From assembly GCF_005885635.1 (NCBI RefSeq), contig NZ_VATY01000004.1:124001-188000 (forward strand): a stretch of DNA of 64,000 nucleotides. Reading direction: 5' to 3'. Each line of letters begins with the position of its first letter. The first letter of the stretch is position 1. Source of the stretch: Maribacter algarum (ex Zhang et al. 2020) (GTDB lineage Bacteria > Bacteroidota > Bacteroidia > Flavobacteriales > Flavobacteriaceae). Below the pieces are notes generated by a model. The model saw nothing but the letters and a program-made list of their open reading frames with translations. It made no database searches and was not told the origin of the DNA. This document shows positions 1 to 64,000 of this stretch, in pieces. The position numbers and the translations under genes were made by a program.

Positions 1-2077
1 TCGCTTCAAAACCTAGTTTATCGTAATCACTAAGATCCACGGCAGAAAATCTAGGACTCAGGGCACGGTAAACGCCAAGGTAATTTTCTGTGGTACCTTT
101 TAAACTTATATTTCTTTCAATAGGATATCCATCGCCCATATATGGGCCTTCAGTTGGTAAAACCTCATAGGTCTCCACTACTGTACCATTTGAAGAGTCA
201 TCTAGGCCCCATGGCGCATCCGCAACAAATAAATCATCTGGGGTATCGCCCAATCCTGCACTGATTCGGAAACCTAGATCAAATAGATTCCCTGTATCAA
301 CAGATATCGTTTGCAAATACCCATTGACCACTGTCGTCAGTTCAATATTTTCGGTAGCGCTAGTTTCCGTTTTCTTCATACCACCTTCCATTCGCACATT
401 CTTACTGTCATTGTTATTAACAAGGTTAAGTAAAACTTTCCCGTTTTGATAGCGAGCAGATTTCACAAAGACCGGAGGTGGTGGGGAAGCCGCATACCCA
501 TCAATTGGACTATTCACCTCCAAAAGCGACAACACCTCTTCACCCAACAATAGCAAGTCGTCAATTGAGTTAGCCCAAATTTGAAAATTATAATAGAGCG
601 CATCTTTTTTATAGGCATCTATATTCCAATGTGATTCAATAACAAATTGATTATTTGTGTTCAAACGCGCTGAAAATGTCAATGCAAACTCCAATTCTCC
701 ATTGGGTTGTTTTATGATTGACTTTATAAAGTTCTGCTCACGCAGTTGAATCGATGATACCGACAATAGTTCTGCACCCAAGAAACGATCACAAATAAAC
801 TTACTATGCTCATATACTTGATTCTCTGTTTTGATAACCATTAAGGCAGCCACCGAAGCATTATCTTTTAAATAATCGACAGAATAGATATCACTTGCAT
901 TGGTAAGATCTAACAAATCAGCCGCTGATGATTCTATGATTTCACTTTCATCTATTACGCCCAAAGGTGTTAAAGCACTAAGTGAGATATTGTTTTTAGC
1001 TGTGGTGCCCTTCTTCATATAGGAAGCATTCTTCTTTACTCTTTTCGCGCTAGCACTATTAAATTCGTACCCTTCTTTAGCCCGCATATAGTTTCTTCTA
1101 CCAATCTGCTCTGCCAGGCGGTCATTACTTTCTAACCCACCACTATTCGCCGAAGAAGCGGTATAGGTCACAGGGCATTCACTAATGCCAGAACATGCTG
1201 GATCATCACAGTCTGCTAAGCCATCGCCATCGTCGTCCTTACCGTTTGAACAATCTTCTTGGGGAACGGGTGCGGTAGGACACCTTGCACCATCATTACT
1301 AGCACTTGCGGGACCATAAGCAAATATGTTGGACTTCATGTTGCCTTGTGCAACATTCTGAACTTCATTAATAATATATACCGAACCAGATTGATTTGCA
1401 GAAACATAAAAATTTCCGCTAGCGTCAAAATAAACCGCCCCATAGGTGTAATTCAATCCCGCCAAAATAGGTACCACACCTAAATCTTCCATGGCACCGG
1501 TTTCAGGTGTAATACGATAAAGTTTATTCGTATTCTTTTCTACAGAATACAATTTGTTATCAACGGCATTAAAAGCCCAGTCATGAATACTTATTTTTTG
1601 AGGTAGGTTTTGAGCACCCAGATATTTCAAATAATTATCAGATGAAGGATTCAAATCAATGGAATAGTATGTGGCACTGCCTGACCGAAAATAGTAAATA
1701 CCTTTAGAGTTGATGGCACCAACATATTTGTTACCTGTAGTCAATTCAGGTATGGTATAAGTTTCGGTAGCGAAGTCTTTCCCTATCCGAGTTATTGATT
1801 TAGACGGTTCAGAGCGATACCCCCATATATAACCGTCTGTGGGGTTGTAAGCCGTCGCATTTATCTTACCGGACACAATCTCTTCAGCTACTAAATAAGA
1901 CCTTCCTGATGCCAAGTCAATAGCATAAACGTCGGCATACTGAAAAAGATAAGCACTGTAATCACAATTAAAAGGTTCAGATTGTGCATTTAACTGGAAA
2001 CTACTGGGTATTAATGTACTTAGAATTAGTAGGTTTATAAGGTATTTCAATTTTTTGGTAAAGTAGATTTGTTTCAT
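1..2077 (-). CDS. Secreted surface protein, 3' end cut by window edge
   Basis: Open reading frame from an ATG at 2077 that stays open to base 1, so about 692 residues are visible and the C-terminus lies outside the window. The N-terminus has a basic start, a hydrophobic stretch and a plausible signal-peptidase site (LNAQS). The first 300 residues look like a six-bladed propeller or DUF6923-like surface domain, with repeated segments of the type YAIDLASGRSY and LYRITPETGAMEDLG. Next comes a short Asp/Cys-rich stretch (DCSNGKDDDGDGLADCDDPA) resembling a calcium-binding thrombospondin-3 repeat or a MYXO-CTERM-like linker. The rest is a beta-rich region resembling a CBM-like module. Exported proteins of this build in this phylum often end in a T9SS sorting domain, but that end is not visible. 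No enzymatic motif was recognised. Confidence 0.75.
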   Translation of the reverse strand, partial: MKQIYFTKKLKYLINLLILSTLIPSSFQLNAQSEPFNCDYSAYLFQYADVYAIDLASGRSYLVAEEIVSGKINATAYNPTDGYIWGYRSEPSKSITRIGKDFATETYTIPELTTGNKYVGAINSKGIYYFRSGSATYYSIDLNPSSDNYLKYLGAQNLPQKISIHDWAFNAVDNKLYSVEKNTNKLYRITPETGAMEDLGVVPILAGLNYTYGAVYFDASGNFYVSANQSGSVYIINEVQNVAQGNMKSNIFAYGPASASNDGARCPTAPVPQEDCSNGKDDDGDGLADCDDPACSGISECPVTYTASSANSGGLESNDRLAEQIGRRNYMRAKEGYEFNSASAKRVKKNASYMKKGTTAKNNISLSALTPLGVIDESEIIESSAADLLDLTNASDIYSVDYLKDNASVAALMVIKTENQVYEHSKFICDRFLGAELLSVSSIQLREQNFIKSIIKQPNGELEFALTFSARLNTNNQFVIESHWNIDAYKKDALYYNFQIWANSIDDLLLLGEEVLSLLEVNSPIDGYAASPPPPVFVKSARYQNGKVLLNLVNNNDSKNVRMEGGMKKTETSATENIELTTVVNGYLQTISVDTGNLFDLGFRISAGLGDTPDDLFVADAPWGLDDSSNGTVVETYEVLPTEGPYMGDGYPIERNISLKGTTENYLGVYRALSPRFSAVDLSDYDKLGFEA

Positions 2078-2104
2078 AACCTGGGATTTAGGACATATTC
2101 GAGA

Positions 2105-2112
2105 CAAATGTA
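2105..2112 (-). promoter_or_regulatory. Candidate -7 box for the surface-protein gene
   Basis: On the minus strand this reads TACATTTG, an exact match to the Bacteroidota -7 consensus TAnnTTTG, and it lies 28 bp upstream of the ATG at 2077. No clear TTTG -33 element was found at the expected spacing, so the call rests on one box. Confidence 0.35.
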
Positions 2113-2230
2113 GAAAATATCATATAAGATTTTTCTTTCATTTCGATGAGCTTGAAACTACAACACGTCAGAAAGCCATTTATTGTAGACGAACGGTAAA
2201 CTACACAGATTTTTAACAAAAAAACACGTA

Positions 2231-2683
2231 ATGACAATTCGAAGAGCTAAAACCAAAGACATCACAAAAATTGTCGAAATGCTTGCCAATGATAAACTAG
2301 GTGAGCTACGCGAAGATTTTCAAAGTCCGTTGGCCGATTCCTATTTTGAAGCTTTCAGGAATATTAACAACGATCAAAATCAAGAATTGATGGTTATTAC
2401 AGATGAGTTGGACAAGGTCATCGGAACATTGCAATTATCCTTTATTCAGTATTTGACCTATCAAGGCGGTATTCGAGCCCAAATTGAAGCGGTTCGTATT
2501 CATAAGGACTTTCGTGGCAAGGGTGTTGGGCAAAAACTTTTCGAATGGGCCATTGAAAGAGCGAAGGAAAAAGGAGCACATGTTGTACAATTAACCACTG
2601 ATAAGAAACGTCCAGAAGCTCTAAATTTTTATGAAAAATTAGGGTTTAAAGCCAGTCATGAAGGAATGAAACTCCACTTGTAA
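2231..2683 (+). CDS. GNAT family N-acetyltransferase
   Basis: A 150-residue single-domain acyltransferase of the GNAT superfamily, expected to move an acetyl group from acetyl-CoA to an amine. The acetyl-CoA-binding motif A is clear: beta4 with IEAVRIHKDFRGKGVGQKL (R/Q-x-x-G-x-G/A type, about residues 84-102), followed by the motif B stretch KKRPEALNFYEKLGF near residues 124-138. Its substrate cannot be told from sequence. It is a single gene, convergent with the metallopeptidase on the other strand, and the two share a terminator. The ATG at 2231 puts the first beta strand (TIRRAKTKD) at the very N-terminus, as usual for the family. Confidence 0.9.
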   Translation: MTIRRAKTKDITKIVEMLANDKLGELREDFQSPLADSYFEAFRNINNDQNQELMVITDELDKVIGTLQLSFIQYLTYQGGIRAQIEAVRIHKDFRGKGVGQKLFEWAIERAKEKGAHVVQLTTDKKRPEALNFYEKLGFKASHEGMKLHL

Positions 2684-2702
2684 AAGAAAATAATTCCCAA
2701 AA

Positions 2703-2736
2703 AAATGGGTGGGACTTTCGCCAGTCCCACCCGTTT
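2703..2736. terminator. Bidirectional Rho-independent terminator
   Basis: Inverted repeat GGGTGGGACT (2707-2716) and AGTCCCACCC (2723-2732) around a 6-nt loop, extended by A/T pairs on both sides so that both strands end in T-rich tracts. It lies between the convergent acetyltransferase and metallopeptidase genes. Confidence 0.8.
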
Positions 2737-2759
2737 GATTTGAGGCAAAATCGAATTAA

Positions 2760-4070
2760 TTAAATCAAATCAGCTCCTGCGGATACGAAATCCATTCTTC
2801 GCTGATTTGCAGTTCCTGCCTTAAACGATACTCCAATTGAAATACCAAGTCCCCAATAGAGATGAGGCTTATGAGCAACGCCGAACTTCTTAAACCAGTT
2901 GTTTCCTGATAAGTTGATGTTATTATGGCTTGCAATTTTGGAATAGCCATCATAGATATGAACATGGTTTACAACGGCCTTGTCAGAAAAAGTTCTAAAC
3001 CTTAGAATTGCACATACCACTTTTAAACGCTTCTTGTCCTGAATCACCGGACTCGGAATCGCAAAATGGAACCAATTCGTCGTATTTGGCTTTCCGTACA
3101 GATAGGTATAGAAACCAGCTCGCGTAATGCGCTCCAAACGGTCTGGATACTCCACTTGAATACTGGTACCATGAATCCACGGAGCACTGGCAATACTATA
3201 ACCGCCATAAATATTTCGGATTCCTGCTATATCATCGGCATGCAGATACCGTTTCGCTCCAGAATAACTTGGAAACATCATAGAGCCGTTGACATTTGAA
3301 TGTCTTAAGCCCAATGAGTGTCCGAATTCATGGGCAGCCACAGTTACCAAATCTATTTTTCCTGCTCCCGTCGGAATATTTATAGTCCAGTTTTCAGCTT
3401 CATCAAAATGGGCGTCACCGGCCAAGGCCCCACTATTTGGTGGTGGATAGTATGCATGGGCAAGAACACCTCCACGGCCGTCAAACGGCGAACCATCACC
3501 ATGACTACCTGATTCAAACTTGATTCTTATATCCGGATTTGCACTTGCATTCACACGTCTAAAGCTCAGAGGGGTTTCCGCGGCCCACATGGCAAATGCT
3601 TGTGCAAAAGCAGAATGTATTTTTGTAGGTGTAAGTCCGTTGTCACTGGTATAATTATCAAAACCATAAGTTAGGCTGGTCTTGTTCCATTTATTGCTAT
3701 GTGTTGAAAATTCGCCTAAGTCGGGCATCCCACAGCGTTTACAGTCTAGCTCCTCAAGAGTGGCCGTGTCAAGCTTCCCTGTGGATTTTAATCCATGGAA
3801 TTCTTGGTACTTTTTCAGTGCCCCTACCGTTGCCTCATCCATCTCCCCAGGAGTGATAAAGCTCGATTTGAGTGATTCCAAGGCATCTCCTTCTGGCTGT
3901 GGCACTTGCTCATCTGCTGTTCCAAATGCGCTGTCTATCGGGTCTAAATACCCGAACAGTTCCAAGTGTTTTTGTAATTGTTTGATGTCTGACGACTTTT
4001 TCGGAATATAGTCTGCTTTTTTAACTTTCTGTACTTTAGATTTTTTAGGTTTTTCTATTGTTTCGCTCAT
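2760..4070 (-). CDS. Matrixin-like (M10A) zinc metallopeptidase with PG-binding-like prodomain
   Basis: A 436-residue protein laid out like a matrix metalloproteinase. Residues about 25-110 form a peptidoglycan-binding-like helical domain. Then comes CKRCGMPDL with Cys113, which matches the matrixin cysteine-switch motif PRCGxPD. The catalytic domain carries the zinc signature HEFGHSLGLRH (His247, Glu248, His251, His257) and a Met-turn (GSMMFPSYSG). The last 140 residues form a beta-rich domain (possibly DUF6623-like, uncertain) with VVNHVHIYDGY. The N-terminus is highly charged (MSETIEKPKKSK) and has no recognisable Sec or lipoprotein signal, which is odd for a matrixin. It lies 10 bp after a lipoprotein gene on the same strand and is probably co-transcribed with it. 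Cys113 probably caps the zinc in a latent form (known for the family, inferred here). Confidence 0.9.
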   Translation of the reverse strand: MSETIEKPKKSKVQKVKKADYIPKKSSDIKQLQKHLELFGYLDPIDSAFGTADEQVPQPEGDALESLKSSFITPGEMDEATVGALKKYQEFHGLKSTGKLDTATLEELDCKRCGMPDLGEFSTHSNKWNKTSLTYGFDNYTSDNGLTPTKIHSAFAQAFAMWAAETPLSFRRVNASANPDIRIKFESGSHGDGSPFDGRGGVLAHAYYPPPNSGALAGDAHFDEAENWTINIPTGAGKIDLVTVAAHEFGHSLGLRHSNVNGSMMFPSYSGAKRYLHADDIAGIRNIYGGYSIASAPWIHGTSIQVEYPDRLERITRAGFYTYLYGKPNTTNWFHFAIPSPVIQDKKRLKVVCAILRFRTFSDKAVVNHVHIYDGYSKIASHNNINLSGNNWFKKFGVAHKPHLYWGLGISIGVSFKAGTANQRRMDFVSAGADLI

Positions 4071-4080
4071 GATTACATTT

Positions 4081-4470
4081 TTAATTGTTGTTAAATGATT
4101 TGATTTCGTCTAGTTCTACTAGAAGAAAAACTTGTTCCCCTCCCATACGGGCGGGGGGTAGTTGGGCATCTTTCGTTATGGTGCCGCTGAAAATGATCTG
4201 CGCACCAGCTGTTCTTAATTCTTCAGGAACCATCTTGGACTCTGGCACAACACATGTAAACTGACCATCGATAGTGTTCTCTTGATAAAATGATATGGTG
4301 TATTTGCCCAAATCATCCCAGTAGCCTACAATTCCTTTTTTTTTCTCTACTTTTTGTCTTTCCATAGATTTAAATTTGTTGTGGGTGTTACTATCTATTT
4401 GTGTGGTAGCACGAGTTGCGCAACCAAAGAGTAGTCCGGTTAGAAGTAATAAGGGAATGAATAGTTTCAT
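4081..4470 (-). CDS. Small lipoprotein upstream of the metallopeptidase
   Basis: About 129 residues from the ATG at 4470. A TTG two codons earlier could also start translation, but the ATG gives the cleaner signal. The N-terminus MKLFIPLLLLTGLLFGC is a type II signal peptide with lipobox LFGC, so it should be a lipoprotein. The mature part is short and beta-rich, with GYWDDLGKYTISFY and a C-terminal FSGTITKD segment. No family was recognised. It ends 10 bp before the metallopeptidase gene, so the two form a probable operon. A role as partner or inhibitor of that peptidase is only a guess from position. Confidence 0.75.
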   Translation of the reverse strand: MKLFIPLLLLTGLLFGCATRATTQIDSNTHNKFKSMERQKVEKKKGIVGYWDDLGKYTISFYQENTIDGQFTCVVPESKMVPEELRTAGAQIIFSGTITKDAQLPPARMGGEQVFLLVELDEIKSFNNN

Positions 4471-4804
4471 TTCCAATTACATTGAAATATTCGAATTTTT
4501 GCGTGTAGGGAAACGATAAGGTTTATACAAACCGTTGAATGGAGAGAACTAGCAATCAAGTAGAGTGATTGCTTCTGATAAGGAGCAATACAAAAATAGT
4601 AGGATTTACCTTGCTACTTATGTTAAATAGTACAGAATGAATGGATTAGCGTATGGATTGCATGAAATTGCATTTTTTTGAATTTTAATATCCCATTCCC
4701 TTTCCTTATTTTGCGGTTACCAATTTGAAACCAAGTATAATACCAGTGCTTATTAGAAGGCACATAGCATGGTCTAGCTTAATTAGACTTAACAGGATAC
4801 ACTT
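4471..4804. other. Divergent intergenic region
   Basis: This gap between the leftward lipoprotein/peptidase pair and the rightward acyl-CoA synthetase must hold both promoters. On the minus strand 4591-4598 reads TATTTTTG, which matches TAnnTTTG. An 8-bp inverted repeat (AGCAATCA at 4551-4558, TGATTGCT at 4566-4573) lies next to it. On the plus strand TTATTTTG at 4706-4713 is one base off the -7 consensus. No open reading frame or RNA gene was seen. Confidence 0.4.
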
Positions 4805-6577
4805 ATGCAAAATATCACGAGACTCTTTGATTTTCCGTATTACCAATTAGAAAAATACAATATGCCCAACTGTTTTGTGGATAAGCGAAACGGCGAATGG
4901 GTAAATACGTCTACCCAAGAATATGTAGACAAGGCAAATGCTATTAGTCGTGGTTTGCTAAGACTGGGAGTTCAGGCAAACGATAAGATCGCCCTAATTT
5001 CAATGACCAACCGTTCAGAATGGAATGTTATGGACACAGGCATTTTGCAATTGGGCGCACAAAACGTTCCTATTTATCCAACGATTTCTGAAGAAGACTA
5101 TGCTTATGTGCTCAATCATTCTGAATCAAAATATTGCTTTGTCTCCTGTTCTGAAGTATATGCGAAGGTAAAATCGGTTCAAGACCAAGTACCGAGTTTG
5201 CAAGAAGTCTATTCTTTTGATGAATTGAATAATTGTAAAAACTGGAGCGAAGTGCTTGAACTGGGAGCGGATACCTCTAACCAAGATGTTGTGGAAGACC
5301 GAAAGGCCAGTGTGAAACCAGAAACCTTGGCCACACTGATTTATACATCAGGAACGACTGGAAGACCCAAAGGAGTTATGCTTTCCCATGAAAATGTAGT
5401 TTTTAATGCCTTAACAAGTTCAGAGCGTTTACCGATTGAAAAAGGGAAATCCCGTTGCTTGAGTTTTCTACCTGTGTGTCATATTTATGAGCGTATGATG
5501 GTGTACTTATACATGTATAACGGAGTCAGCATCTATTATGCAGAGTCCATGGAAAAAATAACCGACAATCTAAAGGAATCCTCGCCACATGTAATGACTG
5601 CTGTTCCGCGATTGTTGGAGAAAGTATATGACAGTATTTTAACAAAAGGAAGTGACCTTAGCGGATTAAAAAAGAAAATTTTCTTTTGGGCAGTTGATTT
5701 AGGATTGAAATATGAACCTTATGGACAAAATGGATGGTGGTATGAAAAAAAATTAGGTATCGCCAAAAAATTGATTTTTAGTAAATGGAAAGAAGCACTT
5801 GGAGGAGAACTTCAAGTCATATCTTCCGGTAGTGCCGCACTTCAACCACGTCTTGCTCGCATCTTCAACGCCGCCGGACTTGGTGTTATGGAAGGATACG
5901 GTCTAACGGAAACTTCTCCTGTAGTCTCAGTAAATGATATGCGCAAGGGCGGATTTAAAATTGGAACCGTTGGAAAGTTACTACCAGGTGTCGAAGTAAA
6001 AATTGCGGATGATGGTGAAATTTGTGTTAAGGCACCTAGTGTGATGCAGGGTTATTACAAGGATGCGGAAAAAACGGCCGAAGTAATGAAGGACGGTTAT
6101 TTTCATACTGGGGATATCGGTGAGATAGATACAGATGGTTTCTTGAAAATCACCGACCGTAAAAAAGAAATGTTCAAAACTTCAGGCGGTAAATATGTGG
6201 CTCCACAGTTATTGGAAAATAGATTTAAACAATCCCGATTTATCGAGCAATTAATGGTCGTAGGTGAAGGTGAGAAAATGCCGGCAGCTTTAATTCAGCC
6301 CGACTTTGCCTACCTCTTCGATTGGGCCAAAGAAAACGGAATTACCATAAGTGAAAATTCTGATATTGTTACTAATGAAAAGGTTTTGGCTAAATATCAG
6401 GAGGAGGTAGATTTGGCGAATGAGTCTTTTGCCAAATGGGAAAAAGTGAAGCAGTTTCGTTTGACTCCGGATGTATGGAGTATCAATGAGGGGCACCTCA
6501 CCCCTACTATGAAATTGCGTCGTAAGATTATCAAAGAGAAGTACATGGCATTGTACAATGATATTTACGGGCATTAG
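4805..6577 (+). CDS. Long-chain acyl-CoA synthetase (AMP-forming)
   Basis: A 590-residue ANL-family ligase that activates a fatty acid to acyl-AMP and then acyl-CoA. The P-loop-like motif LIYTSGTTGRPKGVMLSH lies near residue 180. The A5-type motif MEGYGLTETSP, the GYFHTGDIGEIDTDGFLKITDRKKE hinge region (ATP-binding Asp and hinge) and the C-terminal TPTMKLRRKII lysine motif are all present. Length and the YEPYG insert fit the FAA1/long-chain group rather than short-chain ligases. It precedes a beta-oxidation operon on the same strand, so supplying acyl-CoA to that pathway is the likely role. No membrane segment is evident. Confidence 0.93.
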   Translation: MQNITRLFDFPYYQLEKYNMPNCFVDKRNGEWVNTSTQEYVDKANAISRGLLRLGVQANDKIALISMTNRSEWNVMDTGILQLGAQNVPIYPTISEEDYAYVLNHSESKYCFVSCSEVYAKVKSVQDQVPSLQEVYSFDELNNCKNWSEVLELGADTSNQDVVEDRKASVKPETLATLIYTSGTTGRPKGVMLSHENVVFNALTSSERLPIEKGKSRCLSFLPVCHIYERMMVYLYMYNGVSIYYAESMEKITDNLKESSPHVMTAVPRLLEKVYDSILTKGSDLSGLKKKIFFWAVDLGLKYEPYGQNGWWYEKKLGIAKKLIFSKWKEALGGELQVISSGSAALQPRLARIFNAAGLGVMEGYGLTETSPVVSVNDMRKGGFKIGTVGKLLPGVEVKIADDGEICVKAPSVMQGYYKDAEKTAEVMKDGYFHTGDIGEIDTDGFLKITDRKKEMFKTSGGKYVAPQLLENRFKQSRFIEQLMVVGEGEKMPAALIQPDFAYLFDWAKENGITISENSDIVTNEKVLAKYQEEVDLANESFAKWEKVKQFRLTPDVWSINEGHLTPTMKLRRKIIKEKYMALYNDIYGH

Positions 6578-6646
6578 TGGTTTTTCCCAATAAACCGTTT
6601 TTGTACTTTCCCCTTTTTCAGGGATATCGACTATTGTCTCTTTAGA

Positions 6647-6654
6647 TAAGTTTG
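6647..6654 (+). promoter_or_regulatory. Candidate -7 box for small lipoprotein
   Basis: TAAGTTTG matches TAnnTTTG exactly and lies 30 bp before the ATG at 6684, implying a leader of about 20 nt. No convincing -33 box was seen. Confidence 0.35.
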
Positions 6655-6683
6655 TACCATAATAACAAACAAAATCTAAAATC

Positions 6684-7088
6684 ATGAAAAAAGTATTTTT
6701 AACTTGTGCTGTAATAGCTGCACTTGTAATTTTGTCTTGCAAAGACAAGTCAACGACAAGTTCTGATTCTGAAACCAGAACGGAAACTTCTTCAAAAGAA
6801 ACAACAACTGAAACATCTAGCTCAGAAAACGGGGTTCCCAGTTTTGGTGATGCCGATGTACAGGCTTACGTAGAAAGCTATGAGTCCTATTTAGAGGACT
6901 ATAAAAAAGCCGTTGAGAGTAAAGACATGGCTGCTTTTCCCAATTTAGCAACTAAAGGCCAAGACTTGGCTACAAAAGCGCAAGAGGTTAGTGGAAAGGT
7001 TTCTGGTGCAGATGCTGAGAAACTTACGGCATATATGATGAAAAAGGCCGAAGAGCTTCAAGAACTTTCCAAAAAGATGATGGAATAA
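6684..7088 (+). CDS. Small Ser/Thr-rich lipoprotein
   Basis: A 134-residue protein with a lipoprotein signal (MKKVFLTCAVIAALVILSC, lipid cysteine about residue 19). A 30-residue Ser/Thr/Glu-rich linker follows, then a helical domain (DVQAYVESYESYLEDYKKAV and later helices rich in Lys and Glu) that looks like a small helical bundle. No catalytic motif was recognised and the function is unknown. It has its own candidate promoter and is followed by a terminator, so it is probably a single-gene unit between the acyl-CoA synthetase and the beta-oxidation operon. Confidence 0.85.
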   Translation: MKKVFLTCAVIAALVILSCKDKSTTSSDSETRTETSSKETTTETSSSENGVPSFGDADVQAYVESYESYLEDYKKAVESKDMAAFPNLATKGQDLATKAQEVSGKVSGADAEKLTAYMMKKAEELQELSKKMME

Positions 7089-7110
7089 AATAAAAATGTA
7101 CAGTACTTAG

Positions 7111-7148
7111 AACCGTCTCAGCACCTGCGCTTTGACGGTTTTCTTTTT
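7111..7148 (+). terminator. Rho-independent terminator after small lipoprotein
   Basis: AACCGTC (7111-7117) pairs with GACGGTT (7134-7140), followed by TTCTTTTTG. The loop is long (16 nt) but the T tract is clear. Confidence 0.6.
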
Positions 7149-7209
7149 GCTATATATTTCATATCATCTCAATTCATCGAATTTAAAGAAGTAATGTTCC
7201 TTTTTATTA

Positions 7210-7237
7210 AAATTTATTATGCATGCATAATAAATTT
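7210..7237. promoter_or_regulatory. 28-bp perfect palindrome, candidate MarR operator
   Basis: Bases 7210-7223 (AAATTTATTATGCA) are the exact reverse complement of 7224-7237. It sits directly upstream of the -7 box at 7241-7248, covering the -33 region of the promoter of the marR-led beta-oxidation operon. Position and symmetry are what is expected of an autoregulatory site for a dimeric MarR repressor. That this regulator binds it is inference. Confidence 0.7.
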
Positions 7238-7240
7238 CTT

Positions 7241-7248
7241 TATATTTG
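7241..7248 (+). promoter_or_regulatory. -7 box of the marR/beta-oxidation operon
   Basis: TATATTTG is an exact TAnnTTTG match, 19 bp before the ATG at 7268. The expected transcription start near 7254 leaves a leader of only about a dozen bases. Confidence 0.55.
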
Positions 7249-7267
7249 GTCACCCACAACCAAATTT

Positions 7268-7717
7268 ATGAAAGACGTTACGATAGATTATGTTCTCCGA
7301 GCTACTTGGCAAGCGGTTGCCAGAATGTATAATGAAGAGGCCAAGGAATTCGATTCAACTATGGCCGTTGGCTTTACCTTATTAAGTATAGATCCGAAAA
7401 CTGGAACGCCATCAACCGCCTTAGGCCCCAAAATGGGGATGGAAGCGACGAGTTTATCCCGAATACTGAAAAGTATGGAGGAAAAAGGATTGATTGTACG
7501 TAAACCTAACCCGAAAGACGGAAGAGGGGTTTTGATTCACCTGACGGAATTTGGCTTAGAAAAAAGAAATTATTCAAAGGATGTGGTACTTCGGTTTGAT
7601 GATGCTGTAAAGGAAAATGTCTCTGAAGAAAAACTGAAACATTTTTTTGAAGTCATGAATACGATTAACGGCCTAATCGCAGAAAAAAGAATATATACTA
7701 AAGAAACAACTAATTAA
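7268..7717 (+). CDS. MarR-family regulator of fatty-acid degradation
   Basis: A 149-residue winged-helix regulator. The recognition helix region MEATSLSRILKSMEEKGLI and the wing KPNPKDGRGVLIHLTEFG are typical MarR. I start it at the ATG at 7268 (MKDVTIDYVLRATWQAV). An in-frame ATG at 7223 lies inside the 28-bp palindrome and upstream of the likely transcription start, so it is unlikely to be used. The stop is 14 bp before the HAD/hydratase gene, so it heads the operon 7268-13165. The probable ligand is an acyl-CoA, inferred from the operon content and from similar regulator-first operons. It probably represses its own promoter through the palindrome. Confidence 0.9.
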   Translation: MKDVTIDYVLRATWQAVARMYNEEAKEFDSTMAVGFTLLSIDPKTGTPSTALGPKMGMEATSLSRILKSMEEKGLIVRKPNPKDGRGVLIHLTEFGLEKRNYSKDVVLRFDDAVKENVSEEKLKHFFEVMNTINGLIAEKRIYTKETTN

Positions 7718-7731
7718 CAGGAATCCCATAC

Positions 7732-10137
7732 ATGAACAAGCACATTAAAAAAGTAGCGGTAGTCGGTTCAGGTATTATGGGAAGCGGCATCGCGTGTCAC
7801 TTCGCAAATATCGGAGTCGAAGTCTTACTCTTAGATATTGTTCCACGAGAACTTAATGATAAGGAGAAAGCAAAAGGACTTACCCTAGAAGACAAAGTAG
7901 TTCGAAATCGTTTGGTAAACGATTCATTGAAGGCGGCTTTAAAATCAAAACCCTCTCCTATTTACAATCAAAAGTTCGCAGGTAGAATTTCTACTGGAAA
8001 CCTAGAAGATGATATTTCAAAAATCTCAGAAGTAGATTGGATTATCGAAGTTGTGGTTGAGCGTTTGGATATCAAAAAGACTGTTTTTGAAAATATAGAG
8101 AAGCATAGAACTCCAGGTACTTTGATTACCTCAAATACTTCTGGTATCCCTATCAAATTCATGAGCGAAGGTAGAAGTGATGATTTCCAGAAGCATTTCT
8201 GCGGAACGCATTTCTTCAACCCTGCGCGCTACTTAAAATTGTTTGAAATAATTCCTGGTCCGAAAACTTCTTCTGAAGTATTGGATTTCTTAAATGGATA
8301 TGGCGAGAAGTTCTTAGGAAAGACATCTGTTGTTGCTAAGGACACACCCGCTTTTATAGGAAACCGTATTGGTATTTTCAGCATTCAAAGTCTCTTTCAT
8401 GCCGTTAAGGATATGGGAATGACCGTTGAAGAGGTTGATAAGCTTACCGGTCCGTTAATCGGGCGACCAAAATCGGCTACCTTCAGAACAGTTGATGTGG
8501 TTGGTTTGGACACTTTGGTTCATACCGCTAACGGAGTATACGAGAATTGTCCTGATGATGAAAAGCGCGATGTATTCAAATTACCAGATTTCATCAATAC
8601 CATGATGGAAAACAAATGGTTAGGAAGCAAAACAAAACAGGGCTTTTATAAGAAGACAGTTGGCGAAGGTGGCAAGAAAGAAATCTTGACATTGGATTTG
8701 GATACGATGGAATATCGGTCTAAAAAAAGTGCCAAGTTCGCTACGCTGGAATTAACAAAACCTATAGATAAGGTTGTGGACCGTTTTCCTGTACTAATTG
8801 ACGGGAAAGATAAAGCCGGAGAATTCTTCAGAAAGAGTTTCGCAGCTTTGTTCGCTTACGTTTCGCACCGAATTCCTGAAATCACGGATGATATTTATAA
8901 AATTGACGACGCTACAAAAGCTGGTTTCGGTTGGGAGCATGGGCCTTTTCAAATCTGGGATGCAATTGGTGTCGAAAAAGGTCTGGAAATCATGAAGGCA
9001 GAGGGTGAAGTTGCTGCTCAATGGGTGGCAGAGATGTTAGCCTCTGGTCAGAAATCTTTCTATGCTGTAAAAGACGGTGCTACGTACTGCTACGATATTC
9101 CAAAAAAATCCGTGGAGAAAATCCCGGGACAAGATTCCTTTATTATTCTAGATAACATCCGTAAATCAAAAGAAGTATTTAAAAATGCCGGAGTCGTTGT
9201 TGAAGATTTAGGTGATGGTATTTTAAATGTGGAATTCCAATCTAAAATGAACACTATCGGTGGTGATGTTCTAGCGGGATTAAATAAAGCCATCGATATG
9301 GCTGAAAAAGATTTCCAAGGTTTGGTTGTCGGTAATCAAGCTGCTAACTTCTCTGTAGGTGCAAACATCGGAATGATTTTCATGATGGCCGTAGAGCAAG
9401 AATATGATGAGCTGAACATGGCGATTAAAATGTTCCAAGATACCATGATGCGCATGCGGTATTCATCCATCCCAACTGTTGCCGCTCCTCACGGAATGTC
9501 TTTAGGTGGCGGTTGTGAAATATCACTGCACGCGGATAAAGTTGTCGCAGCAGCTGAAACCTATATGGGGCTCGTTGAGTTCGGAGTTGGGGTGATTCCT
9601 GGTGGTGGTGGTTCCAAAGAAATGGCACTACGCGCTCAGGATACTTTCCTTAAAGGTGATGTAGAACTGAATGTTTTACAGGAGTATTTCTTGACCATTG
9701 GAATGGCAAAAGTATCTACATCAGCCTATGAAGCTTTTGATTTAGGATTGCTTCAAAAAGGAAAAGATATCGTAGTGGTAAACAAGGACAGACAAATTGC
9801 TACGGCGAAAGCACATGCTAAGTTAATGGCAGAGGCGGGTTACACGCAACCACCGATGCGAAAAGATATCAAAGTTTTAGGTAAACAAGCTTTAGGAATG
9901 TTTGTCGTAGGGACTGATTCTATGGAAGCCAGTCACTATATCAGTGAACATGACAAGAAAATTGCCAACAAACTAGCCTACGTAATGGCTGGGGGTGATT
10001 TGTCTGAACCAACGCGAGTATCCGAGCAATATTTGTTAGATATCGAACGTGAAGCTTTCCTTTCCCTTTGCTCTGAGAAAAAGACTTTGGAAAGAATACA
10101 GCACATGCTTAAAACAGGTAAACCATTAAGAAACTAA
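7732..10137 (+). CDS. 3-hydroxyacyl-CoA dehydrogenase / enoyl-CoA hydratase fusion
   Basis: An 801-residue bifunctional beta-oxidation enzyme. The N-terminal NAD-binding Rossmann fold starts at once (VAVVGSGIMGSGIACHFA), followed by the dehydrogenase catalytic region GTHFFNPARYLKLFEI and a C-terminal dehydrogenase domain with GPLIGRPKSATFRTVD. The last 300 residues are a crotonase domain with an oxyanion-hole segment (ANFSVGANIG) and GMSLGGGCEISLHAD. The order (dehydrogenase first, hydratase second) is the reverse of E. coli FadB. It hydrates enoyl-CoA and oxidises the 3-hydroxyacyl-CoA with NAD. It is followed 5 bp later by the thiolase gene, so the two steps are made together. Confidence 0.95.
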   Translation: MNKHIKKVAVVGSGIMGSGIACHFANIGVEVLLLDIVPRELNDKEKAKGLTLEDKVVRNRLVNDSLKAALKSKPSPIYNQKFAGRISTGNLEDDISKISEVDWIIEVVVERLDIKKTVFENIEKHRTPGTLITSNTSGIPIKFMSEGRSDDFQKHFCGTHFFNPARYLKLFEIIPGPKTSSEVLDFLNGYGEKFLGKTSVVAKDTPAFIGNRIGIFSIQSLFHAVKDMGMTVEEVDKLTGPLIGRPKSATFRTVDVVGLDTLVHTANGVYENCPDDEKRDVFKLPDFINTMMENKWLGSKTKQGFYKKTVGEGGKKEILTLDLDTMEYRSKKSAKFATLELTKPIDKVVDRFPVLIDGKDKAGEFFRKSFAALFAYVSHRIPEITDDIYKIDDATKAGFGWEHGPFQIWDAIGVEKGLEIMKAEGEVAAQWVAEMLASGQKSFYAVKDGATYCYDIPKKSVEKIPGQDSFIILDNIRKSKEVFKNAGVVVEDLGDGILNVEFQSKMNTIGGDVLAGLNKAIDMAEKDFQGLVVGNQAANFSVGANIGMIFMMAVEQEYDELNMAIKMFQDTMMRMRYSSIPTVAAPHGMSLGGGCEISLHADKVVAAAETYMGLVEFGVGVIPGGGGSKEMALRAQDTFLKGDVELNVLQEYFLTIGMAKVSTSAYEAFDLGLLQKGKDIVVVNKDRQIATAKAHAKLMAEAGYTQPPMRKDIKVLGKQALGMFVVGTDSMEASHYISEHDKKIANKLAYVMAGGDLSEPTRVSEQYLLDIEREAFLSLCSEKKTLERIQHMLKTGKPLRN

Positions 10138-10142
10138 GACAC

Positions 10143-11333
10143 ATGAAAACTGCATATATAGTTAAAGGATATCGAACTGCTGTTGGAAAAGCGCCAAGAG
10201 GTGTTTTCCGTTTTAAGCGAACAGACGAACTGGCCGCGGAGACCATCGAACATATGATGAAGGAACTGCCTAATTTCGACAAAAAGCGTATTGACGATGT
10301 TATCGTTGGAAATGCAATGCCTGAAGGAGCTCAGGGTTTAAATATGGCCCGTTTGATTTCATTGATGGGACTAGATATTGTTGATGTACCAGGAGTAACG
10401 GTAAATCGATTTTGCGCCTCAGGTCTAGAAACCATAGGTATTGCAGCTGCAAAAGTGCAAGCTGGAATGGCAGATTGTATCATCGCTGGTGGTGCAGAAA
10501 GTATGAGTGCTGTTCCTATGACCGGAAATAAACCAGAGTTGAATTATGATTTGGCAAAACAAGGTCATGAGGACTACTATTGGGGCATGGGAAATACCGC
10601 GGAGGCAGTTGCCAACGAATACAAAGTATCTCGTGAAGACCAAGATGAGTTTGCGTATAATTCGCATATGAAAGCTTTGAAAGCACAGGCAGAAGACCGT
10701 TTTCAAAGTCAAATCGCACCCATCGAAGTTGAACAAACGTATTTAGATGCCAATGGTAAAAGAGCTGAAAAAAAATATACCGTGACCAAAGATGAAGGAC
10801 CAAGAAAAGGGACTTCTGTCGAAGTTCTAAATAAATTAAGACCTGTATTCGCCGCTGGTGGGAGTGTTACTGCTGGTAACTCTTCGCAAATGAGTGATGG
10901 TGCGGCTTTTGTTTTAATCATGAGCGAAGACATGGTCAAAGAATTAAATCTTGAACCTATCGCACGTTTGGTAAATTATGCTGCTGCTGGTGTACCCCCA
11001 AGAATTATGGGTATCGGTCCGGTTGCGGCTATTCCGAAGGCGTTAAAACAAGCAGGTTTGAAACAAGATGATATTGAGTTGATAGAGTTGAATGAAGCTT
11101 TTGCTTCACAATCTTTAGCCGTAATGCGCGAGCTGGATTTGAACCAAGACATCGTCAATGTAAATGGGGGTGCAATTGCTTTAGGACACCCTTTAGGATG
11201 TACCGGAGCTAAGTTATCCGTACAGTTGTTTGACGAAATGCGTAAGCGTGATATGAAAGGAAAATATGGTATGGTTACCATGTGCGTGGGCACAGGACAA
11301 GGTGCTGCCGGTATTTTTGAATTTTTAAATTAG
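10143..11333 (+). CDS. Acetyl-CoA acyltransferase (3-ketoacyl-CoA thiolase)
   Basis: A 396-residue thiolase catalysing the last, cleaving step of beta-oxidation. All catalytic elements are visible: the nucleophilic Cys in NRFCASGLETI near residue 90, the His in GGAIALGHPLGCTG near residue 350, and the second Cys in VTMCVGTGQGAAGIFE near residue 380. Length is normal for the degradative family. It lies between the fused dehydrogenase/hydratase and the acyl-CoA dehydrogenase in one operon. Confidence 0.96.
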   Translation: MKTAYIVKGYRTAVGKAPRGVFRFKRTDELAAETIEHMMKELPNFDKKRIDDVIVGNAMPEGAQGLNMARLISLMGLDIVDVPGVTVNRFCASGLETIGIAAAKVQAGMADCIIAGGAESMSAVPMTGNKPELNYDLAKQGHEDYYWGMGNTAEAVANEYKVSREDQDEFAYNSHMKALKAQAEDRFQSQIAPIEVEQTYLDANGKRAEKKYTVTKDEGPRKGTSVEVLNKLRPVFAAGGSVTAGNSSQMSDGAAFVLIMSEDMVKELNLEPIARLVNYAAAGVPPRIMGIGPVAAIPKALKQAGLKQDDIELIELNEAFASQSLAVMRELDLNQDIVNVNGGAIALGHPLGCTGAKLSVQLFDEMRKRDMKGKYGMVTMCVGTGQGAAGIFEFLN

Positions 11334-11353
11334 AATAGAATAAGAGTATAGCT

Positions 11354-13165
11354 ATGAGCACAGAAACAATTGACAAAGAAATATTAAGAGGCGGACAGTT
11401 TCTTGTAAAAGAAACCAAATGCGACGACGTTTTTACCTTGGAGGATTTATCCGAAGAGCAAAAAATGATGCGTGATAGCACCAAAGAATTCGTAGACAGA
11501 GAGATTTGGGCACATTGGGAACGTTTCGAAGGTAAAGATTATGCTTTCACTGCGGAAACCATGCGTAAAGCTGGTGAGTTAGGACTTTTGGGGATTGCAG
11601 TACCAGAAGAATACGGAGGAATGGGAATGGGCTTTGTGTCTACTATGTTAGTGTGTGATTATATTTCAGGAGCTACAGGTTCTTTTAGTACTTCTTTCGG
11701 GGCACACACAGGAATTGGGACAATGCCAATTACTCTTTATGGAAACGAAGAGCAAAAGAAAAAATACGTCCCTAAACTAGCTTCAGGTGAGTGGTTAGGT
11801 TCCTATTGCTTGACGGAACCTGGAGCTGGTTCTGATGCAAATTCTGGAAAAACAAAAGCCGTTTTATCTGATGACGGTAAATACTATAGTATTACCGGTC
11901 AGAAAATGTGGATTTCAAACGCAGGTTTCTGTAATTTATTAATCGTTTTCGCCAGAATTGAGGATGATAAAAATATCACAGGGTTTATCGTAGAGAATGA
12001 CCCTGATAACGGAATCACAATGGGTGATGAGGAGAAGAAATTAGGAATTCATTCTTCATCAACACGTCAGGTTTTCTTTAATGAAACAAAAGTTCCTGTT
12101 GAGGACATGCTTTCTGAAAGAGGAAACGGATTCAAAATTGCAATGAACGCCCTGAACGTTGGTCGTATCAAATTGGCTGCTGCTTGTTTAGATGCGCAAA
12201 GAAGAGTAATTAATGAAGCTGTTAATTATGCAAATGAGCGTATTCAGTTTAAGACGCCCATCATAAACTTTGGTGCAATCAAGGCAAAAATTGCTGAGAT
12301 GGCTACAAACACTTATGTTGGAGAATCAGGAAGCTATAGAGCTGCTAAAAACATTGAAGATAGAATTGCAATCCGTGTAGCGGAAGGTAACTCACACCAA
12401 GAAGCCGAATTGAAAGGGGTTGAAGAATATGCTATTGAATGTTCTATATTAAAAGTAGCCGTTTCCGAACATGTACAGTTTACTTCAGATGAAGGTTTAC
12501 AGATTTATGGTGGTATGGGTTATAGCGCTGAAGCACCTATGGAATCTGCTTGGAGAGATTCTCGTATCGGTCGTATTTATGAGGGTACGAACGAAATCAA
12601 CCGTATGCTGGCGGTTGGTATGTTGGTGAAGAAAGCCATGAAAGGCCATGTTGATTTATTAGGCCCTGCGACAGCAGTTGGTGAAGAGTTAATGGGAATT
12701 CCGTCGTTTGACGCTCCTGATTTCTCAGAGTTATTCGCTGAAGAAAAAGACTTGGTAGCTAGGTTGAAGAAAGTGTTTTTAATGGTTGCCGGTTCTGCAG
12801 TCCAGAAATTTGGTCCGGAATTGGAAAAGCACCAACAATTAATGATGGCAGCTTCGAATATTTTGATTGAAGTCTATATGGCCGAAAGTACCATCTTAAG
12901 AACAGAGAAAAACGCAAAACGTTTTGGTGAGGAATCACAAGCTACTCAGATAGCTATGGCTAAATTGAACTTGTACAATGCTGTTGATGTTATCCTTAAA
13001 AACGGAAAGGAAGCCATTGTTTCTTTTGCTGAAGGTGACGAGCAACGTATTATGCTTATGGGCTTGAAACGTTTTACAAAATATACCAACAACCCTAACG
13101 TAGTGGCTTTACGCACACAAATTGCGGACAAAGTAGCTGCTGATAACGGGTATACCTTTGACTAA
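11354..13165 (+). CDS. Acyl-CoA dehydrogenase (long C-terminal form)
   Basis: A 603-residue FAD-dependent acyl-CoA dehydrogenase for the first step of beta-oxidation. FAD/substrate motifs are clear: YCLTEPGAGSDANSGKTKAV, QKMWISNAGFCNLLIVFARI, and the C-terminal catalytic-type segment GRIYEGTNEINRM with Glu as the likely base. It has about 170 residues beyond the core dehydrogenase, like very-long-chain enzymes, which suggests long-chain substrates. It is the last gene of the marR-led operon and is followed directly by a strong terminator. Confidence 0.95.
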   Translation: MSTETIDKEILRGGQFLVKETKCDDVFTLEDLSEEQKMMRDSTKEFVDREIWAHWERFEGKDYAFTAETMRKAGELGLLGIAVPEEYGGMGMGFVSTMLVCDYISGATGSFSTSFGAHTGIGTMPITLYGNEEQKKKYVPKLASGEWLGSYCLTEPGAGSDANSGKTKAVLSDDGKYYSITGQKMWISNAGFCNLLIVFARIEDDKNITGFIVENDPDNGITMGDEEKKLGIHSSSTRQVFFNETKVPVEDMLSERGNGFKIAMNALNVGRIKLAAACLDAQRRVINEAVNYANERIQFKTPIINFGAIKAKIAEMATNTYVGESGSYRAAKNIEDRIAIRVAEGNSHQEAELKGVEEYAIECSILKVAVSEHVQFTSDEGLQIYGGMGYSAEAPMESAWRDSRIGRIYEGTNEINRMLAVGMLVKKAMKGHVDLLGPATAVGEELMGIPSFDAPDFSELFAEEKDLVARLKKVFLMVAGSAVQKFGPELEKHQQLMMAASNILIEVYMAESTILRTEKNAKRFGEESQATQIAMAKLNLYNAVDVILKNGKEAIVSFAEGDEQRIMLMGLKRFTKYTNNPNVVALRTQIADKVAADNGYTFD

Positions 13166-13198
13166 TTCAGATTGAAACTTTTGTTGAGACAGAAGTGG

Positions 13199-13227
13199 AA
13201 ACCGCTCCAAATTGGAGCGGTTTTTTT
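13199..13227 (+). terminator. Rho-independent terminator of the beta-oxidation operon
   Basis: Twelve-base inverted repeat AAACCGCTCCAA (13199-13210) and TTGGAGCGGTTT (13212-13223), ending in seven T residues. Confidence 0.9.
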
Positions 13228-13303
13228 GTATCCTTTTTCACGGTAAACAGGGATTAAAAAAAACAAAGTATGTTTTACCTTATAAGCAAACAGAACTGAA
13301 TTT

Positions 13304-14089
13304 ATGAACAACAAACCAAAGAAGAATAAATTAAGCTTAAAGGTCTTGGTCTTTCTTTTTTTAGGAAGCCTGGCTTACGCTGTTTATGATTATTTCAAAC
13401 CATTCAAAGTTCAAGAAGGTGTTGTAGTTGCAAAAACATCCACCCCTGAATACTTTGATTATGGGTCGGTTACGGACAGTATCTATTGTAATGATTTCTT
13501 TAAATTTCGCATTCCCATTCTAAAAGGTCATGAAGCCCAGTATAAGCAGTATGACTATATTGAAAAGACCATTTATGAACGTGACTCTGTACCCGCGCAG
13601 CCTCTACTAGCTTCGGAAGTAAATGACAATGATTTACTTTTCGTGATTCCGGAATTGGAAAAAATTGATATAGTAAAAAGCTACAAAGAAGAAGGTAGCT
13701 TTGAAAAGTGGCAAAGTTACCAATCAGAAAAGTCAAAGAGAGAACGATTTGGTGCAGACTATCAATTAATTATTAGGGTACATAATCTTTCTGGAAGTTC
13801 AATGCATGGATACCTTAATCAGTTTGGGAATTTACATAACCCAAATTATGGTTCCCCAAATACGAAAGAAATTTCGGGAGTTTTTTTCAAAGAACTACAC
13901 GGTGTTGAAAATAATGGAGATGGTAGTCCTGGAAAGGTGATGTTTCAAATGTTAGGTGGGAAAAACAAAAATATTATCACCTACAGTACTGAAATAAAAG
14001 GGTTTGCAGTAAGCATCGAACTATTCTATCTCAATGAAGAACAAAAAGATGTTCTGTTAGAAATGGTAGATGGTATTCATTTTCATTAG
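13304..14089 (+). CDS. Membrane-anchored protein of unknown function
   Basis: A 261-residue protein with a Lys-rich N-terminus followed by one hydrophobic segment (LKVLVFLFLGSLAYAVY, about residues 12-28), so it is probably an inner-membrane anchored or exported protein. The rest is soluble, charged and Tyr-rich. No catalytic motif or known family was recognised. The terminator upstream and the 63-bp gap to the decarboxylase suggest it may have its own promoter. Confidence 0.75.
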   Translation: MNNKPKKNKLSLKVLVFLFLGSLAYAVYDYFKPFKVQEGVVVAKTSTPEYFDYGSVTDSIYCNDFFKFRIPILKGHEAQYKQYDYIEKTIYERDSVPAQPLLASEVNDNDLLFVIPELEKIDIVKSYKEEGSFEKWQSYQSEKSKRERFGADYQLIIRVHNLSGSSMHGYLNQFGNLHNPNYGSPNTKEISGVFFKELHGVENNGDGSPGKVMFQMLGGKNKNIITYSTEIKGFAVSIELFYLNEEQKDVLLEMVDGIHFH

Positions 14090-14152
14090 AGATTAATTTA
14101 ACCAAAAGATATTCGAGTTTTAAATCCTCCTAAAATCGGTTAACTTTATCCG

Positions 14153-15595
14153 ATGGAAATATCCCTACTTAAAAAAGCCTATTCTCCAGAAGAATTTAGA
14201 AAAAGAGGACATGAATTGATAGACCAACTGGTCGACCATCTGAGTAGCCATATCCATACCGAAGACAACCAAACTTTAGATTGGCATATTCCTGAGGATG
14301 AACGAACTTTTTGGAATAATTTTCTTGAAAATGGAGATGAAAACGAACTCTTCGCACAGATTCTAAAACGTACAACTTCAGTCCACAATCCCAAATGCAT
14401 TGGACATCAAGTCACCCCCACTGCCCCAATTACAGCACTTACAGCCATGATGAGCGGTTTGTTAAACAATGGAATGGCGATTTACGAAATGGGGATGGCA
14501 CCTTCGGCGATGGAGCGTATCGTTACCGATTTGATTTGCAAAAAAATAGGATATAATTCCGATTCCAGAGGATTTTTAACCTCTGGAGGAACACTGGCGA
14601 ATTTAACCGCGTTATTATCTGCCAGAAAAGCAAAAGTCGCAAATGACATTTGGAATGAAGGGTATCAACAATCCTTAGGAATTATGGTTTCAGAGGAAGC
14701 GCACTATTGTGTGGATAGAGCTGCAAAGATTATGGGCTTGGGTGAAAAGGGAATTATTAAAATTCCAGCTACGGAAGATTTTCAAATGAATACTGCTCTT
14801 CTGGAAAACGAACTTCAAAAGGCAGAAGCAAACGGAATACAAGTATTTGTCATAGTCGGAAGCGCTCCTTCCACAGCAACCGGTGTTTACGATGATTTAA
14901 CAGCGATTGCAAAGTTTGCTGAAAAGCACGATTTATGGTTTCATGTTGACGGGGCACATGGTGGAGCGGCAATTTTCTCCGAAAAGTACAAATACACAGT
15001 AAGCGGAATTGAACATGCAGATTCTGTTGTAATAGACGGTCATAAAATGATGATGCTTCCCACCATCACTACTGCCCTCCTCTTTAAAGACGGTAATCAT
15101 TCCTATGCAACGTTCAGTCAAAAAGCGGATTATCTTTTGGCGCAGTCCGATGAAGAGGACTGGTACAACAAGGCCAAACGGACTTTTGAATGCACCAAAA
15201 CGATGATGAGCGTCCATTGGTTCACCATGCTAAAAACTTACGGAGAAGGGGTTTTCGATGAATATGTGACCCAATTATATGATATGGGAAAGGCTTTTGG
15301 AAAGCTTGTTCAAAAGGAAGCCAACTTCGAATTGGCCATAGAACCAGATTCAAACATCATTTGCTTTCGATATGTTGATACTAATTTAAATTTGAATACC
15401 TTAAACGAAATAAATGCAAACATCCGTCAACAAATACTAGAAGAAGGAGAATTCTATATCGTACAAACCAAGCTTAGGGGAATTCATTATTTACGGTGTA
15501 CGACGATGAATCCTTTTACAACAGAAAAACATTTTAGAATTCTGCTTGAGAAAGTCAAAGAGAAATTGGAAGTTCTATTACCCATAAAAAACTAA
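14153..15595 (+). CDS. Pyridoxal-dependent amino-acid decarboxylase (group II)
   Basis: A 480-residue PLP enzyme of the glutamate/aromatic amino-acid decarboxylase fold. The cofactor Asp lies in WFHVDGAHGGAAIFS and the Schiff-base Lys in VVIDGHKMMMLP (near residue 300), in place of the more common DPHKW. GFLTSGGTLANLTALL is the phosphate-binding region. The substrate could be an aromatic amino acid, glutamate or another acidic amino acid, and sequence alone does not decide. The following propeller gene begins 6 bp after its stop, so the two are probably co-transcribed. Confidence 0.9.
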   Translation: MEISLLKKAYSPEEFRKRGHELIDQLVDHLSSHIHTEDNQTLDWHIPEDERTFWNNFLENGDENELFAQILKRTTSVHNPKCIGHQVTPTAPITALTAMMSGLLNNGMAIYEMGMAPSAMERIVTDLICKKIGYNSDSRGFLTSGGTLANLTALLSARKAKVANDIWNEGYQQSLGIMVSEEAHYCVDRAAKIMGLGEKGIIKIPATEDFQMNTALLENELQKAEANGIQVFVIVGSAPSTATGVYDDLTAIAKFAEKHDLWFHVDGAHGGAAIFSEKYKYTVSGIEHADSVVIDGHKMMMLPTITTALLFKDGNHSYATFSQKADYLLAQSDEEDWYNKAKRTFECTKTMMSVHWFTMLKTYGEGVFDEYVTQLYDMGKAFGKLVQKEANFELAIEPDSNIICFRYVDTNLNLNTLNEINANIRQQILEEGEFYIVQTKLRGIHYLRCTTMNPFTTEKHFRILLEKVKEKLEVLLPIKN

Positions 15596-15601
15596 GAACC
15601 T

Positions 15602-17125
15602 ATGAAAAATATACTTACACTTACTTTGTTTTTAATAAGCATTCAACTTTTCGCTCAACCAAACACAGAAGTTTACCTGCTGGACATCAACAACGCTGAT
15701 GGAAGATTAAAGCTAAGCAACCTTCGAAACATTTCAAACAATGAAGGATATGACAACCAACCTTCATTTTATGATGAGAATACCATCTTGTTTGCAAGTA
15801 CAAGAAACGAACAAACTGATATTGCCCAATACAATATTAAATCAAGTAGCATTTCATGGGTCAACGACACTGCCGGAGGTGGAGAATATTCACCTCTAAG
15901 AATTCCGAATTCAACTGCTATTTCTGCGGTACGTTTAGACACAACAGGATTGCAACGTTTATATCAATATGATACCTCTAATGGGGTTTCTAAAGTGATA
16001 CGAAAAGATGCTAAAGTCGGATATCATGTTTGGTACTCCGATGAGATTCTTATAAATACCATATTAGTGGAGAATAGAATGGATTTGGTAATTTCTCATC
16101 TAAAAGACGGTACCAATACTGTGGCTGCTAAAAATGTCGGTAGGTCTTTGCATAAAATTCCAAACACAGAATTGGTAAGCTATATAGCTAAAGAACAGGG
16201 AAATTGGTTTATCAAATCCCTACATCCTATTTCGGGAGCAACCGAAATAATTTCTCAATTACCTCCAAAAACAGAGGACATGGCTTGGATGGCCGATGGT
16301 AGCGTTCTGGTTCCTGCTGGTAATATACTTTACAGGTTTAAACCAGAATCCAAAGAAAACCCTGAATCAATTATCCTCTCCGAATATGAAGAAATTAATT
16401 CTATTTCCAGGATGGCAATAAGCCCCGATGGAAAATATTTAGCGCTAGTTTCTCAAGAGCCACCAAGTAAAATTGTACAGAAACAAGTCGATTCTTACAA
16501 TGCAGGTGATTTAAATGCATTTGTAAATTGTTATTCAGAAAATGTTTTAGTTACAAATTTTCCATCTGATACGCTATATGTCGGGCATGAGAAGATGCGG
16601 AGGAACTACAGCAGTCTTTCACCAGACAACAAGGTATATGAAGTGGAAGTTGTTAATAGAATCACTATCGGAAACAAAGTAATCGACCAAGAAAAGGTTA
16701 CAAAAAAAGGCGTATTTCAACAATTTCAAGTGGCACTTTACGAGGTCGAAAATGATGACATTTCTAGTATGAGATTTATTTTTGATGATAACACTACACC
16801 AAATCCAGAGACTATTGTCCAAAAACAATTGGATGAATATAATACTAGGGACATTGATGGTTTTTTACAAACCTATACTGAAGATGTTGAGTTGTTTAAT
16901 TTTCCAGAACAAAAGAGGTCAAAAGGACAAGAGGAAATGCGAAAAGGTTATGCAGGGTTTTTCGAGTCCACACCCGATTTGCATTGTGAGATAAAAAATA
17001 GAATTACCATTCGCAATATTGTGATTGATGAAGAATACATTACCGCAAATGGAAATAATTTTAGTGCTGTAGCCATTTACGAAGTAGAAAATGGTAAGAT
17101 TTCCAAGGTTACCTTTGTGCGATAA
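15602..17125 (+). CDS. Exported beta-propeller fused to two NTF2/SnoaL-like domains
   Basis: A 507-residue protein with a Sec signal (ending LFAQ, about residue 19). The first 290 residues form a TolB/WD40-like propeller with repeats of the type ISPDGKYLALVSQEPPSK. Two tandem SnoaL/NTF2-like domains follow, each opening with VQKQ-x-D-x-Y-N (VQKQVDSYNAGDLNAFV near residue 296, VQKQLDEYNTRDIDGFLQTY near residue 400). The two copies are diverged duplicates. SnoaL/NTF2 domains form small binding pockets, often enzymatic or protective, and no catalytic residue is certain here. It sits in a run with the decarboxylase, MFS transporter and peptidases. Confidence 0.8.
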   Translation: MKNILTLTLFLISIQLFAQPNTEVYLLDINNADGRLKLSNLRNISNNEGYDNQPSFYDENTILFASTRNEQTDIAQYNIKSSSISWVNDTAGGGEYSPLRIPNSTAISAVRLDTTGLQRLYQYDTSNGVSKVIRKDAKVGYHVWYSDEILINTILVENRMDLVISHLKDGTNTVAAKNVGRSLHKIPNTELVSYIAKEQGNWFIKSLHPISGATEIISQLPPKTEDMAWMADGSVLVPAGNILYRFKPESKENPESIILSEYEEINSISRMAISPDGKYLALVSQEPPSKIVQKQVDSYNAGDLNAFVNCYSENVLVTNFPSDTLYVGHEKMRRNYSSLSPDNKVYEVEVVNRITIGNKVIDQEKVTKKGVFQQFQVALYEVENDDISSMRFIFDDNTTPNPETIVQKQLDEYNTRDIDGFLQTYTEDVELFNFPEQKRSKGQEEMRKGYAGFFESTPDLHCEIKNRITIRNIVIDEEYITANGNNFSAVAIYEVENGKISKVTFVR

Positions 17126-18293
17126 CTCTTTGACACCAAAACCACATATTCTCCCAATAATCATCATTTCCCAGTTTGCCTGTACCTCATTATGGTTTGC
17201 AGGCAATGCCATTGTAGACGAATTGACCATAAAGACCGGACTTGGAACTGAAATTATCGGCTATGTACTCTCTTCGGTACAGCTTGGTTTTATTACAGGA
17301 ACTTTAGTTTTCGCCATACTAATGATAGCTGATAGGTTTTCACCTTCCCGTGTTTTTATGGTTTGTGCTTTACTTGCGGCGGCTTGTAATTTGGTTTTAT
17401 TATCCGAAGAAATTTCTAAATGGACTTTGCTTTCCGCTCGTTTTGGAACTGGTTTTTTCTTAGCAGGAATTTATCCGGTAGGAATGAAAATCGCAGCTGA
17501 TTACTATGAAAAAGGATTAGGAAAGGCGCTTGGATTTTTAGTAGGGGCTCTTGTTTTCGGAACCGCACTACCCTATTTAGTAAGCGGTACGGACTTAGGA
17601 AGCAATCCAGATGCTGTTATAAAAACAGTATCGATGCTATCTGTTTTAGGGGGAGTTTTACTTTGGATTTCAGTCCCTAATGGACCCTTTCTCAAACCAA
17701 GCACCGAGCTACAATTAGACACAGGCTCCCAACTTTTTAAAATATCTGGATATCGAAAAGCTGCTTTTGGATATTTCGGTCATATGTGGGAACTCTATGC
17801 TTTTTGGGCATTTACTCCCTTGGCCATTAAAACCTTTAACCTCCTGAATTCAGAAACACTTTCTGTACCCCTATGGACAGGCATAATTATTTTCCTAGGG
17901 GGATTATCATGTAGTATTGGAGGAATTATCGCTCAAAAAACTGGAAGTCACAAAGTTGCCTCCAGAGCCCTTGCCTTGTCGGGATTATTATGTCTTCTTT
18001 CACCCCTACTCTTTCAATTACCAACTTCAATATTCTTATTAGGGTGGTGCCTTTGGGGAATGGCCGTCACGGCAGATTCGCCTCAGTTTTCTAATTTGGT
18101 AGCAAGCTCAATTCCTGCAGAACTTAAAGGAACTGGTTTGACATTAGTCAATTGTATCGGTTTTGCGATTAGCATTGTTAGTATTCAATTGCTGTCTTAT
18201 TTATCAGAAAGTATCAATCCGAAACACTTGTTTTTAATCCTCGCAATAGGACCTTTACTTGGCTTAGTCAGTCTTGGAAGGAAATCTTCTTAG
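17091..18293 (+). CDS. MFS transporter
   Basis: A 400-residue polytopic protein with about 12 hydrophobic segments and the MFS loop motif after TM2 (ILMIADRFSPSRVFMVC). Substrate unknown. The most upstream ATG (17091) overlaps the previous gene by 35 bp. A TTG at 17130 just after that gene's stop is an alternative, because the first hydrophobic helix (ILPIIIISQFACTSLWFAG) starts only about 18 residues in. Either way it is tightly packed behind the propeller gene and followed 11 bp later by the region leading to the M28 peptidase. Confidence 0.88.
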   Translation: MVRFPRLPLCDNSLTPKPHILPIIIISQFACTSLWFAGNAIVDELTIKTGLGTEIIGYVLSSVQLGFITGTLVFAILMIADRFSPSRVFMVCALLAAACNLVLLSEEISKWTLLSARFGTGFFLAGIYPVGMKIAADYYEKGLGKALGFLVGALVFGTALPYLVSGTDLGSNPDAVIKTVSMLSVLGGVLLWISVPNGPFLKPSTELQLDTGSQLFKISGYRKAAFGYFGHMWELYAFWAFTPLAIKTFNLLNSETLSVPLWTGIIIFLGGLSCSIGGIIAQKTGSHKVASRALALSGLLCLLSPLLFQLPTSIFLLGWCLWGMAVTADSPQFSNLVASSIPAELKGTGLTLVNCIGFAISIVSIQLLSYLSESINPKHLFLILAIGPLLGLVSLGRKSS

Positions 18294-18355
18294 AAACCGT
18301 TTTAATGATTAAACTCAAAGAATTACCGTATTTTAGAACGGACAAAATATGTATC

Positions 18356-19687
18356 ATGAAAAAAAATCTTTTACTATCAATTTTACTGGTTTCGACCTAT
18401 TCATTTTCTCAAACCGACCAACGTATTTATGACATCATTGATGCGGTTTCTGCAGAACGAATAGAAAAAGACATTACGACCTTAGCAAACTTCGGTACAC
18501 GGCATACCTTAAGCGATACCGTTTCAAATACCCGTGGAATAGGCGCTGCAAGACGATGGATTAAAAGTGAATTTGATAAAATTTCAACGGACTGTGATAA
18601 TTGCTTAGATGTTTCCTTCCAAAGAGACCTGGTAGAAAAGGGAAGGAATAATCGCATTGTAAAAGATGTATATATCGTAAATGTAGTAGCGATTCAAAAA
18701 GGAACAAAATATCCCAATCGCTACATTATCATGAGCGGGGATATTGATTCAAGAGTAAGCGATCCAACGAACTTCACAGATGATTCTCCTGGTGCAAACG
18801 ACAATGCCAGCGGAATGGCGGGTACCATAGAAGCAGCGAGAGTACTCTCTAAATACAAATTTGAAAGTAGTATCATTTATTTGGGACTTTCAGGAGAAGA
18901 GCAAGGTTTATTCGGCGGTCAAGGTTTAGTAAAACAAATGAAAGCAAACGGTTGGGAAATCACTGGGATTTTTAATAATGACATGATAGGAAACATCACT
19001 GGTGTTGATGGCGTCATTAGCAATCGTGATTTTAGAATTTTCTCAGAACCTGTTCCTGCTACAGAAACAGAAAAACAAAGAAAGGCTAGACGTTTTTATG
19101 GTGGAGAAGTTGATGGCGTTTCGCGTCAATTAGCTCGTTATGTGGATAAAACTACCAAAACTTATATGCCTGAAATGAATCCCATGATGATTTATCGTTT
19201 GGATAGATTTGGTCGTGGTGGTCACCACCGCCCTTTCAATGATGCCGGTTATGCAGGTATCCGTATTATGGAAGCGCACGAAAACTATACGCAACAACAT
19301 CAAGATATTCGCACGGAAAACGGAATCAATTATGGCGATGTTTTAGAACATGTCAATTTTGATTACGCCAAAAAGTTAACTGCCGTGAATGCTATCAATA
19401 TGGCATCTTTGGCTTGGGCACCGGCAGCTCCAGAAAAAGTGGAAATCGGCGGAATCGTAGAACCTTCGGCCAAATTTAAATGGACTAAAGTTGATGATGC
19501 CGTCGGTTATAAAATCTATTGGAGAGATACCACTTCCCCAACCTGGGATAACAGCCGATTTGTTGGCGATGTATCTGAATATACGTTAGATGGCATCGTT
19601 ATTGATAATTTCTTTTTCGGAGTTTCCGCAGTAGGGAAAGATGGATTTGAAAGTCCGGTTGTTTTTCCCAATGCGGTTTTTCGTTGA
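18356..19687 (+). CDS. Secreted M28 family zinc aminopeptidase with Fn3-like C-terminus
   Basis: About 443 residues from the ATG at 18356, which gives a clean signal peptide (MKKNLLLSILLVSTYSFSQ). An upstream ATG at 18305 adds a charged leader and is less likely. Two-zinc M28 ligands are visible: Asp in TDDSPGANDNASG, the Glu pair in YLGLSGEEQGLFGG, Asp in FNNDMIGN, and a C-terminal His in EAHENYTQQHQD. The last 90 residues (KFKWTKVDDAVGYKIYWRD) look like a fibronectin type III module. Expected to be an envelope or periplasmic exopeptidase. Confidence 0.88.
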   Translation: MKKNLLLSILLVSTYSFSQTDQRIYDIIDAVSAERIEKDITTLANFGTRHTLSDTVSNTRGIGAARRWIKSEFDKISTDCDNCLDVSFQRDLVEKGRNNRIVKDVYIVNVVAIQKGTKYPNRYIIMSGDIDSRVSDPTNFTDDSPGANDNASGMAGTIEAARVLSKYKFESSIIYLGLSGEEQGLFGGQGLVKQMKANGWEITGIFNNDMIGNITGVDGVISNRDFRIFSEPVPATETEKQRKARRFYGGEVDGVSRQLARYVDKTTKTYMPEMNPMMIYRLDRFGRGGHHRPFNDAGYAGIRIMEAHENYTQQHQDIRTENGINYGDVLEHVNFDYAKKLTAVNAINMASLAWAPAAPEKVEIGGIVEPSAKFKWTKVDDAVGYKIYWRDTTSPTWDNSRFVGDVSEYTLDGIVIDNFFFGVSAVGKDGFESPVVFPNAVFR

Positions 19688-19712
19688 AAAATAAATACCA
19701 ACTCTTCAACTC

Positions 19713-19741
19713 CAATTTCCAAAAAGAGATTTTGGAAATTG
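19713..19741 (+). terminator. Hairpin between M28 and M1 peptidase genes
   Basis: Twelve-base inverted repeat CAATTTCCAAAA (19713-19724) and TTTTGGAAATTG (19730-19741). There is no strong T tract, so termination is uncertain. Confidence 0.35.
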
Positions 19742-19791
19742 TTGCTTGCTATTTGGGATTTTAAATTTTTGACTTACTTGAAATCATAACC

Positions 19792-21405
19792 ATGAAGAAC
19801 ACTTTATTAATTCTAATACTGACATTCACTACGAGCTTGTTTAGTCAACAATTTTCCAAACAAGATACCCTTCGTGGAAGCATCACACCAGAACGTGCTT
19901 GGTGGGATTTGAATTATTACCACCTCGATATTGAAGTGAATCCCGATGAGAAGTATATTTCGGGTACCAATACCATTCGTTACAAGGTTTTGAAAAAAAA
20001 GAATAAGGTGTTGCAAGTAGATTTGCAACCTCCACTAAAGATTGAAAAAGTAACACAAAACGGGAAAATATTAGACGTAGTTTCAAATGGAAACGCACAT
20101 TTTGTTCACTTAAAGAAAAAGCAAAAAAAAGGGAGGTATTACGAAATTATCATCCATTATTCCGGGTATCCCAAAGAAGCAGTTCGAGCCCCGTGGGACG
20201 GAGGTTTTTCATGGAAAAAAGATGCCAACGGAAAACATTTTGTAGCAACCTCTTGCCAAGGGTTGGGTGCAAGTGTCTGGTGGCCCAACAAAGACCATAT
20301 GTACGACGAAGTGGACAGCATGGCAGTTAGTGTGAAAGTGCCGAAAGGTTTAATGAACGTTTCAAACGGTAGATTGCGAAAAGTGGATAAAGAAACAAAT
20401 ACCTACCACTGGTTTGTTAAGAACCCAATCAACAATTACGGTGTTAATGTCAATATTGGTGACTATGTTCACTTTGGAGAGAAGTACCAAGGCGAAAAAG
20501 GGGAACTCGATATGGACTATTATGTCCTCCGTGATGATTTGGAGAAAGCAAAAGAGCAATTCAAAGATGCTCCTAAGATGATGAAGGCCTTTGAGCATTG
20601 GTTTGGACCTTATCCCTTTTATGAGGATAGCTTTAAGTTGGTACAAGTGCCTTATTTAGGTATGGAACACCAAAGTTCAGTCACCTACGGAAACCAATGG
20701 CAGCAAGGCTATTTAGGAAGGGATTTATCCAGCACCGGTTGGGGACTAAAATTTGATTTTATCATTATACATGAAGCAGGTCATGAGTGGTTTGCCAATA
20801 ATATCACATATAAAGATGCAGCAGATATGTGGGTGCATGAAGGGTTTACCTCGTATTCTGAGAACATCTTCTTGGACTATCATTACGGTAAAGAGGCTGC
20901 GGAAGATTATGTTATTGGACTACGTCAAAACATAGTTAATGATAAACCTGTTATTGGTCCTTACGATGTCAATCAAGAAGGCAGTAAGGATATGTATTAT
21001 AAAGGTTCAAATCTTTTACACACTATCCGTCAACTGATAAATGATGATGAGAAATGGCGGCAAATCCTTCGAGGACTTAATAAAGATTTCTACCATCAAA
21101 CGGTGACAACACAGGAAATTGAAAATTATATTTCAGAGAAAGCAGGAATGGATTTATCCATGGTCTTTGACCAATACTTACGAACTGCCGATATTCCAGT
21201 TTTGGAATATGAACTGAGTGACAATGTTTTAAAATATAGGTATACCAATGTTATCGACGGTTTTGATATGCCATTGCAGGTATTTTTGGGGGATAAAGCA
21301 CATGCACTTAAACCAAGTACGGAATGGAATACGGATAAAATAGAAGGATTACCAGAATTTAAGGTAGACCGCAATTATTACATAAACAGCAAAAAATTAA
21401 ATTAA
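19792..21405 (+). CDS. M1 family metallopeptidase (aminopeptidase-like), exported
   Basis: A 537-residue gluzincin with a signal peptide ending near residue 19 (SLFSQ). The M1 exopeptidase-type motif GMEHQS is followed by the zinc site HEAGHEWFANN and, 18 residues on, WVHEGFTSYSE carrying the third ligand Glu. A downstream Tyr in YYKGSNLLHTIRQ fits the catalytic Tyr. The protein is shorter than classical M1 enzymes and lacks the large C-terminal domain, as many Bacteroidota homologues do. Following the M28 peptidase, it probably belongs to envelope peptide breakdown. Confidence 0.9.
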   Translation: MKNTLLILILTFTTSLFSQQFSKQDTLRGSITPERAWWDLNYYHLDIEVNPDEKYISGTNTIRYKVLKKKNKVLQVDLQPPLKIEKVTQNGKILDVVSNGNAHFVHLKKKQKKGRYYEIIIHYSGYPKEAVRAPWDGGFSWKKDANGKHFVATSCQGLGASVWWPNKDHMYDEVDSMAVSVKVPKGLMNVSNGRLRKVDKETNTYHWFVKNPINNYGVNVNIGDYVHFGEKYQGEKGELDMDYYVLRDDLEKAKEQFKDAPKMMKAFEHWFGPYPFYEDSFKLVQVPYLGMEHQSSVTYGNQWQQGYLGRDLSSTGWGLKFDFIIIHEAGHEWFANNITYKDAADMWVHEGFTSYSENIFLDYHYGKEAAEDYVIGLRQNIVNDKPVIGPYDVNQEGSKDMYYKGSNLLHTIRQLINDDEKWRQILRGLNKDFYHQTVTTQEIENYISEKAGMDLSMVFDQYLRTADIPVLEYELSDNVLKYRYTNVIDGFDMPLQVFLGDKAHALKPSTEWNTDKIEGLPEFKVDRNYYINSKKLN

Positions 21406-21435
21406 TATTATTCTTTAATTCTTAACTAAAACCTT

Positions 21436-21855
21436 ATGAAATATATATCGCTACTAGTTCTGTTTTTTATGTCTGGGCTATCCTATGGTCAAGGAATTAT
21501 TGGGCAATGGGAAACCTATGATGATGAAACCAACCAAAAGAAAGCACTTATAGAAATCTATCAAACCAATGATAGTTTCTACGCAAAAATAGTTGAGAGC
21601 TACGTCAAAGGTACCAGTGGTATTTGCGAAAAATGTGAGGGAGCCAAAAAAGACCAACCCATAGCGGGCCTCGTTATTATAGAAGACCTAAAGGAAGATG
21701 ATGATGAATTTAATGGAGGGACTATTCTGGACCCCGAAAATGGCAAAACATACAAGTGCTATTTACAACTTTTAGAAACCAATAAACTAAAAGTAAGAGG
21801 TTATCTAGGCTTTTCACTGCTTGGTCGAACACAATATTGGCGCAGAAAAGAGTAA
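21436..21855 (+). CDS. DUF2147 family exported protein
   Basis: A 139-residue protein with a signal peptide (cleavage near SGLSYG). The mature part fits DUF2147: GQWETYDDETNQKKALIEIY at the start, CEKCEG in the middle, DPENGKTYKCYLQL, and LKVRGYLGFSLLGRTQYWRR at the end. It lies 30 bp after the M1 peptidase gene. Function is unknown for the family, which is a lipocalin-like beta barrel in the envelope. Confidence 0.9.
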   Translation: MKYISLLVLFFMSGLSYGQGIIGQWETYDDETNQKKALIEIYQTNDSFYAKIVESYVKGTSGICEKCEGAKKDQPIAGLVIIEDLKEDDDEFNGGTILDPENGKTYKCYLQLLETNKLKVRGYLGFSLLGRTQYWRRKE

Positions 21856-21866
21856 ATAAAACGCGC

Positions 21867-22820
21867 TTAACTTTTCAAATACTCCAAAACGTTATTCTCA
21901 ATACGTTCCTGAATATTTGAAATATCTGCTTTTTCAAATGTCTCTCCAGTTATATTCTCGTATAACTCAATATAGCGTTCGGAAACAGATTCTATGTATT
22001 CATCGGACATATAAGGTACGTTTTGTCCTTCCAATCCCTGAAAGTTGTTTGCAATTAACCATTGGCGAACAAACTCCTTCGAAAGTTGCTTTTGAGCTTC
22101 TCCTCTATCTTGGCGTACTTCATAGCCATCCGCATAGAAATAACGCGAAGAATCTGGCGTGTGGATTTCATCTATTAATACAATCTTACCGTCCTTGGTT
22201 TTTCCGAATTCGTATTTCGTATCTACTAAAATTAGTCCTCTTTCAGCGGCGATTTCGGTCCCACGTTGAAATAAGGCTTTGGTATACTTTTCAAGAACTC
22301 CATAATCCTCCACAGAAACGATTCCTCTTTTTAAAATATCTTCTTTCGAAATATCCTCATCATGGTCTCCTTGCTCAGCTTTGGTTGCAGGTGTAATAAT
22401 AGGTTCAGGGAATTTGTCATTCTCCTGCATTCCTTCGGGCATCGGTACACCGCATAACATTCTTTGTCCTGCTTTGTACTCACGTGCAGCATGTCCTGAC
22501 ATGTATCCTCGGATAACCATTTCGACCATAAATGGTTCGCACGCAGCACCAACTGCCACATTTGGGTCGGGAGTAGCACTTAACCAGTTCGGTACGATAT
22601 CTTCCGTAGCTGCCATCATTTTAGTGGCTATCTGATTTAATATTTGTCCTTTAAAGGGAATCCCTTTTGGCATGACAACATCAAAAGCTGAAAGCCTATC
22701 TGTGGCTATCATTACAAGGACATCATCTTCTAAAGCATATACTTCTCTGACCTTTCCTTTGTAAACACTTTTTTGATTTGGGAAATTGAAATTGGTATCG
22801 GTTATTGTATTACTACTCAT
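21867..22820 (-). CDS. purC: Phosphoribosylaminoimidazole-succinocarboxamide synthase
   Basis: About 317 residues from the ATG at 22820. A start 16 codons upstream (22868) is a less likely extension. The enzyme joins CAIR and aspartate with ATP in purine biosynthesis. The typical opening is [35 protein letters not shown], and conserved [27 protein letters not shown] and [12 protein letters not shown] follow. The longer form, with an extended C-terminus, is the one common in Bacteroidota. It is convergent with the DUF2147 gene and lies downstream of phoH on the same strand. Confidence 0.96.
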
Positions 22821-22920
22821 AATTGATTTTACTTGTGACCATCCGATTTTTGTGGACACGAATTTCACTAATTTTCACGAATGAATTACTTTTCGGCTAC
22901 TGCTAACTGCCTACTAAAAA

Positions 22921-23874
22921 CTAATTTTGGTGCTCTATACTTTTATACGCCGAAATAACCTTTTTGACTAGTTTGTGACGAATAACGTCCTTGTCATCCA
23001 AATGAATCACTGAAATTCCTTCTACATTTTGCAAAACAAGTATCGCCTCTTTTAATCCTGAAATAACCCGCCTAGGCAAATCTATCTGTCCCGGGTCTCC
23101 GGTTATTAAAAATTTTGCATTTTTCCCCATACGCGTCAAGAACATTTTCATCTGGGCGTGGGTTGTATTCTGTGCTTCATCTAGAATTACAAAAGCATTG
23201 TCCAATGTCCGTCCTCGCATAAAGGCCATGGGCGCAATTTGAATGGTTCCATTTTCTATATAATGGGTCAGTTTTTCTGGAGAAATCATATCCCGTAAGG
23301 CATCATAAAGCGGTTGCATGTAGGGGTCTAATTTTTCCTTTAAATCCCCAGGAAGAAATCCTAAATTCTCTCCAGCTTCAACCGCAGGCCTTGTTAAAAT
23401 AATTCGTTTTACCTGCTTCTCTTTTAATGCTTTAACTGCTAAAGCAACTCCGGTATATGTTTTTCCGGTTCCTGCAGGACCAATGGCAAAAACCATATCG
23501 TTTTTCTTCGCTGCATCGACCAATTTTCGTTGGTTGGCCGTCTGCGCTTTTATCAATCTACCAGCTACACCATGAACCAAGGTTTCACCAGCTTTTTCCG
23601 AAGATTTAGTCTCATCAGCACCCGTTGAAGTAAGTACACGTTCTATGGAATTTTCATCAATCTTATTGTACTTAATGAAGTGATTTGCCAACATATCAAA
23701 GCGCTTGTCAAATTCTTCAAGTAGTTCTTCATCGCCGTAGGCTTTTATCTTGCTACCGCGGGCAACAATCTTGAGTTTCGGAAAATATTTTTTGATTAAG
23801 TTGATATTCTCGTTTCCCTGACCAAAAAATTCTCTGGGACTGATATCTGTGAGTTCTAGTATAAGTTCGTTCAA
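22921..23874 (-). CDS. PhoH family ATPase
   Basis: A 317-residue PhoH/YbeZ-type protein. The Walker A motif GPAGTGKTYTGVALAV lies near residue 130, Walker B is FVILDEAQNTTHAQM, and an N-terminal KH-like region (LKIVARGSKIKAYGDEE) is visible. It probably acts on RNA (ribosome or mRNA related). The start codon is TTG at 23874 (minus strand). No ATG nearby would keep the N-terminal domain. It faces the SAM hydroxide adenosyltransferase gene across a 138-bp divergent promoter region. Confidence 0.93.
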   Translation of the reverse strand: MNELILELTDISPREFFGQGNENINLIKKYFPKLKIVARGSKIKAYGDEELLEEFDKRFDMLANHFIKYNKIDENSIERVLTSTGADETKSSEKAGETLVHGVAGRLIKAQTANQRKLVDAAKKNDMVFAIGPAGTGKTYTGVALAVKALKEKQVKRIILTRPAVEAGENLGFLPGDLKEKLDPYMQPLYDALRDMISPEKLTHYIENGTIQIAPMAFMRGRTLDNAFVILDEAQNTTHAQMKMFLTRMGKNAKFLITGDPGQIDLPRRVISGLKEAILVLQNVEGISVIHLDDKDVIRHKLVKKVISAYKSIEHQN

Positions 23875-24012
23875 AAAGTGAGGTGTTTGTGTTATGCCGA
23901 GAAATATAATTTCGCTAGGCTGTTTTTTTGATTAATTTTACAGTACAAATTCGTTCGATAAAAGTAATCAAATTATACCTTTTATTAACCAAAAACATAT
24001 CAACATTGCTGC

Positions 24013-24843
24013 ATGGCAATCATCACCCTTACTACTGATTTCGGACTCAAAGACCACTTCGTAGGCGCCCTAAAAGGCAGTATCTACAAAGAACTGCCCG
24101 ATGCCAAAATTGTTGATATTTCGCATGGTATTAGTCCGTTCAATATTCAAGAATGCGCTTATATTTTAGAGAACTCGTATAAAAGCTTTCCTGATGGTAC
24201 CATTCATATTATCGGAGTGGATTCAGAACCAACTCAGGAGAATCAGCATATTGCGGTACTACTTGATGGTCATTACTTTATTACATCGAACAATGGCGTA
24301 ATTGGTTTGTTGACCTCAGAAATCAATCCAGAGAAAGTTGTGGAAATTAATATTCCCAATCCGCTTCATGGTTCTTTTCCGGTAATGGACGTTTTTATTC
24401 AAGTTGCCTGTCATATTGCCCGTGGTGGTACCTTAGAGGTTGTTGGCAAAGCCTTTGACCAATTGAAAGACCTTACCGGATTTCAGCCTATGGTAACGGA
24501 TAGCGGGAACAAAATCATTGGGAGTGTGATATATATTGATAATTACGGCAACGTGGTTACCAATATTCGAAAGAAGTTCTTTGATGCCTACAGGAAAGGA
24601 AGGGATTTCGAACTAAATGCACGAACAACCAAAATCAAACAGATTCATAATAAATACAGCGACATTATCAATTTTAGCCTTGAAAAAGAGAAACGCAAAG
24701 GAGCTGGTGATTTACTGGCGCTGTTTAATTCATCAGAATATATCGAGCTTGCCATTTATAAAAGTGATTTGAATACAGTGGGAGGAGCCTCTTCCTTACT
24801 CGGTCTCGACTATAGAGATACCATAACCATAAACTTCCTTTAA
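24013..24843 (+). CDS. SAM hydroxide adenosyltransferase (DUF62) family
   Basis: A 276-residue protein of the family that cleaves S-adenosylmethionine with hydroxide (or halide in fluorinase relatives). Conserved features: the N-terminal ITLTTDFGLKDHFVGALKG, VDISHGISPFNIQECAY, and the C-terminal GSVIYIDNYGNVVTNI. The hydroxide-adding housekeeping activity is the default reading. Nothing here suggests a halogenase. The following ABM gene starts at the base after its stop, so the two are co-transcribed. Confidence 0.9.
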   Translation: MAIITLTTDFGLKDHFVGALKGSIYKELPDAKIVDISHGISPFNIQECAYILENSYKSFPDGTIHIIGVDSEPTQENQHIAVLLDGHYFITSNNGVIGLLTSEINPEKVVEINIPNPLHGSFPVMDVFIQVACHIARGGTLEVVGKAFDQLKDLTGFQPMVTDSGNKIIGSVIYIDNYGNVVTNIRKKFFDAYRKGRDFELNARTTKIKQIHNKYSDIINFSLEKEKRKGAGDLLALFNSSEYIELAIYKSDLNTVGGASSLLGLDYRDTITINFL

Positions 24844-25140
24844 ATGTTTGTTCGTATTGTAAAAATGAAGTTTGTAAAGGAAAATATTCCTTTGTTTAAA
24901 GCGGTTTTCGAAGAAAGCAAACAAACTATTAGAAGCTCTGAAGGATGCACTTTTCTTGAATTGTATCAGGATAAAAAAGACAAAACCATATTTTTCACCT
25001 ACAGTTACTGGGAAGAAGAAGCAAACCTCGAGACGTATAGAAATTCAGACTTCTTCAAATTAGTTTGGGCTCGTACTAAAGTTCTATTTTCCGCTAAGCC
25101 GGAAGCTTGGAGTGTAAACAAGGTTGAAAGCTTGCCATGA
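24844..25140 (+). CDS. Antibiotic biosynthesis monooxygenase (ABM) domain protein
   Basis: A 98-residue dimeric ferredoxin-like ABM domain. The beta strand with CTFLELYQDKKDKTIFFTYSYWEEE and the final FSAKPEAWSVNKVE are typical. In this family small proteins act as cofactor-free monooxygenases or signal-degrading enzymes, and the reaction here is unknown. The ATG abuts the TAA of the upstream gene. Confidence 0.85.
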   Translation: MFVRIVKMKFVKENIPLFKAVFEESKQTIRSSEGCTFLELYQDKKDKTIFFTYSYWEEEANLETYRNSDFFKLVWARTKVLFSAKPEAWSVNKVESLP

Positions 25141-25441
25141 GACTTTCTCCCGAAGGGAATAATCCACAGTTATAAACATTTCAGTTTTGAAATAAAACCT
25201 CGTATCTACAGCGATTCTCTGTCTCACCCAATATTCTCATTGGAAATCCTAGTATTTCAAAGCATTACCTCCCATTTACATACTAAGATTCCGTATTTTT
25301 AAGCTTTCGAAAAAAGCTCAGAAGTGTTAATAAGTTTGTTTCGATAAAAACCCGAATTCAAATATCTTTGTTTGTCTGGGAGACGTAGTGTACTGCATCT
25401 CTTTTGTATCAAAAAAACGAACTCTACTAAATAAAACGCAC
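25141..25441. other. Intergenic region upstream of dnaN
   Basis: Non-coding stretch of 301 bp. The only structure I can support is the dnaN promoter box at 25363-25370. An in-frame ATG at 25388 would extend dnaN by 18 residues and is probably not used. Confidence 0.5.
25363..25370 (+). promoter_or_regulatory. -7 box of dnaN
   Basis: TATCTTTG matches TAnnTTTG. TTTC at 25339-25342 sits 20 bp upstream in the -33 position. The expected transcript start is near 25376. Confidence 0.5.
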
Positions 25442-26560
25442 ATGAAGTTTATAGTATCCAGCACTTATTTATTGAAACAGCTACAAGTTTTAGGCGGTGT
25501 TATCAATAATAGCAACACCTTGCCTATTTTGGATAATTTCTTGTTCGATTTAAAACAAAATAAACTGACCGTTTCAGCATCGGATTTAGAAACTACTATG
25601 AGTTCCGTTCTGAATGTAGACTCTGATAATGAAGGAGTTATCGCGGTTCCGGCACGTTTGTTATTGGAAACTTTAAAGACTTTTCCTGAGCAACCTTTGA
25701 CTTTTGTTGTTGAAGATAACAATACAGTTGAAATAAGCTCTAACCATGGTAAATATGCTTTGGCATATGCGGATGGAGCAGAATTCCCGAAAGCTGTAGA
25801 ATTAGCGAATCCAAGTTCGACAACAATTTTAGGGGATATTCTTGCCACTGCTATAAATAAAACAATTTTTGCTGCCGGCAACGATGATTTACGCCCCGTA
25901 ATGAGTGGTGTTTTTTTTCAGTTTTCTCCGGAAAACTTAACCTTCGTTGCAACGGATGCACATAAATTGGTGAAGTACCAACGCGAAGATGTTTCTGCAT
26001 CACAGGTTGCAGAGTTTATAATGCCTAAAAAACCTTTGAATCTTTTAAAGGGAATTTTAGCAGGAAGCGAATCTGATGTAGTAATTGAATATAACGATAG
26101 TAATGCCAAATTCAGTTTTGATGATACGGAATTGATTTGTCGTTTGATTGATGGGAAATACCCTAACTATGAAGCGGTGATTCCGAAGGAAAATCCAAAT
26201 ATGCTTACGATTTCAAGAAACCAGTTTTTGAGTTCTGTACGTAGGGTTTCTATATTTTCAAATAAAACCACGCATCAAATCCGTTTGAAGATTGCTGGTG
26301 CTGAATTAAATATATCCGCAGAGGATATAGATTACAGCAACAGAGCAGAAGAACGTCTGACTTGCGCCTACCAAGGTGATGATATGCAAATCGGATTCAA
26401 CTCACGCTTCTTAACTGAAATGCTGAACAACCTAACTTCGGATGAAGTTTCGTTAGAAATGAGTTTACCCAATAGAGCGGGAATCTTAACGCCCTCTGAC
26501 GGTTTGGATGAAGGTGAACATGTTACTATGCTCGTAATGCCAGTGATGCTAAATAGCTAG
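25442..26560 (+). CDS. dnaN: DNA polymerase III beta subunit (sliding clamp)
   Basis: 372 residues from the ATG at 25442, the normal clamp length. Three repeated clamp domains are visible, with MKFIVSSTYLLKQLQVLGGVI at the start, AEFIMPKKPLNLLKG in the middle, YPNYEAVIPKENPNMLTISR, and the C-terminal MPVMLNS (the peptide-binding pocket tail). It encircles DNA and tethers the replicase. It is a single gene with its own promoter and a terminator downstream. In this window it is not next to dnaA or recF. Confidence 0.96.
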   Translation: MKFIVSSTYLLKQLQVLGGVINNSNTLPILDNFLFDLKQNKLTVSASDLETTMSSVLNVDSDNEGVIAVPARLLLETLKTFPEQPLTFVVEDNNTVEISSNHGKYALAYADGAEFPKAVELANPSSTTILGDILATAINKTIFAAGNDDLRPVMSGVFFQFSPENLTFVATDAHKLVKYQREDVSASQVAEFIMPKKPLNLLKGILAGSESDVVIEYNDSNAKFSFDDTELICRLIDGKYPNYEAVIPKENPNMLTISRNQFLSSVRRVSIFSNKTTHQIRLKIAGAELNISAEDIDYSNRAEERLTCAYQGDDMQIGFNSRFLTEMLNNLTSDEVSLEMSLPNRAGILTPSDGLDEGEHVTMLVMPVMLNS

Positions 26561-26580
26561 AAACACTTTATACTATAGAA

Positions 26581-26609
26581 AAACCCTGAAGCAAATGCTT
26601 CAGGGTTTT
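26581..26609. terminator. Bidirectional terminator after dnaN
   Basis: Thirteen-base inverted repeat AAACCCTGAAGCA (26581-26593) and TGCTTCAGGGTTT (26596-26608), with A and T runs flanking it. It separates dnaN from the convergent DUF4870 gene. Confidence 0.88.
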
Positions 26610-26631
26610 ATATTTGAAATACTATTGTATT

Positions 26632-26994
26632 CTAGATAAATTTAATCGTTGAGAAGTAACTTGGTGCTTCTCCGTTTGCAGCTCTTACTGCATTTACAAT
26701 AGGAAGTATAAAACCTATAATCCCCACATAAATAAAGCCTAGAATTCCAAGTCCGAACAACAAGATTGCCGGGAAACTTAACACGAATAACAAAATCATA
26801 GTCAACTGAAAGTTGATGATTGACCTACCGTGTTCGTCCATTCCATGAACGGAATCCTTTGAGCTTAACCAAATTACTAGTGGTACTATTAATCCACCGA
26901 AACCGGTAAGGTATGTTAATAATTGAGATGCATGTGTTAAGGCTAACAATTGGTTGTCAGTCCTTTGAATTGATTTTTGATTGATGATTTCCAT
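26632..26994 (-). CDS. DUF4870 family membrane protein
   Basis: A 120-residue protein with three hydrophobic segments and the family pattern: LALTHASQLLTYLTGFGGLIVPLVIWL, then HGMDEHGRSIINFQLTMILL, and a C-terminal pair of helices. Small integral membrane protein of unknown function (Tic20/DUF4870-like). It is a single gene, convergent with dnaN. Confidence 0.85.
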   Translation of the reverse strand: MEIINQKSIQRTDNQLLALTHASQLLTYLTGFGGLIVPLVIWLSSKDSVHGMDEHGRSIINFQLTMILLFVLSFPAILLFGLGILGFIYVGIIGFILPIVNAVRAANGEAPSYFSTIKFI

Positions 26995-27062
26995 AATATC
27001 TATTTTAGGGGTTCTTACTAATATGACGGGTTTTATGGAAATTTGTTACACTTTCTAAATAA

Positions 27063-27509
27063 TTATTGTTTTTGTTGAAGTTTGGTAAGCTTCTCTTTGT
27101 CTTTGGCAATCGACAATTCAAGCTTTTTAATCTTTTGATTAATTTTCATTTCATCTGACGGAGCTATCTTTCCTTTGCTTCTTCCTTTGGCTAATTTACT
27201 TTGCAATTTTCGGATTTTCATTTGGTTTTTCTCAATCCCTTTTTTCTTAGCGCTTATTGTGGAAATTAGCTTTTCTTGCTTTTTTACAGCTTTTTCGGCT
27301 TTTTTTTGCGCCTTTTCGGCTTTTTTTTGGGCTTTTTCGGCCTTATCGATTTCTTTCTGCGCTTCTTTGGCTTCTTTCAAATCTTGTTTCTGCTTCTCAA
27401 TTTGTTGTTGTGCAACCAAAACAGAATCAGAAGCTTGTTCAGTTTCCTGAGCATTTCCAAAATAGACAAAACCAACAAGTAAGGTAAGTGTTAAGAGGGA
27501 TTTTTTCAT
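27063..27509 (-). CDS. Exported Lys/Gln/Glu-rich coiled-coil protein
   Basis: About 148 residues from the ATG at 27509, which gives a clean signal peptide (MKKSLLTLTLLVGFVYFGNAQ). A start 15 codons upstream is less likely. The mature part is almost entirely a charged helix, with repeats of KAQKKAEKAQKKAEKAVKKQEKL that predict a long coiled coil. No enzymatic motif. A periplasmic structural or envelope role is plausible but not shown. It is transcribed divergently from mnmE. Confidence 0.75.
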   Translation of the reverse strand: MKKSLLTLTLLVGFVYFGNAQETEQASDSVLVAQQQIEKQKQDLKEAKEAQKEIDKAEKAQKKAEKAQKKAEKAVKKQEKLISTISAKKKGIEKNQMKIRKLQSKLAKGRSKGKIAPSDEMKINQKIKKLELSIAKDKEKLTKLQQKQ

Positions 27510-27577
27510 AATATCAAATCTATGTATTGTGCCCCTAAGATATAAAATAATCAAACCTATTTTAGCTATTTTTGCCT

Positions 27578-28975
27578 ATGCTTTTAAAAGACACTATTAT
27601 CGCCTTGGCCACTCCCTCAGGAGCTGGGGCAATCGCCGTTATTCGTGTTTCAGGTGTAGATGCCATATCAATTGTTGGTGATTTCTTTAAATCCATCCAT
27701 GGAAAAAATCTAACCAAGCAAAAAAGCCATACCATCATGTTAGGTCATATTGTGGAAGGCAATAAAACATATGACCAAGTTTTGGTGTCTTTATTTAAAA
27801 ATCCGCATTCCTATACAGGAGAAGATGTTGTCGAGATATCCTGTCATGGTTCTCAATACATACAACAACAAATCATTCAATTATTTCTCCGGAATGGCTG
27901 CCGTATGGCAGATGCAGGTGAATTTACACTACGTGCATTCTTAAACGGAAAACTAGATTTAAGTCAAGCAGAAGCAGTGGCGGATTTAATTGCATCCGAC
28001 AATGAAGCAAGTCATCAAATTGCTATTCAGCAAATGCGAGGCGGTTTTAGCAATGAAATTAAGACCCTGCGAGATGAACTTTTAAACTTTGCATCACTTA
28101 TTGAGCTAGAACTAGATTTCACAGAAGAAGATGTTGAATTTGCAAATCGTGACCAATTCAAAGATTTATTGCATCGGATTCAAAACGTACTCAGAAGACT
28201 AATCGATTCATTTGCGGTCGGAAATGTTATTAAGAATGGAATTCCCGTAGCCATTGTAGGTGAGCCCAATGTTGGTAAATCCACCTTATTGAATGCCCTT
28301 CTAAATGAGGAAAGAGCCATAGTATCAGAAATTGCAGGAACTACCAGAGATACCATTGAAGATGAAATCTCAATTGGAGGCCTAGGTTTCCGCTTTATAG
28401 ATACTGCTGGAATTCGAGAAACCGAAGATGTGGTTGAAGGAATAGGAATTCGAAAGACCTTTGAGAAAATAGAACAGGCTCAGGTTGTTTTCTATTTGGT
28501 TGATGGTTGTTCGTTGTTCGTTGATGGTAATCATCTGGAAAACTTAAAAGTAGAGATTGAGAAAGTAAAAAATCAATACCCTTTAAAACAACTCTTGGTT
28601 GTAATAAATAAAAAAGATATGCTTTCTGAAGTAAATCTATCAACTATCAACCTGCAACTAGCAACGGCTTTACTCCTATCAGCTAAAACAGGTGAAGGAG
28701 TCGAAGAATTAAAAAATCAACTCTTACAATTCGTTAACACTGGAACATTGCGCAACAATGAAACCATCGTCACAAATACGAGACACTATGATTCTTTAAT
28801 TAAGGCTTTAGAATCCGTTGAAAAAGTAAATTTTGGCATGGATGATGGCGTTTCCAGTGATTTACTTTCTTTGGATATTCGGGAAGCTCTCAATCACTTT
28901 GGCGAGATAACTGGAGAAATCACTTCCGATGATTTGTTGGGGAATATTTTTGCTAATTTTTGTATCGGGAAATAA
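27578..28975 (+). CDS. mnmE: tRNA modification GTPase MnmE
   Basis: About 465 residues from the ATG at 27578. A TTG two codons upstream is possible. The N-terminal folate-binding domain (DTIIALATPSGAGAIAVIRVSG), the helical region with DLSQAEAVADLIASDNEASH, the embedded GTPase domain with G1 GEPNVGKSTLLNALL, DTAGIRETEDVVE (G3) and NKKD (G4), and the C-terminal CIGK motif are all present. It works with MnmG to modify wobble uridine in tRNA. The aminotransferase gene begins 5 bp after its stop. Confidence 0.97.
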   Translation: MLLKDTIIALATPSGAGAIAVIRVSGVDAISIVGDFFKSIHGKNLTKQKSHTIMLGHIVEGNKTYDQVLVSLFKNPHSYTGEDVVEISCHGSQYIQQQIIQLFLRNGCRMADAGEFTLRAFLNGKLDLSQAEAVADLIASDNEASHQIAIQQMRGGFSNEIKTLRDELLNFASLIELELDFTEEDVEFANRDQFKDLLHRIQNVLRRLIDSFAVGNVIKNGIPVAIVGEPNVGKSTLLNALLNEERAIVSEIAGTTRDTIEDEISIGGLGFRFIDTAGIRETEDVVEGIGIRKTFEKIEQAQVVFYLVDGCSLFVDGNHLENLKVEIEKVKNQYPLKQLLVVINKKDMLSEVNLSTINLQLATALLLSAKTGEGVEELKNQLLQFVNTGTLRNNETIVTNTRHYDSLIKALESVEKVNFGMDDGVSSDLLSLDIREALNHFGEITGEITSDDLLGNIFANFCIGK

Positions 28976-28980
28976 AAGCG

Positions 28981-29838
28981 ATGGCCCATTATCCAAAAAA
29001 AGTATATTTAAACGGCGAGATTCTAGACGCTGAGAATGCCAAAATATCGGTCTTTGACAGAGGCTTTTTGTTTGGCGATGGCATTTATGAAGTAATGCTC
29101 CAAATCAATAGCAATTTCTTCTACGGTGCAGAACATCTAAAGAGACTCGCAGAGTGTCTTGAGAAAATTAATATTAAATTTGATGTTTCGAGCCTACCAG
29201 ATACAATTGAACAATTACTGCAGACCTGTGAATTAGAGGACAAAGACTGTTTACTCTATATACAGGTAACTCGTGGTATTGCACCCAGAAAGCATTCGTT
29301 TCCTACCAACATTGAGCCTACACTATTGATGTATGCCATACCCTTTATTTTGCCGGACATAAACGAAAAACCTATATCAGTAGTCATAGCCAAAGATTTT
29401 CGCTGGCACCGCTGCGATATTAAAATGACCTCCCTATTGGGGAATGTTATGGCCAATGATGTCGCTATCAAAGGAGGACATTACGAAACAGTCTTTTATA
29501 GGGATGGAAAAGTGACCGAAGCTTCCCATTCTAATATCTTTTTTGTGAAGGATGGAATTGTTTATACGCATCCAGCGGATGAAAATATTCTAAATGGCAT
29601 TACTCGAGAAATCGTCATTCAGTTGTGTCGTGAAAGTAATATTCCCATTCAGGAAAAAGGAATATTGGAGCAAGATATCAACGAAATGGATGAAGCCTTC
29701 TTGACCGGAACCTCAACTCAAATCGCCTCAATTCAAAAAATTGATGAGCACGCCTATTACGAGGGGAATGAACCTGGGGTAATCACCAAAAAATTGCAAT
29801 TGCTTTTTCTTGAGCTTAAGAATAGTTATGTGTCTTAG
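28981..29838 (+). CDS. Class IV PLP aminotransferase (D-amino-acid / branched-chain type)
   Basis: About 285 residues from the ATG at 28981. An upstream ATG at 28960 would overlap mnmE. Fold-type IV hallmarks: VFDRGFLFGDGIYEVML near the N-terminus, the PLP Lys in the region of DIKMTSLLGNVMANDVA, VTEASHSNIFFVKDG, and LTGTSTQIASIQKI. It may be a D-alanine aminotransferase (Dat-like), making D-amino acids for cell wall or metabolism, but a branched-chain or 4-amino-4-deoxychorismate lyase role cannot be excluded. It probably shares the mnmE transcript. Its 3' end overlaps the opposite-strand gene by 23 bp. Confidence 0.88.
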   Translation: MAHYPKKVYLNGEILDAENAKISVFDRGFLFGDGIYEVMLQINSNFFYGAEHLKRLAECLEKINIKFDVSSLPDTIEQLLQTCELEDKDCLLYIQVTRGIAPRKHSFPTNIEPTLLMYAIPFILPDINEKPISVVIAKDFRWHRCDIKMTSLLGNVMANDVAIKGGHYETVFYRDGKVTEASHSNIFFVKDGIVYTHPADENILNGITREIVIQLCRESNIPIQEKGILEQDINEMDEAFLTGTSTQIASIQKIDEHAYYEGNEPGVITKKLQLLFLELKNSYVS

Positions 29839-30199
29839 CCGCAGTAGATTCTTCAGCTAATTTTTTAAACTGTTCGTAGATATACATTTTCTCTTTTAAA
29901 GTAAACTCCTTAGATTCAAACCAATCGTAGGCCGCAATTTTTTCATTCTCGATTTGTGCTTTTCGAATTGCCTTTAGTGATAATAAATGCCAATGCACAC
30001 CTTTCTGTCTTGAAACGCAATAACCCACATCTTCAATAATATAGGAGGCTCTAGGCTGATTGTAGAGACGTACACCATTCTTTAAAATCGCCAATGTCTT
30101 TGTTAATTTTACCACTTCGGAAAAAGAATAACGGGCAAAATCACCAAAACCGTCTTGTTTGACATTGTATACTTTATCACCAACTTCAAGTTCTCTCAT
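29816..30199 (-). CDS. Conserved hypothetical protein
   Basis: A 127-residue soluble protein. The N-terminus reads as a small beta domain (MRELEVGDKVYNVKQDGFGDFARYSFSEV), followed by a helical C-terminus (ESKEFTLKEKMYIYEQFKKLAEES). No signal peptide, membrane segment or known catalytic motif. Its last codons overlap the aminotransferase gene tail to tail (29816-29838). No function is offered. Confidence 0.75.
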   Translation of the reverse strand: MRELEVGDKVYNVKQDGFGDFARYSFSEVVKLTKTLAILKNGVRLYNQPRASYIIEDVGYCVSRQKGVHWHLLSLKAIRKAQIENEKIAAYDWFESKEFTLKEKMYIYEQFKKLAEESTAAKTHNYS

Positions 30200-30277
30200 A
30201 CGCTTAAAAGCCCGCTAAAATAATGGGACTTATACGTTAAAAAAAAGAAGTGATTTAGTACTTATCAACAAAATGAA

Positions 30278-30736
30278 TTATTGAATGACACCCATTGTTA
30301 TAAGTGTTGTTACCCAGACAATTACTGAAGAAATAAAAATACCAATCGTATTGGCGATAAAGGCTTTCTGTCGTTCAAATTTAAATATATAGCTTGCGAT
30401 ACTGCCCGCATATACACCAGTGCCGGGTATAGGCAACATAACGAAGAATATTAGTCCGAAAAATCCGTATTTTTTGATTTTTTCCCCGGAGCCAAGTTTT
30501 GCTTTCTTAGCAACATAAACTGCTGCTTTTTTATAAAACCTTAGACGCAAAAGGTAGGTGTTGATATGCTCTAAGAAAAAAAACATCAAAGGAAAAACAA
30601 GGACGTTTGCCACGAAGCAAAAAAAGAATACCCAATAGATATTAGCGCCTGAATACATGCCATAGGGAATACCAACCTTGGCTTCTCCAAATGGGGAAAT
30701 ACTCCATAACATGGCAATTAAAATATCGTGAATCAA
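30278..30736 (-). CDS. Small multidrug-export-type membrane protein (COG2426-like)
   Basis: A 152-residue membrane protein with four or so hydrophobic segments. The signature SISPFGEAKVGIPYGMYSG, followed by LMFFFLEHI and VMLPIPGTGVYAGSIASYIF, fits the family named small multidrug export. A TTG at 30736 is used as the start because it completes the first helix. An ATG at 30712 would shorten it by eight residues. The transport activity of this family is poorly tested. Confidence 0.8.
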   Translation of the reverse strand: MIHDILIAMLWSISPFGEAKVGIPYGMYSGANIYWVFFFCFVANVLVFPLMFFFLEHINTYLLRLRFYKKAAVYVAKKAKLGSGEKIKKYGFFGLIFFVMLPIPGTGVYAGSIASYIFKFERQKAFIANTIGIFISSVIVWVTTLITMGVIQ

Positions 30737-30857
30737 AGCAACTTTTTAATTTGTAAAACTAACGCCCAAATCTGGCTTGTAGTGTTAAAGAAGCGCCAAA
30801 AAAGTTAAATAGTTCATTTATTCCCTAGAATGTTTATCTGCGGGAAAATTATACCAT

Positions 30858-32612
30858 TCAATTCTGGAATACTTTTGGGTATACCCATAAATATCCAAAA
30901 CCAAATAAAGCCACAAGAAAGAACCAAATTGGATGTATTGAGGCAGTAATAGTCCTTTCTACAAAACTGTCAGATATTGCAGTAAAAAACCTTCTATTTG
31001 CTTTCTGCCGTCTTTTAGTTCTTAAAGACTGCCAAGTAGTACTATCTACAACAAAAAAATCCAAACCTACATGAGTTTTATCTTTAAGAAGAAGGGAATT
31101 CCATCCTTTATTTTTGGGGTAGGTTGTACTGCTCCAAAGTGAAGGAATATCTACATGTTGTCTCAATGCAATTTGATATTTATCAGTACTGAACACTTGA
31201 GGTTTTTCGATGGATGTTCGAAGTTCAAATTGAAAAGGGTGGTTTTCCAAAGGGAAATTGTTAGTTACCTCCCAATCTGTTAGCAGAGTTTTTTTCTTGG
31301 AGAGCTTATTTACAATTTCAGACCAAAATTGACGATAGATCCCTGTTTTACCATCTAGTTGGAGCTGATAGGTGTTTTGGATTACAGAAGCCCCTATCCT
31401 ACCCTGCTGTATCCGTTTATATGCTGTTACAAGATTTCCCTTAGAAGTATGAATTTCTTCTATTCCATCAACATCCTTAAATCGAAATGTGAATTTCTCC
31501 AATAATACCTTCGGAAATTCATTCAAGGTCGCCTTGGGAATTCCATCCTTCTCAAATTCTAATCCGTGTCTTTTAGAAGACCTGTCAAATAAGCTAGCTT
31601 CTGACTGGACAAACAATCCCATTCCTTTATGCTGTATTGTTTTTTCAATAGATGTCCAGGACCTGGTGGATAAGTTTCTAAAGGAAGTTCCGTCAATGAA
31701 AAGCAAATCAAAGTTTTCCAATTCTTTTTCCCCAAAACGATAGATAGGAATTCTTTTCGTATTGAAATACTCGAACTTATAGCGCCCACGAGTTAATTGA
31801 CTTCTTACTACTACCTCATGCCCCATTTCTGCTAAATAGTTTTTCAAATATTTCGTCTCAAAAGTTGGGAAGCTATTGACCAAAAGTATTTTAAGGCTAT
31901 TTTTATCTATCACTTTGAAGGGCAAGGGTTCTTTCAAAATCGCTTCTCCTAAGGAGTCCTTTTCAACCAATTGAAAAACAAAGTTCCCAATTGCTTTTAA
32001 GGGAGTAGAAAGTTCAAACGCCTGAATCGTTTCAGAATTGAACTCGAGCGAATCCAGGCCTTGCGAATTGCCATCCTGAAGGACAAGCCTATGAGAAGCT
32101 CTTGCGTTATGATATCTGCCTTCAATTTTCAAAGGCTCGCCCAAAACATTTTCCTGGGTATATTTTAAATCTATTATTCCGGAGGGTACCTCAGCTCCCA
32201 AATAGCGCACAGAACGATTTTCAAATTGCCAAAAATCATAGGAGGCAACGCCATTCCCCAAGACAAACAAATTACCCAATGAATCTAAGACTTGACCTAT
32301 TTGAGCATTCTCCTGATAATCAAGAATTGTAATCCCTTTTATGCTCTTTTTTAAACTATCTAGATGTTTTTGACTGTAACCGTTTGTTAGCAGTACTCCT
32401 GCATTTGATTGCACTACCCTTTTACTCAGCGGCTTAAGGGCCAACATAGCAAGCGAAAGGATGGTTATCAGGGAAATCAAACTATGAAAATAGAATCGTT
32501 TTTTTATGGGGGTACTCCATTCTTTCCAAACAAATAAAATCCATAATACCGATGCCGCAATAGCAACTGGCCAAAGTAAATAAGAGTTTTGAAAAAGATC
32601 TGTATCAATCAT
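30858..32612 (-). CDS. Membrane protein with GATase-like domain, last gene of the MoxR operon
   Basis: A 584-residue protein with two hydrophobic helices at the N-terminus (about residues 10-65) and one at the C-terminus (SIHPIWFFLVALFGFGYLWV). The middle contains an alpha/beta domain that looks like a class I glutamine-amidotransferase fold (ILLVNSFPTFETKYLKNYLA, then ENFDLLFIDGTSF), without a convincing catalytic Cys. It overlaps the upstream gene by 8 bp, so it belongs to the same transcript as moxR, DUF58 and BatA-like genes. Exact role unknown. In this setting such proteins are envelope components of the MoxR complex. Confidence 0.8.
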   Translation of the reverse strand: MIDTDLFQNSYLLWPVAIAASVLWILFVWKEWSTPIKKRFYFHSLISLITILSLAMLALKPLSKRVVQSNAGVLLTNGYSQKHLDSLKKSIKGITILDYQENAQIGQVLDSLGNLFVLGNGVASYDFWQFENRSVRYLGAEVPSGIIDLKYTQENVLGEPLKIEGRYHNARASHRLVLQDGNSQGLDSLEFNSETIQAFELSTPLKAIGNFVFQLVEKDSLGEAILKEPLPFKVIDKNSLKILLVNSFPTFETKYLKNYLAEMGHEVVVRSQLTRGRYKFEYFNTKRIPIYRFGEKELENFDLLFIDGTSFRNLSTRSWTSIEKTIQHKGMGLFVQSEASLFDRSSKRHGLEFEKDGIPKATLNEFPKVLLEKFTFRFKDVDGIEEIHTSKGNLVTAYKRIQQGRIGASVIQNTYQLQLDGKTGIYRQFWSEIVNKLSKKKTLLTDWEVTNNFPLENHPFQFELRTSIEKPQVFSTDKYQIALRQHVDIPSLWSSTTYPKNKGWNSLLLKDKTHVGLDFFVVDSTTWQSLRTKRRQKANRRFFTAISDSFVERTITASIHPIWFFLVALFGFGYLWVYPKVFQN

Positions 32613-34830
32613 TGATTTCCAATTCTTTTAGCATCAATGTATTCATCTCGTCTTGAAAAAAGGTTCTTTTGGAAGGGTTGGCTTCAATAGTGGGCAATGC
32701 CCGTAATAATCCGGATTGCACTTCAAGTAATTCTTGCACAGTTATTTGCTCCTTTTCAGATATCCATTTTAAGCGTTGTAGTGTATTGAGGTATTTACTT
32801 GGGTTTTTAATTGCTAAAACGGCCAACTCATTTCCAGCAGCATCGAAAAGTCCTCTATCTGTATCTACTAGTTTAGATTGATTAGCAACAATCTCGGTAA
32901 TTCTAGTAACAGCTTCCCGCATTGCGGAAAAATCATCTTCCTTGACTACATCATCAACCTTCTGTAAAGTTTTGATGTCTTTAATTTCTCCGCTTAATCG
33001 TTTGTCTTCCTTTATGGGCGGTGGGTCGAAGCCAATGCGATGCACATAAATTCGAGAGCTGTTTTTAATCTCTTGAATCAACTTCAAGGCCCGATATTGG
33101 TAAGGCAAAGAGTTTTCGGGAGTATACAAACGAAGATGTAATTCTGCATCCCACATTTCAGCCATCGCCTGTCGTAGTTTACTTTTTAAAGATTGTGTGA
33201 AAAGAGTTGATTCTTCGGGGTCATCATGGTTGTGTAAATAATTGCTGAGCGGGTCTTCCTCTTCATCAGTCTCTTCTTCTTCATGGTCGAGATCTGCAAG
33301 GTTATGCTCATTGTCGTGGTCATGGTCATGTGTGTACGCTCCCAATGGGTCATCTTCTTCCTGTTCACCTTCTGGCAATGCCTCTGGTTCAATTTCTTCA
33401 GTAACCTGAATCCCCGAATCCGCTTCATCACCCATAAATTCCCCATATTTTAATCGGAGCGCCTTTTGGTCATAACCCAATTCGTTGCTGGTAAAATTGA
33501 ATTCCTTTTCAGTAAGCTTGTTTTTATCGGCAATCAATTTCTCAGTGTCGATAATTAGCTGTCGTTGACTTCTAAAGTAATCCGGCATTAAATCAACACC
33601 CATGGTACCTTCCACGGCAAATCGATTCGAAACTGTATCACGTATTACCGCGAAAAAAGTTTCACTGCGGGCTCGGTTGGGTTTGGGCTGCTTTGTATCT
33701 ATAGCTTCTATATAGAAATACAATTCGTCACCGGCCTCCATTTTTAGTGCAGCCAAATCTATCGTCTTCTTCAAATTCAGTTTTTTACTTCTGGAATTAA
33801 GGGCACCAAAAGACAATCGCTCTTCTCTAAACTTAACGGATTCTCCCTCACCCTTGGTTACTGTTGCAATAATGTAAACATCTGAAATTCCGTAATCATC
33901 AGAGATTAAAGTATTGAAATTCAGTATTTTATCATCTTTCGCGTCAAATGAGCTAAACTGCTTTAGCTGTTGTATTTCAATTTCAGGAATCTCATCTTTT
34001 ACCACTTCTATTGAATACAAGTCTGACAAATAGTTCGTGCCTCCTAAATCCTTAAACTTGAAATTGTAAAATCCTGATTGCGCTAACTGGATGCTTTTTA
34101 TATATTTTGTGCCCTTCAATTTCATGGAATTACTTTCTCCATTTCTTTCCATAAAAACACTATCCACAACTTTATCGAATTGAATGCTCCAAAAGATAGT
34201 TGAACCTTCCAAAGCTTTGATATTCATATTCGTTGTTGTTTTGGGAGGGAGCCCTGTGTAAGCAGGATATTTAATAGTAAGCCTTTGTTCCTTGATACTT
34301 GGGGGATTTGATTCGGACACCACAGAATCCAAAGCTTGAAAAACAATGGCTTCCTTAGTTGCGGGACTATTATTACTAGTATTCAGATTTCCAAACAAAT
34401 TGAAATAGTACAGAAAAAAAGCAGCTACTCCGAAAACCAATAACCAAAGAAGCGCCCTTTTCAAAGGGACTTTAGGTTCCACTTTGCCAATTTCAGTTTT
34501 CAACCGCTCTTCTATCCTATGCCTTTGCAATAAAGCTATATCAGAAAGTTCAGTTTTTGGAGTTAGAAATAATCCTGTGCTGTTCTCCATTCCTCCCAAG
34601 CTTTGATCCAAAAAGCTAGAAGCTTTGTTAAGGTTAATTTGCCAAGGCTTTCTGATTAAAAGTAATACCAGTCCACAAACGACAAAGCCACACATTGTTG
34701 CCATGAGATTAAAGCTTACAGCAAAAACCAACAAAGCAAAACCCAAAGCGTATGCACAGACCTCAACGACGAGCAGAAATTGCCATCGTTTTGTAAACTG
34801 AATGACTATATGTTTTCCAGTCATACTCAT
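32605..34830 (-). CDS. DUF4175-like large membrane-anchored protein with His/Asp-rich insert
   Basis: About 741 residues from the ATG at 34830, which overlaps the preceding TGA by 4 bp (ATGA). An upstream ATG at 34896 would overlap the neighbour by 70 bp and is rejected. Two hydrophobic regions precede a third near residue 150, then a long extracytoplasmic part with beta domains (KQRLTIKYPAYTGLPPKTT) of the DUF4175 kind. A strongly acidic and His-rich stretch (positions about 33200-33335, pattern THDHDHDNEHN and EEEETDEEEDPLSNYLHNHDD) precedes the helical C-terminal part. That stretch could bind divalent metal. Part of the MoxR operon. Confidence 0.8.
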   Translation of the reverse strand: MSMTGKHIVIQFTKRWQFLLVVEVCAYALGFALLVFAVSFNLMATMCGFVVCGLVLLLIRKPWQINLNKASSFLDQSLGGMENSTGLFLTPKTELSDIALLQRHRIEERLKTEIGKVEPKVPLKRALLWLLVFGVAAFFLYYFNLFGNLNTSNNSPATKEAIVFQALDSVVSESNPPSIKEQRLTIKYPAYTGLPPKTTTNMNIKALEGSTIFWSIQFDKVVDSVFMERNGESNSMKLKGTKYIKSIQLAQSGFYNFKFKDLGGTNYLSDLYSIEVVKDEIPEIEIQQLKQFSSFDAKDDKILNFNTLISDDYGISDVYIIATVTKGEGESVKFREERLSFGALNSRSKKLNLKKTIDLAALKMEAGDELYFYIEAIDTKQPKPNRARSETFFAVIRDTVSNRFAVEGTMGVDLMPDYFRSQRQLIIDTEKLIADKNKLTEKEFNFTSNELGYDQKALRLKYGEFMGDEADSGIQVTEEIEPEALPEGEQEEDDPLGAYTHDHDHDNEHNLADLDHEEEETDEEEDPLSNYLHNHDDPEESTLFTQSLKSKLRQAMAEMWDAELHLRLYTPENSLPYQYRALKLIQEIKNSSRIYVHRIGFDPPPIKEDKRLSGEIKDIKTLQKVDDVVKEDDFSAMREAVTRITEIVANQSKLVDTDRGLFDAAGNELAVLAIKNPSKYLNTLQRLKWISEKEQITVQELLEVQSGLLRALPTIEANPSKRTFFQDEMNTLMLKELEIND

Positions 34831-36113
34831 TGCTTTCTCAATTTGGATACAATACGTTCTAAAATGATAACCAGAATCAAAGCCAACCATAGCCAAGAAG
34901 TCATTTGAACTAGACCAGCTGTATTTTTTATCAGTTTTACTTCTGATTTTAAGGGCTGGAGTTCATTTTCAGCCACTGTTCTTACATCGCTCATACGTAT
35001 TGTGCGTTCAAGTCCCGCTCTTTGATTCAGAAGTTTTAATAGCTTTTCAGGAAGATGTTCTTTAACAATATTTTCACTATTCAATAATTCTGTAAGATGA
35101 AAAAGGTTTTGGGTTGGGCCTTCTGTAATTAATTGACTTGCGAAGGTATCAGGTTGATAGCTAATAACATTTGCTTGCGTTTCAAGAGTTAGCGTATGAT
35201 CAAACGTAATAAGTGTATTAAAATCCTCGATATCCTTTATATCGTTTAAAACTTCAATCTTCAGTGGTCTATCCAAAAATCGGGAAATACCACGATAGGC
35301 CGCTTGAATAAATTGGACTTGGTTGCTTAAAGAATCATTTTCAAGAATGCCTATTTTAATTGGAATGTCTTTTTTGAGGGCAATCCAGTCTTTTGAATCG
35401 GATGTCAATAAACGTATGCTATCCTTTTGAGTATTAAACTCAATCAAATCACTATCAAAAGAGATACTGTCCTTTTTAAAGGAAAGTGAATTAGTGTTGC
35501 TTGACATGGTAAGCACTTCAGCATAAGCATCTTTCTCTTTTGCCTCAGTTAGATTTTGATTGATTTCATTGGACTCAACAACTATCCAATGTGTATTTGT
35601 TTTAATTTTTGGACGCTTACCTTTCAAACCTTTTCTAAATCCTCTGGAAAAAATGACAATACTATCCGAAGGAATGAATTGCATTTCTCGCGCTAATTGC
35701 CAATAGGAAGGTGTATTTGAAAGCTTCGAAAAATCATAATCATTCCATTTAGGAAATCCACTTTCTAGGATTCGAACAGATTCCTTCGAAATCGTATCCA
35801 AAATAGAACGCATCCGTTCATCGTTAACTAAGCTAGACTCAACCAAATAGCTGATAGCCGTATTTTCTTCCATCGAGGTAATACTGGGTTCTGCCATGAT
35901 AAAAACCAACAATAGAATGGTAAGCAGTCGTAAAAGTAATAACCACAATTCGTTAAGTTTGATACTACTCGTTTGCTTTGGTTCAGATGCTTCGAGCAGT
36001 TTTGTACTACCTACCTTTATCGTTTTTACCTTTTTACGGCTCCATAAATGTATTGCAATTGGGATTAGCAATCCCAATAACCCCCATAGATATATAGCGT
36101 TTGCGAATACCAT
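34827..36113 (-). CDS. BatA-like membrane protein
   Basis: A 428-residue protein that opens with the double-transmembrane N-terminal domain of the BatA family (LWGLLGLLIPIAIHLWSRKKVKTIKVGS, then LNELWLLLLRLLTILLLVFIM). It has a soluble middle and a C-terminal anchor (WLWLALILVIILERIV). Unlike classic BatA it has no obvious intact VWA MIDAS motif. It starts at the base after the DUF58 stop, confirming an operon. Confidence 0.85.
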   Translation of the reverse strand: MVFANAIYLWGLLGLLIPIAIHLWSRKKVKTIKVGSTKLLEASEPKQTSSIKLNELWLLLLRLLTILLLVFIMAEPSITSMEENTAISYLVESSLVNDERMRSILDTISKESVRILESGFPKWNDYDFSKLSNTPSYWQLAREMQFIPSDSIVIFSRGFRKGLKGKRPKIKTNTHWIVVESNEINQNLTEAKEKDAYAEVLTMSSNTNSLSFKKDSISFDSDLIEFNTQKDSIRLLTSDSKDWIALKKDIPIKIGILENDSLSNQVQFIQAAYRGISRFLDRPLKIEVLNDIKDIEDFNTLITFDHTLTLETQANVISYQPDTFASQLITEGPTQNLFHLTELLNSENIVKEHLPEKLLKLLNQRAGLERTIRMSDVRTVAENELQPLKSEVKLIKNTAGLVQMTSWLWLALILVIILERIVSKLRKQ

Positions 36114-37010
36114 TTACAATAGATAGGTTCTTTGTTTTAGAAATAGGTTTAAAGCTTCACCAATGGGATCGTCAAGGGTAAACAAATGATGCGCTATACC
36201 ATTTGAGAGTAAATTGTTTTTTGTCTCAACCATAGTTTCCTTAAACACTTTGAGGTAATTCCTTTTTGCAGATTTCGTATCAACTTTAACTTTCGCACCG
36301 GTTTCTAAATCTTCAAAAACCACATATCCCCTATAGTTGAATTCAAGTTCGTTTTCTCCCATAATCTGTAACACGATGACTTCATTTCGAGCGGTTTTTA
36401 ATCCTTTTATTTTAGAGGTCAATTCGGCTGTATCCTCATGTAAATCGGTAATAAAAAACAGAAGTTCCTTGCGACTCCGGTCATGCAACTTTTCAAATTC
36501 TAAAGATTGTTCAGGCCATTTGCCTTTGCCTTTGATAGTTGCTAATTCATGTAAAAATCGAGTGTATTGCTGCTTTTGTAATACAGGAGGTACGGATTTC
36601 AAGCTTTCGTCATTTAAGGCAAACAGACCAATTCTATCGCCTTGATTTTGAGCTAAAGTGGCCAAGGAGGCAATCAATACTTTTGCATATTCCAATTTCG
36701 TGATGGTATTCTCTTTATGTAGCATGGACTTACTGGCATCTAGAATAAACTTGACGGTTATATGGGTATCTATTTCCGATTGTTTAATGTAATACCGTCC
36801 AGAACGAGCCAACATCTTCCAATCCAATAAACGTAAATCATCCCCAGCTTCGTAACCCCTGTATTGACTGAACTCCAAACCAGCCCCTACTCGTTTACTA
36901 CGATTTAGACCTGAGAGATATCCATTTACAACGACCCTTGCTATCAATGAAAGTCCTGATAGACTATTGATAATTTTGGGTTGCAATAATTGTCGATAAT
37001 CTTGTTTCAC
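36114..37010 (-). CDS. DUF58 domain protein
   Basis: A 298-residue protein with the DUF58 signature: RSKRVGAGLEFSQYRGYEAGDD followed by LRLLDWKMLARSGRYYIKQSE. It has a VWA-like continuation with KFILDASKSMLH (MIDAS DxSxS type). It starts with GTG at 37010, 9 bp after the MoxR stop. DUF58 proteins are paired with MoxR ATPases across bacteria and act as a client or adaptor at the envelope. Confidence 0.92.
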   Translation of the reverse strand: MKQDYRQLLQPKIINSLSGLSLIARVVVNGYLSGLNRSKRVGAGLEFSQYRGYEAGDDLRLLDWKMLARSGRYYIKQSEIDTHITVKFILDASKSMLHKENTITKLEYAKVLIASLATLAQNQGDRIGLFALNDESLKSVPPVLQKQQYTRFLHELATIKGKGKWPEQSLEFEKLHDRSRKELLFFITDLHEDTAELTSKIKGLKTARNEVIVLQIMGENELEFNYRGYVVFEDLETGAKVKVDTKSAKRNYLKVFKETMVETKNNLLSNGIAHHLFTLDDPIGEALNLFLKQRTYLL

Positions 37011-37019
37011 AGCAAATTT

Positions 37020-38021
37020 TTAAGAGGATAACTTAATCGTATCTAACAGGTGCTTGGTAACCTCATCTGAAGTAACCCCTTCTGCTTCAGCTTTAAAATT
37101 TACAATTACACGATGTCGAAGTACTGGATACGCCACATGCTTTAAATCATCAAGCGTTACCGCTAATCGCCCTGCTTGCAAAGCGCGTGCCTTTGCAGTA
37201 AGAATCATTGCCTGACCAGCTCTTGGACCTGCACCCCAATTCACCCACTCCTTTACATAATCATCTGTAGTTGAATCCGGTCTGGTTGCACGAACAATTT
37301 TGCTCGTAAAATCAATAAGCTCATCACTAATAGGTATTTCTCGCACTAAAGCTTGGAGCCTTTGGATTTCTTTTCCAGTTACGACACTTTTGACTTTTTC
37401 CTTTTTGATACCTGTCGTACTTTTTAGAATACTATTTTCTTCGGATGCACTCGGATATCCTATTTTGATATATAACAAGAATCTATCTTGCTGTGCTTCC
37501 GGCAAAGGAAATGTTCCCGACTGTTCTATAGGGTTCTGCGTAGCCAAAATAAAAAAAGGTTTGTCCAATTCGTAGGTCTTTCCGGAATAGGTAACCTCAA
37601 ATTCTTGCATAGCTTCCAAGAGCGCAGCTTGGGTTTTTGGAGGTGTTCTGTTTATCTCATCGGCAAGTATGATATTCGCGAAAATCGGACCTTTATTAAA
37701 TTCAAAAAACTTCTTACCTGTTGTATGATCTTCTTCTAGAATTTCTGTCCCAATAATATCCGAAGGCATTAAATCTGGTGTAAACTGTATTCTGCTAAAG
37801 TCTAAATCAATGGTCTGCGCTAAGGTTTTAATCATCAAAGTCTTCGCAAGACCAGGAACTCCTTCTAAAAGAGCATGACCACCAGCTAAAAAAGTAATCA
37901 ACAAATGTTCGATGGTTTCTTCTTGACCTACAATGACTTTCGCCATTTCCTTTTTTAAGTCAGTAAGTTTTCCCGTTAGGGTTTCAACTTCCTGTTGTAC
38001 TTCCATTAAATGTTTATCCAT
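37020..38021 (-). CDS. MoxR family AAA+ ATPase
   Basis: A 333-residue AAA+ ATPase of the MoxR class, a putative chaperone for assembly or metal insertion of target proteins. Walker A is in GGHALLEGVPGLAKTLMIKT, Walker B in ANIILADEINRTPPKTQAALLEAM, sensor 1 in FILATQNPIEQSGTFPLPEAQ. It is followed by DUF58, BatA-like and DUF4175-like genes and preceded by DUF4159, the usual MoxR neighbourhood. Confidence 0.95.
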   Translation of the reverse strand: MDKHLMEVQQEVETLTGKLTDLKKEMAKVIVGQEETIEHLLITFLAGGHALLEGVPGLAKTLMIKTLAQTIDLDFSRIQFTPDLMPSDIIGTEILEEDHTTGKKFFEFNKGPIFANIILADEINRTPPKTQAALLEAMQEFEVTYSGKTYELDKPFFILATQNPIEQSGTFPLPEAQQDRFLLYIKIGYPSASEENSILKSTTGIKKEKVKSVVTGKEIQRLQALVREIPISDELIDFTSKIVRATRPDSTTDDYVKEWVNWGAGPRAGQAMILTAKARALQAGRLAVTLDDLKHVAYPVLRHRVIVNFKAEAEGVTSDEVTKHLLDTIKLSS

Positions 38022-38032
38022 TCAAATTTTAT

Positions 38033-38653
38033 TTACGAAGTAAGCGCATACATTACGATGTTTACAGCAAATCTTGTATTGTCTATTTTGTACCAACGTT
38101 TGTTTCTAAAATCATAATCCCATTCGCACCCATAGTCCTTGTTACTATATAAAACCCCGATTCTTCCATTGATTTCAATGGCTTTCAGGTATTCATGCAC
38201 CAAATCATCTCCCCAGCCATTTAGTTCTTGAGATGTGGTTGGCGGTCCATCTTCAAATTTGAAGAAGATATTGTACAATTCATGATTGTTTGGGATTTTC
38301 TTCAATTTTCCTTCCCCAAAAATCTCATCCATTTGCCTTTCAAAAGATTTTGCAAATAATCCATCTATATCGTGATTACAGTCATCTACAAAAACAAAAC
38401 CACCATTGTTGACGTACTTCTCAAAGTTCTCTCTTTCCTGTTTGGTAAACTGCACCAACTTATGACCTGAAAGATAACAGAAGGGTGATTTGAAAATATC
38501 ATCACTCGCCAAAGTGATAATCTTCTCCTGCTTATCAACCGCCAGAGTTGTATATTCTACCAATGAATTCAAAAGGTTTGAGGGCATTCGTTGGTCTACA
38601 TCCCAATCACCAGATTCATATTGTAATCGTGTAAAGAAAAATTCGTTGTTCAA
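38033..38653 (-). CDS. DUF4159 protein
   Basis: A 206-residue protein of the DUF4159 kind: FFFTRLQYESGDWDVDQRMPSNLLNSLVEYT, then YLSGHKLVQFTKQERENFEKYVNNGGFVFVDDC, which resembles a GATase-like domain. It starts with TTG at 38653, and no signal peptide is seen. It lies between TldE and MoxR with short gaps, inside the operon. Function unknown, but its co-occurrence with MoxR genes is widespread. Confidence 0.85.
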   Translation of the reverse strand: MNNEFFFTRLQYESGDWDVDQRMPSNLLNSLVEYTTLAVDKQEKIITLASDDIFKSPFCYLSGHKLVQFTKQERENFEKYVNNGGFVFVDDCNHDIDGLFAKSFERQMDEIFGEGKLKKIPNNHELYNIFFKFEDGPPTTSQELNGWGDDLVHEYLKAIEINGRIGVLYSNKDYGCEWDYDFRNKRWYKIDNTRFAVNIVMYALTS

Positions 38654-38754
38654 GTTCTAAATCTAAAATGATTTTTGATATGTGCCTTTTCTGTTATAAA
38701 AAAGAATCTCCGACGTCATAAAACATCGGAGATTCGAATACATTTCAAAATTGA

Positions 38755-40068
38755 TTATACGGCATCAGATAAACTGGTGAAAGTGAAATCCCGAATTTTC
38801 ATATACGGAATCAAATTACCATCAACCCTCTCTTGTTTCCCAAGGGTTTCCAAGTTATTCAGCATAATAATCGGGCTTTCATTAAATCTCAAATTCTTGA
38901 TAGGATATTTGATAGCACCATTCTCAATATAGAAAGTTCCGTCTCTTGTAAGTCCCGTATAAAGTAATGTTTGTGGATCTACCGAACGGATATACCATAA
39001 GCGTGTCACCAAAATTCCTTTTTTAGTGCTTTTGATTAAATCATCCAAGGAATCATCACCTCCTGCCATGATAAAGTTGCTTGGAAACGGGACTGGGTCT
39101 ACGCCCTTTTCCTTGGCCCAAAATCTGCCATAGGCTAAGTTTTTGACGACTCCATTTTCAATCCAACTAGTTTTCTTTAAAGGTTGACCTGCACCATTCC
39201 AGGTAGCACTAGGCACCTCAATATTCAATGGGTCTGACCAAAGTTGTACTCGTTCATCAACAATTTTATCGCCGAGTTTATTTCCGCCTTCTTTGGACAT
39301 GAAACTTCTTCCTTCATCTGCTGAACGCGCACTAATAGCTCGCCCAAGTCCATTTAGTAGACCTAATCCGGCCGATGGTTCTAAGATTACGGTGTATTTA
39401 CCTGGTTCGATTGCTTTTGCCTCCCTTGACATAACCGCTTTGTCAATTGCGACTTTTGACGCTTCCTTCGCATCAAATTTGCTTACATCATTTACATCTC
39501 TAGTTACCCAACCAGAACCTGTACCATCGTTTGTACGCATGGTAACCGTAAATTCAAGATTAGTCTCTTTATTGTAAGCGAAAAGTCCTTTGGAGTTCAT
39601 CATTGCACTGAATCCTGCAGAATCATCTAAAAACCCTGCCGCTGTAACATCTTTGGCTACAGCAGGTTCAATACTGCTATTTGCAACCTCAGCACGAAAC
39701 TCAGGAGTAATATTAGCCGTTGATTCGACATAGGTAATTGAATTGTCATACACCTGCGGACCCAATGGGCCCATAAACTCAGGATTCTCCGGAGAAAGCT
39801 TTGCAAGCTCCTCTGATCTAGCCACCACTCTTTTCAAAGATTCATCATCGAATTCGTCTATTGTTGCGGTACCCATTTGCTTACCAAAATTGGATTGTAC
39901 CACCAAGGTCTGATTTGAACGATGCCCAGCGGTAGAAACTGAATTTCGAGCATAGCGGATATTCCCACTTTCGCTCCCTTCTAAATTAACTTCGCAAGCA
40001 TCAGCTTTGGAAAGGCTAAGTGCCTTTTCCATTATCTTTCTTGCTTCTTCTTCTGTATATATTGCCAT
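38755..40068 (-). CDS. TldE/PmbA-type protease subunit
   Basis: A 437-residue metallopeptidase-related protein of the PmbA/TldE family, the partner of TldD. Typical parts: TEEEARKIMEKALSLSKADACEV, the glycine-rich middle and the SFMSKEGGNKLGDKIVDERV region. TldE lacks the full catalytic HExxxH motif carried by TldD, as here. It is 28 bp after the TldD gene, and the pair forms the first part of a long minus-strand operon reaching MoxR. Confidence 0.88.
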   Translation of the reverse strand: MAIYTEEEARKIMEKALSLSKADACEVNLEGSESGNIRYARNSVSTAGHRSNQTLVVQSNFGKQMGTATIDEFDDESLKRVVARSEELAKLSPENPEFMGPLGPQVYDNSITYVESTANITPEFRAEVANSSIEPAVAKDVTAAGFLDDSAGFSAMMNSKGLFAYNKETNLEFTVTMRTNDGTGSGWVTRDVNDVSKFDAKEASKVAIDKAVMSREAKAIEPGKYTVILEPSAGLGLLNGLGRAISARSADEGRSFMSKEGGNKLGDKIVDERVQLWSDPLNIEVPSATWNGAGQPLKKTSWIENGVVKNLAYGRFWAKEKGVDPVPFPSNFIMAGGDDSLDDLIKSTKKGILVTRLWYIRSVDPQTLLYTGLTRDGTFYIENGAIKYPIKNLRFNESPIIMLNNLETLGKQERVDGNLIPYMKIRDFTFTSLSDAV

Positions 40069-40096
40069 TGTAATTATCTTTTAATGAAACTGGAGA

Positions 40097-41737
40097 TTAC
40101 ACCGTTCTACCCGTATTAATAACATTGATGCCATTAAATCGTGTGGTAGAACTACCATGGGAAACCGCACTTACCTGTGGCGGTTGACCTTTTCCGTCAA
40201 AGAACGAACCGAACAAACGGTAATCGCTCTGATCACATATTTTGGCGCATGAATTCCAGAATTCTTGCGTGTTTGATTGATAAGCAACGTCGTTTAACAT
40301 GCCTACAATCTCGCCATCTTTAATTTCATAAAATACAGTTCCTCCAAATTGGAAGTTGTATCGCTGTTGGTCAATAGAATACGAACCTCTGCCAGCTATG
40401 TAAATTCCTTTTTCAACATCTTTAATCATTTGTTGAACAGAATAGGCCTCCTTGCCAGCTTCTAATGAAATATTTGGCATTCTTTGGAACTGTACATCAT
40501 TCCAACTCTGTGCATAACAACAACCGTGTGATTCATTTTGGTCAATCATTTTCACCTGATCCCGAATAGCCTGATAGTTCACCAAAACACCATTCCGAAT
40601 GATATCCCATTGTTTGCAAGGAACACCTTCGTCATCATAACCAACAGCACCTAACGAACCTACTTGAGTTTTGTCTGCAACGATGTTCACGATATCACTA
40701 CCATATTTAAAGTCTTTGGATTCCCATTTATCAATGGTAGCAAAGCTTGTACCTGCATAATTGGCTTCGTAACCCAATACACGATCCAATTCCGTGGGAT
40801 GCCCTACAGATTCATGTATCGTCAAACCTAGGTGATTTGGTTCTAGAACTAGGTCATATTTACCTGGATCAACCGATTTAGCCGTTAGCATTTCTTTGGC
40901 TTGTTTGGCTGCAGTGGTTGCGTCTTCAACCATATCGTAACTATTGCGATATAATTTAAGTCCGGCTGCACCATCTAGTTTTTCGGACGCTAGTCCATCC
41001 ATATATTCATACCCCATTCCCATGGGTGCACTCATTGCTTGTCTTGTTTTGAATTTACCGGCAGCTTGATCCACTGCGGTTACTCCAAATGTTGGCCAAA
41101 TACGATGAACATCTTGGTCGATATAGGAACCGTCGGTTGAAGCAAAATACTTTTGCTCGTTGACCATAAATAAAGCGGAGTTCACAAAGTTTGCACCATT
41201 CTCAAGTGCAGCAGCATTTGCGTTAAGTAACAAATCAACCTTTTCAGAAACTGGAACATCTTTGAAATCTTTTTTAATAGGAGTCTTCCATGAAACCTCC
41301 CCTTGACCCGATACTGGAGCCAAAACAACGGGTTCTTTTTGAAATTTAGAATTCGCTTTCGCAATAGCAACAGCCTGCTGCGTAGCTTTTTGGATTCCGT
41401 CTTCGGTAACATTGTTGGTTGAAGCAAAACCCCAAGTACCATTTGCAATCACTCGAATTCCGATTCCGAAAGATTCGGTATTTACTACATTTTGAACCTT
41501 ATCTTCACGTGTGAATACATATTGGTTCAAATACCTACCAATACGGGCATCAGCATAGGTGGCACCCATGGACTTTGCCGTATTAAGGGCAACATCAGCC
41601 ATGCGTTTTTTAACAATAACATCCATACCAGGGGCTAGCAATGCCTCAGCTGCAATAGAATTGCCCATCATTGTTGTGGGTAACAATAGTGCACCTGCCC
41701 CTAATCCGGACATTTGAACAAAATCTCTTCTTTTCAT
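40097..41737 (-). CDS. TldD-type metallopeptidase with Tat-like signal
   Basis: A 546-residue TldD. The N-terminus MKRRDFVQMSGLGAGALLLP is a twin-arginine export signal (RRDF followed by a hydrophobic stretch), which is unusual because TldD is usually cytoplasmic. The catalytic HExxxH motif is in LTIHESVGHPTELDR, and AGRGSYSIDQQRYNFQFGG is conserved. It forms a heterodimer with TldE, and known roles include peptide maturation and processing of microcins and antitoxins. First gene of its operon. Confidence 0.9.
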   Translation of the reverse strand: MKRRDFVQMSGLGAGALLLPTTMMGNSIAAEALLAPGMDVIVKKRMADVALNTAKSMGATYADARIGRYLNQYVFTREDKVQNVVNTESFGIGIRVIANGTWGFASTNNVTEDGIQKATQQAVAIAKANSKFQKEPVVLAPVSGQGEVSWKTPIKKDFKDVPVSEKVDLLLNANAAALENGANFVNSALFMVNEQKYFASTDGSYIDQDVHRIWPTFGVTAVDQAAGKFKTRQAMSAPMGMGYEYMDGLASEKLDGAAGLKLYRNSYDMVEDATTAAKQAKEMLTAKSVDPGKYDLVLEPNHLGLTIHESVGHPTELDRVLGYEANYAGTSFATIDKWESKDFKYGSDIVNIVADKTQVGSLGAVGYDDEGVPCKQWDIIRNGVLVNYQAIRDQVKMIDQNESHGCCYAQSWNDVQFQRMPNISLEAGKEAYSVQQMIKDVEKGIYIAGRGSYSIDQQRYNFQFGGTVFYEIKDGEIVGMLNDVAYQSNTQEFWNSCAKICDQSDYRLFGSFFDGKGQPPQVSAVSHGSSTTRFNGINVINTGRTV

Positions 41738-41862
41738 GTGTGTTTGTTTTTTGATTTTTGAAATCTTCTTGTAATATAGTTAAAAGCATCAATTCCACGA
41801 ACTGAAAACAGTACCATGGGAATAGTTTTAAGATAATTTTAAGAAGAAGTTGTGAGCGAGGT

Positions 41863-42594
41863 TTATGAACTCAATTCATCCCAATCGTAATATGAGATTT
41901 TCGTAACATGATTTCTGACCGCCACTGCAGCAATATAATCCGAAGCTGGTTTAAAGGAAAACAAGTTCCATTCGACTTTCTCTTTTAAATTCCATTGAGT
42001 TTCTAATAGTTTTGCCTCTTCATCATTTTCTAAGGAAACGGCAAACTTATCCAAGGGAAATGAGAGTCCGCTGCCTTCTGCTTTGATAAATGATTCTTTT
42101 CGTGTCCAACAGCGAAAGAAAGCCGCGGGCAAATTTTCTTCGGATTGTCTCTCTAAGACTTCAATCTCTTTTTTAGAGAAGAAATTCTGTGCTAATTCCA
42201 AAACATCGAAATCATATTTTATTTTTTCAATGTCAACTCCTATTTCAGTGTTCCTGAAGAAGGCAAAAGCAGCCCTATTTCCTGAATGGGATACGTTGAA
42301 CTTTAAGTTACTTTCAAAATCAAGGATTGGCTTTCCATAGGAGGTGTATTTAAACTTTATATCCTTTGCCTTCATATCCAGATAACTTCCTAATAAAAGT
42401 CTTAGAATCCCGCGGGAAATAATATAGCAATCTCTGTCCTTTTCAAATTTGAATTTTCCACTGCGAGCGCGTTCATCAGTCGAAAGTATGGAATGAAAAG
42501 AGTCAAGCCTGTTCTTATTTTGATTGAAATCACAATACCAGAAATGGATTGTTTTATCAGTAAGGCTTTTTTTCTTTAATTCCATTTCCTCCAT
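41863..42594 (-). CDS. 4'-phosphopantetheinyl transferase (Sfp-type)
   Basis: A 243-residue PPTase. The metal- and CoA-binding motifs are GVDIEKI (with Asp and Glu) and CWTRKESFIKAEGSG (the W-x-x-K-E motif). Length and sequence fit the Sfp group that modifies NRPS, PKS and ACP carrier domains. It overlaps the glycosyltransferase gene by one base (TAATG, stop/start sharing A at 42594), so translation is coupled. Its natural targets are the two NRPS carrier domains and the stand-alone ACP in the same locus. Confidence 0.94.
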   Translation of the reverse strand: MEEMELKKKSLTDKTIHFWYCDFNQNKNRLDSFHSILSTDERARSGKFKFEKDRDCYIISRGILRLLLGSYLDMKAKDIKFKYTSYGKPILDFESNLKFNVSHSGNRAAFAFFRNTEIGVDIEKIKYDFDVLELAQNFFSKKEIEVLERQSEENLPAAFFRCWTRKESFIKAEGSGLSFPLDKFAVSLENDEEAKLLETQWNLKEKVEWNLFSFKPASDYIAAVAVRNHVTKISYYDWDELSS

Positions 42595-43922
42595 TAATTT
42601 AGAAAAGGAGTTATTTCTCTTTGACGATACTCTTGATAGAGCTCATTCATTTCAATCATCTTGCTCTTGAATGAAGCTTCAGTCAAAATTCGTACTATAT
42701 TATGCCGTATCGTTTCACTTGTGTCCATATCCTTATCTCCCCGAAGGCCCATTCCTTGGTAAGCTATCCTAGCAGCGTTGCCATTTTGATCAAAAAACTT
42801 TCCTGAATAGGCTAAAATAGGCACCGCGAAATGCAAGCATTCATTAATACTATTTATTCCGGCATGATTAATACTGCAATCTGATTTTTCTAGTACCTTG
42901 AGTTGCGGCACCCAACTAAACAAAAATATGTTCTCAGGAATTGCTCCTAATAATTCTGGATTTATATTACCACCCAAGGTCATTATCAAAAGCCAATTCT
43001 CCTCATCACTTACAGCTTCAATTACTTTTTTCAAAAAGGATACATCACCTTTGACAAAACTACTTACAGAGCAATAAATAAGTTTTTTGCTTGAGTTTTC
43101 TTTTAGTGCTAAAACTTTCGATATCCGGTTTTCTGTATCCAGATTCGAATTTATACCTATCCTATTTTCAAACACCATGGGACCTAAATACCTAAGATTA
43201 TTTGCTGGCGTATGAGGAAATTCCATTTCTTGCATCGCCAAAGTCAAAATGGGTAATTTGTTAAAACTATACAACGGTGGAAGCGTATTGAGCAATAGGT
43301 TATTTCTCGAAAATCCAATTTCCTTGGCATATTTTCGAAAGACCTCTCTTCGGTAGTTGTTAAAAGTGAGTTTGTTAATCCATAATCTACCGTAAACCAT
43401 TAATCTCATCTTAACCCAAGAAAGGGATATACCCAGCTTGCTTCCACTAAATCCTTGACCGGGAATAATTGAAGTACGAATTGAGGGTAATTTCACATCA
43501 ATTTTATCTGAAAACCAAGTATGGCACAATATGACAGGAATTTTAGTCGCCAGTGCGGGGAAAATAATGTCATGCAATTCCACATCTATAATAATCCTAT
43601 CCGGATTGAGCTCGATAATAATCTTTTTATATTCCTCGAGATGTAATATTCTCTTTCCTCTTTTGTAATGTTTGCCCAAATTCATGAAATGGAATTTGAA
43701 TCTGGCAAACAATGAATACTGCACAACTTGCTCGGAATCATCAAAGTAGAAATTGATTTCTGGGATTTCAACGTAGCTAAATCCCTGTTTATGTACTTTT
43801 TTAGCAATTTCAGCGGAACAAAGGTAGGTAACCTTATGACCTTCTATCTCCAACCTCGAAACCAAAGCGAAGGTTGAATGAAGCCGACCTGTTAAACTTG
43901 GTGCTGCAACCGCTATATGCAT
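42594..43922 (-). CDS. Family 1-like glycosyltransferase (UGT/MGT fold)
   Basis: A 442-residue GT-B glycosyltransferase. The N-terminal domain starts with HIAVAAPSLTGRLHSTFALVSRLEIEGHKVTYL. The nucleotide-sugar-binding C-terminal region has FLFSWVPQLKVLEKSDCSINHAGINSINECLHFAVPILAY, matching the GT1 signature with NHAG in place of the commoner THGG. Family members glycosylate small molecules, so glycosylation of the NRPS product is the simplest reading, but the acceptor is not shown. It sits between the NRPS gene (26 bp) and the PPTase gene (overlap), in one operon. Confidence 0.88.
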   Translation of the reverse strand: MHIAVAAPSLTGRLHSTFALVSRLEIEGHKVTYLCSAEIAKKVHKQGFSYVEIPEINFYFDDSEQVVQYSLFARFKFHFMNLGKHYKRGKRILHLEEYKKIIIELNPDRIIIDVELHDIIFPALATKIPVILCHTWFSDKIDVKLPSIRTSIIPGQGFSGSKLGISLSWVKMRLMVYGRLWINKLTFNNYRREVFRKYAKEIGFSRNNLLLNTLPPLYSFNKLPILTLAMQEMEFPHTPANNLRYLGPMVFENRIGINSNLDTENRISKVLALKENSSKKLIYCSVSSFVKGDVSFLKKVIEAVSDEENWLLIMTLGGNINPELLGAIPENIFLFSWVPQLKVLEKSDCSINHAGINSINECLHFAVPILAYSGKFFDQNGNAARIAYQGMGLRGDKDMDTSETIRHNIVRILTEASFKSKMIEMNELYQEYRQREITPFLN

Positions 43923-43948
43923 TTATTAATTTTAGAAATGATATTCTT

Positions 43949-46900
43949 TTAAACCGAGAACTCGTCTATTCTGGCAGAAACCTCTTTAACGTCTGGTTCT
44001 TCAAATAAATTTATGTGAGCCCCCTTCGTTCGAGCTACCTTGACTTCTCCGGATACCAAAGTCTGCCATGATTCTACAATCTCGGTATTTATGCTTTCTT
44101 CTTCTTTATCGGTAAGTATGATTGCCACCTGACCACTTACTGGATTCCAGTCATATACTTTACAAATCTTTCCTAAGTTAGCATTCATTTCTAGCAGTGC
44201 CTTTTCTTCAGGAGTTGCCCTAGCTTTGGAAAACCTTGATTTGTAGTGGACCCATCTCGTTGAAACCATAGCAACAAGGGTTTTAACAGGATTCCTTAAA
44301 GAGCGCTTCAAAAAGCCTTTGACGCGCATTTTCAAACGTTTGGGGGTATTCAAGTTCCAGGGGTCAGCCATAGTGTCCATTACAATCAAATTGGCAACCT
44401 GCCCTTGTTCACTTAGCTGCTTGGCCATTTGGTGACCTACAGCGACACTGAAACAATACACCATAATATTATAAGGCCCCTCAGGCTGTAAATTACGCAT
44501 TGCTCTGAGATAGTCAGTGGCCATTTGCTCTATACTTTCATGAATACCTTTTTCAGCGTAAACACCCGAGGCTTGAATAGCATAGATGGGGCGATTTGCA
44601 TCTATATGCTTAGTTAAGACATTATAGAAGAAAATATGCCCTCCTCCGGCATGAATACAAAAGAGAGGATTCTTCGAGCCTTCTTTACGCAAAGCAACTA
44701 AATAATCCCATTCTTGGTCTTGGGTTTTCTTGGAAGCTAAGAAATCTGCTAATTTCGAAATGGTCTGATAATCAAATATTTGATTGGGGGAAAGCAGCAT
44801 TCCCTCCTTTTTGGCTTTTGAAATGAACTGAATACTTAGAATAGAATCTCCCCCTAAATCAAAAAAGTTATCATCTGTACTAATAGTATCCATTTGGAGT
44901 ACTTCTTTCCAAAGATCCAATAATTTCGATTCCAAATCATTGGCTGGTAAAATCAATTCTTCAGAGTTCAGTACTGATTCTTCAATTCGAAGCTTTTGTA
45001 AACCGAGTTTATCGATTTTTCCATTCGGTAAAGTGGTAATTTCTTCAACCTGAATTATTAAGCTAGGAACCATATAATCTGGCAATCGGTCCTTTAGATA
45101 TGTTTTGAGTTCTTTGACATCCAAATTAACATCAGCTGTCACATAACCTGCTAAACGTTTCGAATCGTTGTCTCCAAAGGTCTCCACCAGTACAACAACC
45201 CGCTTCAGATCATTATATTCTTGAATGGTCCTTTCGATTTCATCGATTTCAATGCGATAACCACGTATTTTGACCTGTTGGTCCGACCTCCCTAAAAATT
45301 CGATGGTGCCATCTGAACGATATCTTCCTAAATCCCCAGTCTTATACAATTTATCTTTGGGAGAATTCCCAAAAGGATTTTCCACATATGCTTTTAACGT
45401 TAATTCTGGTCTCTTATAATATTCTCCAGAAAGCCCAACTCCACCAACATATATTTCACCTACGGCACCGAGGGGAACCCTGTTCAAAAATTCATCTAAA
45501 AGATAGATTTCTGCATTTGCCACGGCTTTTCCTAACGGGACAGTTGCCGTTAAATGTTCTTTCACAATTTTATGAGCAATACACCAAACAGTAGCCTCAG
45601 TAGGGCCGTATTCATTATACAATTCAACAGCATCGAATTTTTCAAAATGTGCTGCGCACAAGGATACTGGACATGCTTCACCAGCAACCATAACAGTGTC
45701 TAAACTTTTCAGTTTAGAAGTATTTCCATGTTCTAAAATTAAATTATAAAGCGACGGCAGCATTAGCGTATGACTCACGCCATTTTGAGCAATCACTTCT
45801 TCTATTCTAGAAATATCTTGTTCAATACGGTTTTCCGCGATTATTAGGTTTCCTCCTGTACAAAGTGTCCAAAAGATACCCGCTTTTGAGCTATCAAAGG
45901 AAATGGAGGACATCAGCAAAAATACCTCCGGATTTGTATTGTAAAATTCCAATCTACCACCCGTGGAATTGATGATGTTCTTATGTGTTATGGGAACGCC
46001 TTTAGGGTTTCCTGTACTCCCAGAAGTATAAATCATATATGCCAAATCGTTCTCCTCCACTTTCGGAAGCTCTTCCTGGATACCATCAATACTATCCGAA
46101 GAATCAATCGATATCAAATGACTATCAAAATTCGAGAACAAATGGCATAGTTCTGAATGCGTAACAACAATATTCACCTCAGCATCAGTAAGCATGAAAT
46201 CAATGCGCTGAGCGGGGTATTTTGGATCTATTGGCACGTACGCACAACCTGCCTTTAATATGGCAAGCATACCTACAATCATGTCAAGAGAGCGGTCAAT
46301 ACATAAGCCAACAATCTCGTTCCTATTTTTAGTTTTATTGAGGATTTTTTTCGCCTGTAAAGCTGCCTTATCATTCAGTTTTTTATAGCTCATCTTATCA
46401 TCCATGTAGCTAACAGCTATATTTTCAGGATGTTTAGAACTTATATCAGAAATGATATCATGAATACCGGAATAATCGGCGAAAGGATTTTCAACTTTAG
46501 AATGCTGAAGGTTAAAAAACTTACTTTCCTTTTCAGTAAGCATAGGGACTTCAGAAATAGATCGATTTGAGTTTTTAACGATTCCCTCCAAAAGATTTTT
46601 AAAATGCTCTTGAAATCTATCGATGGAAGTTGCCTCAAACAAATCACTGGTATACTCAAAAGTGGAGGATAGTATTCCTTCTTCCTCAGAAATATAAAGT
46701 GTAAGGTCAAACTTTGATACTCCTGCATCAAAAAATCCGTGTTCTAAAGTAAGTTCAGCTCCAAAGGAGGGCGTTTTGGGTACCGCATGGTACAAAAACA
46801 TTACCTGGAAAAAAGGATTTATCGAAAGTGAACGTTCTTGTTTCAGTTCTTTTACCAAGGTATCAAAGGGCACATCCTTGTTTGAAAAGGCGTCCAATGT

Positions 46901-47956
46901 GGTTTGCTTTACCTGTTTCACTAATTCTTTGAAAGGCATGTTTGGAGAAAGGTCTGTTCTCAGAACCACGGTATCATTGAAAAATCCGATAAGATTTTCA
47001 AGTGCCTTTTGATCCCGGCTAGCAACAGGGGAGCCTATAAGAATATCTTTTTGACCACTATATCTAAAAAGTAAGGTGTAATAAACGGAAAGAAATAAGA
47101 CATAAGGTGTTACTTCTAACTCTTTTGCTAATTCGAGGATGGAAGTAGATAATTCTTTAGTAAAGAACTGTGTTGGACTCGCCCCCCCCTTAAAACTTGG
47201 TTCAGCTGGTTTTGGGAAATCCGTAGGAAGATTGATATATGGAATATCACCGGACAACTTTTCTTTCCAGTAGTTCAGTTGATTCGAATCTATATCTTGA
47301 TTTTGTTGCCAGTACGTAAAGTCCGAATATTTAATACTCGAATTCAAGTGATCCATTACAGCATCTGAACATAATGACTTGTAATGTTCTGCCCATTCTT
47401 TTCGTAACACCCCCATTGACCACTTATCAGTAGAAATATGATGTAAGGTTAGCAACAAAGCATGTTTTGTTGCATGAATCTTAATCAAAGAAACAAGAAC
47501 CATCGGATGTTTGGAAAGGTTGAAAGAATACTGCGCATCTGTTAACATAAGCTCCTTCGCGGATTCCTCTGCTTCCGTTTCATCCAGATTGCTTAGGTCA
47601 TGGTGCGTAACCTTAATGTTAGCTGAAGGCTCAACTTTGAGAAAAAGTTCACCATCCTCCATATGATATGTTGAACGGAGTATATCATGATTATCACATA
47701 CCAGCTCTAATGCTTTCAAGAGCTTTTCCGTATCTAATTTTCCTTTAAAAACATAACGTTCTGAATAATTGTAAAATGGACTTTCGGGATATAACTGTTG
47801 TAAAAACCACAATCTTCGCTGACCATGGGATAAAGGAATGACAGCATCAACCGGCGCTTTAAGTATCTTAGGGGAACCAGCTTCAGATTTATTCTTCGAC
47901 TTCCATTGACTTAGCAATGAAGCCTTGTCTTTTTGTAATTCTTTTTCTTTTTTCAA
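43949..47956 (-). CDS. NRPS module C-A-T-TE (terminal module)
   Basis: A 1335-residue non-ribosomal peptide synthetase. Condensation domain: HHISTDKWSM, His172-His173 with Asp177, the HHxxxD motif with Lys replacing the usual Gly. Adenylation domain: IYTSGSTGNPKGVPITH, YNEYGPTEATVW, YKTGDLGRYRSDGTIEFLGR and LPNGKIDK. Reading the specificity residues by alignment to GrsA gives DSAMMAEVWK, which I cannot assign. Carrier domain: DLGGDSILSIQF with Ser1038 for phosphopantetheine. Thioesterase: nucleophile Ser1170 in VYCFSVAVG (CxSxA, not GxSxG), Asp in VMDTMADP, His in KGAHINLFEEP. It starts with TTG because no ATG lies in the first 90 codons. It follows the HupE gene by 11 bp, and the thioesterase places it last on the assembly line. 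Confidence 0.93.
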   Translation of the reverse strand: MKKEKELQKDKASLLSQWKSKNKSEAGSPKILKAPVDAVIPLSHGQRRLWFLQQLYPESPFYNYSERYVFKGKLDTEKLLKALELVCDNHDILRSTYHMEDGELFLKVEPSANIKVTHHDLSNLDETEAEESAKELMLTDAQYSFNLSKHPMVLVSLIKIHATKHALLLTLHHISTDKWSMGVLRKEWAEHYKSLCSDAVMDHLNSSIKYSDFTYWQQNQDIDSNQLNYWKEKLSGDIPYINLPTDFPKPAEPSFKGGASPTQFFTKELSTSILELAKELEVTPYVLFLSVYYTLLFRYSGQKDILIGSPVASRDQKALENLIGFFNDTVVLRTDLSPNMPFKELVKQVKQTTLDAFSNKDVPFDTLVKELKQERSLSINPFFQVMFLYHAVPKTPSFGAELTLEHGFFDAGVSKFDLTLYISEEEGILSSTFEYTSDLFEATSIDRFQEHFKNLLEGIVKNSNRSISEVPMLTEKESKFFNLQHSKVENPFADYSGIHDIISDISSKHPENIAVSYMDDKMSYKKLNDKAALQAKKILNKTKNRNEIVGLCIDRSLDMIVGMLAILKAGCAYVPIDPKYPAQRIDFMLTDAEVNIVVTHSELCHLFSNFDSHLISIDSSDSIDGIQEELPKVEENDLAYMIYTSGSTGNPKGVPITHKNIINSTGGRLEFYNTNPEVFLLMSSISFDSSKAGIFWTLCTGGNLIIAENRIEQDISRIEEVIAQNGVSHTLMLPSLYNLILEHGNTSKLKSLDTVMVAGEACPVSLCAAHFEKFDAVELYNEYGPTEATVWCIAHKIVKEHLTATVPLGKAVANAEIYLLDEFLNRVPLGAVGEIYVGGVGLSGEYYKRPELTLKAYVENPFGNSPKDKLYKTGDLGRYRSDGTIEFLGRSDQQVKIRGYRIEIDEIERTIQEYNDLKRVVVLVETFGDNDSKRLAGYVTADVNLDVKELKTYLKDRLPDYMVPSLIIQVEEITTLPNGKIDKLGLQKLRIEESVLNSEELILPANDLESKLLDLWKEVLQMDTISTDDNFFDLGGDSILSIQFISKAKKEGMLLSPNQIFDYQTISKLADFLASKKTQDQEWDYLVALRKEGSKNPLFCIHAGGGHIFFYNVLTKHIDANRPIYAIQASGVYAEKGIHESIEQMATDYLRAMRNLQPEGPYNIMVYCFSVAVGHQMAKQLSEQGQVANLIVMDTMADPWNLNTPKRLKMRVKGFLKRSLRNPVKTLVAMVSTRWVHYKSRFSKARATPEEKALLEMNANLGKICKVYDWNPVSGQVAIILTDKEEESINTEIVESWQTLVSGEVKVARTKGAHINLFEEPDVKEVSARIDEFSV

Positions 47957-47967
47957 GTAGCAAACTT

Positions 47968-49239
47968 TTATTCCACGGGGCTTCTGAGTCCTAAGGCCCT
48001 TAAAATATCACCACCAAAAGTTCGAATACTTTCGTCCAATGGTAAATCGATGTCAAAAGCACGTTCAAATAGCCAGTACAGCGAAATTATGATTAGAAGT
48101 CCAGACAAATAGACTAGAAGTTTTGGGTATAATTTCAATTTTCTTAAGAAATAAAGTACAGGGAAAATCAGAGCGATAATTAATACTTGACCTATTTCAA
48201 CTCCGATATTAAATCCTAATAAAGTGAGGGTCAAAAACTCTCCTTTAAATCCTAACTCGCCCATAACGCTAGCAAATCCGAAGCCATGAAAAAGACCGAA
48301 TACAAAAGCAATCAACCAGTCTTTTCCTTTAAATATGGGTTTTATATTGTGATAGGCTGCCAAACCAATTGACAAGGCGATAATTGACTCTACCAATCGA
48401 GAAGGCAAAACAATTATATTCAACGCGGCCAAGCTCAGCGTAATGGTATGCGCAATTGTGAAGAACGTAACGATTTTTAAAATGTACATAAAGGCTGGTC
48501 TAAATTTCTTGACTGGTTCCCAGCCCCATATATTAAATTTACTTTCACCAACCTCAATATCGCCACCTACCAACGCAGGTTTTGAGCGGCGCACAACAGA
48601 TGGTAAAATCAAGGCAAGTAAAAAGAGTATATGGTCTAAACCTATCCAAATATGCCAAATCCCCTGTTCCACCATGGCAACAAAGCCTTTCCAATAAGAC
48701 TTTTCAGTTAAATCAAGTGTTTTAGTAACCTTACCTTTTGTAAAATCCAAAGCGAACATTGTTTCGTTGTTCACTAAGCCTGCTTTCCAATTATACTCCA
48801 TGGTTAGCAAATTTCTTGTATTCGGTATTTCATTGATAAAAGCAGAATACGTCACGACTAAGTCATCAGGCAAAGTCTCAGAGTTCTCCAAATGGAAAGG
48901 AATTTTTACAAAAAAACCAAAACTGGTCCAAACCATGGACGTATCATCTTCCGTAAAAATAATTTTGTGCTTCCCATATTTGGATGAAAATGAACTTGTC
49001 TTCAACAAATAGGTCTTAATCATTTCGACATGAGGTTCTACATCCTCCCACTCAGGATATTTAGGTAAGCTAAGTCCAAAAGCATCATTGAGTTGATTCA
49101 CATTAATCTCAAAACGTGCATCAATACCTGCTTCTTCATAAACACGCATGTAGATGATACTTTGATTTGGTTGATGTGAAAATGTTAAAATAGGAAACAG
49201 CAGAAAAGCCCAAAGAATGAGCAGAAGTAGTTTTTTCAT
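47968..49239 (-). CDS. HupE/UreJ family membrane protein
   Basis: A 423-residue protein with a signal peptide (ending near TFSHQ), an extracytoplasmic beta domain (residues about 25-190), then at least six hydrophobic segments (LDHILFLLALILP, FTIAHTITLSLAALNIIVLP, FGLFHGFGFASVMGELG and others). The HupE/UreJ type 2 architecture and motifs LDHILF, FTIAHT and FGLFHGFGFAS fit metal transporters or permeases linked to nickel, cobalt or copper. It heads the leftward operon, directly upstream of the NRPS, glycosyltransferase and PPTase genes. The next operon across the intergenic region carries a TonB receptor. Confidence 0.9.
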   Translation of the reverse strand: MKKLLLLILWAFLLFPILTFSHQPNQSIIYMRVYEEAGIDARFEINVNQLNDAFGLSLPKYPEWEDVEPHVEMIKTYLLKTSSFSSKYGKHKIIFTEDDTSMVWTSFGFFVKIPFHLENSETLPDDLVVTYSAFINEIPNTRNLLTMEYNWKAGLVNNETMFALDFTKGKVTKTLDLTEKSYWKGFVAMVEQGIWHIWIGLDHILFLLALILPSVVRRSKPALVGGDIEVGESKFNIWGWEPVKKFRPAFMYILKIVTFFTIAHTITLSLAALNIIVLPSRLVESIIALSIGLAAYHNIKPIFKGKDWLIAFVFGLFHGFGFASVMGELGFKGEFLTLTLLGFNIGVEIGQVLIIALIFPVLYFLRKLKLYPKLLVYLSGLLIIISLYWLFERAFDIDLPLDESIRTFGGDILRALGLRSPVE

Positions 49240-49249
49240 AGTTATTTTT

Positions 49250-49266
49250 TTATTTGAATCAAATAA
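49250..49266. promoter_or_regulatory. 17-bp palindrome upstream of HupE
   Basis: TTATTTGA-A-TCAAATAA, a perfect 8-1-8 inverted repeat, 10 bp before the HupE ATG. It could be a binding site of a dimeric regulator in the 5' UTR or near the promoter. AT-rich palindromes of this size can also arise by chance. Confidence 0.35.
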
Positions 49267-49546
49267 GAAAATAAATAGCGTACAATTCAGGGTGGCTATT
49301 TTTCCTTATAAAATTAGTAATAAAACGGACGCTGACGCAACGTTTCGGCATAAATAGAATCTATTGTCTAAAAATATACAATAAGGTATAACCCAAAGCG
49401 ACGTTAAAAACGTAAGTCTTAAAATACCAAGGTAAATATGGGACAATTTTAAAGTATTGGTTGTAAAAATGTTAATTTTTCGATGACTGAACGCATATCG
49501 TAGTTCATTAACTAACAGTTTTTAGCAGTACTTAATATCGATGGCC

Positions 49547-49554
49547 TAACTTTG
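49547..49554 (+). promoter_or_regulatory. -7 box of the ACP/NRPS/TonB operon
   Basis: TAACTTTG matches TAnnTTTG exactly. TTTA at 49521-49524 lies 22 bp upstream as a weak -33 element. The ACP ATG follows about 100 bp downstream, so the leader would be near 95 nt. Confidence 0.45.
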
Positions 49555-49656
49555 CCTTTAGAATTTTTTATGTTTTTTGTCGTTATCTTTTAGTCTATAA
49601 ATGATGTTACCTACACATTTTGACTATCTGCTGCGATAAAAGTAGCTCCAACTATA

Positions 49657-49884
49657 ATGAACGAAAAAATAATAGCTTTCATCAAGAATGAAATTACGAC
49701 AGAACCATTGCTAGAAATAGATTCTGAAGATAACCTTTTGGAAAATGGAATTGTAGATTCTATGGGAATGATGAGACTCATCCTTTTTCTTGAAAAACAG
49801 TTTAAGAAGCGTGTTCCAACAGAGGATATGACTCTTGAGAATTTCAAAACTGTTGAAAAGATAGCCCTTTATTTTTCAGCCTAG
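49657..49884 (+). CDS. Stand-alone acyl carrier protein
   Basis: A 75-residue carrier protein. The phosphopantetheine Ser is in NGIVDSMGMMRLILFLE (the DSMG motif, DSL/DSM type). Helix pattern and acidity are typical of ACP. It is the first gene of the rightward operon, 16 bp before the second NRPS gene. A discrete ACP here most likely delivers a starter acyl or amino-acyl group to the NRPS condensation domain. It is distinct from the fatty-acid ACP, which is usually next to fabF (not in this window). Confidence 0.92.
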   Translation: MNEKIIAFIKNEITTEPLLEIDSEDNLLENGIVDSMGMMRLILFLEKQFKKRVPTEDMTLENFKTVEKIALYFSA

Positions 49885-49900
49885 AGACCAAAGTTATTCT

Positions 49901-52900
49901 ATGGAAGAAAGAAATGAAAATGCTTTATCGCTAACCCAAAGCCAGTTACAGCTGTGGGCAGGTCAAAAGCTTAATCCAAATACACCTTTACATAATACGA
50001 CACATTCTTTCAAAATCTTTGGAAGGATTGATGAGCCTATTTTTCAAAATGCTTTTCAAAGCCTTGTAAATAAAATAGATGTATTGCGAATAAATTTTGG
50101 AGAAGAAGATGGAATTCCGTTTCAGTTTATTCTAGAAGAATTAGAGCATACTACAGATGTGGTAGATTGCTCCACTTGGGCAGAAGCCGATATCAAAGAA
50201 TGGCTTCGTAACAGATCCCAAAACAAGCTTGATCTTTCTAAAAAAGCATTTGATACCGCCTTACTAAAAGTGGGCGAAGAAAAGTATATCTGGTTTCTTA
50301 ATATGCATCATCTAATTACAGATGCGGTTTCAGCAACCTTAATATTCAAAAATCTTTCAGCAATTTATACTGGTCTCAGTGAGAATACTACTGATGAAGT
50401 ATTGGATTTTCCAAAGTTTCAGTCCTATATTGATTTCGAGAAAGGAGAACGATTAAATTCTGACCATGACGATATTAAAAAATATTGGAAAGATAAGGTT
50501 GAATCAATCAAAGGAAATCCATATTTATATGGAGCTCGCTATCTTAAGAAAACTACTGAATCAACCCGAGTAACCTTAAAATTAGGTACTGAACGTTCTG
50601 AAAAGCTTAAAAAATTAGCAGAAAATCCAGAAATTAAAGGATGGACACAAAACTTGACGTTATTCAATTTGTTCGCTACCATCTATGCCTCATTCCTTCA
50701 TCGGGTGAGTGGTCAAAAATCCATTTCCTTTGGAGCACCAATGCACAACAGAGCAAATAGACCTTTCAAAGAAACTGTCGGACTATTTATAGAGATATTC
50801 CCAATTGGGGTTGATTTTAATGATGAGGATACATTTTTTGATGTTCTAAATCGGATAAAACTAGAAAGCGGCAATTACTTGCGGAATGCCCAACCAGGTA
50901 TGGTTACGCCAGAAATAAGTGGAAGCTTTAACAGCATTTTGAATTTTATCAGTGCTAGCTTTTCTGATTTTAATGGTTTCGAAGTACAATCAGAATGGAT
51001 GCACCCGGGTCATATCGATATATCACACCAAATGCGTTGTCATGTAGTCGATTTTGATGATACCGGAGAACTAGAACTCTTGTTTGATTTAAATCATAGC
51101 GTTTTTGATGAAAAAACCATTGACAAAGTTCCGCAACATTTCCTGAATCTAATGGATGCCTTTTTGAGTGACATTCATTCGCCTATTGGAAAATCAAGTT
51201 TATTATCTAATGAAGAAATAGAAAGTAAAATAGTTATTGGTACTGACAAGCCTTCTCAAAATCTCATTTTGAATCAGTTTGCTACTATCACTAAATCTGT
51301 TTCAAGCCATACCTCCATAACACAAAAAGAAAATAGCTTAAACTATCGAGAACTGGATGAGAAGTCAAATCAATTGGCAGCCTTCTTAAGAAAATGTAGC
51401 ATTGAAAAAGGACAAAAGGTCGGAATTCACATGTATCGTTCTATAGACTATATAGTGAGTGTTCTTGCGGTTTTAAAAGTAGGAGCTAGTTTTATACCAA
51501 TTTCTTCAGATCAACCTGTGGAACGGGTAAAATTCATTCTTTCAGATGCAAATTGTGCTTTGCTATTAACAAATTCCGGACTTGAAAATGAAATTGAAGG
51601 AGGCTCAACTCCCATCTTATCTTTAGAAAAGAATCAGTCCGAAATTGATGAAATGAGTTCCACTGACCTGAACATTGCGATTCAAAAAGAGGATTTAGCA
51701 TATGTTTTATATACTTCGGGCTCAACTGGAAACCCTAAAGGAGTGCTGATTTCGCACGGTTCTTTGGCCAACTATTTATCGTGGGCAAAATCATTCTACA
51801 AGAGTGATAAACCTTTTGTTTTCCCATTGTTTACTTCTATAGGGTTTGATCTAACCATCACATCAACATTCCTGCCTTTGATTACGGGAGGCGCAATAGA
51901 GGTTTATAAAGAAAGTGGTCATGGTCCTGATATTTCGTTAATGGAAGTATTAGAAGAAAACAAAGTCAATAGCATAAAACTCACCCCATCGCATTTGGCT
52001 TTAATTCAAGGGAATGATAATACAGACTCTCAAATCAGAACAATGATTGTTGGCGGTGAAGACTTTAAAACCAAAATCGCTGTGGGCATTCAAAGTAGAT
52101 TTGGAAAGGACCTAAGAATTTTCAACGAATATGGCCCAACAGAATCGACAGTAGGCTGTATTGTTTCTAAATTCAACAAAGACAAGCACACTGATACTTC
52201 GGTGCCCATTGGTAGGCCTATTTATGGTTCAAAAGCTTACATTTTTGATGACTACATGAACTTAGTGCCCGATGGTGTAATCGGTTCATTGTTTATGGGT
52301 GGAGAAGGATTAGCTAAAGGATATTTAAATTTGCCAGAATTGACGGCTGAAAAGTTTATACCAAATCCTTTTGATTCAAATGATAAAATATATCACACCG
52401 GTGATTTAGCCCGAATCAATTCTGAGGGTGAATATGAATACTTGGGCCGAGTAGATGAACAGGTAAAACTGAAAGGCTTCCGTATTGAATTATCAGATAT
52501 AGAGGCTAACTTGCTAAAGCACAATAGTATTGAAAATACCGCTGTAGTGCTTATTGAGAATGAAAAAGCAATTCCAGAAAATGAAGTAATTAACTGTTCT
52601 GATTGTGGTTTACCATCTAACTATCCAAATACAGACTTTGATGAATACGGAGTTTGTCATGTATGTAATGCATTTAAAGGATATAAAGAACAGGCTCAGA
52701 AATATTTTAAAACCGAAGATGAGCTTCAAAAAATATTAATATCGAAAAGAGGACAAAGTCCGAATTACGACTGTATTTCTCTTTTAAGTGGTGGAAAAGA
52801 TAGCACTTATATCCTTGCCCAACTTATCAATATGGGCTTAAAAGTGCTTGCATTCACATTAGATAATGGATATATATCTGACCAAGCAAAGGGTAACATA

Positions 52901-54043
52901 AATCGTATTGTAAGTAAGTTAAATGTGGATCATATCTATGGGACTACTGAACATATGAACAAGATATTCGTTGACAGCCTTCACCGCCATCATAATGTAT
53001 GTAACGGTTGTTTTAAAACGATTTATACTCTAGCTACTCAAATAGCTTTAGATAAACAAATACCATTCGTTGTTACAGGTCTTTCTCGTGGGCAGTTTTT
53101 CGAAACTCGCTTGACCGAAGAATTATTTTGGGATGAAAATGCAGATGTAGCTAAAATTGACGATACTATTCTTGAAGCAAGAAAGTTATACCATCAAGAA
53201 GAAGATGCCGTTAAAGAGCTGATGGATGTCTCTGCTTTTACTAAGGATGAAACTTTTGATAAGGTCCAGTTTGTTGACTTCTACCGTTATACCGATGTAA
53301 CGCTGGAGGAAATGCTAAAATTCTTAAAGGAGAAGGTAGATTGGGTTAGACCAACAGACACAGGGCGCTCAACAAATTGTACTATTAATCAATTGGGCAT
53401 CTATGTACATAAAAAAGAAAGAGGCTATAGCAACTATTCCTTTCCCTACAGTTGGGATGTCCGTATGGGGCACAAAACCAGAACGGAAACACTGGAAGAA
53501 ATCAATGAAGTCATTGACGAAGTCGAGGTGAAACGTATAATGGAAGAAATCGGATATACCGAATCAAGTGAAAGCGAGTTAGAACAAAAGCGTTTGGTAG
53601 GTTATTATACTGGAAAACAAAAAATTAGCTCTGCTGAACTAGCAAATCACTTGAAGAAAGAGCTTCCTGCCCATATGGTGCCAACTCATTTCAAACACAT
53701 TGATGAATTGCCTTTAACAGCAAACGGAAAAGTAGATAAAACCGCACTCAAAGCTTTAAACAATTCCCAGTTGGAGATGGAGACGCCATTTGTCGCTCCT
53801 GAAGGTGAAATCGAAGAACTTTTGGCCTCAATTTGGAAAGAGGTTTTGAGACTGAAACAGGTAGGTGTTCATGATGACTTCATTGCTTTGGGGGGGCATT
53901 CGCTGGCGGCAATTCGAGTGACGGCAAGAATTAATGAAGAGGTTGAAATGAAATTCCCGTTGAACAAAATATTTGAACTTCCAACAATAGCAGAATACGC
54001 GAAGTATATCGAGCAAACACTTGTAGCACTATTGGAGGACTAA
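49901..54043 (+). CDS. NRPS C-A-T with PP-loop ATPase domain inside the A domain
   Basis: 1380 residues. Condensation domain: MHHLITDAVSA (His136-His137, Asp141). Adenylation domain: YTSGSTGNPKGV (about residue 604), FNEYGPTESTVG (about 741), YHTGDLARINSEGEYEYLGR, LPLTANGKVDK. The specificity residues read DLTKIGEVGK, a code known for asparagine. Between AVVLIENE and RLVGYYTGK (residues about 890-1228, DNA about 52570-53586) lies an extra domain: a zinc-finger-like CSDC..CHVC (Cys899, 902, 919, 922), a PP-loop SGGKDS (963-968), CNGC (Cys1034, 1037) and a lone Cys1160. This resembles N-acetyl sugar amidotransferases and thiolating PP-loop enzymes. The insertion site is that of methyltransferases in interrupted A domains. 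The carrier Ser1334 is in LGGHSLAAIR. No thioesterase, so it acts before the C-A-T-TE protein. Confidence 0.9.
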   Translation: MEERNENALSLTQSQLQLWAGQKLNPNTPLHNTTHSFKIFGRIDEPIFQNAFQSLVNKIDVLRINFGEEDGIPFQFILEELEHTTDVVDCSTWAEADIKEWLRNRSQNKLDLSKKAFDTALLKVGEEKYIWFLNMHHLITDAVSATLIFKNLSAIYTGLSENTTDEVLDFPKFQSYIDFEKGERLNSDHDDIKKYWKDKVESIKGNPYLYGARYLKKTTESTRVTLKLGTERSEKLKKLAENPEIKGWTQNLTLFNLFATIYASFLHRVSGQKSISFGAPMHNRANRPFKETVGLFIEIFPIGVDFNDEDTFFDVLNRIKLESGNYLRNAQPGMVTPEISGSFNSILNFISASFSDFNGFEVQSEWMHPGHIDISHQMRCHVVDFDDTGELELLFDLNHSVFDEKTIDKVPQHFLNLMDAFLSDIHSPIGKSSLLSNEEIESKIVIGTDKPSQNLILNQFATITKSVSSHTSITQKENSLNYRELDEKSNQLAAFLRKCSIEKGQKVGIHMYRSIDYIVSVLAVLKVGASFIPISSDQPVERVKFILSDANCALLLTNSGLENEIEGGSTPILSLEKNQSEIDEMSSTDLNIAIQKEDLAYVLYTSGSTGNPKGVLISHGSLANYLSWAKSFYKSDKPFVFPLFTSIGFDLTITSTFLPLITGGAIEVYKESGHGPDISLMEVLEENKVNSIKLTPSHLALIQGNDNTDSQIRTMIVGGEDFKTKIAVGIQSRFGKDLRIFNEYGPTESTVGCIVSKFNKDKHTDTSVPIGRPIYGSKAYIFDDYMNLVPDGVIGSLFMGGEGLAKGYLNLPELTAEKFIPNPFDSNDKIYHTGDLARINSEGEYEYLGRVDEQVKLKGFRIELSDIEANLLKHNSIENTAVVLIENEKAIPENEVINCSDCGLPSNYPNTDFDEYGVCHVCNAFKGYKEQAQKYFKTEDELQKILISKRGQSPNYDCISLLSGGKDSTYILAQLINMGLKVLAFTLDNGYISDQAKGNINRIVSKLNVDHIYGTTEHMNKIFVDSLHRHHNVCNGCFKTIYTLATQIALDKQIPFVVTGLSRGQFFETRLTEELFWDENADVAKIDDTILEARKLYHQEEDAVKELMDVSAFTKDETFDKVQFVDFYRYTDVTLEEMLKFLKEKVDWVRPTDTGRSTNCTINQLGIYVHKKERGYSNYSFPYSWDVRMGHKTRTETLEEINEVIDEVEVKRIMEEIGYTESSESELEQKRLVGYYTGKQKISSAELANHLKKELPAHMVPTHFKHIDELPLTANGKVDKTALKALNNSQLEMETPFVAPEGEIEELLASIWKEVLRLKQVGVHDDFIALGGHSLAAIRVTARINEEVEMKFPLNKIFELPTIAEYAKYIEQTLVALLED

Positions 54044-54048
54044 CAAAC

Positions 54049-54516
54049 ATGCAAAAAGGATTCTTAAAAGGCTTAAAGCCATTTCTTATAAAACGTTTAG
54101 CATTGCTGATAGGTCTTTGCTATTTGTTGAATCCAATGCAAAAACAAATTAGTATTATTTTTCATGAGGTTTCGCATGCGCTTGAAATTCCAAATTATGT
54201 AATGTCGCATAGCCCAAATTCAAGCTATGACCACCAATCCTATGACCACATAGACTATCATGTTGATGATATAACCCATGAACACATATTGGTAGATTTC
54301 TTTGATTCAGTCTTTAAGGCTTTTGATGAAAATGATGGAGCTGAAGATTCTCTTTTTACCCAAAATAAAATTGATAAACATATAACTACGTATCAGTTTC
54401 ATATTCAAAAACATTTTACAATATCGGTTCCAGAAAAATTTTGGTTCACCCAGGATAAATTGGAGTCAGGGCATCGAAAAAGTTTGAAAGAACCTCCACA
54501 ATACTTCCTTATCTAG
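54049..54516 (+). CDS. His-rich membrane-anchored protein
   Basis: A 155-residue protein 5 bp after the NRPS stop. Its N-terminus has a basic hydrophobic segment (LKPFLIKRLALLIGLCYLL), a likely membrane anchor or uncleaved signal. A His/Asp-rich stretch follows (SPNSSYDHQSYDHIDYHV, then DITHEHILVDF), with further His in KIDKHITTYQFHIQKHF. It may bind divalent or cuprous metal. No known family was recognised. Its place between the NRPS and TonB receptor genes points to metal or metallophore handling, but this is inference. Confidence 0.75.
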   Translation: MQKGFLKGLKPFLIKRLALLIGLCYLLNPMQKQISIIFHEVSHALEIPNYVMSHSPNSSYDHQSYDHIDYHVDDITHEHILVDFFDSVFKAFDENDGAEDSLFTQNKIDKHITTYQFHIQKHFTISVPEKFWFTQDKLESGHRKSLKEPPQYFLI

Positions 54517-54645
54517 AGCTTCTAATTATAGCGCTCAAAGGGTTCTACCCAATTTCTTTACAAATTAAATTAAACATCGTAAGTGGTGGTCATGCACAAG
54601 CATGCCTTTCATTAATGGTGTTGTAAATCCCACAAAAAAATCAAA

Positions 54646-56877
54646 ATGAAAAATTCATTATTATATTTTTTATTCTTCAGTCTTACAACAATAGTAAGTG
54701 CACATGAACTTAGCGGCACCGTTGTGGATCAGGACAATATTCCAATTGATGGAGTTGGTGTCTTTAACAAAACTACAGGAGGTTATACCTATACGAATGT
54801 TGCCGGTTATTTTGAGCTAGACGACATATCCGTCGGAGATCTAATTATCATCAATAGTTTAGGTTTCAAAACCCAAGAAATCACGATAACCGAAAATCAG
54901 CTTGATGCTAACATAAATATTATACTTGAAGAAGCTGCCGTTTCATTGGATCAGGTAGTTATTGTTTCAAAGGTGAATGCATTAAGTCAGTTGGTCAATA
55001 TTGATGTGAAAGCAAACCCAGTCAAATCATCTCAAGAGATTCTCCGGAAGGTTCCTGGGTTGATTATTGGTCAGCACGCAGGTGGTGGAAAAGCAGAGCA
55101 GATTTTCCTGAGAGGGTTTGATATAGACCACGGAACAGATATTACAATTGACGTGGACGGACTCCCTGTAAATATGGTTTCTCATGCTCACGGACAAGGT
55201 TATGCAGATATGCACTTTATTATTCCAGAAACTATCGAAAACATTGACTTTGGAAAAGGGGCATATTATGCAAATAAGGGAAATTTTAATACGGCAGGAT
55301 ATGTAGATTTGAAAACAAAGTCCCGTATCGATGATAATCAGTTGTCGCTTGAGGCAGGAATGTTCAATACAATCAGAACAGTAGGAATGTTTAAAATAAC
55401 CGAGGGAGATAACAGTAATGCATATGTCGCTTCGGAATTGGTTCTTACCGATGGAGCTTTTGAATCACCACAAAACTTTAATCGTTTGAACTTAATGGGA
55501 AGGTATAATTTCAACAATCACGAAGACCAAGAACTCAGCCTTTCAATTTCCCACTTCCAAAGTAAATGGGATGCATCAGGTCAAGTGCCGCAGCGTGCAA
55601 TTGATCAAGGTTTAATAACCCGTTTTGGGGCAATTGACGATACTGAGGGGGGTAATACAAGCCGATCTAATTTTTGGGTAAATCATAGCAAACAGTTGGA
55701 TGAACATTCAAAAGTGAAATCCAAAGCATATATTTCAAAATACGATTTTGAATTGTTTTCGAATTTTACATTTTTCTTGGAGGATCCGGTAAATGCCGAT
55801 CAAATCCGTCAGAAAGAAGATCGAACAATTATAGGAGCAGAAACGGTTTACGAACATTCTGTTCATGTTGGTGATCATGATTCGCAATTGAGATATGAAA
55901 CCGGATTAGGCTTTCGCTATGATGACGTCAATGATGTTCAATTATCGCGAACTAAAAACAGGCAAGAATTGCTAGAAAGGTTAGCCTATGGGAATGTCGA
56001 TGAATTGAATGGTTACGGATTTTTAAATCTAACCTACAAAAAGAACAAATGGACCATCAACCCAGGACTTCGATTAGACTATTTCAAATTTGATTATGTG
56101 AATCTATTGTCGGAAACATATGATAGTAAAAGCGAAAATAAGATATTTGTTGGGCCTAAGTTGAACGTTATTTATGCCGCTTCTCCTAACCTTCAAATAT
56201 TCGGAAAAACTGGAATTGGATATCATTCCAACGATACAAGAGTGGTAGTCGCAAACAGCGGTGAAGATATTCTGCCTGCTGCGTACTCTGCAGATTTAGG
56301 GGCAATCATTAAACCATCGAAAAAATTGGTTGTAAATGCGGCTCTATGGAGTCTTTTCCTGGAACAAGAATTTGTTTATGTTGGAGATGCCGCCATCGTA
56401 GAACCAAGTGGTAAAACGCGTCGTTATGGAGTCGATTTTGGACTGCGATATCAATTAACCGATTGGTTATACGCCAATGGAGATATCAATTATACCTATG
56501 CAAGAAGTACCGAAGAGCCCGAGGGACAAGACTTTATCCCTTTATCCCCTGACCTAACTTCTTCCGGTGGACTATCTTTTAGAGATTTAGGTAATTTCTC
56601 TGGGGGTCTTAATTATCGTTTTATAAAGGATAGACCTGCAAATGAAGACAATTCAATTGTTGCCGAGGGTTATTTCATAACAGATTTAAATCTCAATTAC
56701 GCTTGGAATAATTGGACATTTGGTGTTATAGTTGAGAATTTATTTGACCAAGAGTGGAATGAAACTCAATTTGCCACTGAAAGTAGGTTACTGAATGAGC
56801 CGAATTCTTTTGAGGAGATTCACTTTACCCCTGGGACACCATTTTATCTTAGAGGGAAAATATCCGTTTCATTCTAA
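54646..56877 (+). CDS. TonB-dependent receptor with CarboxypepD-reg-like N-terminus
   Basis: A 743-residue outer-membrane receptor. Signal peptide MKNSLLYFLFFSLTTIVSA, then a carboxypeptidase-regulatory-like domain (LSGTVVDQDNIPIDGVGVFN, residues about 23-105), a plug (KSSQEILRKVPGLIIGQHAGGGKAEQIFLRG and SHAHGQGYADMHFIIPETIENIDF), and a beta barrel ending in the aromatic-terminal strand RGKISVSF. No SusD gene is next to it, so it is not a standard polysaccharide-utilisation pair. In the context of HupE, the His-rich protein and NRPS genes, uptake of a metal complex or of the locus product is the best guess. It is 129 bp after the His-rich gene and may have its own promoter. Confidence 0.9.
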   Translation: MKNSLLYFLFFSLTTIVSAHELSGTVVDQDNIPIDGVGVFNKTTGGYTYTNVAGYFELDDISVGDLIIINSLGFKTQEITITENQLDANINIILEEAAVSLDQVVIVSKVNALSQLVNIDVKANPVKSSQEILRKVPGLIIGQHAGGGKAEQIFLRGFDIDHGTDITIDVDGLPVNMVSHAHGQGYADMHFIIPETIENIDFGKGAYYANKGNFNTAGYVDLKTKSRIDDNQLSLEAGMFNTIRTVGMFKITEGDNSNAYVASELVLTDGAFESPQNFNRLNLMGRYNFNNHEDQELSLSISHFQSKWDASGQVPQRAIDQGLITRFGAIDDTEGGNTSRSNFWVNHSKQLDEHSKVKSKAYISKYDFELFSNFTFFLEDPVNADQIRQKEDRTIIGAETVYEHSVHVGDHDSQLRYETGLGFRYDDVNDVQLSRTKNRQELLERLAYGNVDELNGYGFLNLTYKKNKWTINPGLRLDYFKFDYVNLLSETYDSKSENKIFVGPKLNVIYAASPNLQIFGKTGIGYHSNDTRVVVANSGEDILPAAYSADLGAIIKPSKKLVVNAALWSLFLEQEFVYVGDAAIVEPSGKTRRYGVDFGLRYQLTDWLYANGDINYTYARSTEEPEGQDFIPLSPDLTSSGGLSFRDLGNFSGGLNYRFIKDRPANEDNSIVAEGYFITDLNLNYAWNNWTFGVIVENLFDQEWNETQFATESRLLNEPNSFEEIHFTPGTPFYLRGKISVSF

Positions 56878-56893
56878 AGTGGTTATATAGCCT

Positions 56894-56925
56894 TTTCAAT
56901 AGTATCCTAGCGGATACTATTGAAA
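56894..56925 (+). terminator. Hairpin after the TonB receptor gene
   Basis: Fourteen-base inverted repeat TTTCAATAGTATCC (56894-56907) and GGATACTATTGAAA (56912-56925) around a 4-nt loop. There is no T tract after it, so termination is probable but not certain. Confidence 0.5.
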
Positions 56926-57013
56926 TCGGGTTATTTCAAAATGATTGAGAATACTAAACTGGTACAATTAATGTTAAGGTATTGTAGTATTTTTATAGAC
57001 CAAGCAAAATTTA

Positions 57014-57754
57014 ATGGTAAATTTTTTTAGTAAGAAAAAATATCTAATAGACCTTCTCGAAGGATTTATCGATATACATAATCATATATTACCCGGCATT
57101 GATGATGGTGCGCAAACTGTGGATGATTCAATAGCTTTACTTAAAGGTTTTTCAGAGTTTGGAGTTAGTGACTTCATTGCTACCCCTCATATCATGCACA
57201 ATTATCATGATAATAGCCCATCAACTATAAAGGATTCTTTACAAATTCTTAAGGCTGAGTTACACAAAAATGGATTAGGAGCTATAAATATTCAAGCTTC
57301 TGCAGAGCATATGATTGATGATAATTTCGAAACAATTCTTGAGAAAAAGGAAGTAATGCCATTAGCTCATGAGCATTTGCTTGTTGAAATGAGTTATTTA
57401 CAAAGACCAATAAACTTTGACAAGTCTATTATTGCTATAACCAGCAATCGATTTTTCCCAGTATTGGCGCATCCAGAGCGTTATAATTTTTTACATGGAA
57501 GAACTCGTAAATACAATGAATTCAAGCAACAAGGAATACTCTTCCAGCTAAATATGCTTTCATTGGGAGAATTCTATGGTAAAGAAGTACAGAAAATGGC
57601 TTTCAGACTTGTAGAAGAAGGAATGATAGACTTTATAGGATCTGATATTCATAACATGAATCAATTGAATTCCCTAAAAAAATTGACTACCAATAAGAAA
57701 ATGATAAAACTGTTGAGTCCTATTATTGAAAATACAACTACTCACTTCAAATAG
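57014..57754 (+). CDS. CpsB/CapC-type PHP phosphatase
   Basis: A 246-residue PHP-domain protein. The metal-binding motif is FIDIHNHILPGIDDGAQTVD, with further ligands in IATPHI, ASAEHM, ILAHPERY (as VLAHPERY) and FIGSDIHNM. The family (tyrosine-phosphatase CpsB/CapC/YwqE) dephosphorylates the tyrosine kinase that controls capsule or exopolysaccharide export. No such kinase or capsule genes are beside it, so its partner is probably elsewhere. A shared terminator separates it from the giant protein gene. Confidence 0.88.
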   Translation: MVNFFSKKKYLIDLLEGFIDIHNHILPGIDDGAQTVDDSIALLKGFSEFGVSDFIATPHIMHNYHDNSPSTIKDSLQILKAELHKNGLGAINIQASAEHMIDDNFETILEKKEVMPLAHEHLLVEMSYLQRPINFDKSIIAITSNRFFPVLAHPERYNFLHGRTRKYNEFKQQGILFQLNMLSLGEFYGKEVQKMAFRLVEEGMIDFIGSDIHNMNQLNSLKKLTTNKKMIKLLSPIIENTTTHFK

Positions 57755-57767
57755 CAATATTGACAAA

Positions 57768-57798
57768 AGTGAAAGCTCAACTTACATATGCTTTCACT
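57768..57798. terminator. Bidirectional terminator
   Basis: AGTGAAAGC (57768-57776) pairs with GCTTTCACT (57790-57798), followed on the plus strand by a T-rich run. It lies between the PHP phosphatase gene and the convergent giant gene. Confidence 0.6.
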
Positions 57799-57807
57799 CT
57801 AATTCTT

Positions 57808-60800
57808 TTATTTTTTTACAATCAATTTTAGTCGATAAGGCATTTCAGATTTAGGTACTATAGTCATCATATAGATTCCGTTTTCAACATCTGTTAAATC
57901 CAATTCTATTCCATCTGAGGAAGTATTCAGCTTAACTCCTTCATAACTCTTTATTATTTTTCCTGTAAGATCAAAAAGATGAATTTTAGATATATCAGTT
58001 GTAGATACCGTTTGTACCGTAACAGCATTCTTAGCGGGGTTTGGATATAGTATAGGTATTACAAAAGAAGAATCGGTTTCAGCAATAACCGCTGAGCTCT
58101 CGCTGGCATCAACTATACCAGCTCGTTTTCCACTACTCGAACAATTTAATGCATTATCTCCAAGACCACTAGGCAGTTTCGTGGTCTTCGTCACATATAG
58201 TTTGTCGATACCTGCGCCGTCTTCGCGATGGCCTATGTCTATTGTATTGGCTCCCTCTGGAAGGTCGAAGGTCAGGAAAACGGTATTGTTCTCCCTATCA
58301 TGTACCTGGTGCCAGCTGAAACTGCTATTGCCGGGTATAAGGTTCCAACGCAGCCAGTTACCATTGTTGACCCGTACCCAGAAACTATCGTCCTCCTGGC
58401 TCGGGACGCTCACACGTGCATAAATCCTATAAGTCCCAGACTCCGCGGTAAAATTGTACGAGATAATCGACCCTGCATCCGTTGGTGCCGAATTGTAGTT
58501 ATTCCCTGTGGGGGCCAGCAGGTACTGCCCTCCCGATGCGGAGACATCATCGATAACGCTCCAGTTCGAACCTACCGTAGCACACTCGGCCTCAAGCCAT
58601 AGCTCATCCGGGTTGCCCATGAACTCAGGGCCTACGCTTACCGATACCTCATCGAATCCTGTCTCATCCTCATCGTCGGTGACCGTCAGACGATATATAT
58701 ATGTGCCTTCCACTAAATTGCTGGCCGTAAGGTCTGGTGCGGTAGCTCCTGATAGGGTCGCTGTATTCGGACCGCTCTGCTGCGTCCATTGGTAAGCTGT
58801 TATGGAACCGCCATCTGGGTCGGTTCCCGAACCGTTAAGTGTCACACTATTTGTCGGAAGGTCAAAATCTTGATCAGGACCGGCATCGGCCATTGGAGTT
58901 TGACTCGTACTGCCTGTGCCTAAGACTTCGATCGCATTTATGATTGGATGTCTGTTGCCACCTACTGCTGCCAAGGCAGAGAAATCTATGTTCAGTACTC
59001 CACCGGTAACATTTACAGTATGGGTTTTGACCAACATCGCATCCGCACCTACCTCAGCGAAAACATCGAGGTCGTCCTCGACCAATTGCCCTTCGATGCT
59101 CACATCGAATACCCTACTTCCTACTCCGCCAGTACCTCCGCCAGTAGCCCCGAACCACAGTTCGGCGAAATGAAGGCGCACAGTGTATTCCCCATCGGTA
59201 ACCGGAATAGCATAACCCATAACCTGGGACCTACTGAAACGGAAGGACTGATACGGTTCGGGAAGACCCGTCTGCGGCCTATCGAGTGTACTTCCAGTAT
59301 CAGAGAACTGATCGGCGATAAAGTCCTCTCCAGAATAGTTCGTAGCAACACCACCTGTATTGATACGGAGTGTAAAACCGCCTGGAATGACTTCAGGGTT
59401 TACCGTTACCGATACCTCATCGAAACCGGTCTCGTCCTCATCATCAGTGACCGTCAATCGGAAGACATAGGTACCTTCCACTAAATTGTCCGCAGTTAGT
59501 TCCGTCGTCGTAGCACCTGATAGGGATGCCGTGTTCGGGCCACTTTGTTGTGTCCATTCATATCCAGTTATCGAACCGCCATCGGGATCCGTGCCCGTAC
59601 CGTTCAACGTGATACTACTTGTCGGTAAATCAATACTCTGATTCGAACCTGCATCAGCTGTTGGAGACTGGGTACCAACCTCAGGATTTATAACCACACT
59701 AATTTCATCAAAACCAGTCTCATTCTCATCATCAGTAACTGTCAAACGGAAGACATAAGTTCCTTCTATCAGATTATTTACTGTTAAATCAGCAGTGGAA
59801 GCTCCTGATAAAGAAGAAGTATTTGGCCCATCTTCCTGTGTCCATTGATAAGTTGCGATAGAACCTCCATCTGGGTCATTCCCTGAGCCGTTTAGAACAA
59901 TGCTATTTGTAGGAAGGGTAATACTCATATTTGAACCTGCATTAGCAATTGGCGGTTCCGAAGTCGTAACACAATTTGCATCAACAGCCCCAAATCCATT
60001 TGGGATGTTTGTAGTCTTCGCCACATATAGTTTGTCGATACCTGCGCCGTCTTCGCGATGGCCTATGTCTATTGTATTGGCTCCCTCTGGAAGGTCGAAG
60101 GTCAGGAAAACGGTATTGTTCTCCCTATCATGTACCTGGTGCCAGCTGAAACTGCTATTGCCGGGTATAAGGTTCCAACGCAGCCAGTTACCATTGTTGA
60201 CCCGTACCCAGAAACTATCGTCCTCCTGGCTCGGGACGCTCACACGTGCATAAATCCTATAAGTCCCAGACTCCGCGGTAAAATTGTACGAGATAATCGA
60301 CCCTGCATCCGTTGGTGCCGAATTGTAGTTATTCCCTGTGGGGGCCAGCAGGTACTGCCCTCCCGATGCGGAGACATCATCGATAACGCTCCAGTTCGAA
60401 CCTACCGTAGCACACTCGGCCTCAAGCCATAGCTCATCCGGGTTGCCCATGAACTCAGGGCCTACGCTTACCGATACCTCATCGAATCCTGTCTCATCCT
60501 CATCGTCGGTGACCGTCAGACGATATATATATGTGCCTTCCACTAAATTGCTGGCCGTAAGGTCTGGTGCGGTAGCTCCTGATAGGGTCGCTGTATTCGG
60601 ACCGCTCTGCTGCGTCCATTGGTAAGCTGTTATGGAACCGCCATCTGGGTCGGTTCCCGAACCGTTAAGTGTCACACTATTTGTCGGAAGGTCAAAATCT
60701 TGATCAGGACCGGCATCGGCCATTGGAGTTTGACTCGTACTGCCTGTGCCTAAGACTTCGATCGCATTTATGATTGGATGTCTGTTGCCACCTACTGCTG

Positions 60801-63800
60801 CCAAGGCAGAGAAATCTATGTTCAGTACTCCACCGGTAACATTTACAGTATGGGTTTTGACCAACATCGCATCCGCACCTACCTCAGCGAAAACATCGAG
60901 GTCGTCCTCGACCAATTGCCCTTCGATGCTCACATCGAATACCCTACTTCCTACTCCGCCAGTACCTCCGCCAGTAGCCCCGAACCACAGTTCGGCGAAA
61001 TGAAGGCGCACAGTGTATTCCCCATCGGTAACCGGAATAGCATAACCCATAACCTGGGACCTACTGAAACGGAAGGACTGATACGGTTCGGGAAGACCCG
61101 TCTGCGGCCTATCGAGTGTACTTCCAGTATCAGAGAACTGATCGGCGATAAAGTCCTCTCCAGAATAGTTCGTAGCAACACCACCTGTATTGATACGGAG
61201 TGTAAAACCGCCTGGAATGACTTCAGGGTTTACCGTTACCGATACCTCATCGAAACCGGTCTCGTCCTCATCATCAGTGACCGTCAATCGGAAGACATAG
61301 GTACCTTCCACTAAATTGTCCGCAGTTAGTTCCGTCGTCGTAGCACCTGATAGGGATGCCGTGTTCGGGCCACTTTGTTGTGTCCATTCATATCCAGTTA
61401 TCGAACCGCCATCGGGATCCGTGCCCGTACCGTTCAACGTGATACTACTTGTCGGTAAATCAATACTCTGATTCGAACCTGCATCAGCTGTTGGAGACTG
61501 GGTATTTAGTATAGAAGTGTTTTCGTAAATTCTGGGGAAATTATTCACCCATCCATTTGAGACAATATCTAAATCGCCATCATTATCAATATCAATTACC
61601 CGGGCACCATCATGATGTTCCTGTCCTGCAATACCTGAATTGATGGTTCGCTTAACAAAAGTGCCACTATCACAAAGGTCATTTTCAAAGGCAAGCAAGC
61701 GATATTGCCCAAGCCACTCCCCGACTATAATATCTTTATCTCCATCAAAATCAATATCGGCAGCTGAAACACTTAGACTACCACGAACATCAGTATCTAA
61801 AACTCTTCTTATCCAGGGTTGTGTAGGATCTGAAGGAGCTTCAAACCAAGCTAATTGATTGCGTTCTGAACTGGATGAACCTAATCCGAGTTGTCCCACA
61901 ACGGCATCTAAATCACCATCTTTATCAAAATCAGCCAATTGCGCTCTATCCGGGGTTGTTACGTAACTAATTCCTGTTGAAAAAGTTTCCCATCCATTGG
62001 ATCCATTATTACGAACCCAATTGACTCCTTGAAACAAATCTAGGTCATTATCCTGATCAATATCTCCGACTTGCAAATCCTCTCCCGTTGAAACGGCATT
62101 TGGAATATCAACAAGAGACCATATTCCCGAAGTTGGATCAACCGTTGGAGTCAACATTTGCATTGGAGATCCGGTTGCTTCTGCTCCATTCCAATTTATT
62201 GCCATTTGATACGGTCCTCCAACTGTAAATACTCCACCTGCAATGCCAGCTAAAAATGGTTCAGAATAGGTCGTGTTCCCCGAAGGGATATTAGAAAATA
62301 CGGTAAAAACACCTGAGCCATTATTTTGAGCCCAAACCAAATCGGCTCCAGTATACGTGCCGGTTGTTCCTAATAAATCCATATCTCCATCACTATCAAA
62401 ATCGTGAACCCATGCGACATTATTGAATGTGTTTCCAATAGTGTTTCTCACCCAATTTCCTGAAACCGAACCTGGGTTTTTGTACCACCAACCCCCAGTT
62501 ACAATATCTTTTAATCCATCTCCATCCAAATCGTGTTCTGGGAAAGTATATACTGAACGATAGGGTAATGATGAAGTTTCAAGTTGTTTTACGGCCCACT
62601 GATTCGGGAATGGACTAGAATTACACGTAACAGCACTTGTAACATTAACTGTCACCTCATCAAAAATTCCAGTGCCCGTATGGTTTATATTGAAAAGTTC
62701 TAGTTTAATCGTATGACTTCCTAAGCCTAATCCTTCTATAGAAATTGGCTCATAACTATAATGCGGACCAACCATGACGTCATCTATAAAGTAATGCATA
62801 TGTGTATTCCCTTCGGCAATTGTCCAATTATCAACGCTAAATGAAACATCAAAGTTCTGGTTTACATCATTTCCTTCGGAAGGTGCATTAATTGTAATCG
62901 AGGCATTTGGATTTGTATCAAAAGTATTAGAAGGCAAAATCTCAATTGCCGAAACCTTTGGATTTTCCACTACCGAGGTGAACTCAATGGTTACAAATCC
63001 GTCTGTAACCGAAATATTATCAAATTCCTTTTGCAAGGCAGTTGCCGGTGAAACTTCACTAGAGATATCAAAGTCCGTTAATACCGGATTTCCTTCTATG
63101 GTAACATTAAAAATCCTACTACCAACGCCTCCAGTACCTCCATCAAGCAAACCGAAATACAACTCAGCAAAATGCAATCGGATATCATATTCTCCAGATT
63201 CCGAAACCGGAATGTTATAAGAGAAGTTGCCAAAACGTTCTGTTTGATAGATTGCATCATCACCAGTATTGGCAATTGCAGTACTATTAGTGAATAAACT
63301 CCCACCTGTTGCATACTGATCCGCATCAAAGTTGTTTGGAGTGGCGGATTCAGCAAGTCCCCCAGCATTAATTGCTATAGGGTCAAAAACAGATAAAGCG
63401 AGTACTTGAGGGGTTATAGATAAACCTGCTGTATTTACAATATTTTGAAGAGTTAATTGATATGTTGTTCCATTTGTTAGCTGATCATAACTTAATAGAA
63501 CTGACCTTCCATTTGATTGTAAAACTGCCGAAAGTACAGAAATACCATTATTGATAGAATAATTTGATAAACTCTCAGCGGACGCTTGAGAAATATATTC
63601 ATTAAAGTTTATTAAAGTCTGAGTCGTACTTAAACCAATAAATGATTCTATGTTTGGAGGAGAATTATCAATGGACACTCCAGCCCCAATAAATTCTACA
63701 TAGTTTAAATCAACAATATTTGGTCCAGACCCGTTGAACACAAAAAACAAATCGTTTTGCCCTCCCGGATCCACAAGGTTTGATTCTACATTTACCCAAT

Positions 63801-64000
63801 TACTGGGCCCACCAGTTGCTGGAACTGGTGTTGTAGCCAATAGAGTTCCTGTTTCACTTCCTAGTCGTAGCTCAATACTTCCACCTGATGCCGATGCTGC
63901 GACTTTGTACTTTACAGCGGTAATATTCTGAAGATTTCTTCCGGCAAAAGATATAAATCCTCCTGCATTTACTCGAAGTGCCTCTTGGCCTCCTTCAGTA
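57808..64000 (-). CDS. Giant T9SS-secreted carbohydrate-binding protein, 5' end cut
   Basis: The frame is open from the stop at 57808 to the right edge, about 2060 residues visible. An internal TTG at 63840 is not a real start, because a CBM6-like module (GGFISFAGRNLQNITAVKYK) continues upstream of it. Order from N to C: CBM6-like end, beta modules, a malectin-like domain (FAELYFGLLDGGTGGVGSRIF), an Ig-like region, a VCBS/FG-GAP propeller with Asp-rich repeats (DFDSDGDMDLLG, DIDFDGDKDIIVG), then PKD-like, malectin, PKD-like, CBM-like, a diverged PKD-like, and a second copy of the same four-module block. The C-terminus is a T9SS type A sorting domain (PILYPNPAKNAVTVQ to KLIVKK). Probably binds polysaccharide at the cell surface. 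No glycosidase domain is visible. Confidence 0.9.
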   Translation of the reverse strand, partial: TEGGQEALRVNAGGFISFAGRNLQNITAVKYKVAASASGGSIELRLGSETGTLLATTPVPATGGPSNWVNVESNLVDPGGQNDLFFVFNGSGPNIVDLNYVEFIGAGVSIDNSPPNIESFIGLSTTQTLINFNEYISQASAESLSNYSINNGISVLSAVLQSNGRSVLLSYDQLTNGTTYQLTLQNIVNTAGLSITPQVLALSVFDPIAINAGGLAESATPNNFDADQYATGGSLFTNSTAIANTGDDAIYQTERFGNFSYNIPVSESGEYDIRLHFAELYFGLLDGGTGGVGSRIFNVTIEGNPVLTDFDISSEVSPATALQKEFDNISVTDGFVTIEFTSVVENPKVSAIEILPSNTFDTNPNASITINAPSEGNDVNQNFDVSFSVDNWTIAEGNTHMHYFIDDVMVGPHYSYEPISIEGLGLGSHTIKLELFNINHTGTGIFDEVTVNVTSAVTCNSSPFPNQWAVKQLETSSLPYRSVYTFPEHDLDGDGLKDIVTGGWWYKNPGSVSGNWVRNTIGNTFNNVAWVHDFDSDGDMDLLGTTGTYTGADLVWAQNNGSGVFTVFSNIPSGNTTYSEPFLAGIAGGVFTVGGPYQMAINWNGAEATGSPMQMLTPTVDPTSGIWSLVDIPNAVSTGEDLQVGDIDQDNDLDLFQGVNWVRNNGSNGWETFSTGISYVTTPDRAQLADFDKDGDLDAVVGQLGLGSSSSERNQLAWFEAPSDPTQPWIRRVLDTDVRGSLSVSAADIDFDGDKDIIVGEWLGQYRLLAFENDLCDSGTFVKRTINSGIAGQEHHDGARVIDIDNDGDLDIVSNGWVNNFPRIYENTSILNTQSPTADAGSNQSIDLPTSSITLNGTGTDPDGGSITGYEWTQQSGPNTASLSGATTTELTADNLVEGTYVFRLTVTDDEDETGFDEVSVTVNPEVIPGGFTLRINTGGVATNYSGEDFIADQFSDTGSTLDRPQTGLPEPYQSFRFSRSQVMGYAIPVTDGEYTVRLHFAELWFGATGGGTGGVGSRVFDVSIEGQLVEDDLDVFAEVGADAMLVKTHTVNVTGGVLNIDFSALAAVGGNRHPIINAIEVLGTGSTSQTPMADAGPDQDFDLPTNSVTLNGSGTDPDGGSITAYQWTQQSGPNTATLSGATAPDLTASNLVEGTYIYRLTVTDDEDETGFDEVSVSVGPEFMGNPDELWLEAECATVGSNWSVIDDVSASGGQYLLAPTGNNYNSAPTDAGSIISYNFTAESGTYRIYARVSVPSQEDDSFWVRVNNGNWLRWNLIPGNSSFSWHQVHDRENNTVFLTFDLPEGANTIDIGHREDGAGIDKLYVAKTTNIPNGFGAVDANCVTTSEPPIANAGSNMSITLPTNSIVLNGSGNDPDGGSIATYQWTQEDGPNTSSLSGASTADLTVNNLIEGTYVFRLTVTDDENETGFDEISVVINPEVGTQSPTADAGSNQSIDLPTSSITLNGTGTDPDGGSITGYEWTQQSGPNTASLSGATTTELTADNLVEGTYVFRLTVTDDEDETGFDEVSVTVNPEVIPGGFTLRINTGGVATNYSGEDFIADQFSDTGSTLDRPQTGLPEPYQSFRFSRSQVMGYAIPVTDGEYTVRLHFAELWFGATGGGTGGVGSRVFDVSIEGQLVEDDLDVFAEVGADAMLVKTHTVNVTGGVLNIDFSALAAVGGNRHPIINAIEVLGTGSTSQTPMADAGPDQDFDLPTNSVTLNGSGTDPDGGSITAYQWTQQSGPNTATLSGATAPDLTASNLVEGTYIYRLTVTDDEDETGFDEVSVSVGPEFMGNPDELWLEAECATVGSNWSVIDDVSASGGQYLLAPTGNNYNSAPTDAGSIISYNFTAESGTYRIYARVSVPSQEDDSFWVRVNNGNWLRWNLIPGNSSFSWHQVHDRENNTVFLTFDLPEGANTIDIGHREDGAGIDKLYVTKTTKLPSGLGDNALNCSSSGKRAGIVDASESSAVIAETDSSFVIPILYPNPAKNAVTVQTVSTTDISKIHLFDLTGKIIKSYEGVKLNTSSDGIELDLTDVENGIYMMTIVPKSEMPYRLKLIVKK
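58192..59674 (-). repeat. 1483-bp direct repeat, copy 2 in the protein
   Basis: A 1483-bp block whose sequence matches 60022-61504 at an offset of exactly 1830 bp, with identical encoded protein apart from the edges. It encodes PKD-like, malectin-like, PKD-like and CBM-like modules. It is visibly richer in G and C than the flanking coding sequence. Confidence 0.95.
59675..60021 (-). other. 347-bp unique spacer between the repeats
   Basis: Encodes one diverged PKD-like module (pattern ANAGSNMSITLPTNS and LTVTDDENETGF) with AT-rich codon use, unlike the same module within the repeats. Confidence 0.85.
60022..61504 (-). repeat. 1483-bp direct repeat, copy 1 in the protein
   Basis: First copy in coding order. 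Edges: CACATATAG at the low-coordinate end (60022) and GGTA at the high end (61504). Lines compared by eye are identical to copy 2. Confidence 0.95.

What the first reader, a model, noticed from the sequence alone, without database searches (positions are those of the whole stretch)
52570..53586. PP-loop ATPase domain inserted into an NRPS adenylation domain
Seen: inside the A domain of the 1380-residue NRPS, between the A8 motif and the A9/A10 motifs, is a ~340-residue domain with two CxxC zinc-type pairs (Cys899/902 and 919/922), a SGGKDS PP-loop, a CNGC pair and a lone distal Cys1160. Known: interrupted A domains mostly carry methyltransferases at this site. PP-loop enzymes of the N-acetyl sugar amidotransferase type make amidines, and related PP-loop enzymes with CxxC plus a distal Cys hold a [4Fe-4S] cluster and insert sulfur (TtuA, TtcA), while alpha-ANH enzymes make thioamides in closthioamide. 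Inference: this domain activates an amide or carboxylate of the loaded amino acid by adenylation and swaps O for N or S on the assembly line. I know of no described A domain interrupted by a PP-loop ATPase.
Basis: partly seen in the sequence, partly recalled or inferred. Interest (0 to 1): 0.93.

Follow-up and report, generated by a model that had tools for sequence, protein, structure and literature searches.

The report
AMDH-type ATPase nested in Asn adenylation domain
A peptide-building enzyme of a bacterium related to flavobacteria carries, inside the part that appears to select asparagine, an ATP-using domain of a kind already known from the antibiotics albicidin and cystobactamid, where it can turn asparagine into a nitrile; here it sits in a conserved gene cluster that looks built for making and importing a metal-binding peptide.

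Summary
In the 1380-aa NRPS (49901-54043 +) a PP-loop domain (residues 898-1229) interrupts the A domain after A8 and before A10; the best curated match to it is TIGR03573 (N-acetyl sugar amidotransferase), E 6e-38 but below that family's cut-off. The novelty claim fails: such A domains are described as the AMDH domain of CysH (cystobactamid) and in AlbIV (albicidin), where T-bound Asn becomes beta-cyanoalanine or, in CysH, isoasparagine. The window has the code reported for AlbIV, DLTKIGEVG; 20 of 20 insert-bearing A domains are DL[TS]K[IV]GEVG against 0 of 29 others. Less expected: besides the amidotransferase tetracysteine the insert has an invariant CXXC...C like [4Fe-4S] LarE, a possible reason for brown CysH; and the module is paired with a His-coded module (16 of 16 readable) near a HupE/UreJ protein (18 of 19 relatives), in Flavobacteriaceae, Saprospiraceae and Rhodobacterales. 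I read it as an AMDH module of an Asn*-His metallophore pathway. AlbIV/CysH sequences could not be aligned and no structure was predicted.

The parts
49901..54043 (+). NRPS1, C-A(AMDH-type insert)-T, 1380 aa
49916..51217 (+). condensation domain (residues 6-439)
   Evidence: PF00668 E 2.3e-61
51308..52546 (+). A core (residues 470-882); nine-letter code DLTKIGEVG = Asn/AlbIV type
52592..53587 (+). PP-loop insert (residues 898-1229), AMDH-type
   Evidence: TIGR03573; conservation
52595..52666 (+). tetracysteine C899xxC902...C919xxC922, like the zinc site of the amidotransferase family
   Evidence: zinc by analogy with LpNASAT
52787..52804 (+). PP-loop SGGKDS (residues 963-968)
53000..53011 (+). 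C1034NGC1037, aligned by profile with the CYNC pair of 8cnz; proposed [4Fe-4S] ligands
53378..53380 (+). C1160 (STNC), third proposed [4Fe-4S] ligand
53576..53731 (+). rest of A_sub with A10 motif NGKVDK (residues 1226-1277)
53819..54010 (+). carrier (T) domain (residues 1307-1370)
49657..49884 (+). small stand-alone carrier protein, 75 aa, likely starter-unit carrier (inferred)
   Evidence: PF00550 30.2 bits; match in 19 of 19 insert-bearing relatives, 49% covered in the two Rhodobacterales loci
43949..47956 (-). NRPS2, C-A-T-TE; code DSALMAEVW, His type
47968..49239 (-). HupE/UreJ-type membrane protein (metal permease family, recalled)
   Evidence: PF13795 E 6e-45; found in 18 of 19 insert-bearing relatives
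54049..54516 (+). small His-rich protein with hydrophobic N-terminus, no Pfam match
   Evidence: match in 13 of 17 Bacteroidota insert-bearing relatives
54646..56877 (+). TonB-dependent receptor
   Evidence: match in 17 of 17 Bacteroidota insert-bearing relatives, in L042 only 33% identity over 37%
41863..42594 (-). 4'-phosphopantetheinyl transferase
   Evidence: PF01648
42594..43922 (-). UGT-like glycosyltransferase, present only in part of the relatives

Best explanation
The insert is an AMDH-type (aminomutase/amide dehydratase) PP-loop domain nested in an asparagine-activating A domain. Proposed working: the A core adenylates L-Asn and loads it on the T domain (inferred from the code); the T-bound side-chain amide enters the insert; ATP bound at SGGKDS activates the amide oxygen as an adenylate (inferred from the PP-loop class); AMP leaves with the oxygen to give a beta-cyanoalanyl thioester (formation of cyanoalanine shown for CysH, inferred here), or the residue is rearranged to isoasparagine (shown in vivo for CysH). 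The tetracysteine holds structural zinc, and CNGC plus C1160 hold a [4Fe-4S] cluster near the ATP (both inferred). The modified Asn is joined to a carrier-bound starter and to His on NRPS2 and released by the TE, giving a small Asn*-His peptide that works as a metallophore taken up through the TonB receptor and HupE (inferred from gene context).
For: Published precedent: PMC12283262 (passages) gives DLTKIGEVGK for the cyanoalanine module and, for AlbIV, a 342-aa insertion probably of the adenosine nucleotide alpha-hydrolase superfamily; PMC7966384 (section 4, section 7 part 2, passages; [quoted passage not shown] Here: insert inside an A domain, similar length, SGGKD; same first nine code letters; 20 of 20 insert-bearing A domains DL[TS]K[IV]GEVG versus 0 of 29 others, and the uninterrupted relative L014 has DVWHFSLVD, Ser-like by recall. 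Insert mean pairwise identity 73.7%, T 69.7%, A core 50.2%, C 39.1% over 13 proteins. Eight Cys invariant; profile match to 8cnz with CNGC on its CYNC; CXXC-C binds [4Fe-4S] in LarE (PMC9283937 passages). Context: DSAL[IM]AEVW, DSALIAEVWK being a reported His code, in 16 of 16 readable partner modules; HupE in 18 of 19 relatives, TonB in 17 of 17 Bacteroidota relatives.
Against: No activity data for this enzyme. A [4Fe-4S] of this kind is known for sulfur insertion, which fits a thioamide as well as a nitrile. CXXC-C also occurs in 1 of 8 amidotransferase-type comparators (L036). In seven of twelve pairs with the window protein the T domain is more conserved than the insert. The Streptomyces relative L022 has the domain fused to a C domain beside an A-T with a non-Asn code, DARHASLMT. 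The A-domain rows share descent, so 20 of 20 is not 20 events. Metal and product unknown: no riboswitch in 36000-64000, no convincing shared promoter palindrome, no urease in the genome; no TonB in the two Rhodobacterales stretches and no HupE in L042.
Confidence: 0.78

Rival explanations
1. The insert makes an amidine: the Asn side-chain amide is adenylated and ammonia replaces oxygen, as in the N-acetyl sugar amidotransferases (WbpG/WbuX).
For: Best curated family match is TIGR03573; shared tetracysteine and SGGXDS; a primary amide is a fitting substrate. On the two Rhodobacterales plasmids a hisH gene lies about 12 kb from the NRPS, though in Roseovarius it stands with its own amidotransferase and HisF-like gene in a polysaccharide locus.
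Against: Below that family's cut-off (131 v. 203 bits). Fetched amidotransferases have hisH and/or HisF-like genes beside them in 4 of 6 annotated short stretches (L025, L036, L039, L040; not L037, L038), while none appeared among 30 window proteins scanned with Pfam (not every window ORF was scanned). CysH gives -18, not -1.
Confidence: 0.07
2. The insert makes a thioamide (thio-Asn): a sulfide held at the open iron of the [4Fe-4S] cluster attacks the adenylated amide, giving a soft-metal ligand for a metallophore.
For: CXXC-C as in LarE; a metal-transport neighbourhood.
Against: The characterised AMDH gives -18; no dedicated sulfur carrier among the window neighbours scanned.
Confidence: 0.08
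3. Within the AMDH reading, the insert here mainly isomerises Asn to isoasparagine, giving a beta-linked residue, rather than a nitrile.
For: Deleting AMDH from CysH abolished isoasparagine cystobactamids (PMC7966384).
Against: In cystobactamid isomerisation is more efficient after beta-hydroxylation by CysJ; no hydroxylase was seen among the window neighbours scanned. No isoasparagine albicidin is known, according to PMC7966384.
Confidence: 0.2
4. The cluster makes an antibiotic or signal rather than a metallophore; HupE and TonB are neighbours by chance or for self-protection.
For: The characterised AMDH products are topoisomerase inhibitors; no riboswitch or clear shared promoter box was found.
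Against: HupE is kept near the NRPS from Flavobacteriaceae to Rhodobacterales and the partner module is His-coded in 16 of 16 readable cases.
Confidence: 0.2

Closest known systems
AMDH domain of CysH (cystobactamid) and the alpha-ANH-like domain of AlbIV (albicidin)
   Same: PP-loop (SGGKD) domain, 342 aa in AlbIV, inside an Asn-activating A domain; code DLTKIGEVGK.
   Different: Those are stand-alone modules that feed another assembly line; here the module is C-A(insert)-T, paired with a His module, in a HupE/TonB locus. Sequences not compared.
N-acetyl sugar amidotransferases (TIGR03573; WbpG, WbuX, LpNASAT 8wex)
   Same: Tetracysteine, SGGXDS; profile match to 8wex E 6e-8.
   Different: Insert scores below the family cut-off; 7 of 8 comparators (one of them annotated QueC) lack CXXC...C; the comparators are not part of an NRPS.
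[4Fe-4S] LarE / TtuA sulfur insertases
   Same: SGGXDS plus CXXC and a distant Cys; profile match to 8cnz E 2.6e-7 with CXXC in register. That 8cnz is LarE-like is recalled; its title is 'NAD_synthase domain-containing protein'.
   Different: They insert sulfur into nucleotides or tRNA; the match begins at the PP-loop, so no counterpart of the tetracysteine was aligned.
ATP-dependent nitrile-forming enzymes (QueC/ToyM, ArtA/NitB); PDB 9lei, 9leh 'nitrile synthetase'
   Same: Amide to nitrile chemistry (PMC13060819 passages); weak profile match over the PP-loop, E 0.016.
   Different: Free enzymes; match limited to about 46 residues. That 9lei/9leh are ArtA-type is not established by a call.
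Interrupted A domains with methyltransferases (TioS, KtzH)
   Same: Insertion between a8 and a9 (PMC11355689 passages).
   Different: SAM chemistry, another kind of insert.

Membership tests
AMDH domain (CysH/AlbIV) | Nested inside an NRPS A domain | tested here: met
AMDH domain (CysH/AlbIV) | Host A domain specific for Asn; code DLTKIGEVGK | tested here: met
   First nine letters DLTKIGEVG in the window; 20 of 20 insert-bearing A domains DL[TS]K[IV]GEVG; code meaning from PMC12283262. By sequence only; no loading assay.
AMDH domain (CysH/AlbIV) | About 342 aa with ATP motif SGGKD, alpha-ANH superfamily | tested here: met
   332-residue family match, SGGKDS at 963-968
AMDH domain (CysH/AlbIV) | Sequence homology to CysH/AlbIV inserts and their seven core motifs | not testable with these tools
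   Sequences not reached; supplement not available
AMDH domain (CysH/AlbIV) | Dehydration or aminomutation of T-bound Asn | not testable with these tools
   needs biochemistry
N-acetyl sugar amidotransferase (TIGR03573) | Score over the curated cut-off 203.2 bits | tested here: not met
   131.1 bits; another gene of the same genome scores 331.6
N-acetyl sugar amidotransferase (TIGR03573) | Tetracysteine CXXC...CXXC and SGGXDS | tested here: met
   definition from PMC10607449
N-acetyl sugar amidotransferase (TIGR03573) | HisH/HisF partners next door (common, not universal: 4 of 6 annotated stretches) | tested here: not met
   none among 30 window proteins scanned; relatives were not all scanned, and the Rhodobacterales plasmids have hisH about 12 kb away
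[4Fe-4S] PP-loop enzymes (LarE, TtuA) | CXXC plus distant Cys after SGGXDS | tested here: met
   22 of 22 aligned sequences incl. L022 and L024
[4Fe-4S] PP-loop enzymes (LarE, TtuA) | Bound [4Fe-4S] cluster; three Cys within bonding distance | not testable with these tools
   structure prediction unavailable
Metallophore cluster | Metal uptake type genes in the cluster | tested here: met
   HupE 18 of 19 and TonB 17 of 17 Bacteroidota relatives, L042 weak; TonB not seen in the 2 Rhodobacterales stretches. Metal role of HupE/UreJ recalled.
Metallophore cluster | Known chelating group or metal-responsive regulation | tested here: inconclusive
   His-coded module; no riboswitch, no clear shared box

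The most novel reading that the evidence does not exclude
AMDH domains, characterised so far (in the papers seen) only in topoisomerase-inhibitor antibiotics, have a second use: a module of a conserved Asn*-His metallophore pathway shared by Bacteroidota and Rhodobacterales, in which a zinc tetracysteine and a LarE-like three-Cys [4Fe-4S] cluster together serve ATP-dependent conversion of carrier-bound Asn into a nitrile (or thioamide) that takes part in metal binding. The cluster would explain the brown colour of CysH and open the unknown AMDH mechanism to test.
Probability: 0.35. Interest if true: 0.7.

Novelty: new member of a known kind. Interest (0 to 1): 0.45.

Why it matters
It gives one group of uncharacterised AMDH domains a likely biological role, metal uptake, that can be tested in isolates among the relatives (for example Arenibacter sp. 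P308M17 and Pseudozobellia sp. WGM2, record titles). The invariant CXXC...C motif offers a concrete test of the open mechanism of assembly-line amide dehydration: the 2021 paper found no CxxCxxxC site but left the brown colour of CysH unexplained. The uninterrupted relative L014 is a ready natural comparison.

Tried and rejected
Categorically new architecture: rejected after PMC12283262 and PMC7966384. Fusion after a complete A domain: rejected, A10 follows the insert. Plain sugar amidotransferase: below cut-off. Relatives in viral contigs: one scan found none. Riboswitch control: none in 36000-64000. Shared palindromic promoter box in 11 HupE-upstream stretches (L011 dropped as a near copy of L007; L012, L015 and later loci not included): 15-mer 279.6 against control maximum 272.5, 19-mer 312.3 against 294.1; AT-rich, 6 crude shuffles each with fewer restarts than the real run, so not convincing. 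Urease as nickel user: absent; no other metal enzyme was sought. The TonB receptor has no solved relative at E 1e-10 and stays below the cut-off of all 7 NCBIfam models it matched.

In one search the second A domain of L021 read DSACIAEVW because of an alignment slip; searches give DSALIAEVW, which I use. sees only A domains caught by a YGP[TSAV]E pattern in open frames of 400 residues or more. Of one search's 22 rows, L017-L020 and L028 are the same places as L043-L046 and L042.

Recalled, from no call: positions of the Stachelhaus residues in GrsA, A-motif names, the Ser reading of DVWHFSLVD, the LarE identity of 8cnz, and the metal role of HupE/UreJ.
Full report
What is there. The 1380-aa ORF at 49901-54043 + is a one-module NRPS: C 6-439, A core 470-882, an inserted PP-loop domain 898-1229, the rest of A_sub 1226-1277, and T 1307-1370. 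The A chain is broken after the A8 region and taken up again before A10, the usual site for inserts (PMC11355689, passages). The best curated match to the insert is TIGR03573, N-acetyl sugar amidotransferase, at 131.1 bits, below the cut-off of 203.2; another gene of the genome scores 331.6. Pfam reports only QueC there, 25 bits against a cut-off of 22.

It is not a new architecture. A search for the A-domain code led to PMC12283262 (listing; passages), which says DLTKIGEVGK is compatible with cyanoalanine and that the AlbIV domain of albicidin has a 342-aa insertion, probably of the adenosine nucleotide alpha-hydrolase superfamily, suggesting Asn to cyanoalanine in situ. PMC7966384 (outline, section 4, section 7 part 2, and passages) names the domain of CysH 'AMDH', shows loss of water from T-bound Asn in vitro and isomerisation to isoasparagine in vivo, and reports homologs in several clusters of unknown product, all in Asn-type A domains. 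PMC8949500 (passages) reviews both. Earlier keyword searches had found nothing, so absence there was not evidence.

Substrate. The nine code letters of the window's A domain are DLTKIGEVG. Across the window and 20 related loci (L003-L015, L021, L023, L042-L046) a motif scan caught 49 A domains: 20 carry the insert, with 15 DLTKIGEVG, 3 DLSKIGEVG and 2 DLTKVGEVG; none of the other 29 has such a code. L014, in the same gene order but without the insert, has DVWHFSLVD, Ser-like by recall. The rows are related by descent, with L007/L011 and L021/L023 near copies, so this is an association, not 20 independent events.

Conservation and cysteines. Over 13 full-length proteins the insert has the highest mean pairwise identity, 73.7% (T 69.7%, rest of A_sub 53.2%, A core 50.2%, C 39.1%); against the window protein alone the short T domain is ahead of the insert in seven of twelve relatives. 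Cys 899, 902, 919, 922, 958, 1034, 1037 and 1160 are invariant. In the wider set of 22 aligned sequences 21 keep all eight; the Streptomyces protein L024 keeps only 1034, 1037 and 1160. The first four match the zinc tetracysteine of LpNASAT (PMC10607449, passages). CNGC...C is the CXXC-C pattern that binds a [4Fe-4S] cluster in LarE of Thermotoga (PMC9283937, passages); a profile of 8 inserts matches PDB 8wex at 6e-8, 8cnz at 2.6e-7 with CNGC aligned on CYNC and, weakly, nitrile synthetase 9lei at 0.016. Of 8 amidotransferase-type comparators (L025, L026, L036-L041; L041 is annotated as QueC) 7 lack CXXC-C and one, L036, has it; C958 is shared by all 8. PMC7966384 reports brown CysH and no CxxCxxxC motif. 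I infer an iron-sulfur cluster; nothing here shows it, and whether others have proposed it was checked only through the listings.

Neighbourhood. Upstream is a 75-aa carrier protein (49657-49884), and divergently a HupE/UreJ protein and a C-A-T-TE NRPS. Downstream are a His-rich small protein and a TonB-dependent receptor. That dehydrogenase is best matched by PigA and by a prolyl-carrier dehydrogenase model, both below cut-off; for the stand-alone A of L014, prolyl ligase 6o6e is the best PDB match after multi-module chains. TonB is matched in 17 of 17 Bacteroidota relatives (L042 33% over 37%), not in the 2 Rhodobacterales stretches. The partner module is DSAL[IM]AEVW in all 16 insert-bearing loci where it could be read; in L012, L023 and L043 it is cut off and in L042 none was found in the stretch fetched. 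PMC12283262 gives DSALIAEVWK as a His code. So the likely product is starter-Asn*-His, the starter being proline or pyrrole derived in part of the loci (inference). This looks like a metallophore system; the metal is unknown.

Spread. The insert at E 1e-25 occurs in 5 of 395 genomes sampled from the order and 2 of 395 from the phylum, the own genome included in both and the samples overlapping, and on plasmids of Roseovarius, Pseudohalocynthiibacter and Streptomyces NBC_01216 (15 of 72,556 records matched at E 1e-5, 4 over at least 80% of the query, the fourth being an annotated sugar amidotransferase). In Streptomyces it is fused to a C domain beside asnB and an A-T with code DARHASLMT, so the domain can also occur outside an A domain and perhaps acts on another substrate.

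Verdict. Observation confirmed; interpretation partly right (ATP activation of an amide, itself an inference), novelty claim wrong. Best reading: an AMDH-type domain in a probable metallophore pathway. I saw no paper describing such a metallophore in the listings (15 of 183; 20 of 27; 12 of 37), nor in passages of PMC12971057; the library lacks most subscription papers.

Noticed in passing
L014:11745-14888: Relative of NRPS1 in the same gene order but without the insert and with a Ser-like code: natural loss or swap of the interrupted A domain.
   Followed up: partly
L022:17932-20112: Streptomyces NBC_01216 plasmid protein with the PP-loop domain fused to a condensation domain, beside asnB, an A-T protein and a racemase, with a tyrosine 2,3-aminomutase gene further on.
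   Followed up: partly
L024:7728-8876: Stand-alone Streptomyces PP-loop protein with CWPC and STNC but no tetracysteine, near an acyl carrier protein and a ketosynthase gene.
   Followed up: no
L036:595-1800: An annotated N-acetyl sugar amidotransferase next to hisH that has a CXXC...C pattern aligned with that of the NRPS inserts.
   Followed up: no
window 57808-63840 -: Large ORF (2010 aa) whose gene contains a direct repeat, spacing 1830 nt, 94% identical over the 300 nt reported.
   Followed up: partly
window 38755-41737 -: Two TldD/PmbA-type metallopeptidase genes beside the NRPS2 operon; both have counterparts in L014 and one in L006.
   Followed up: no
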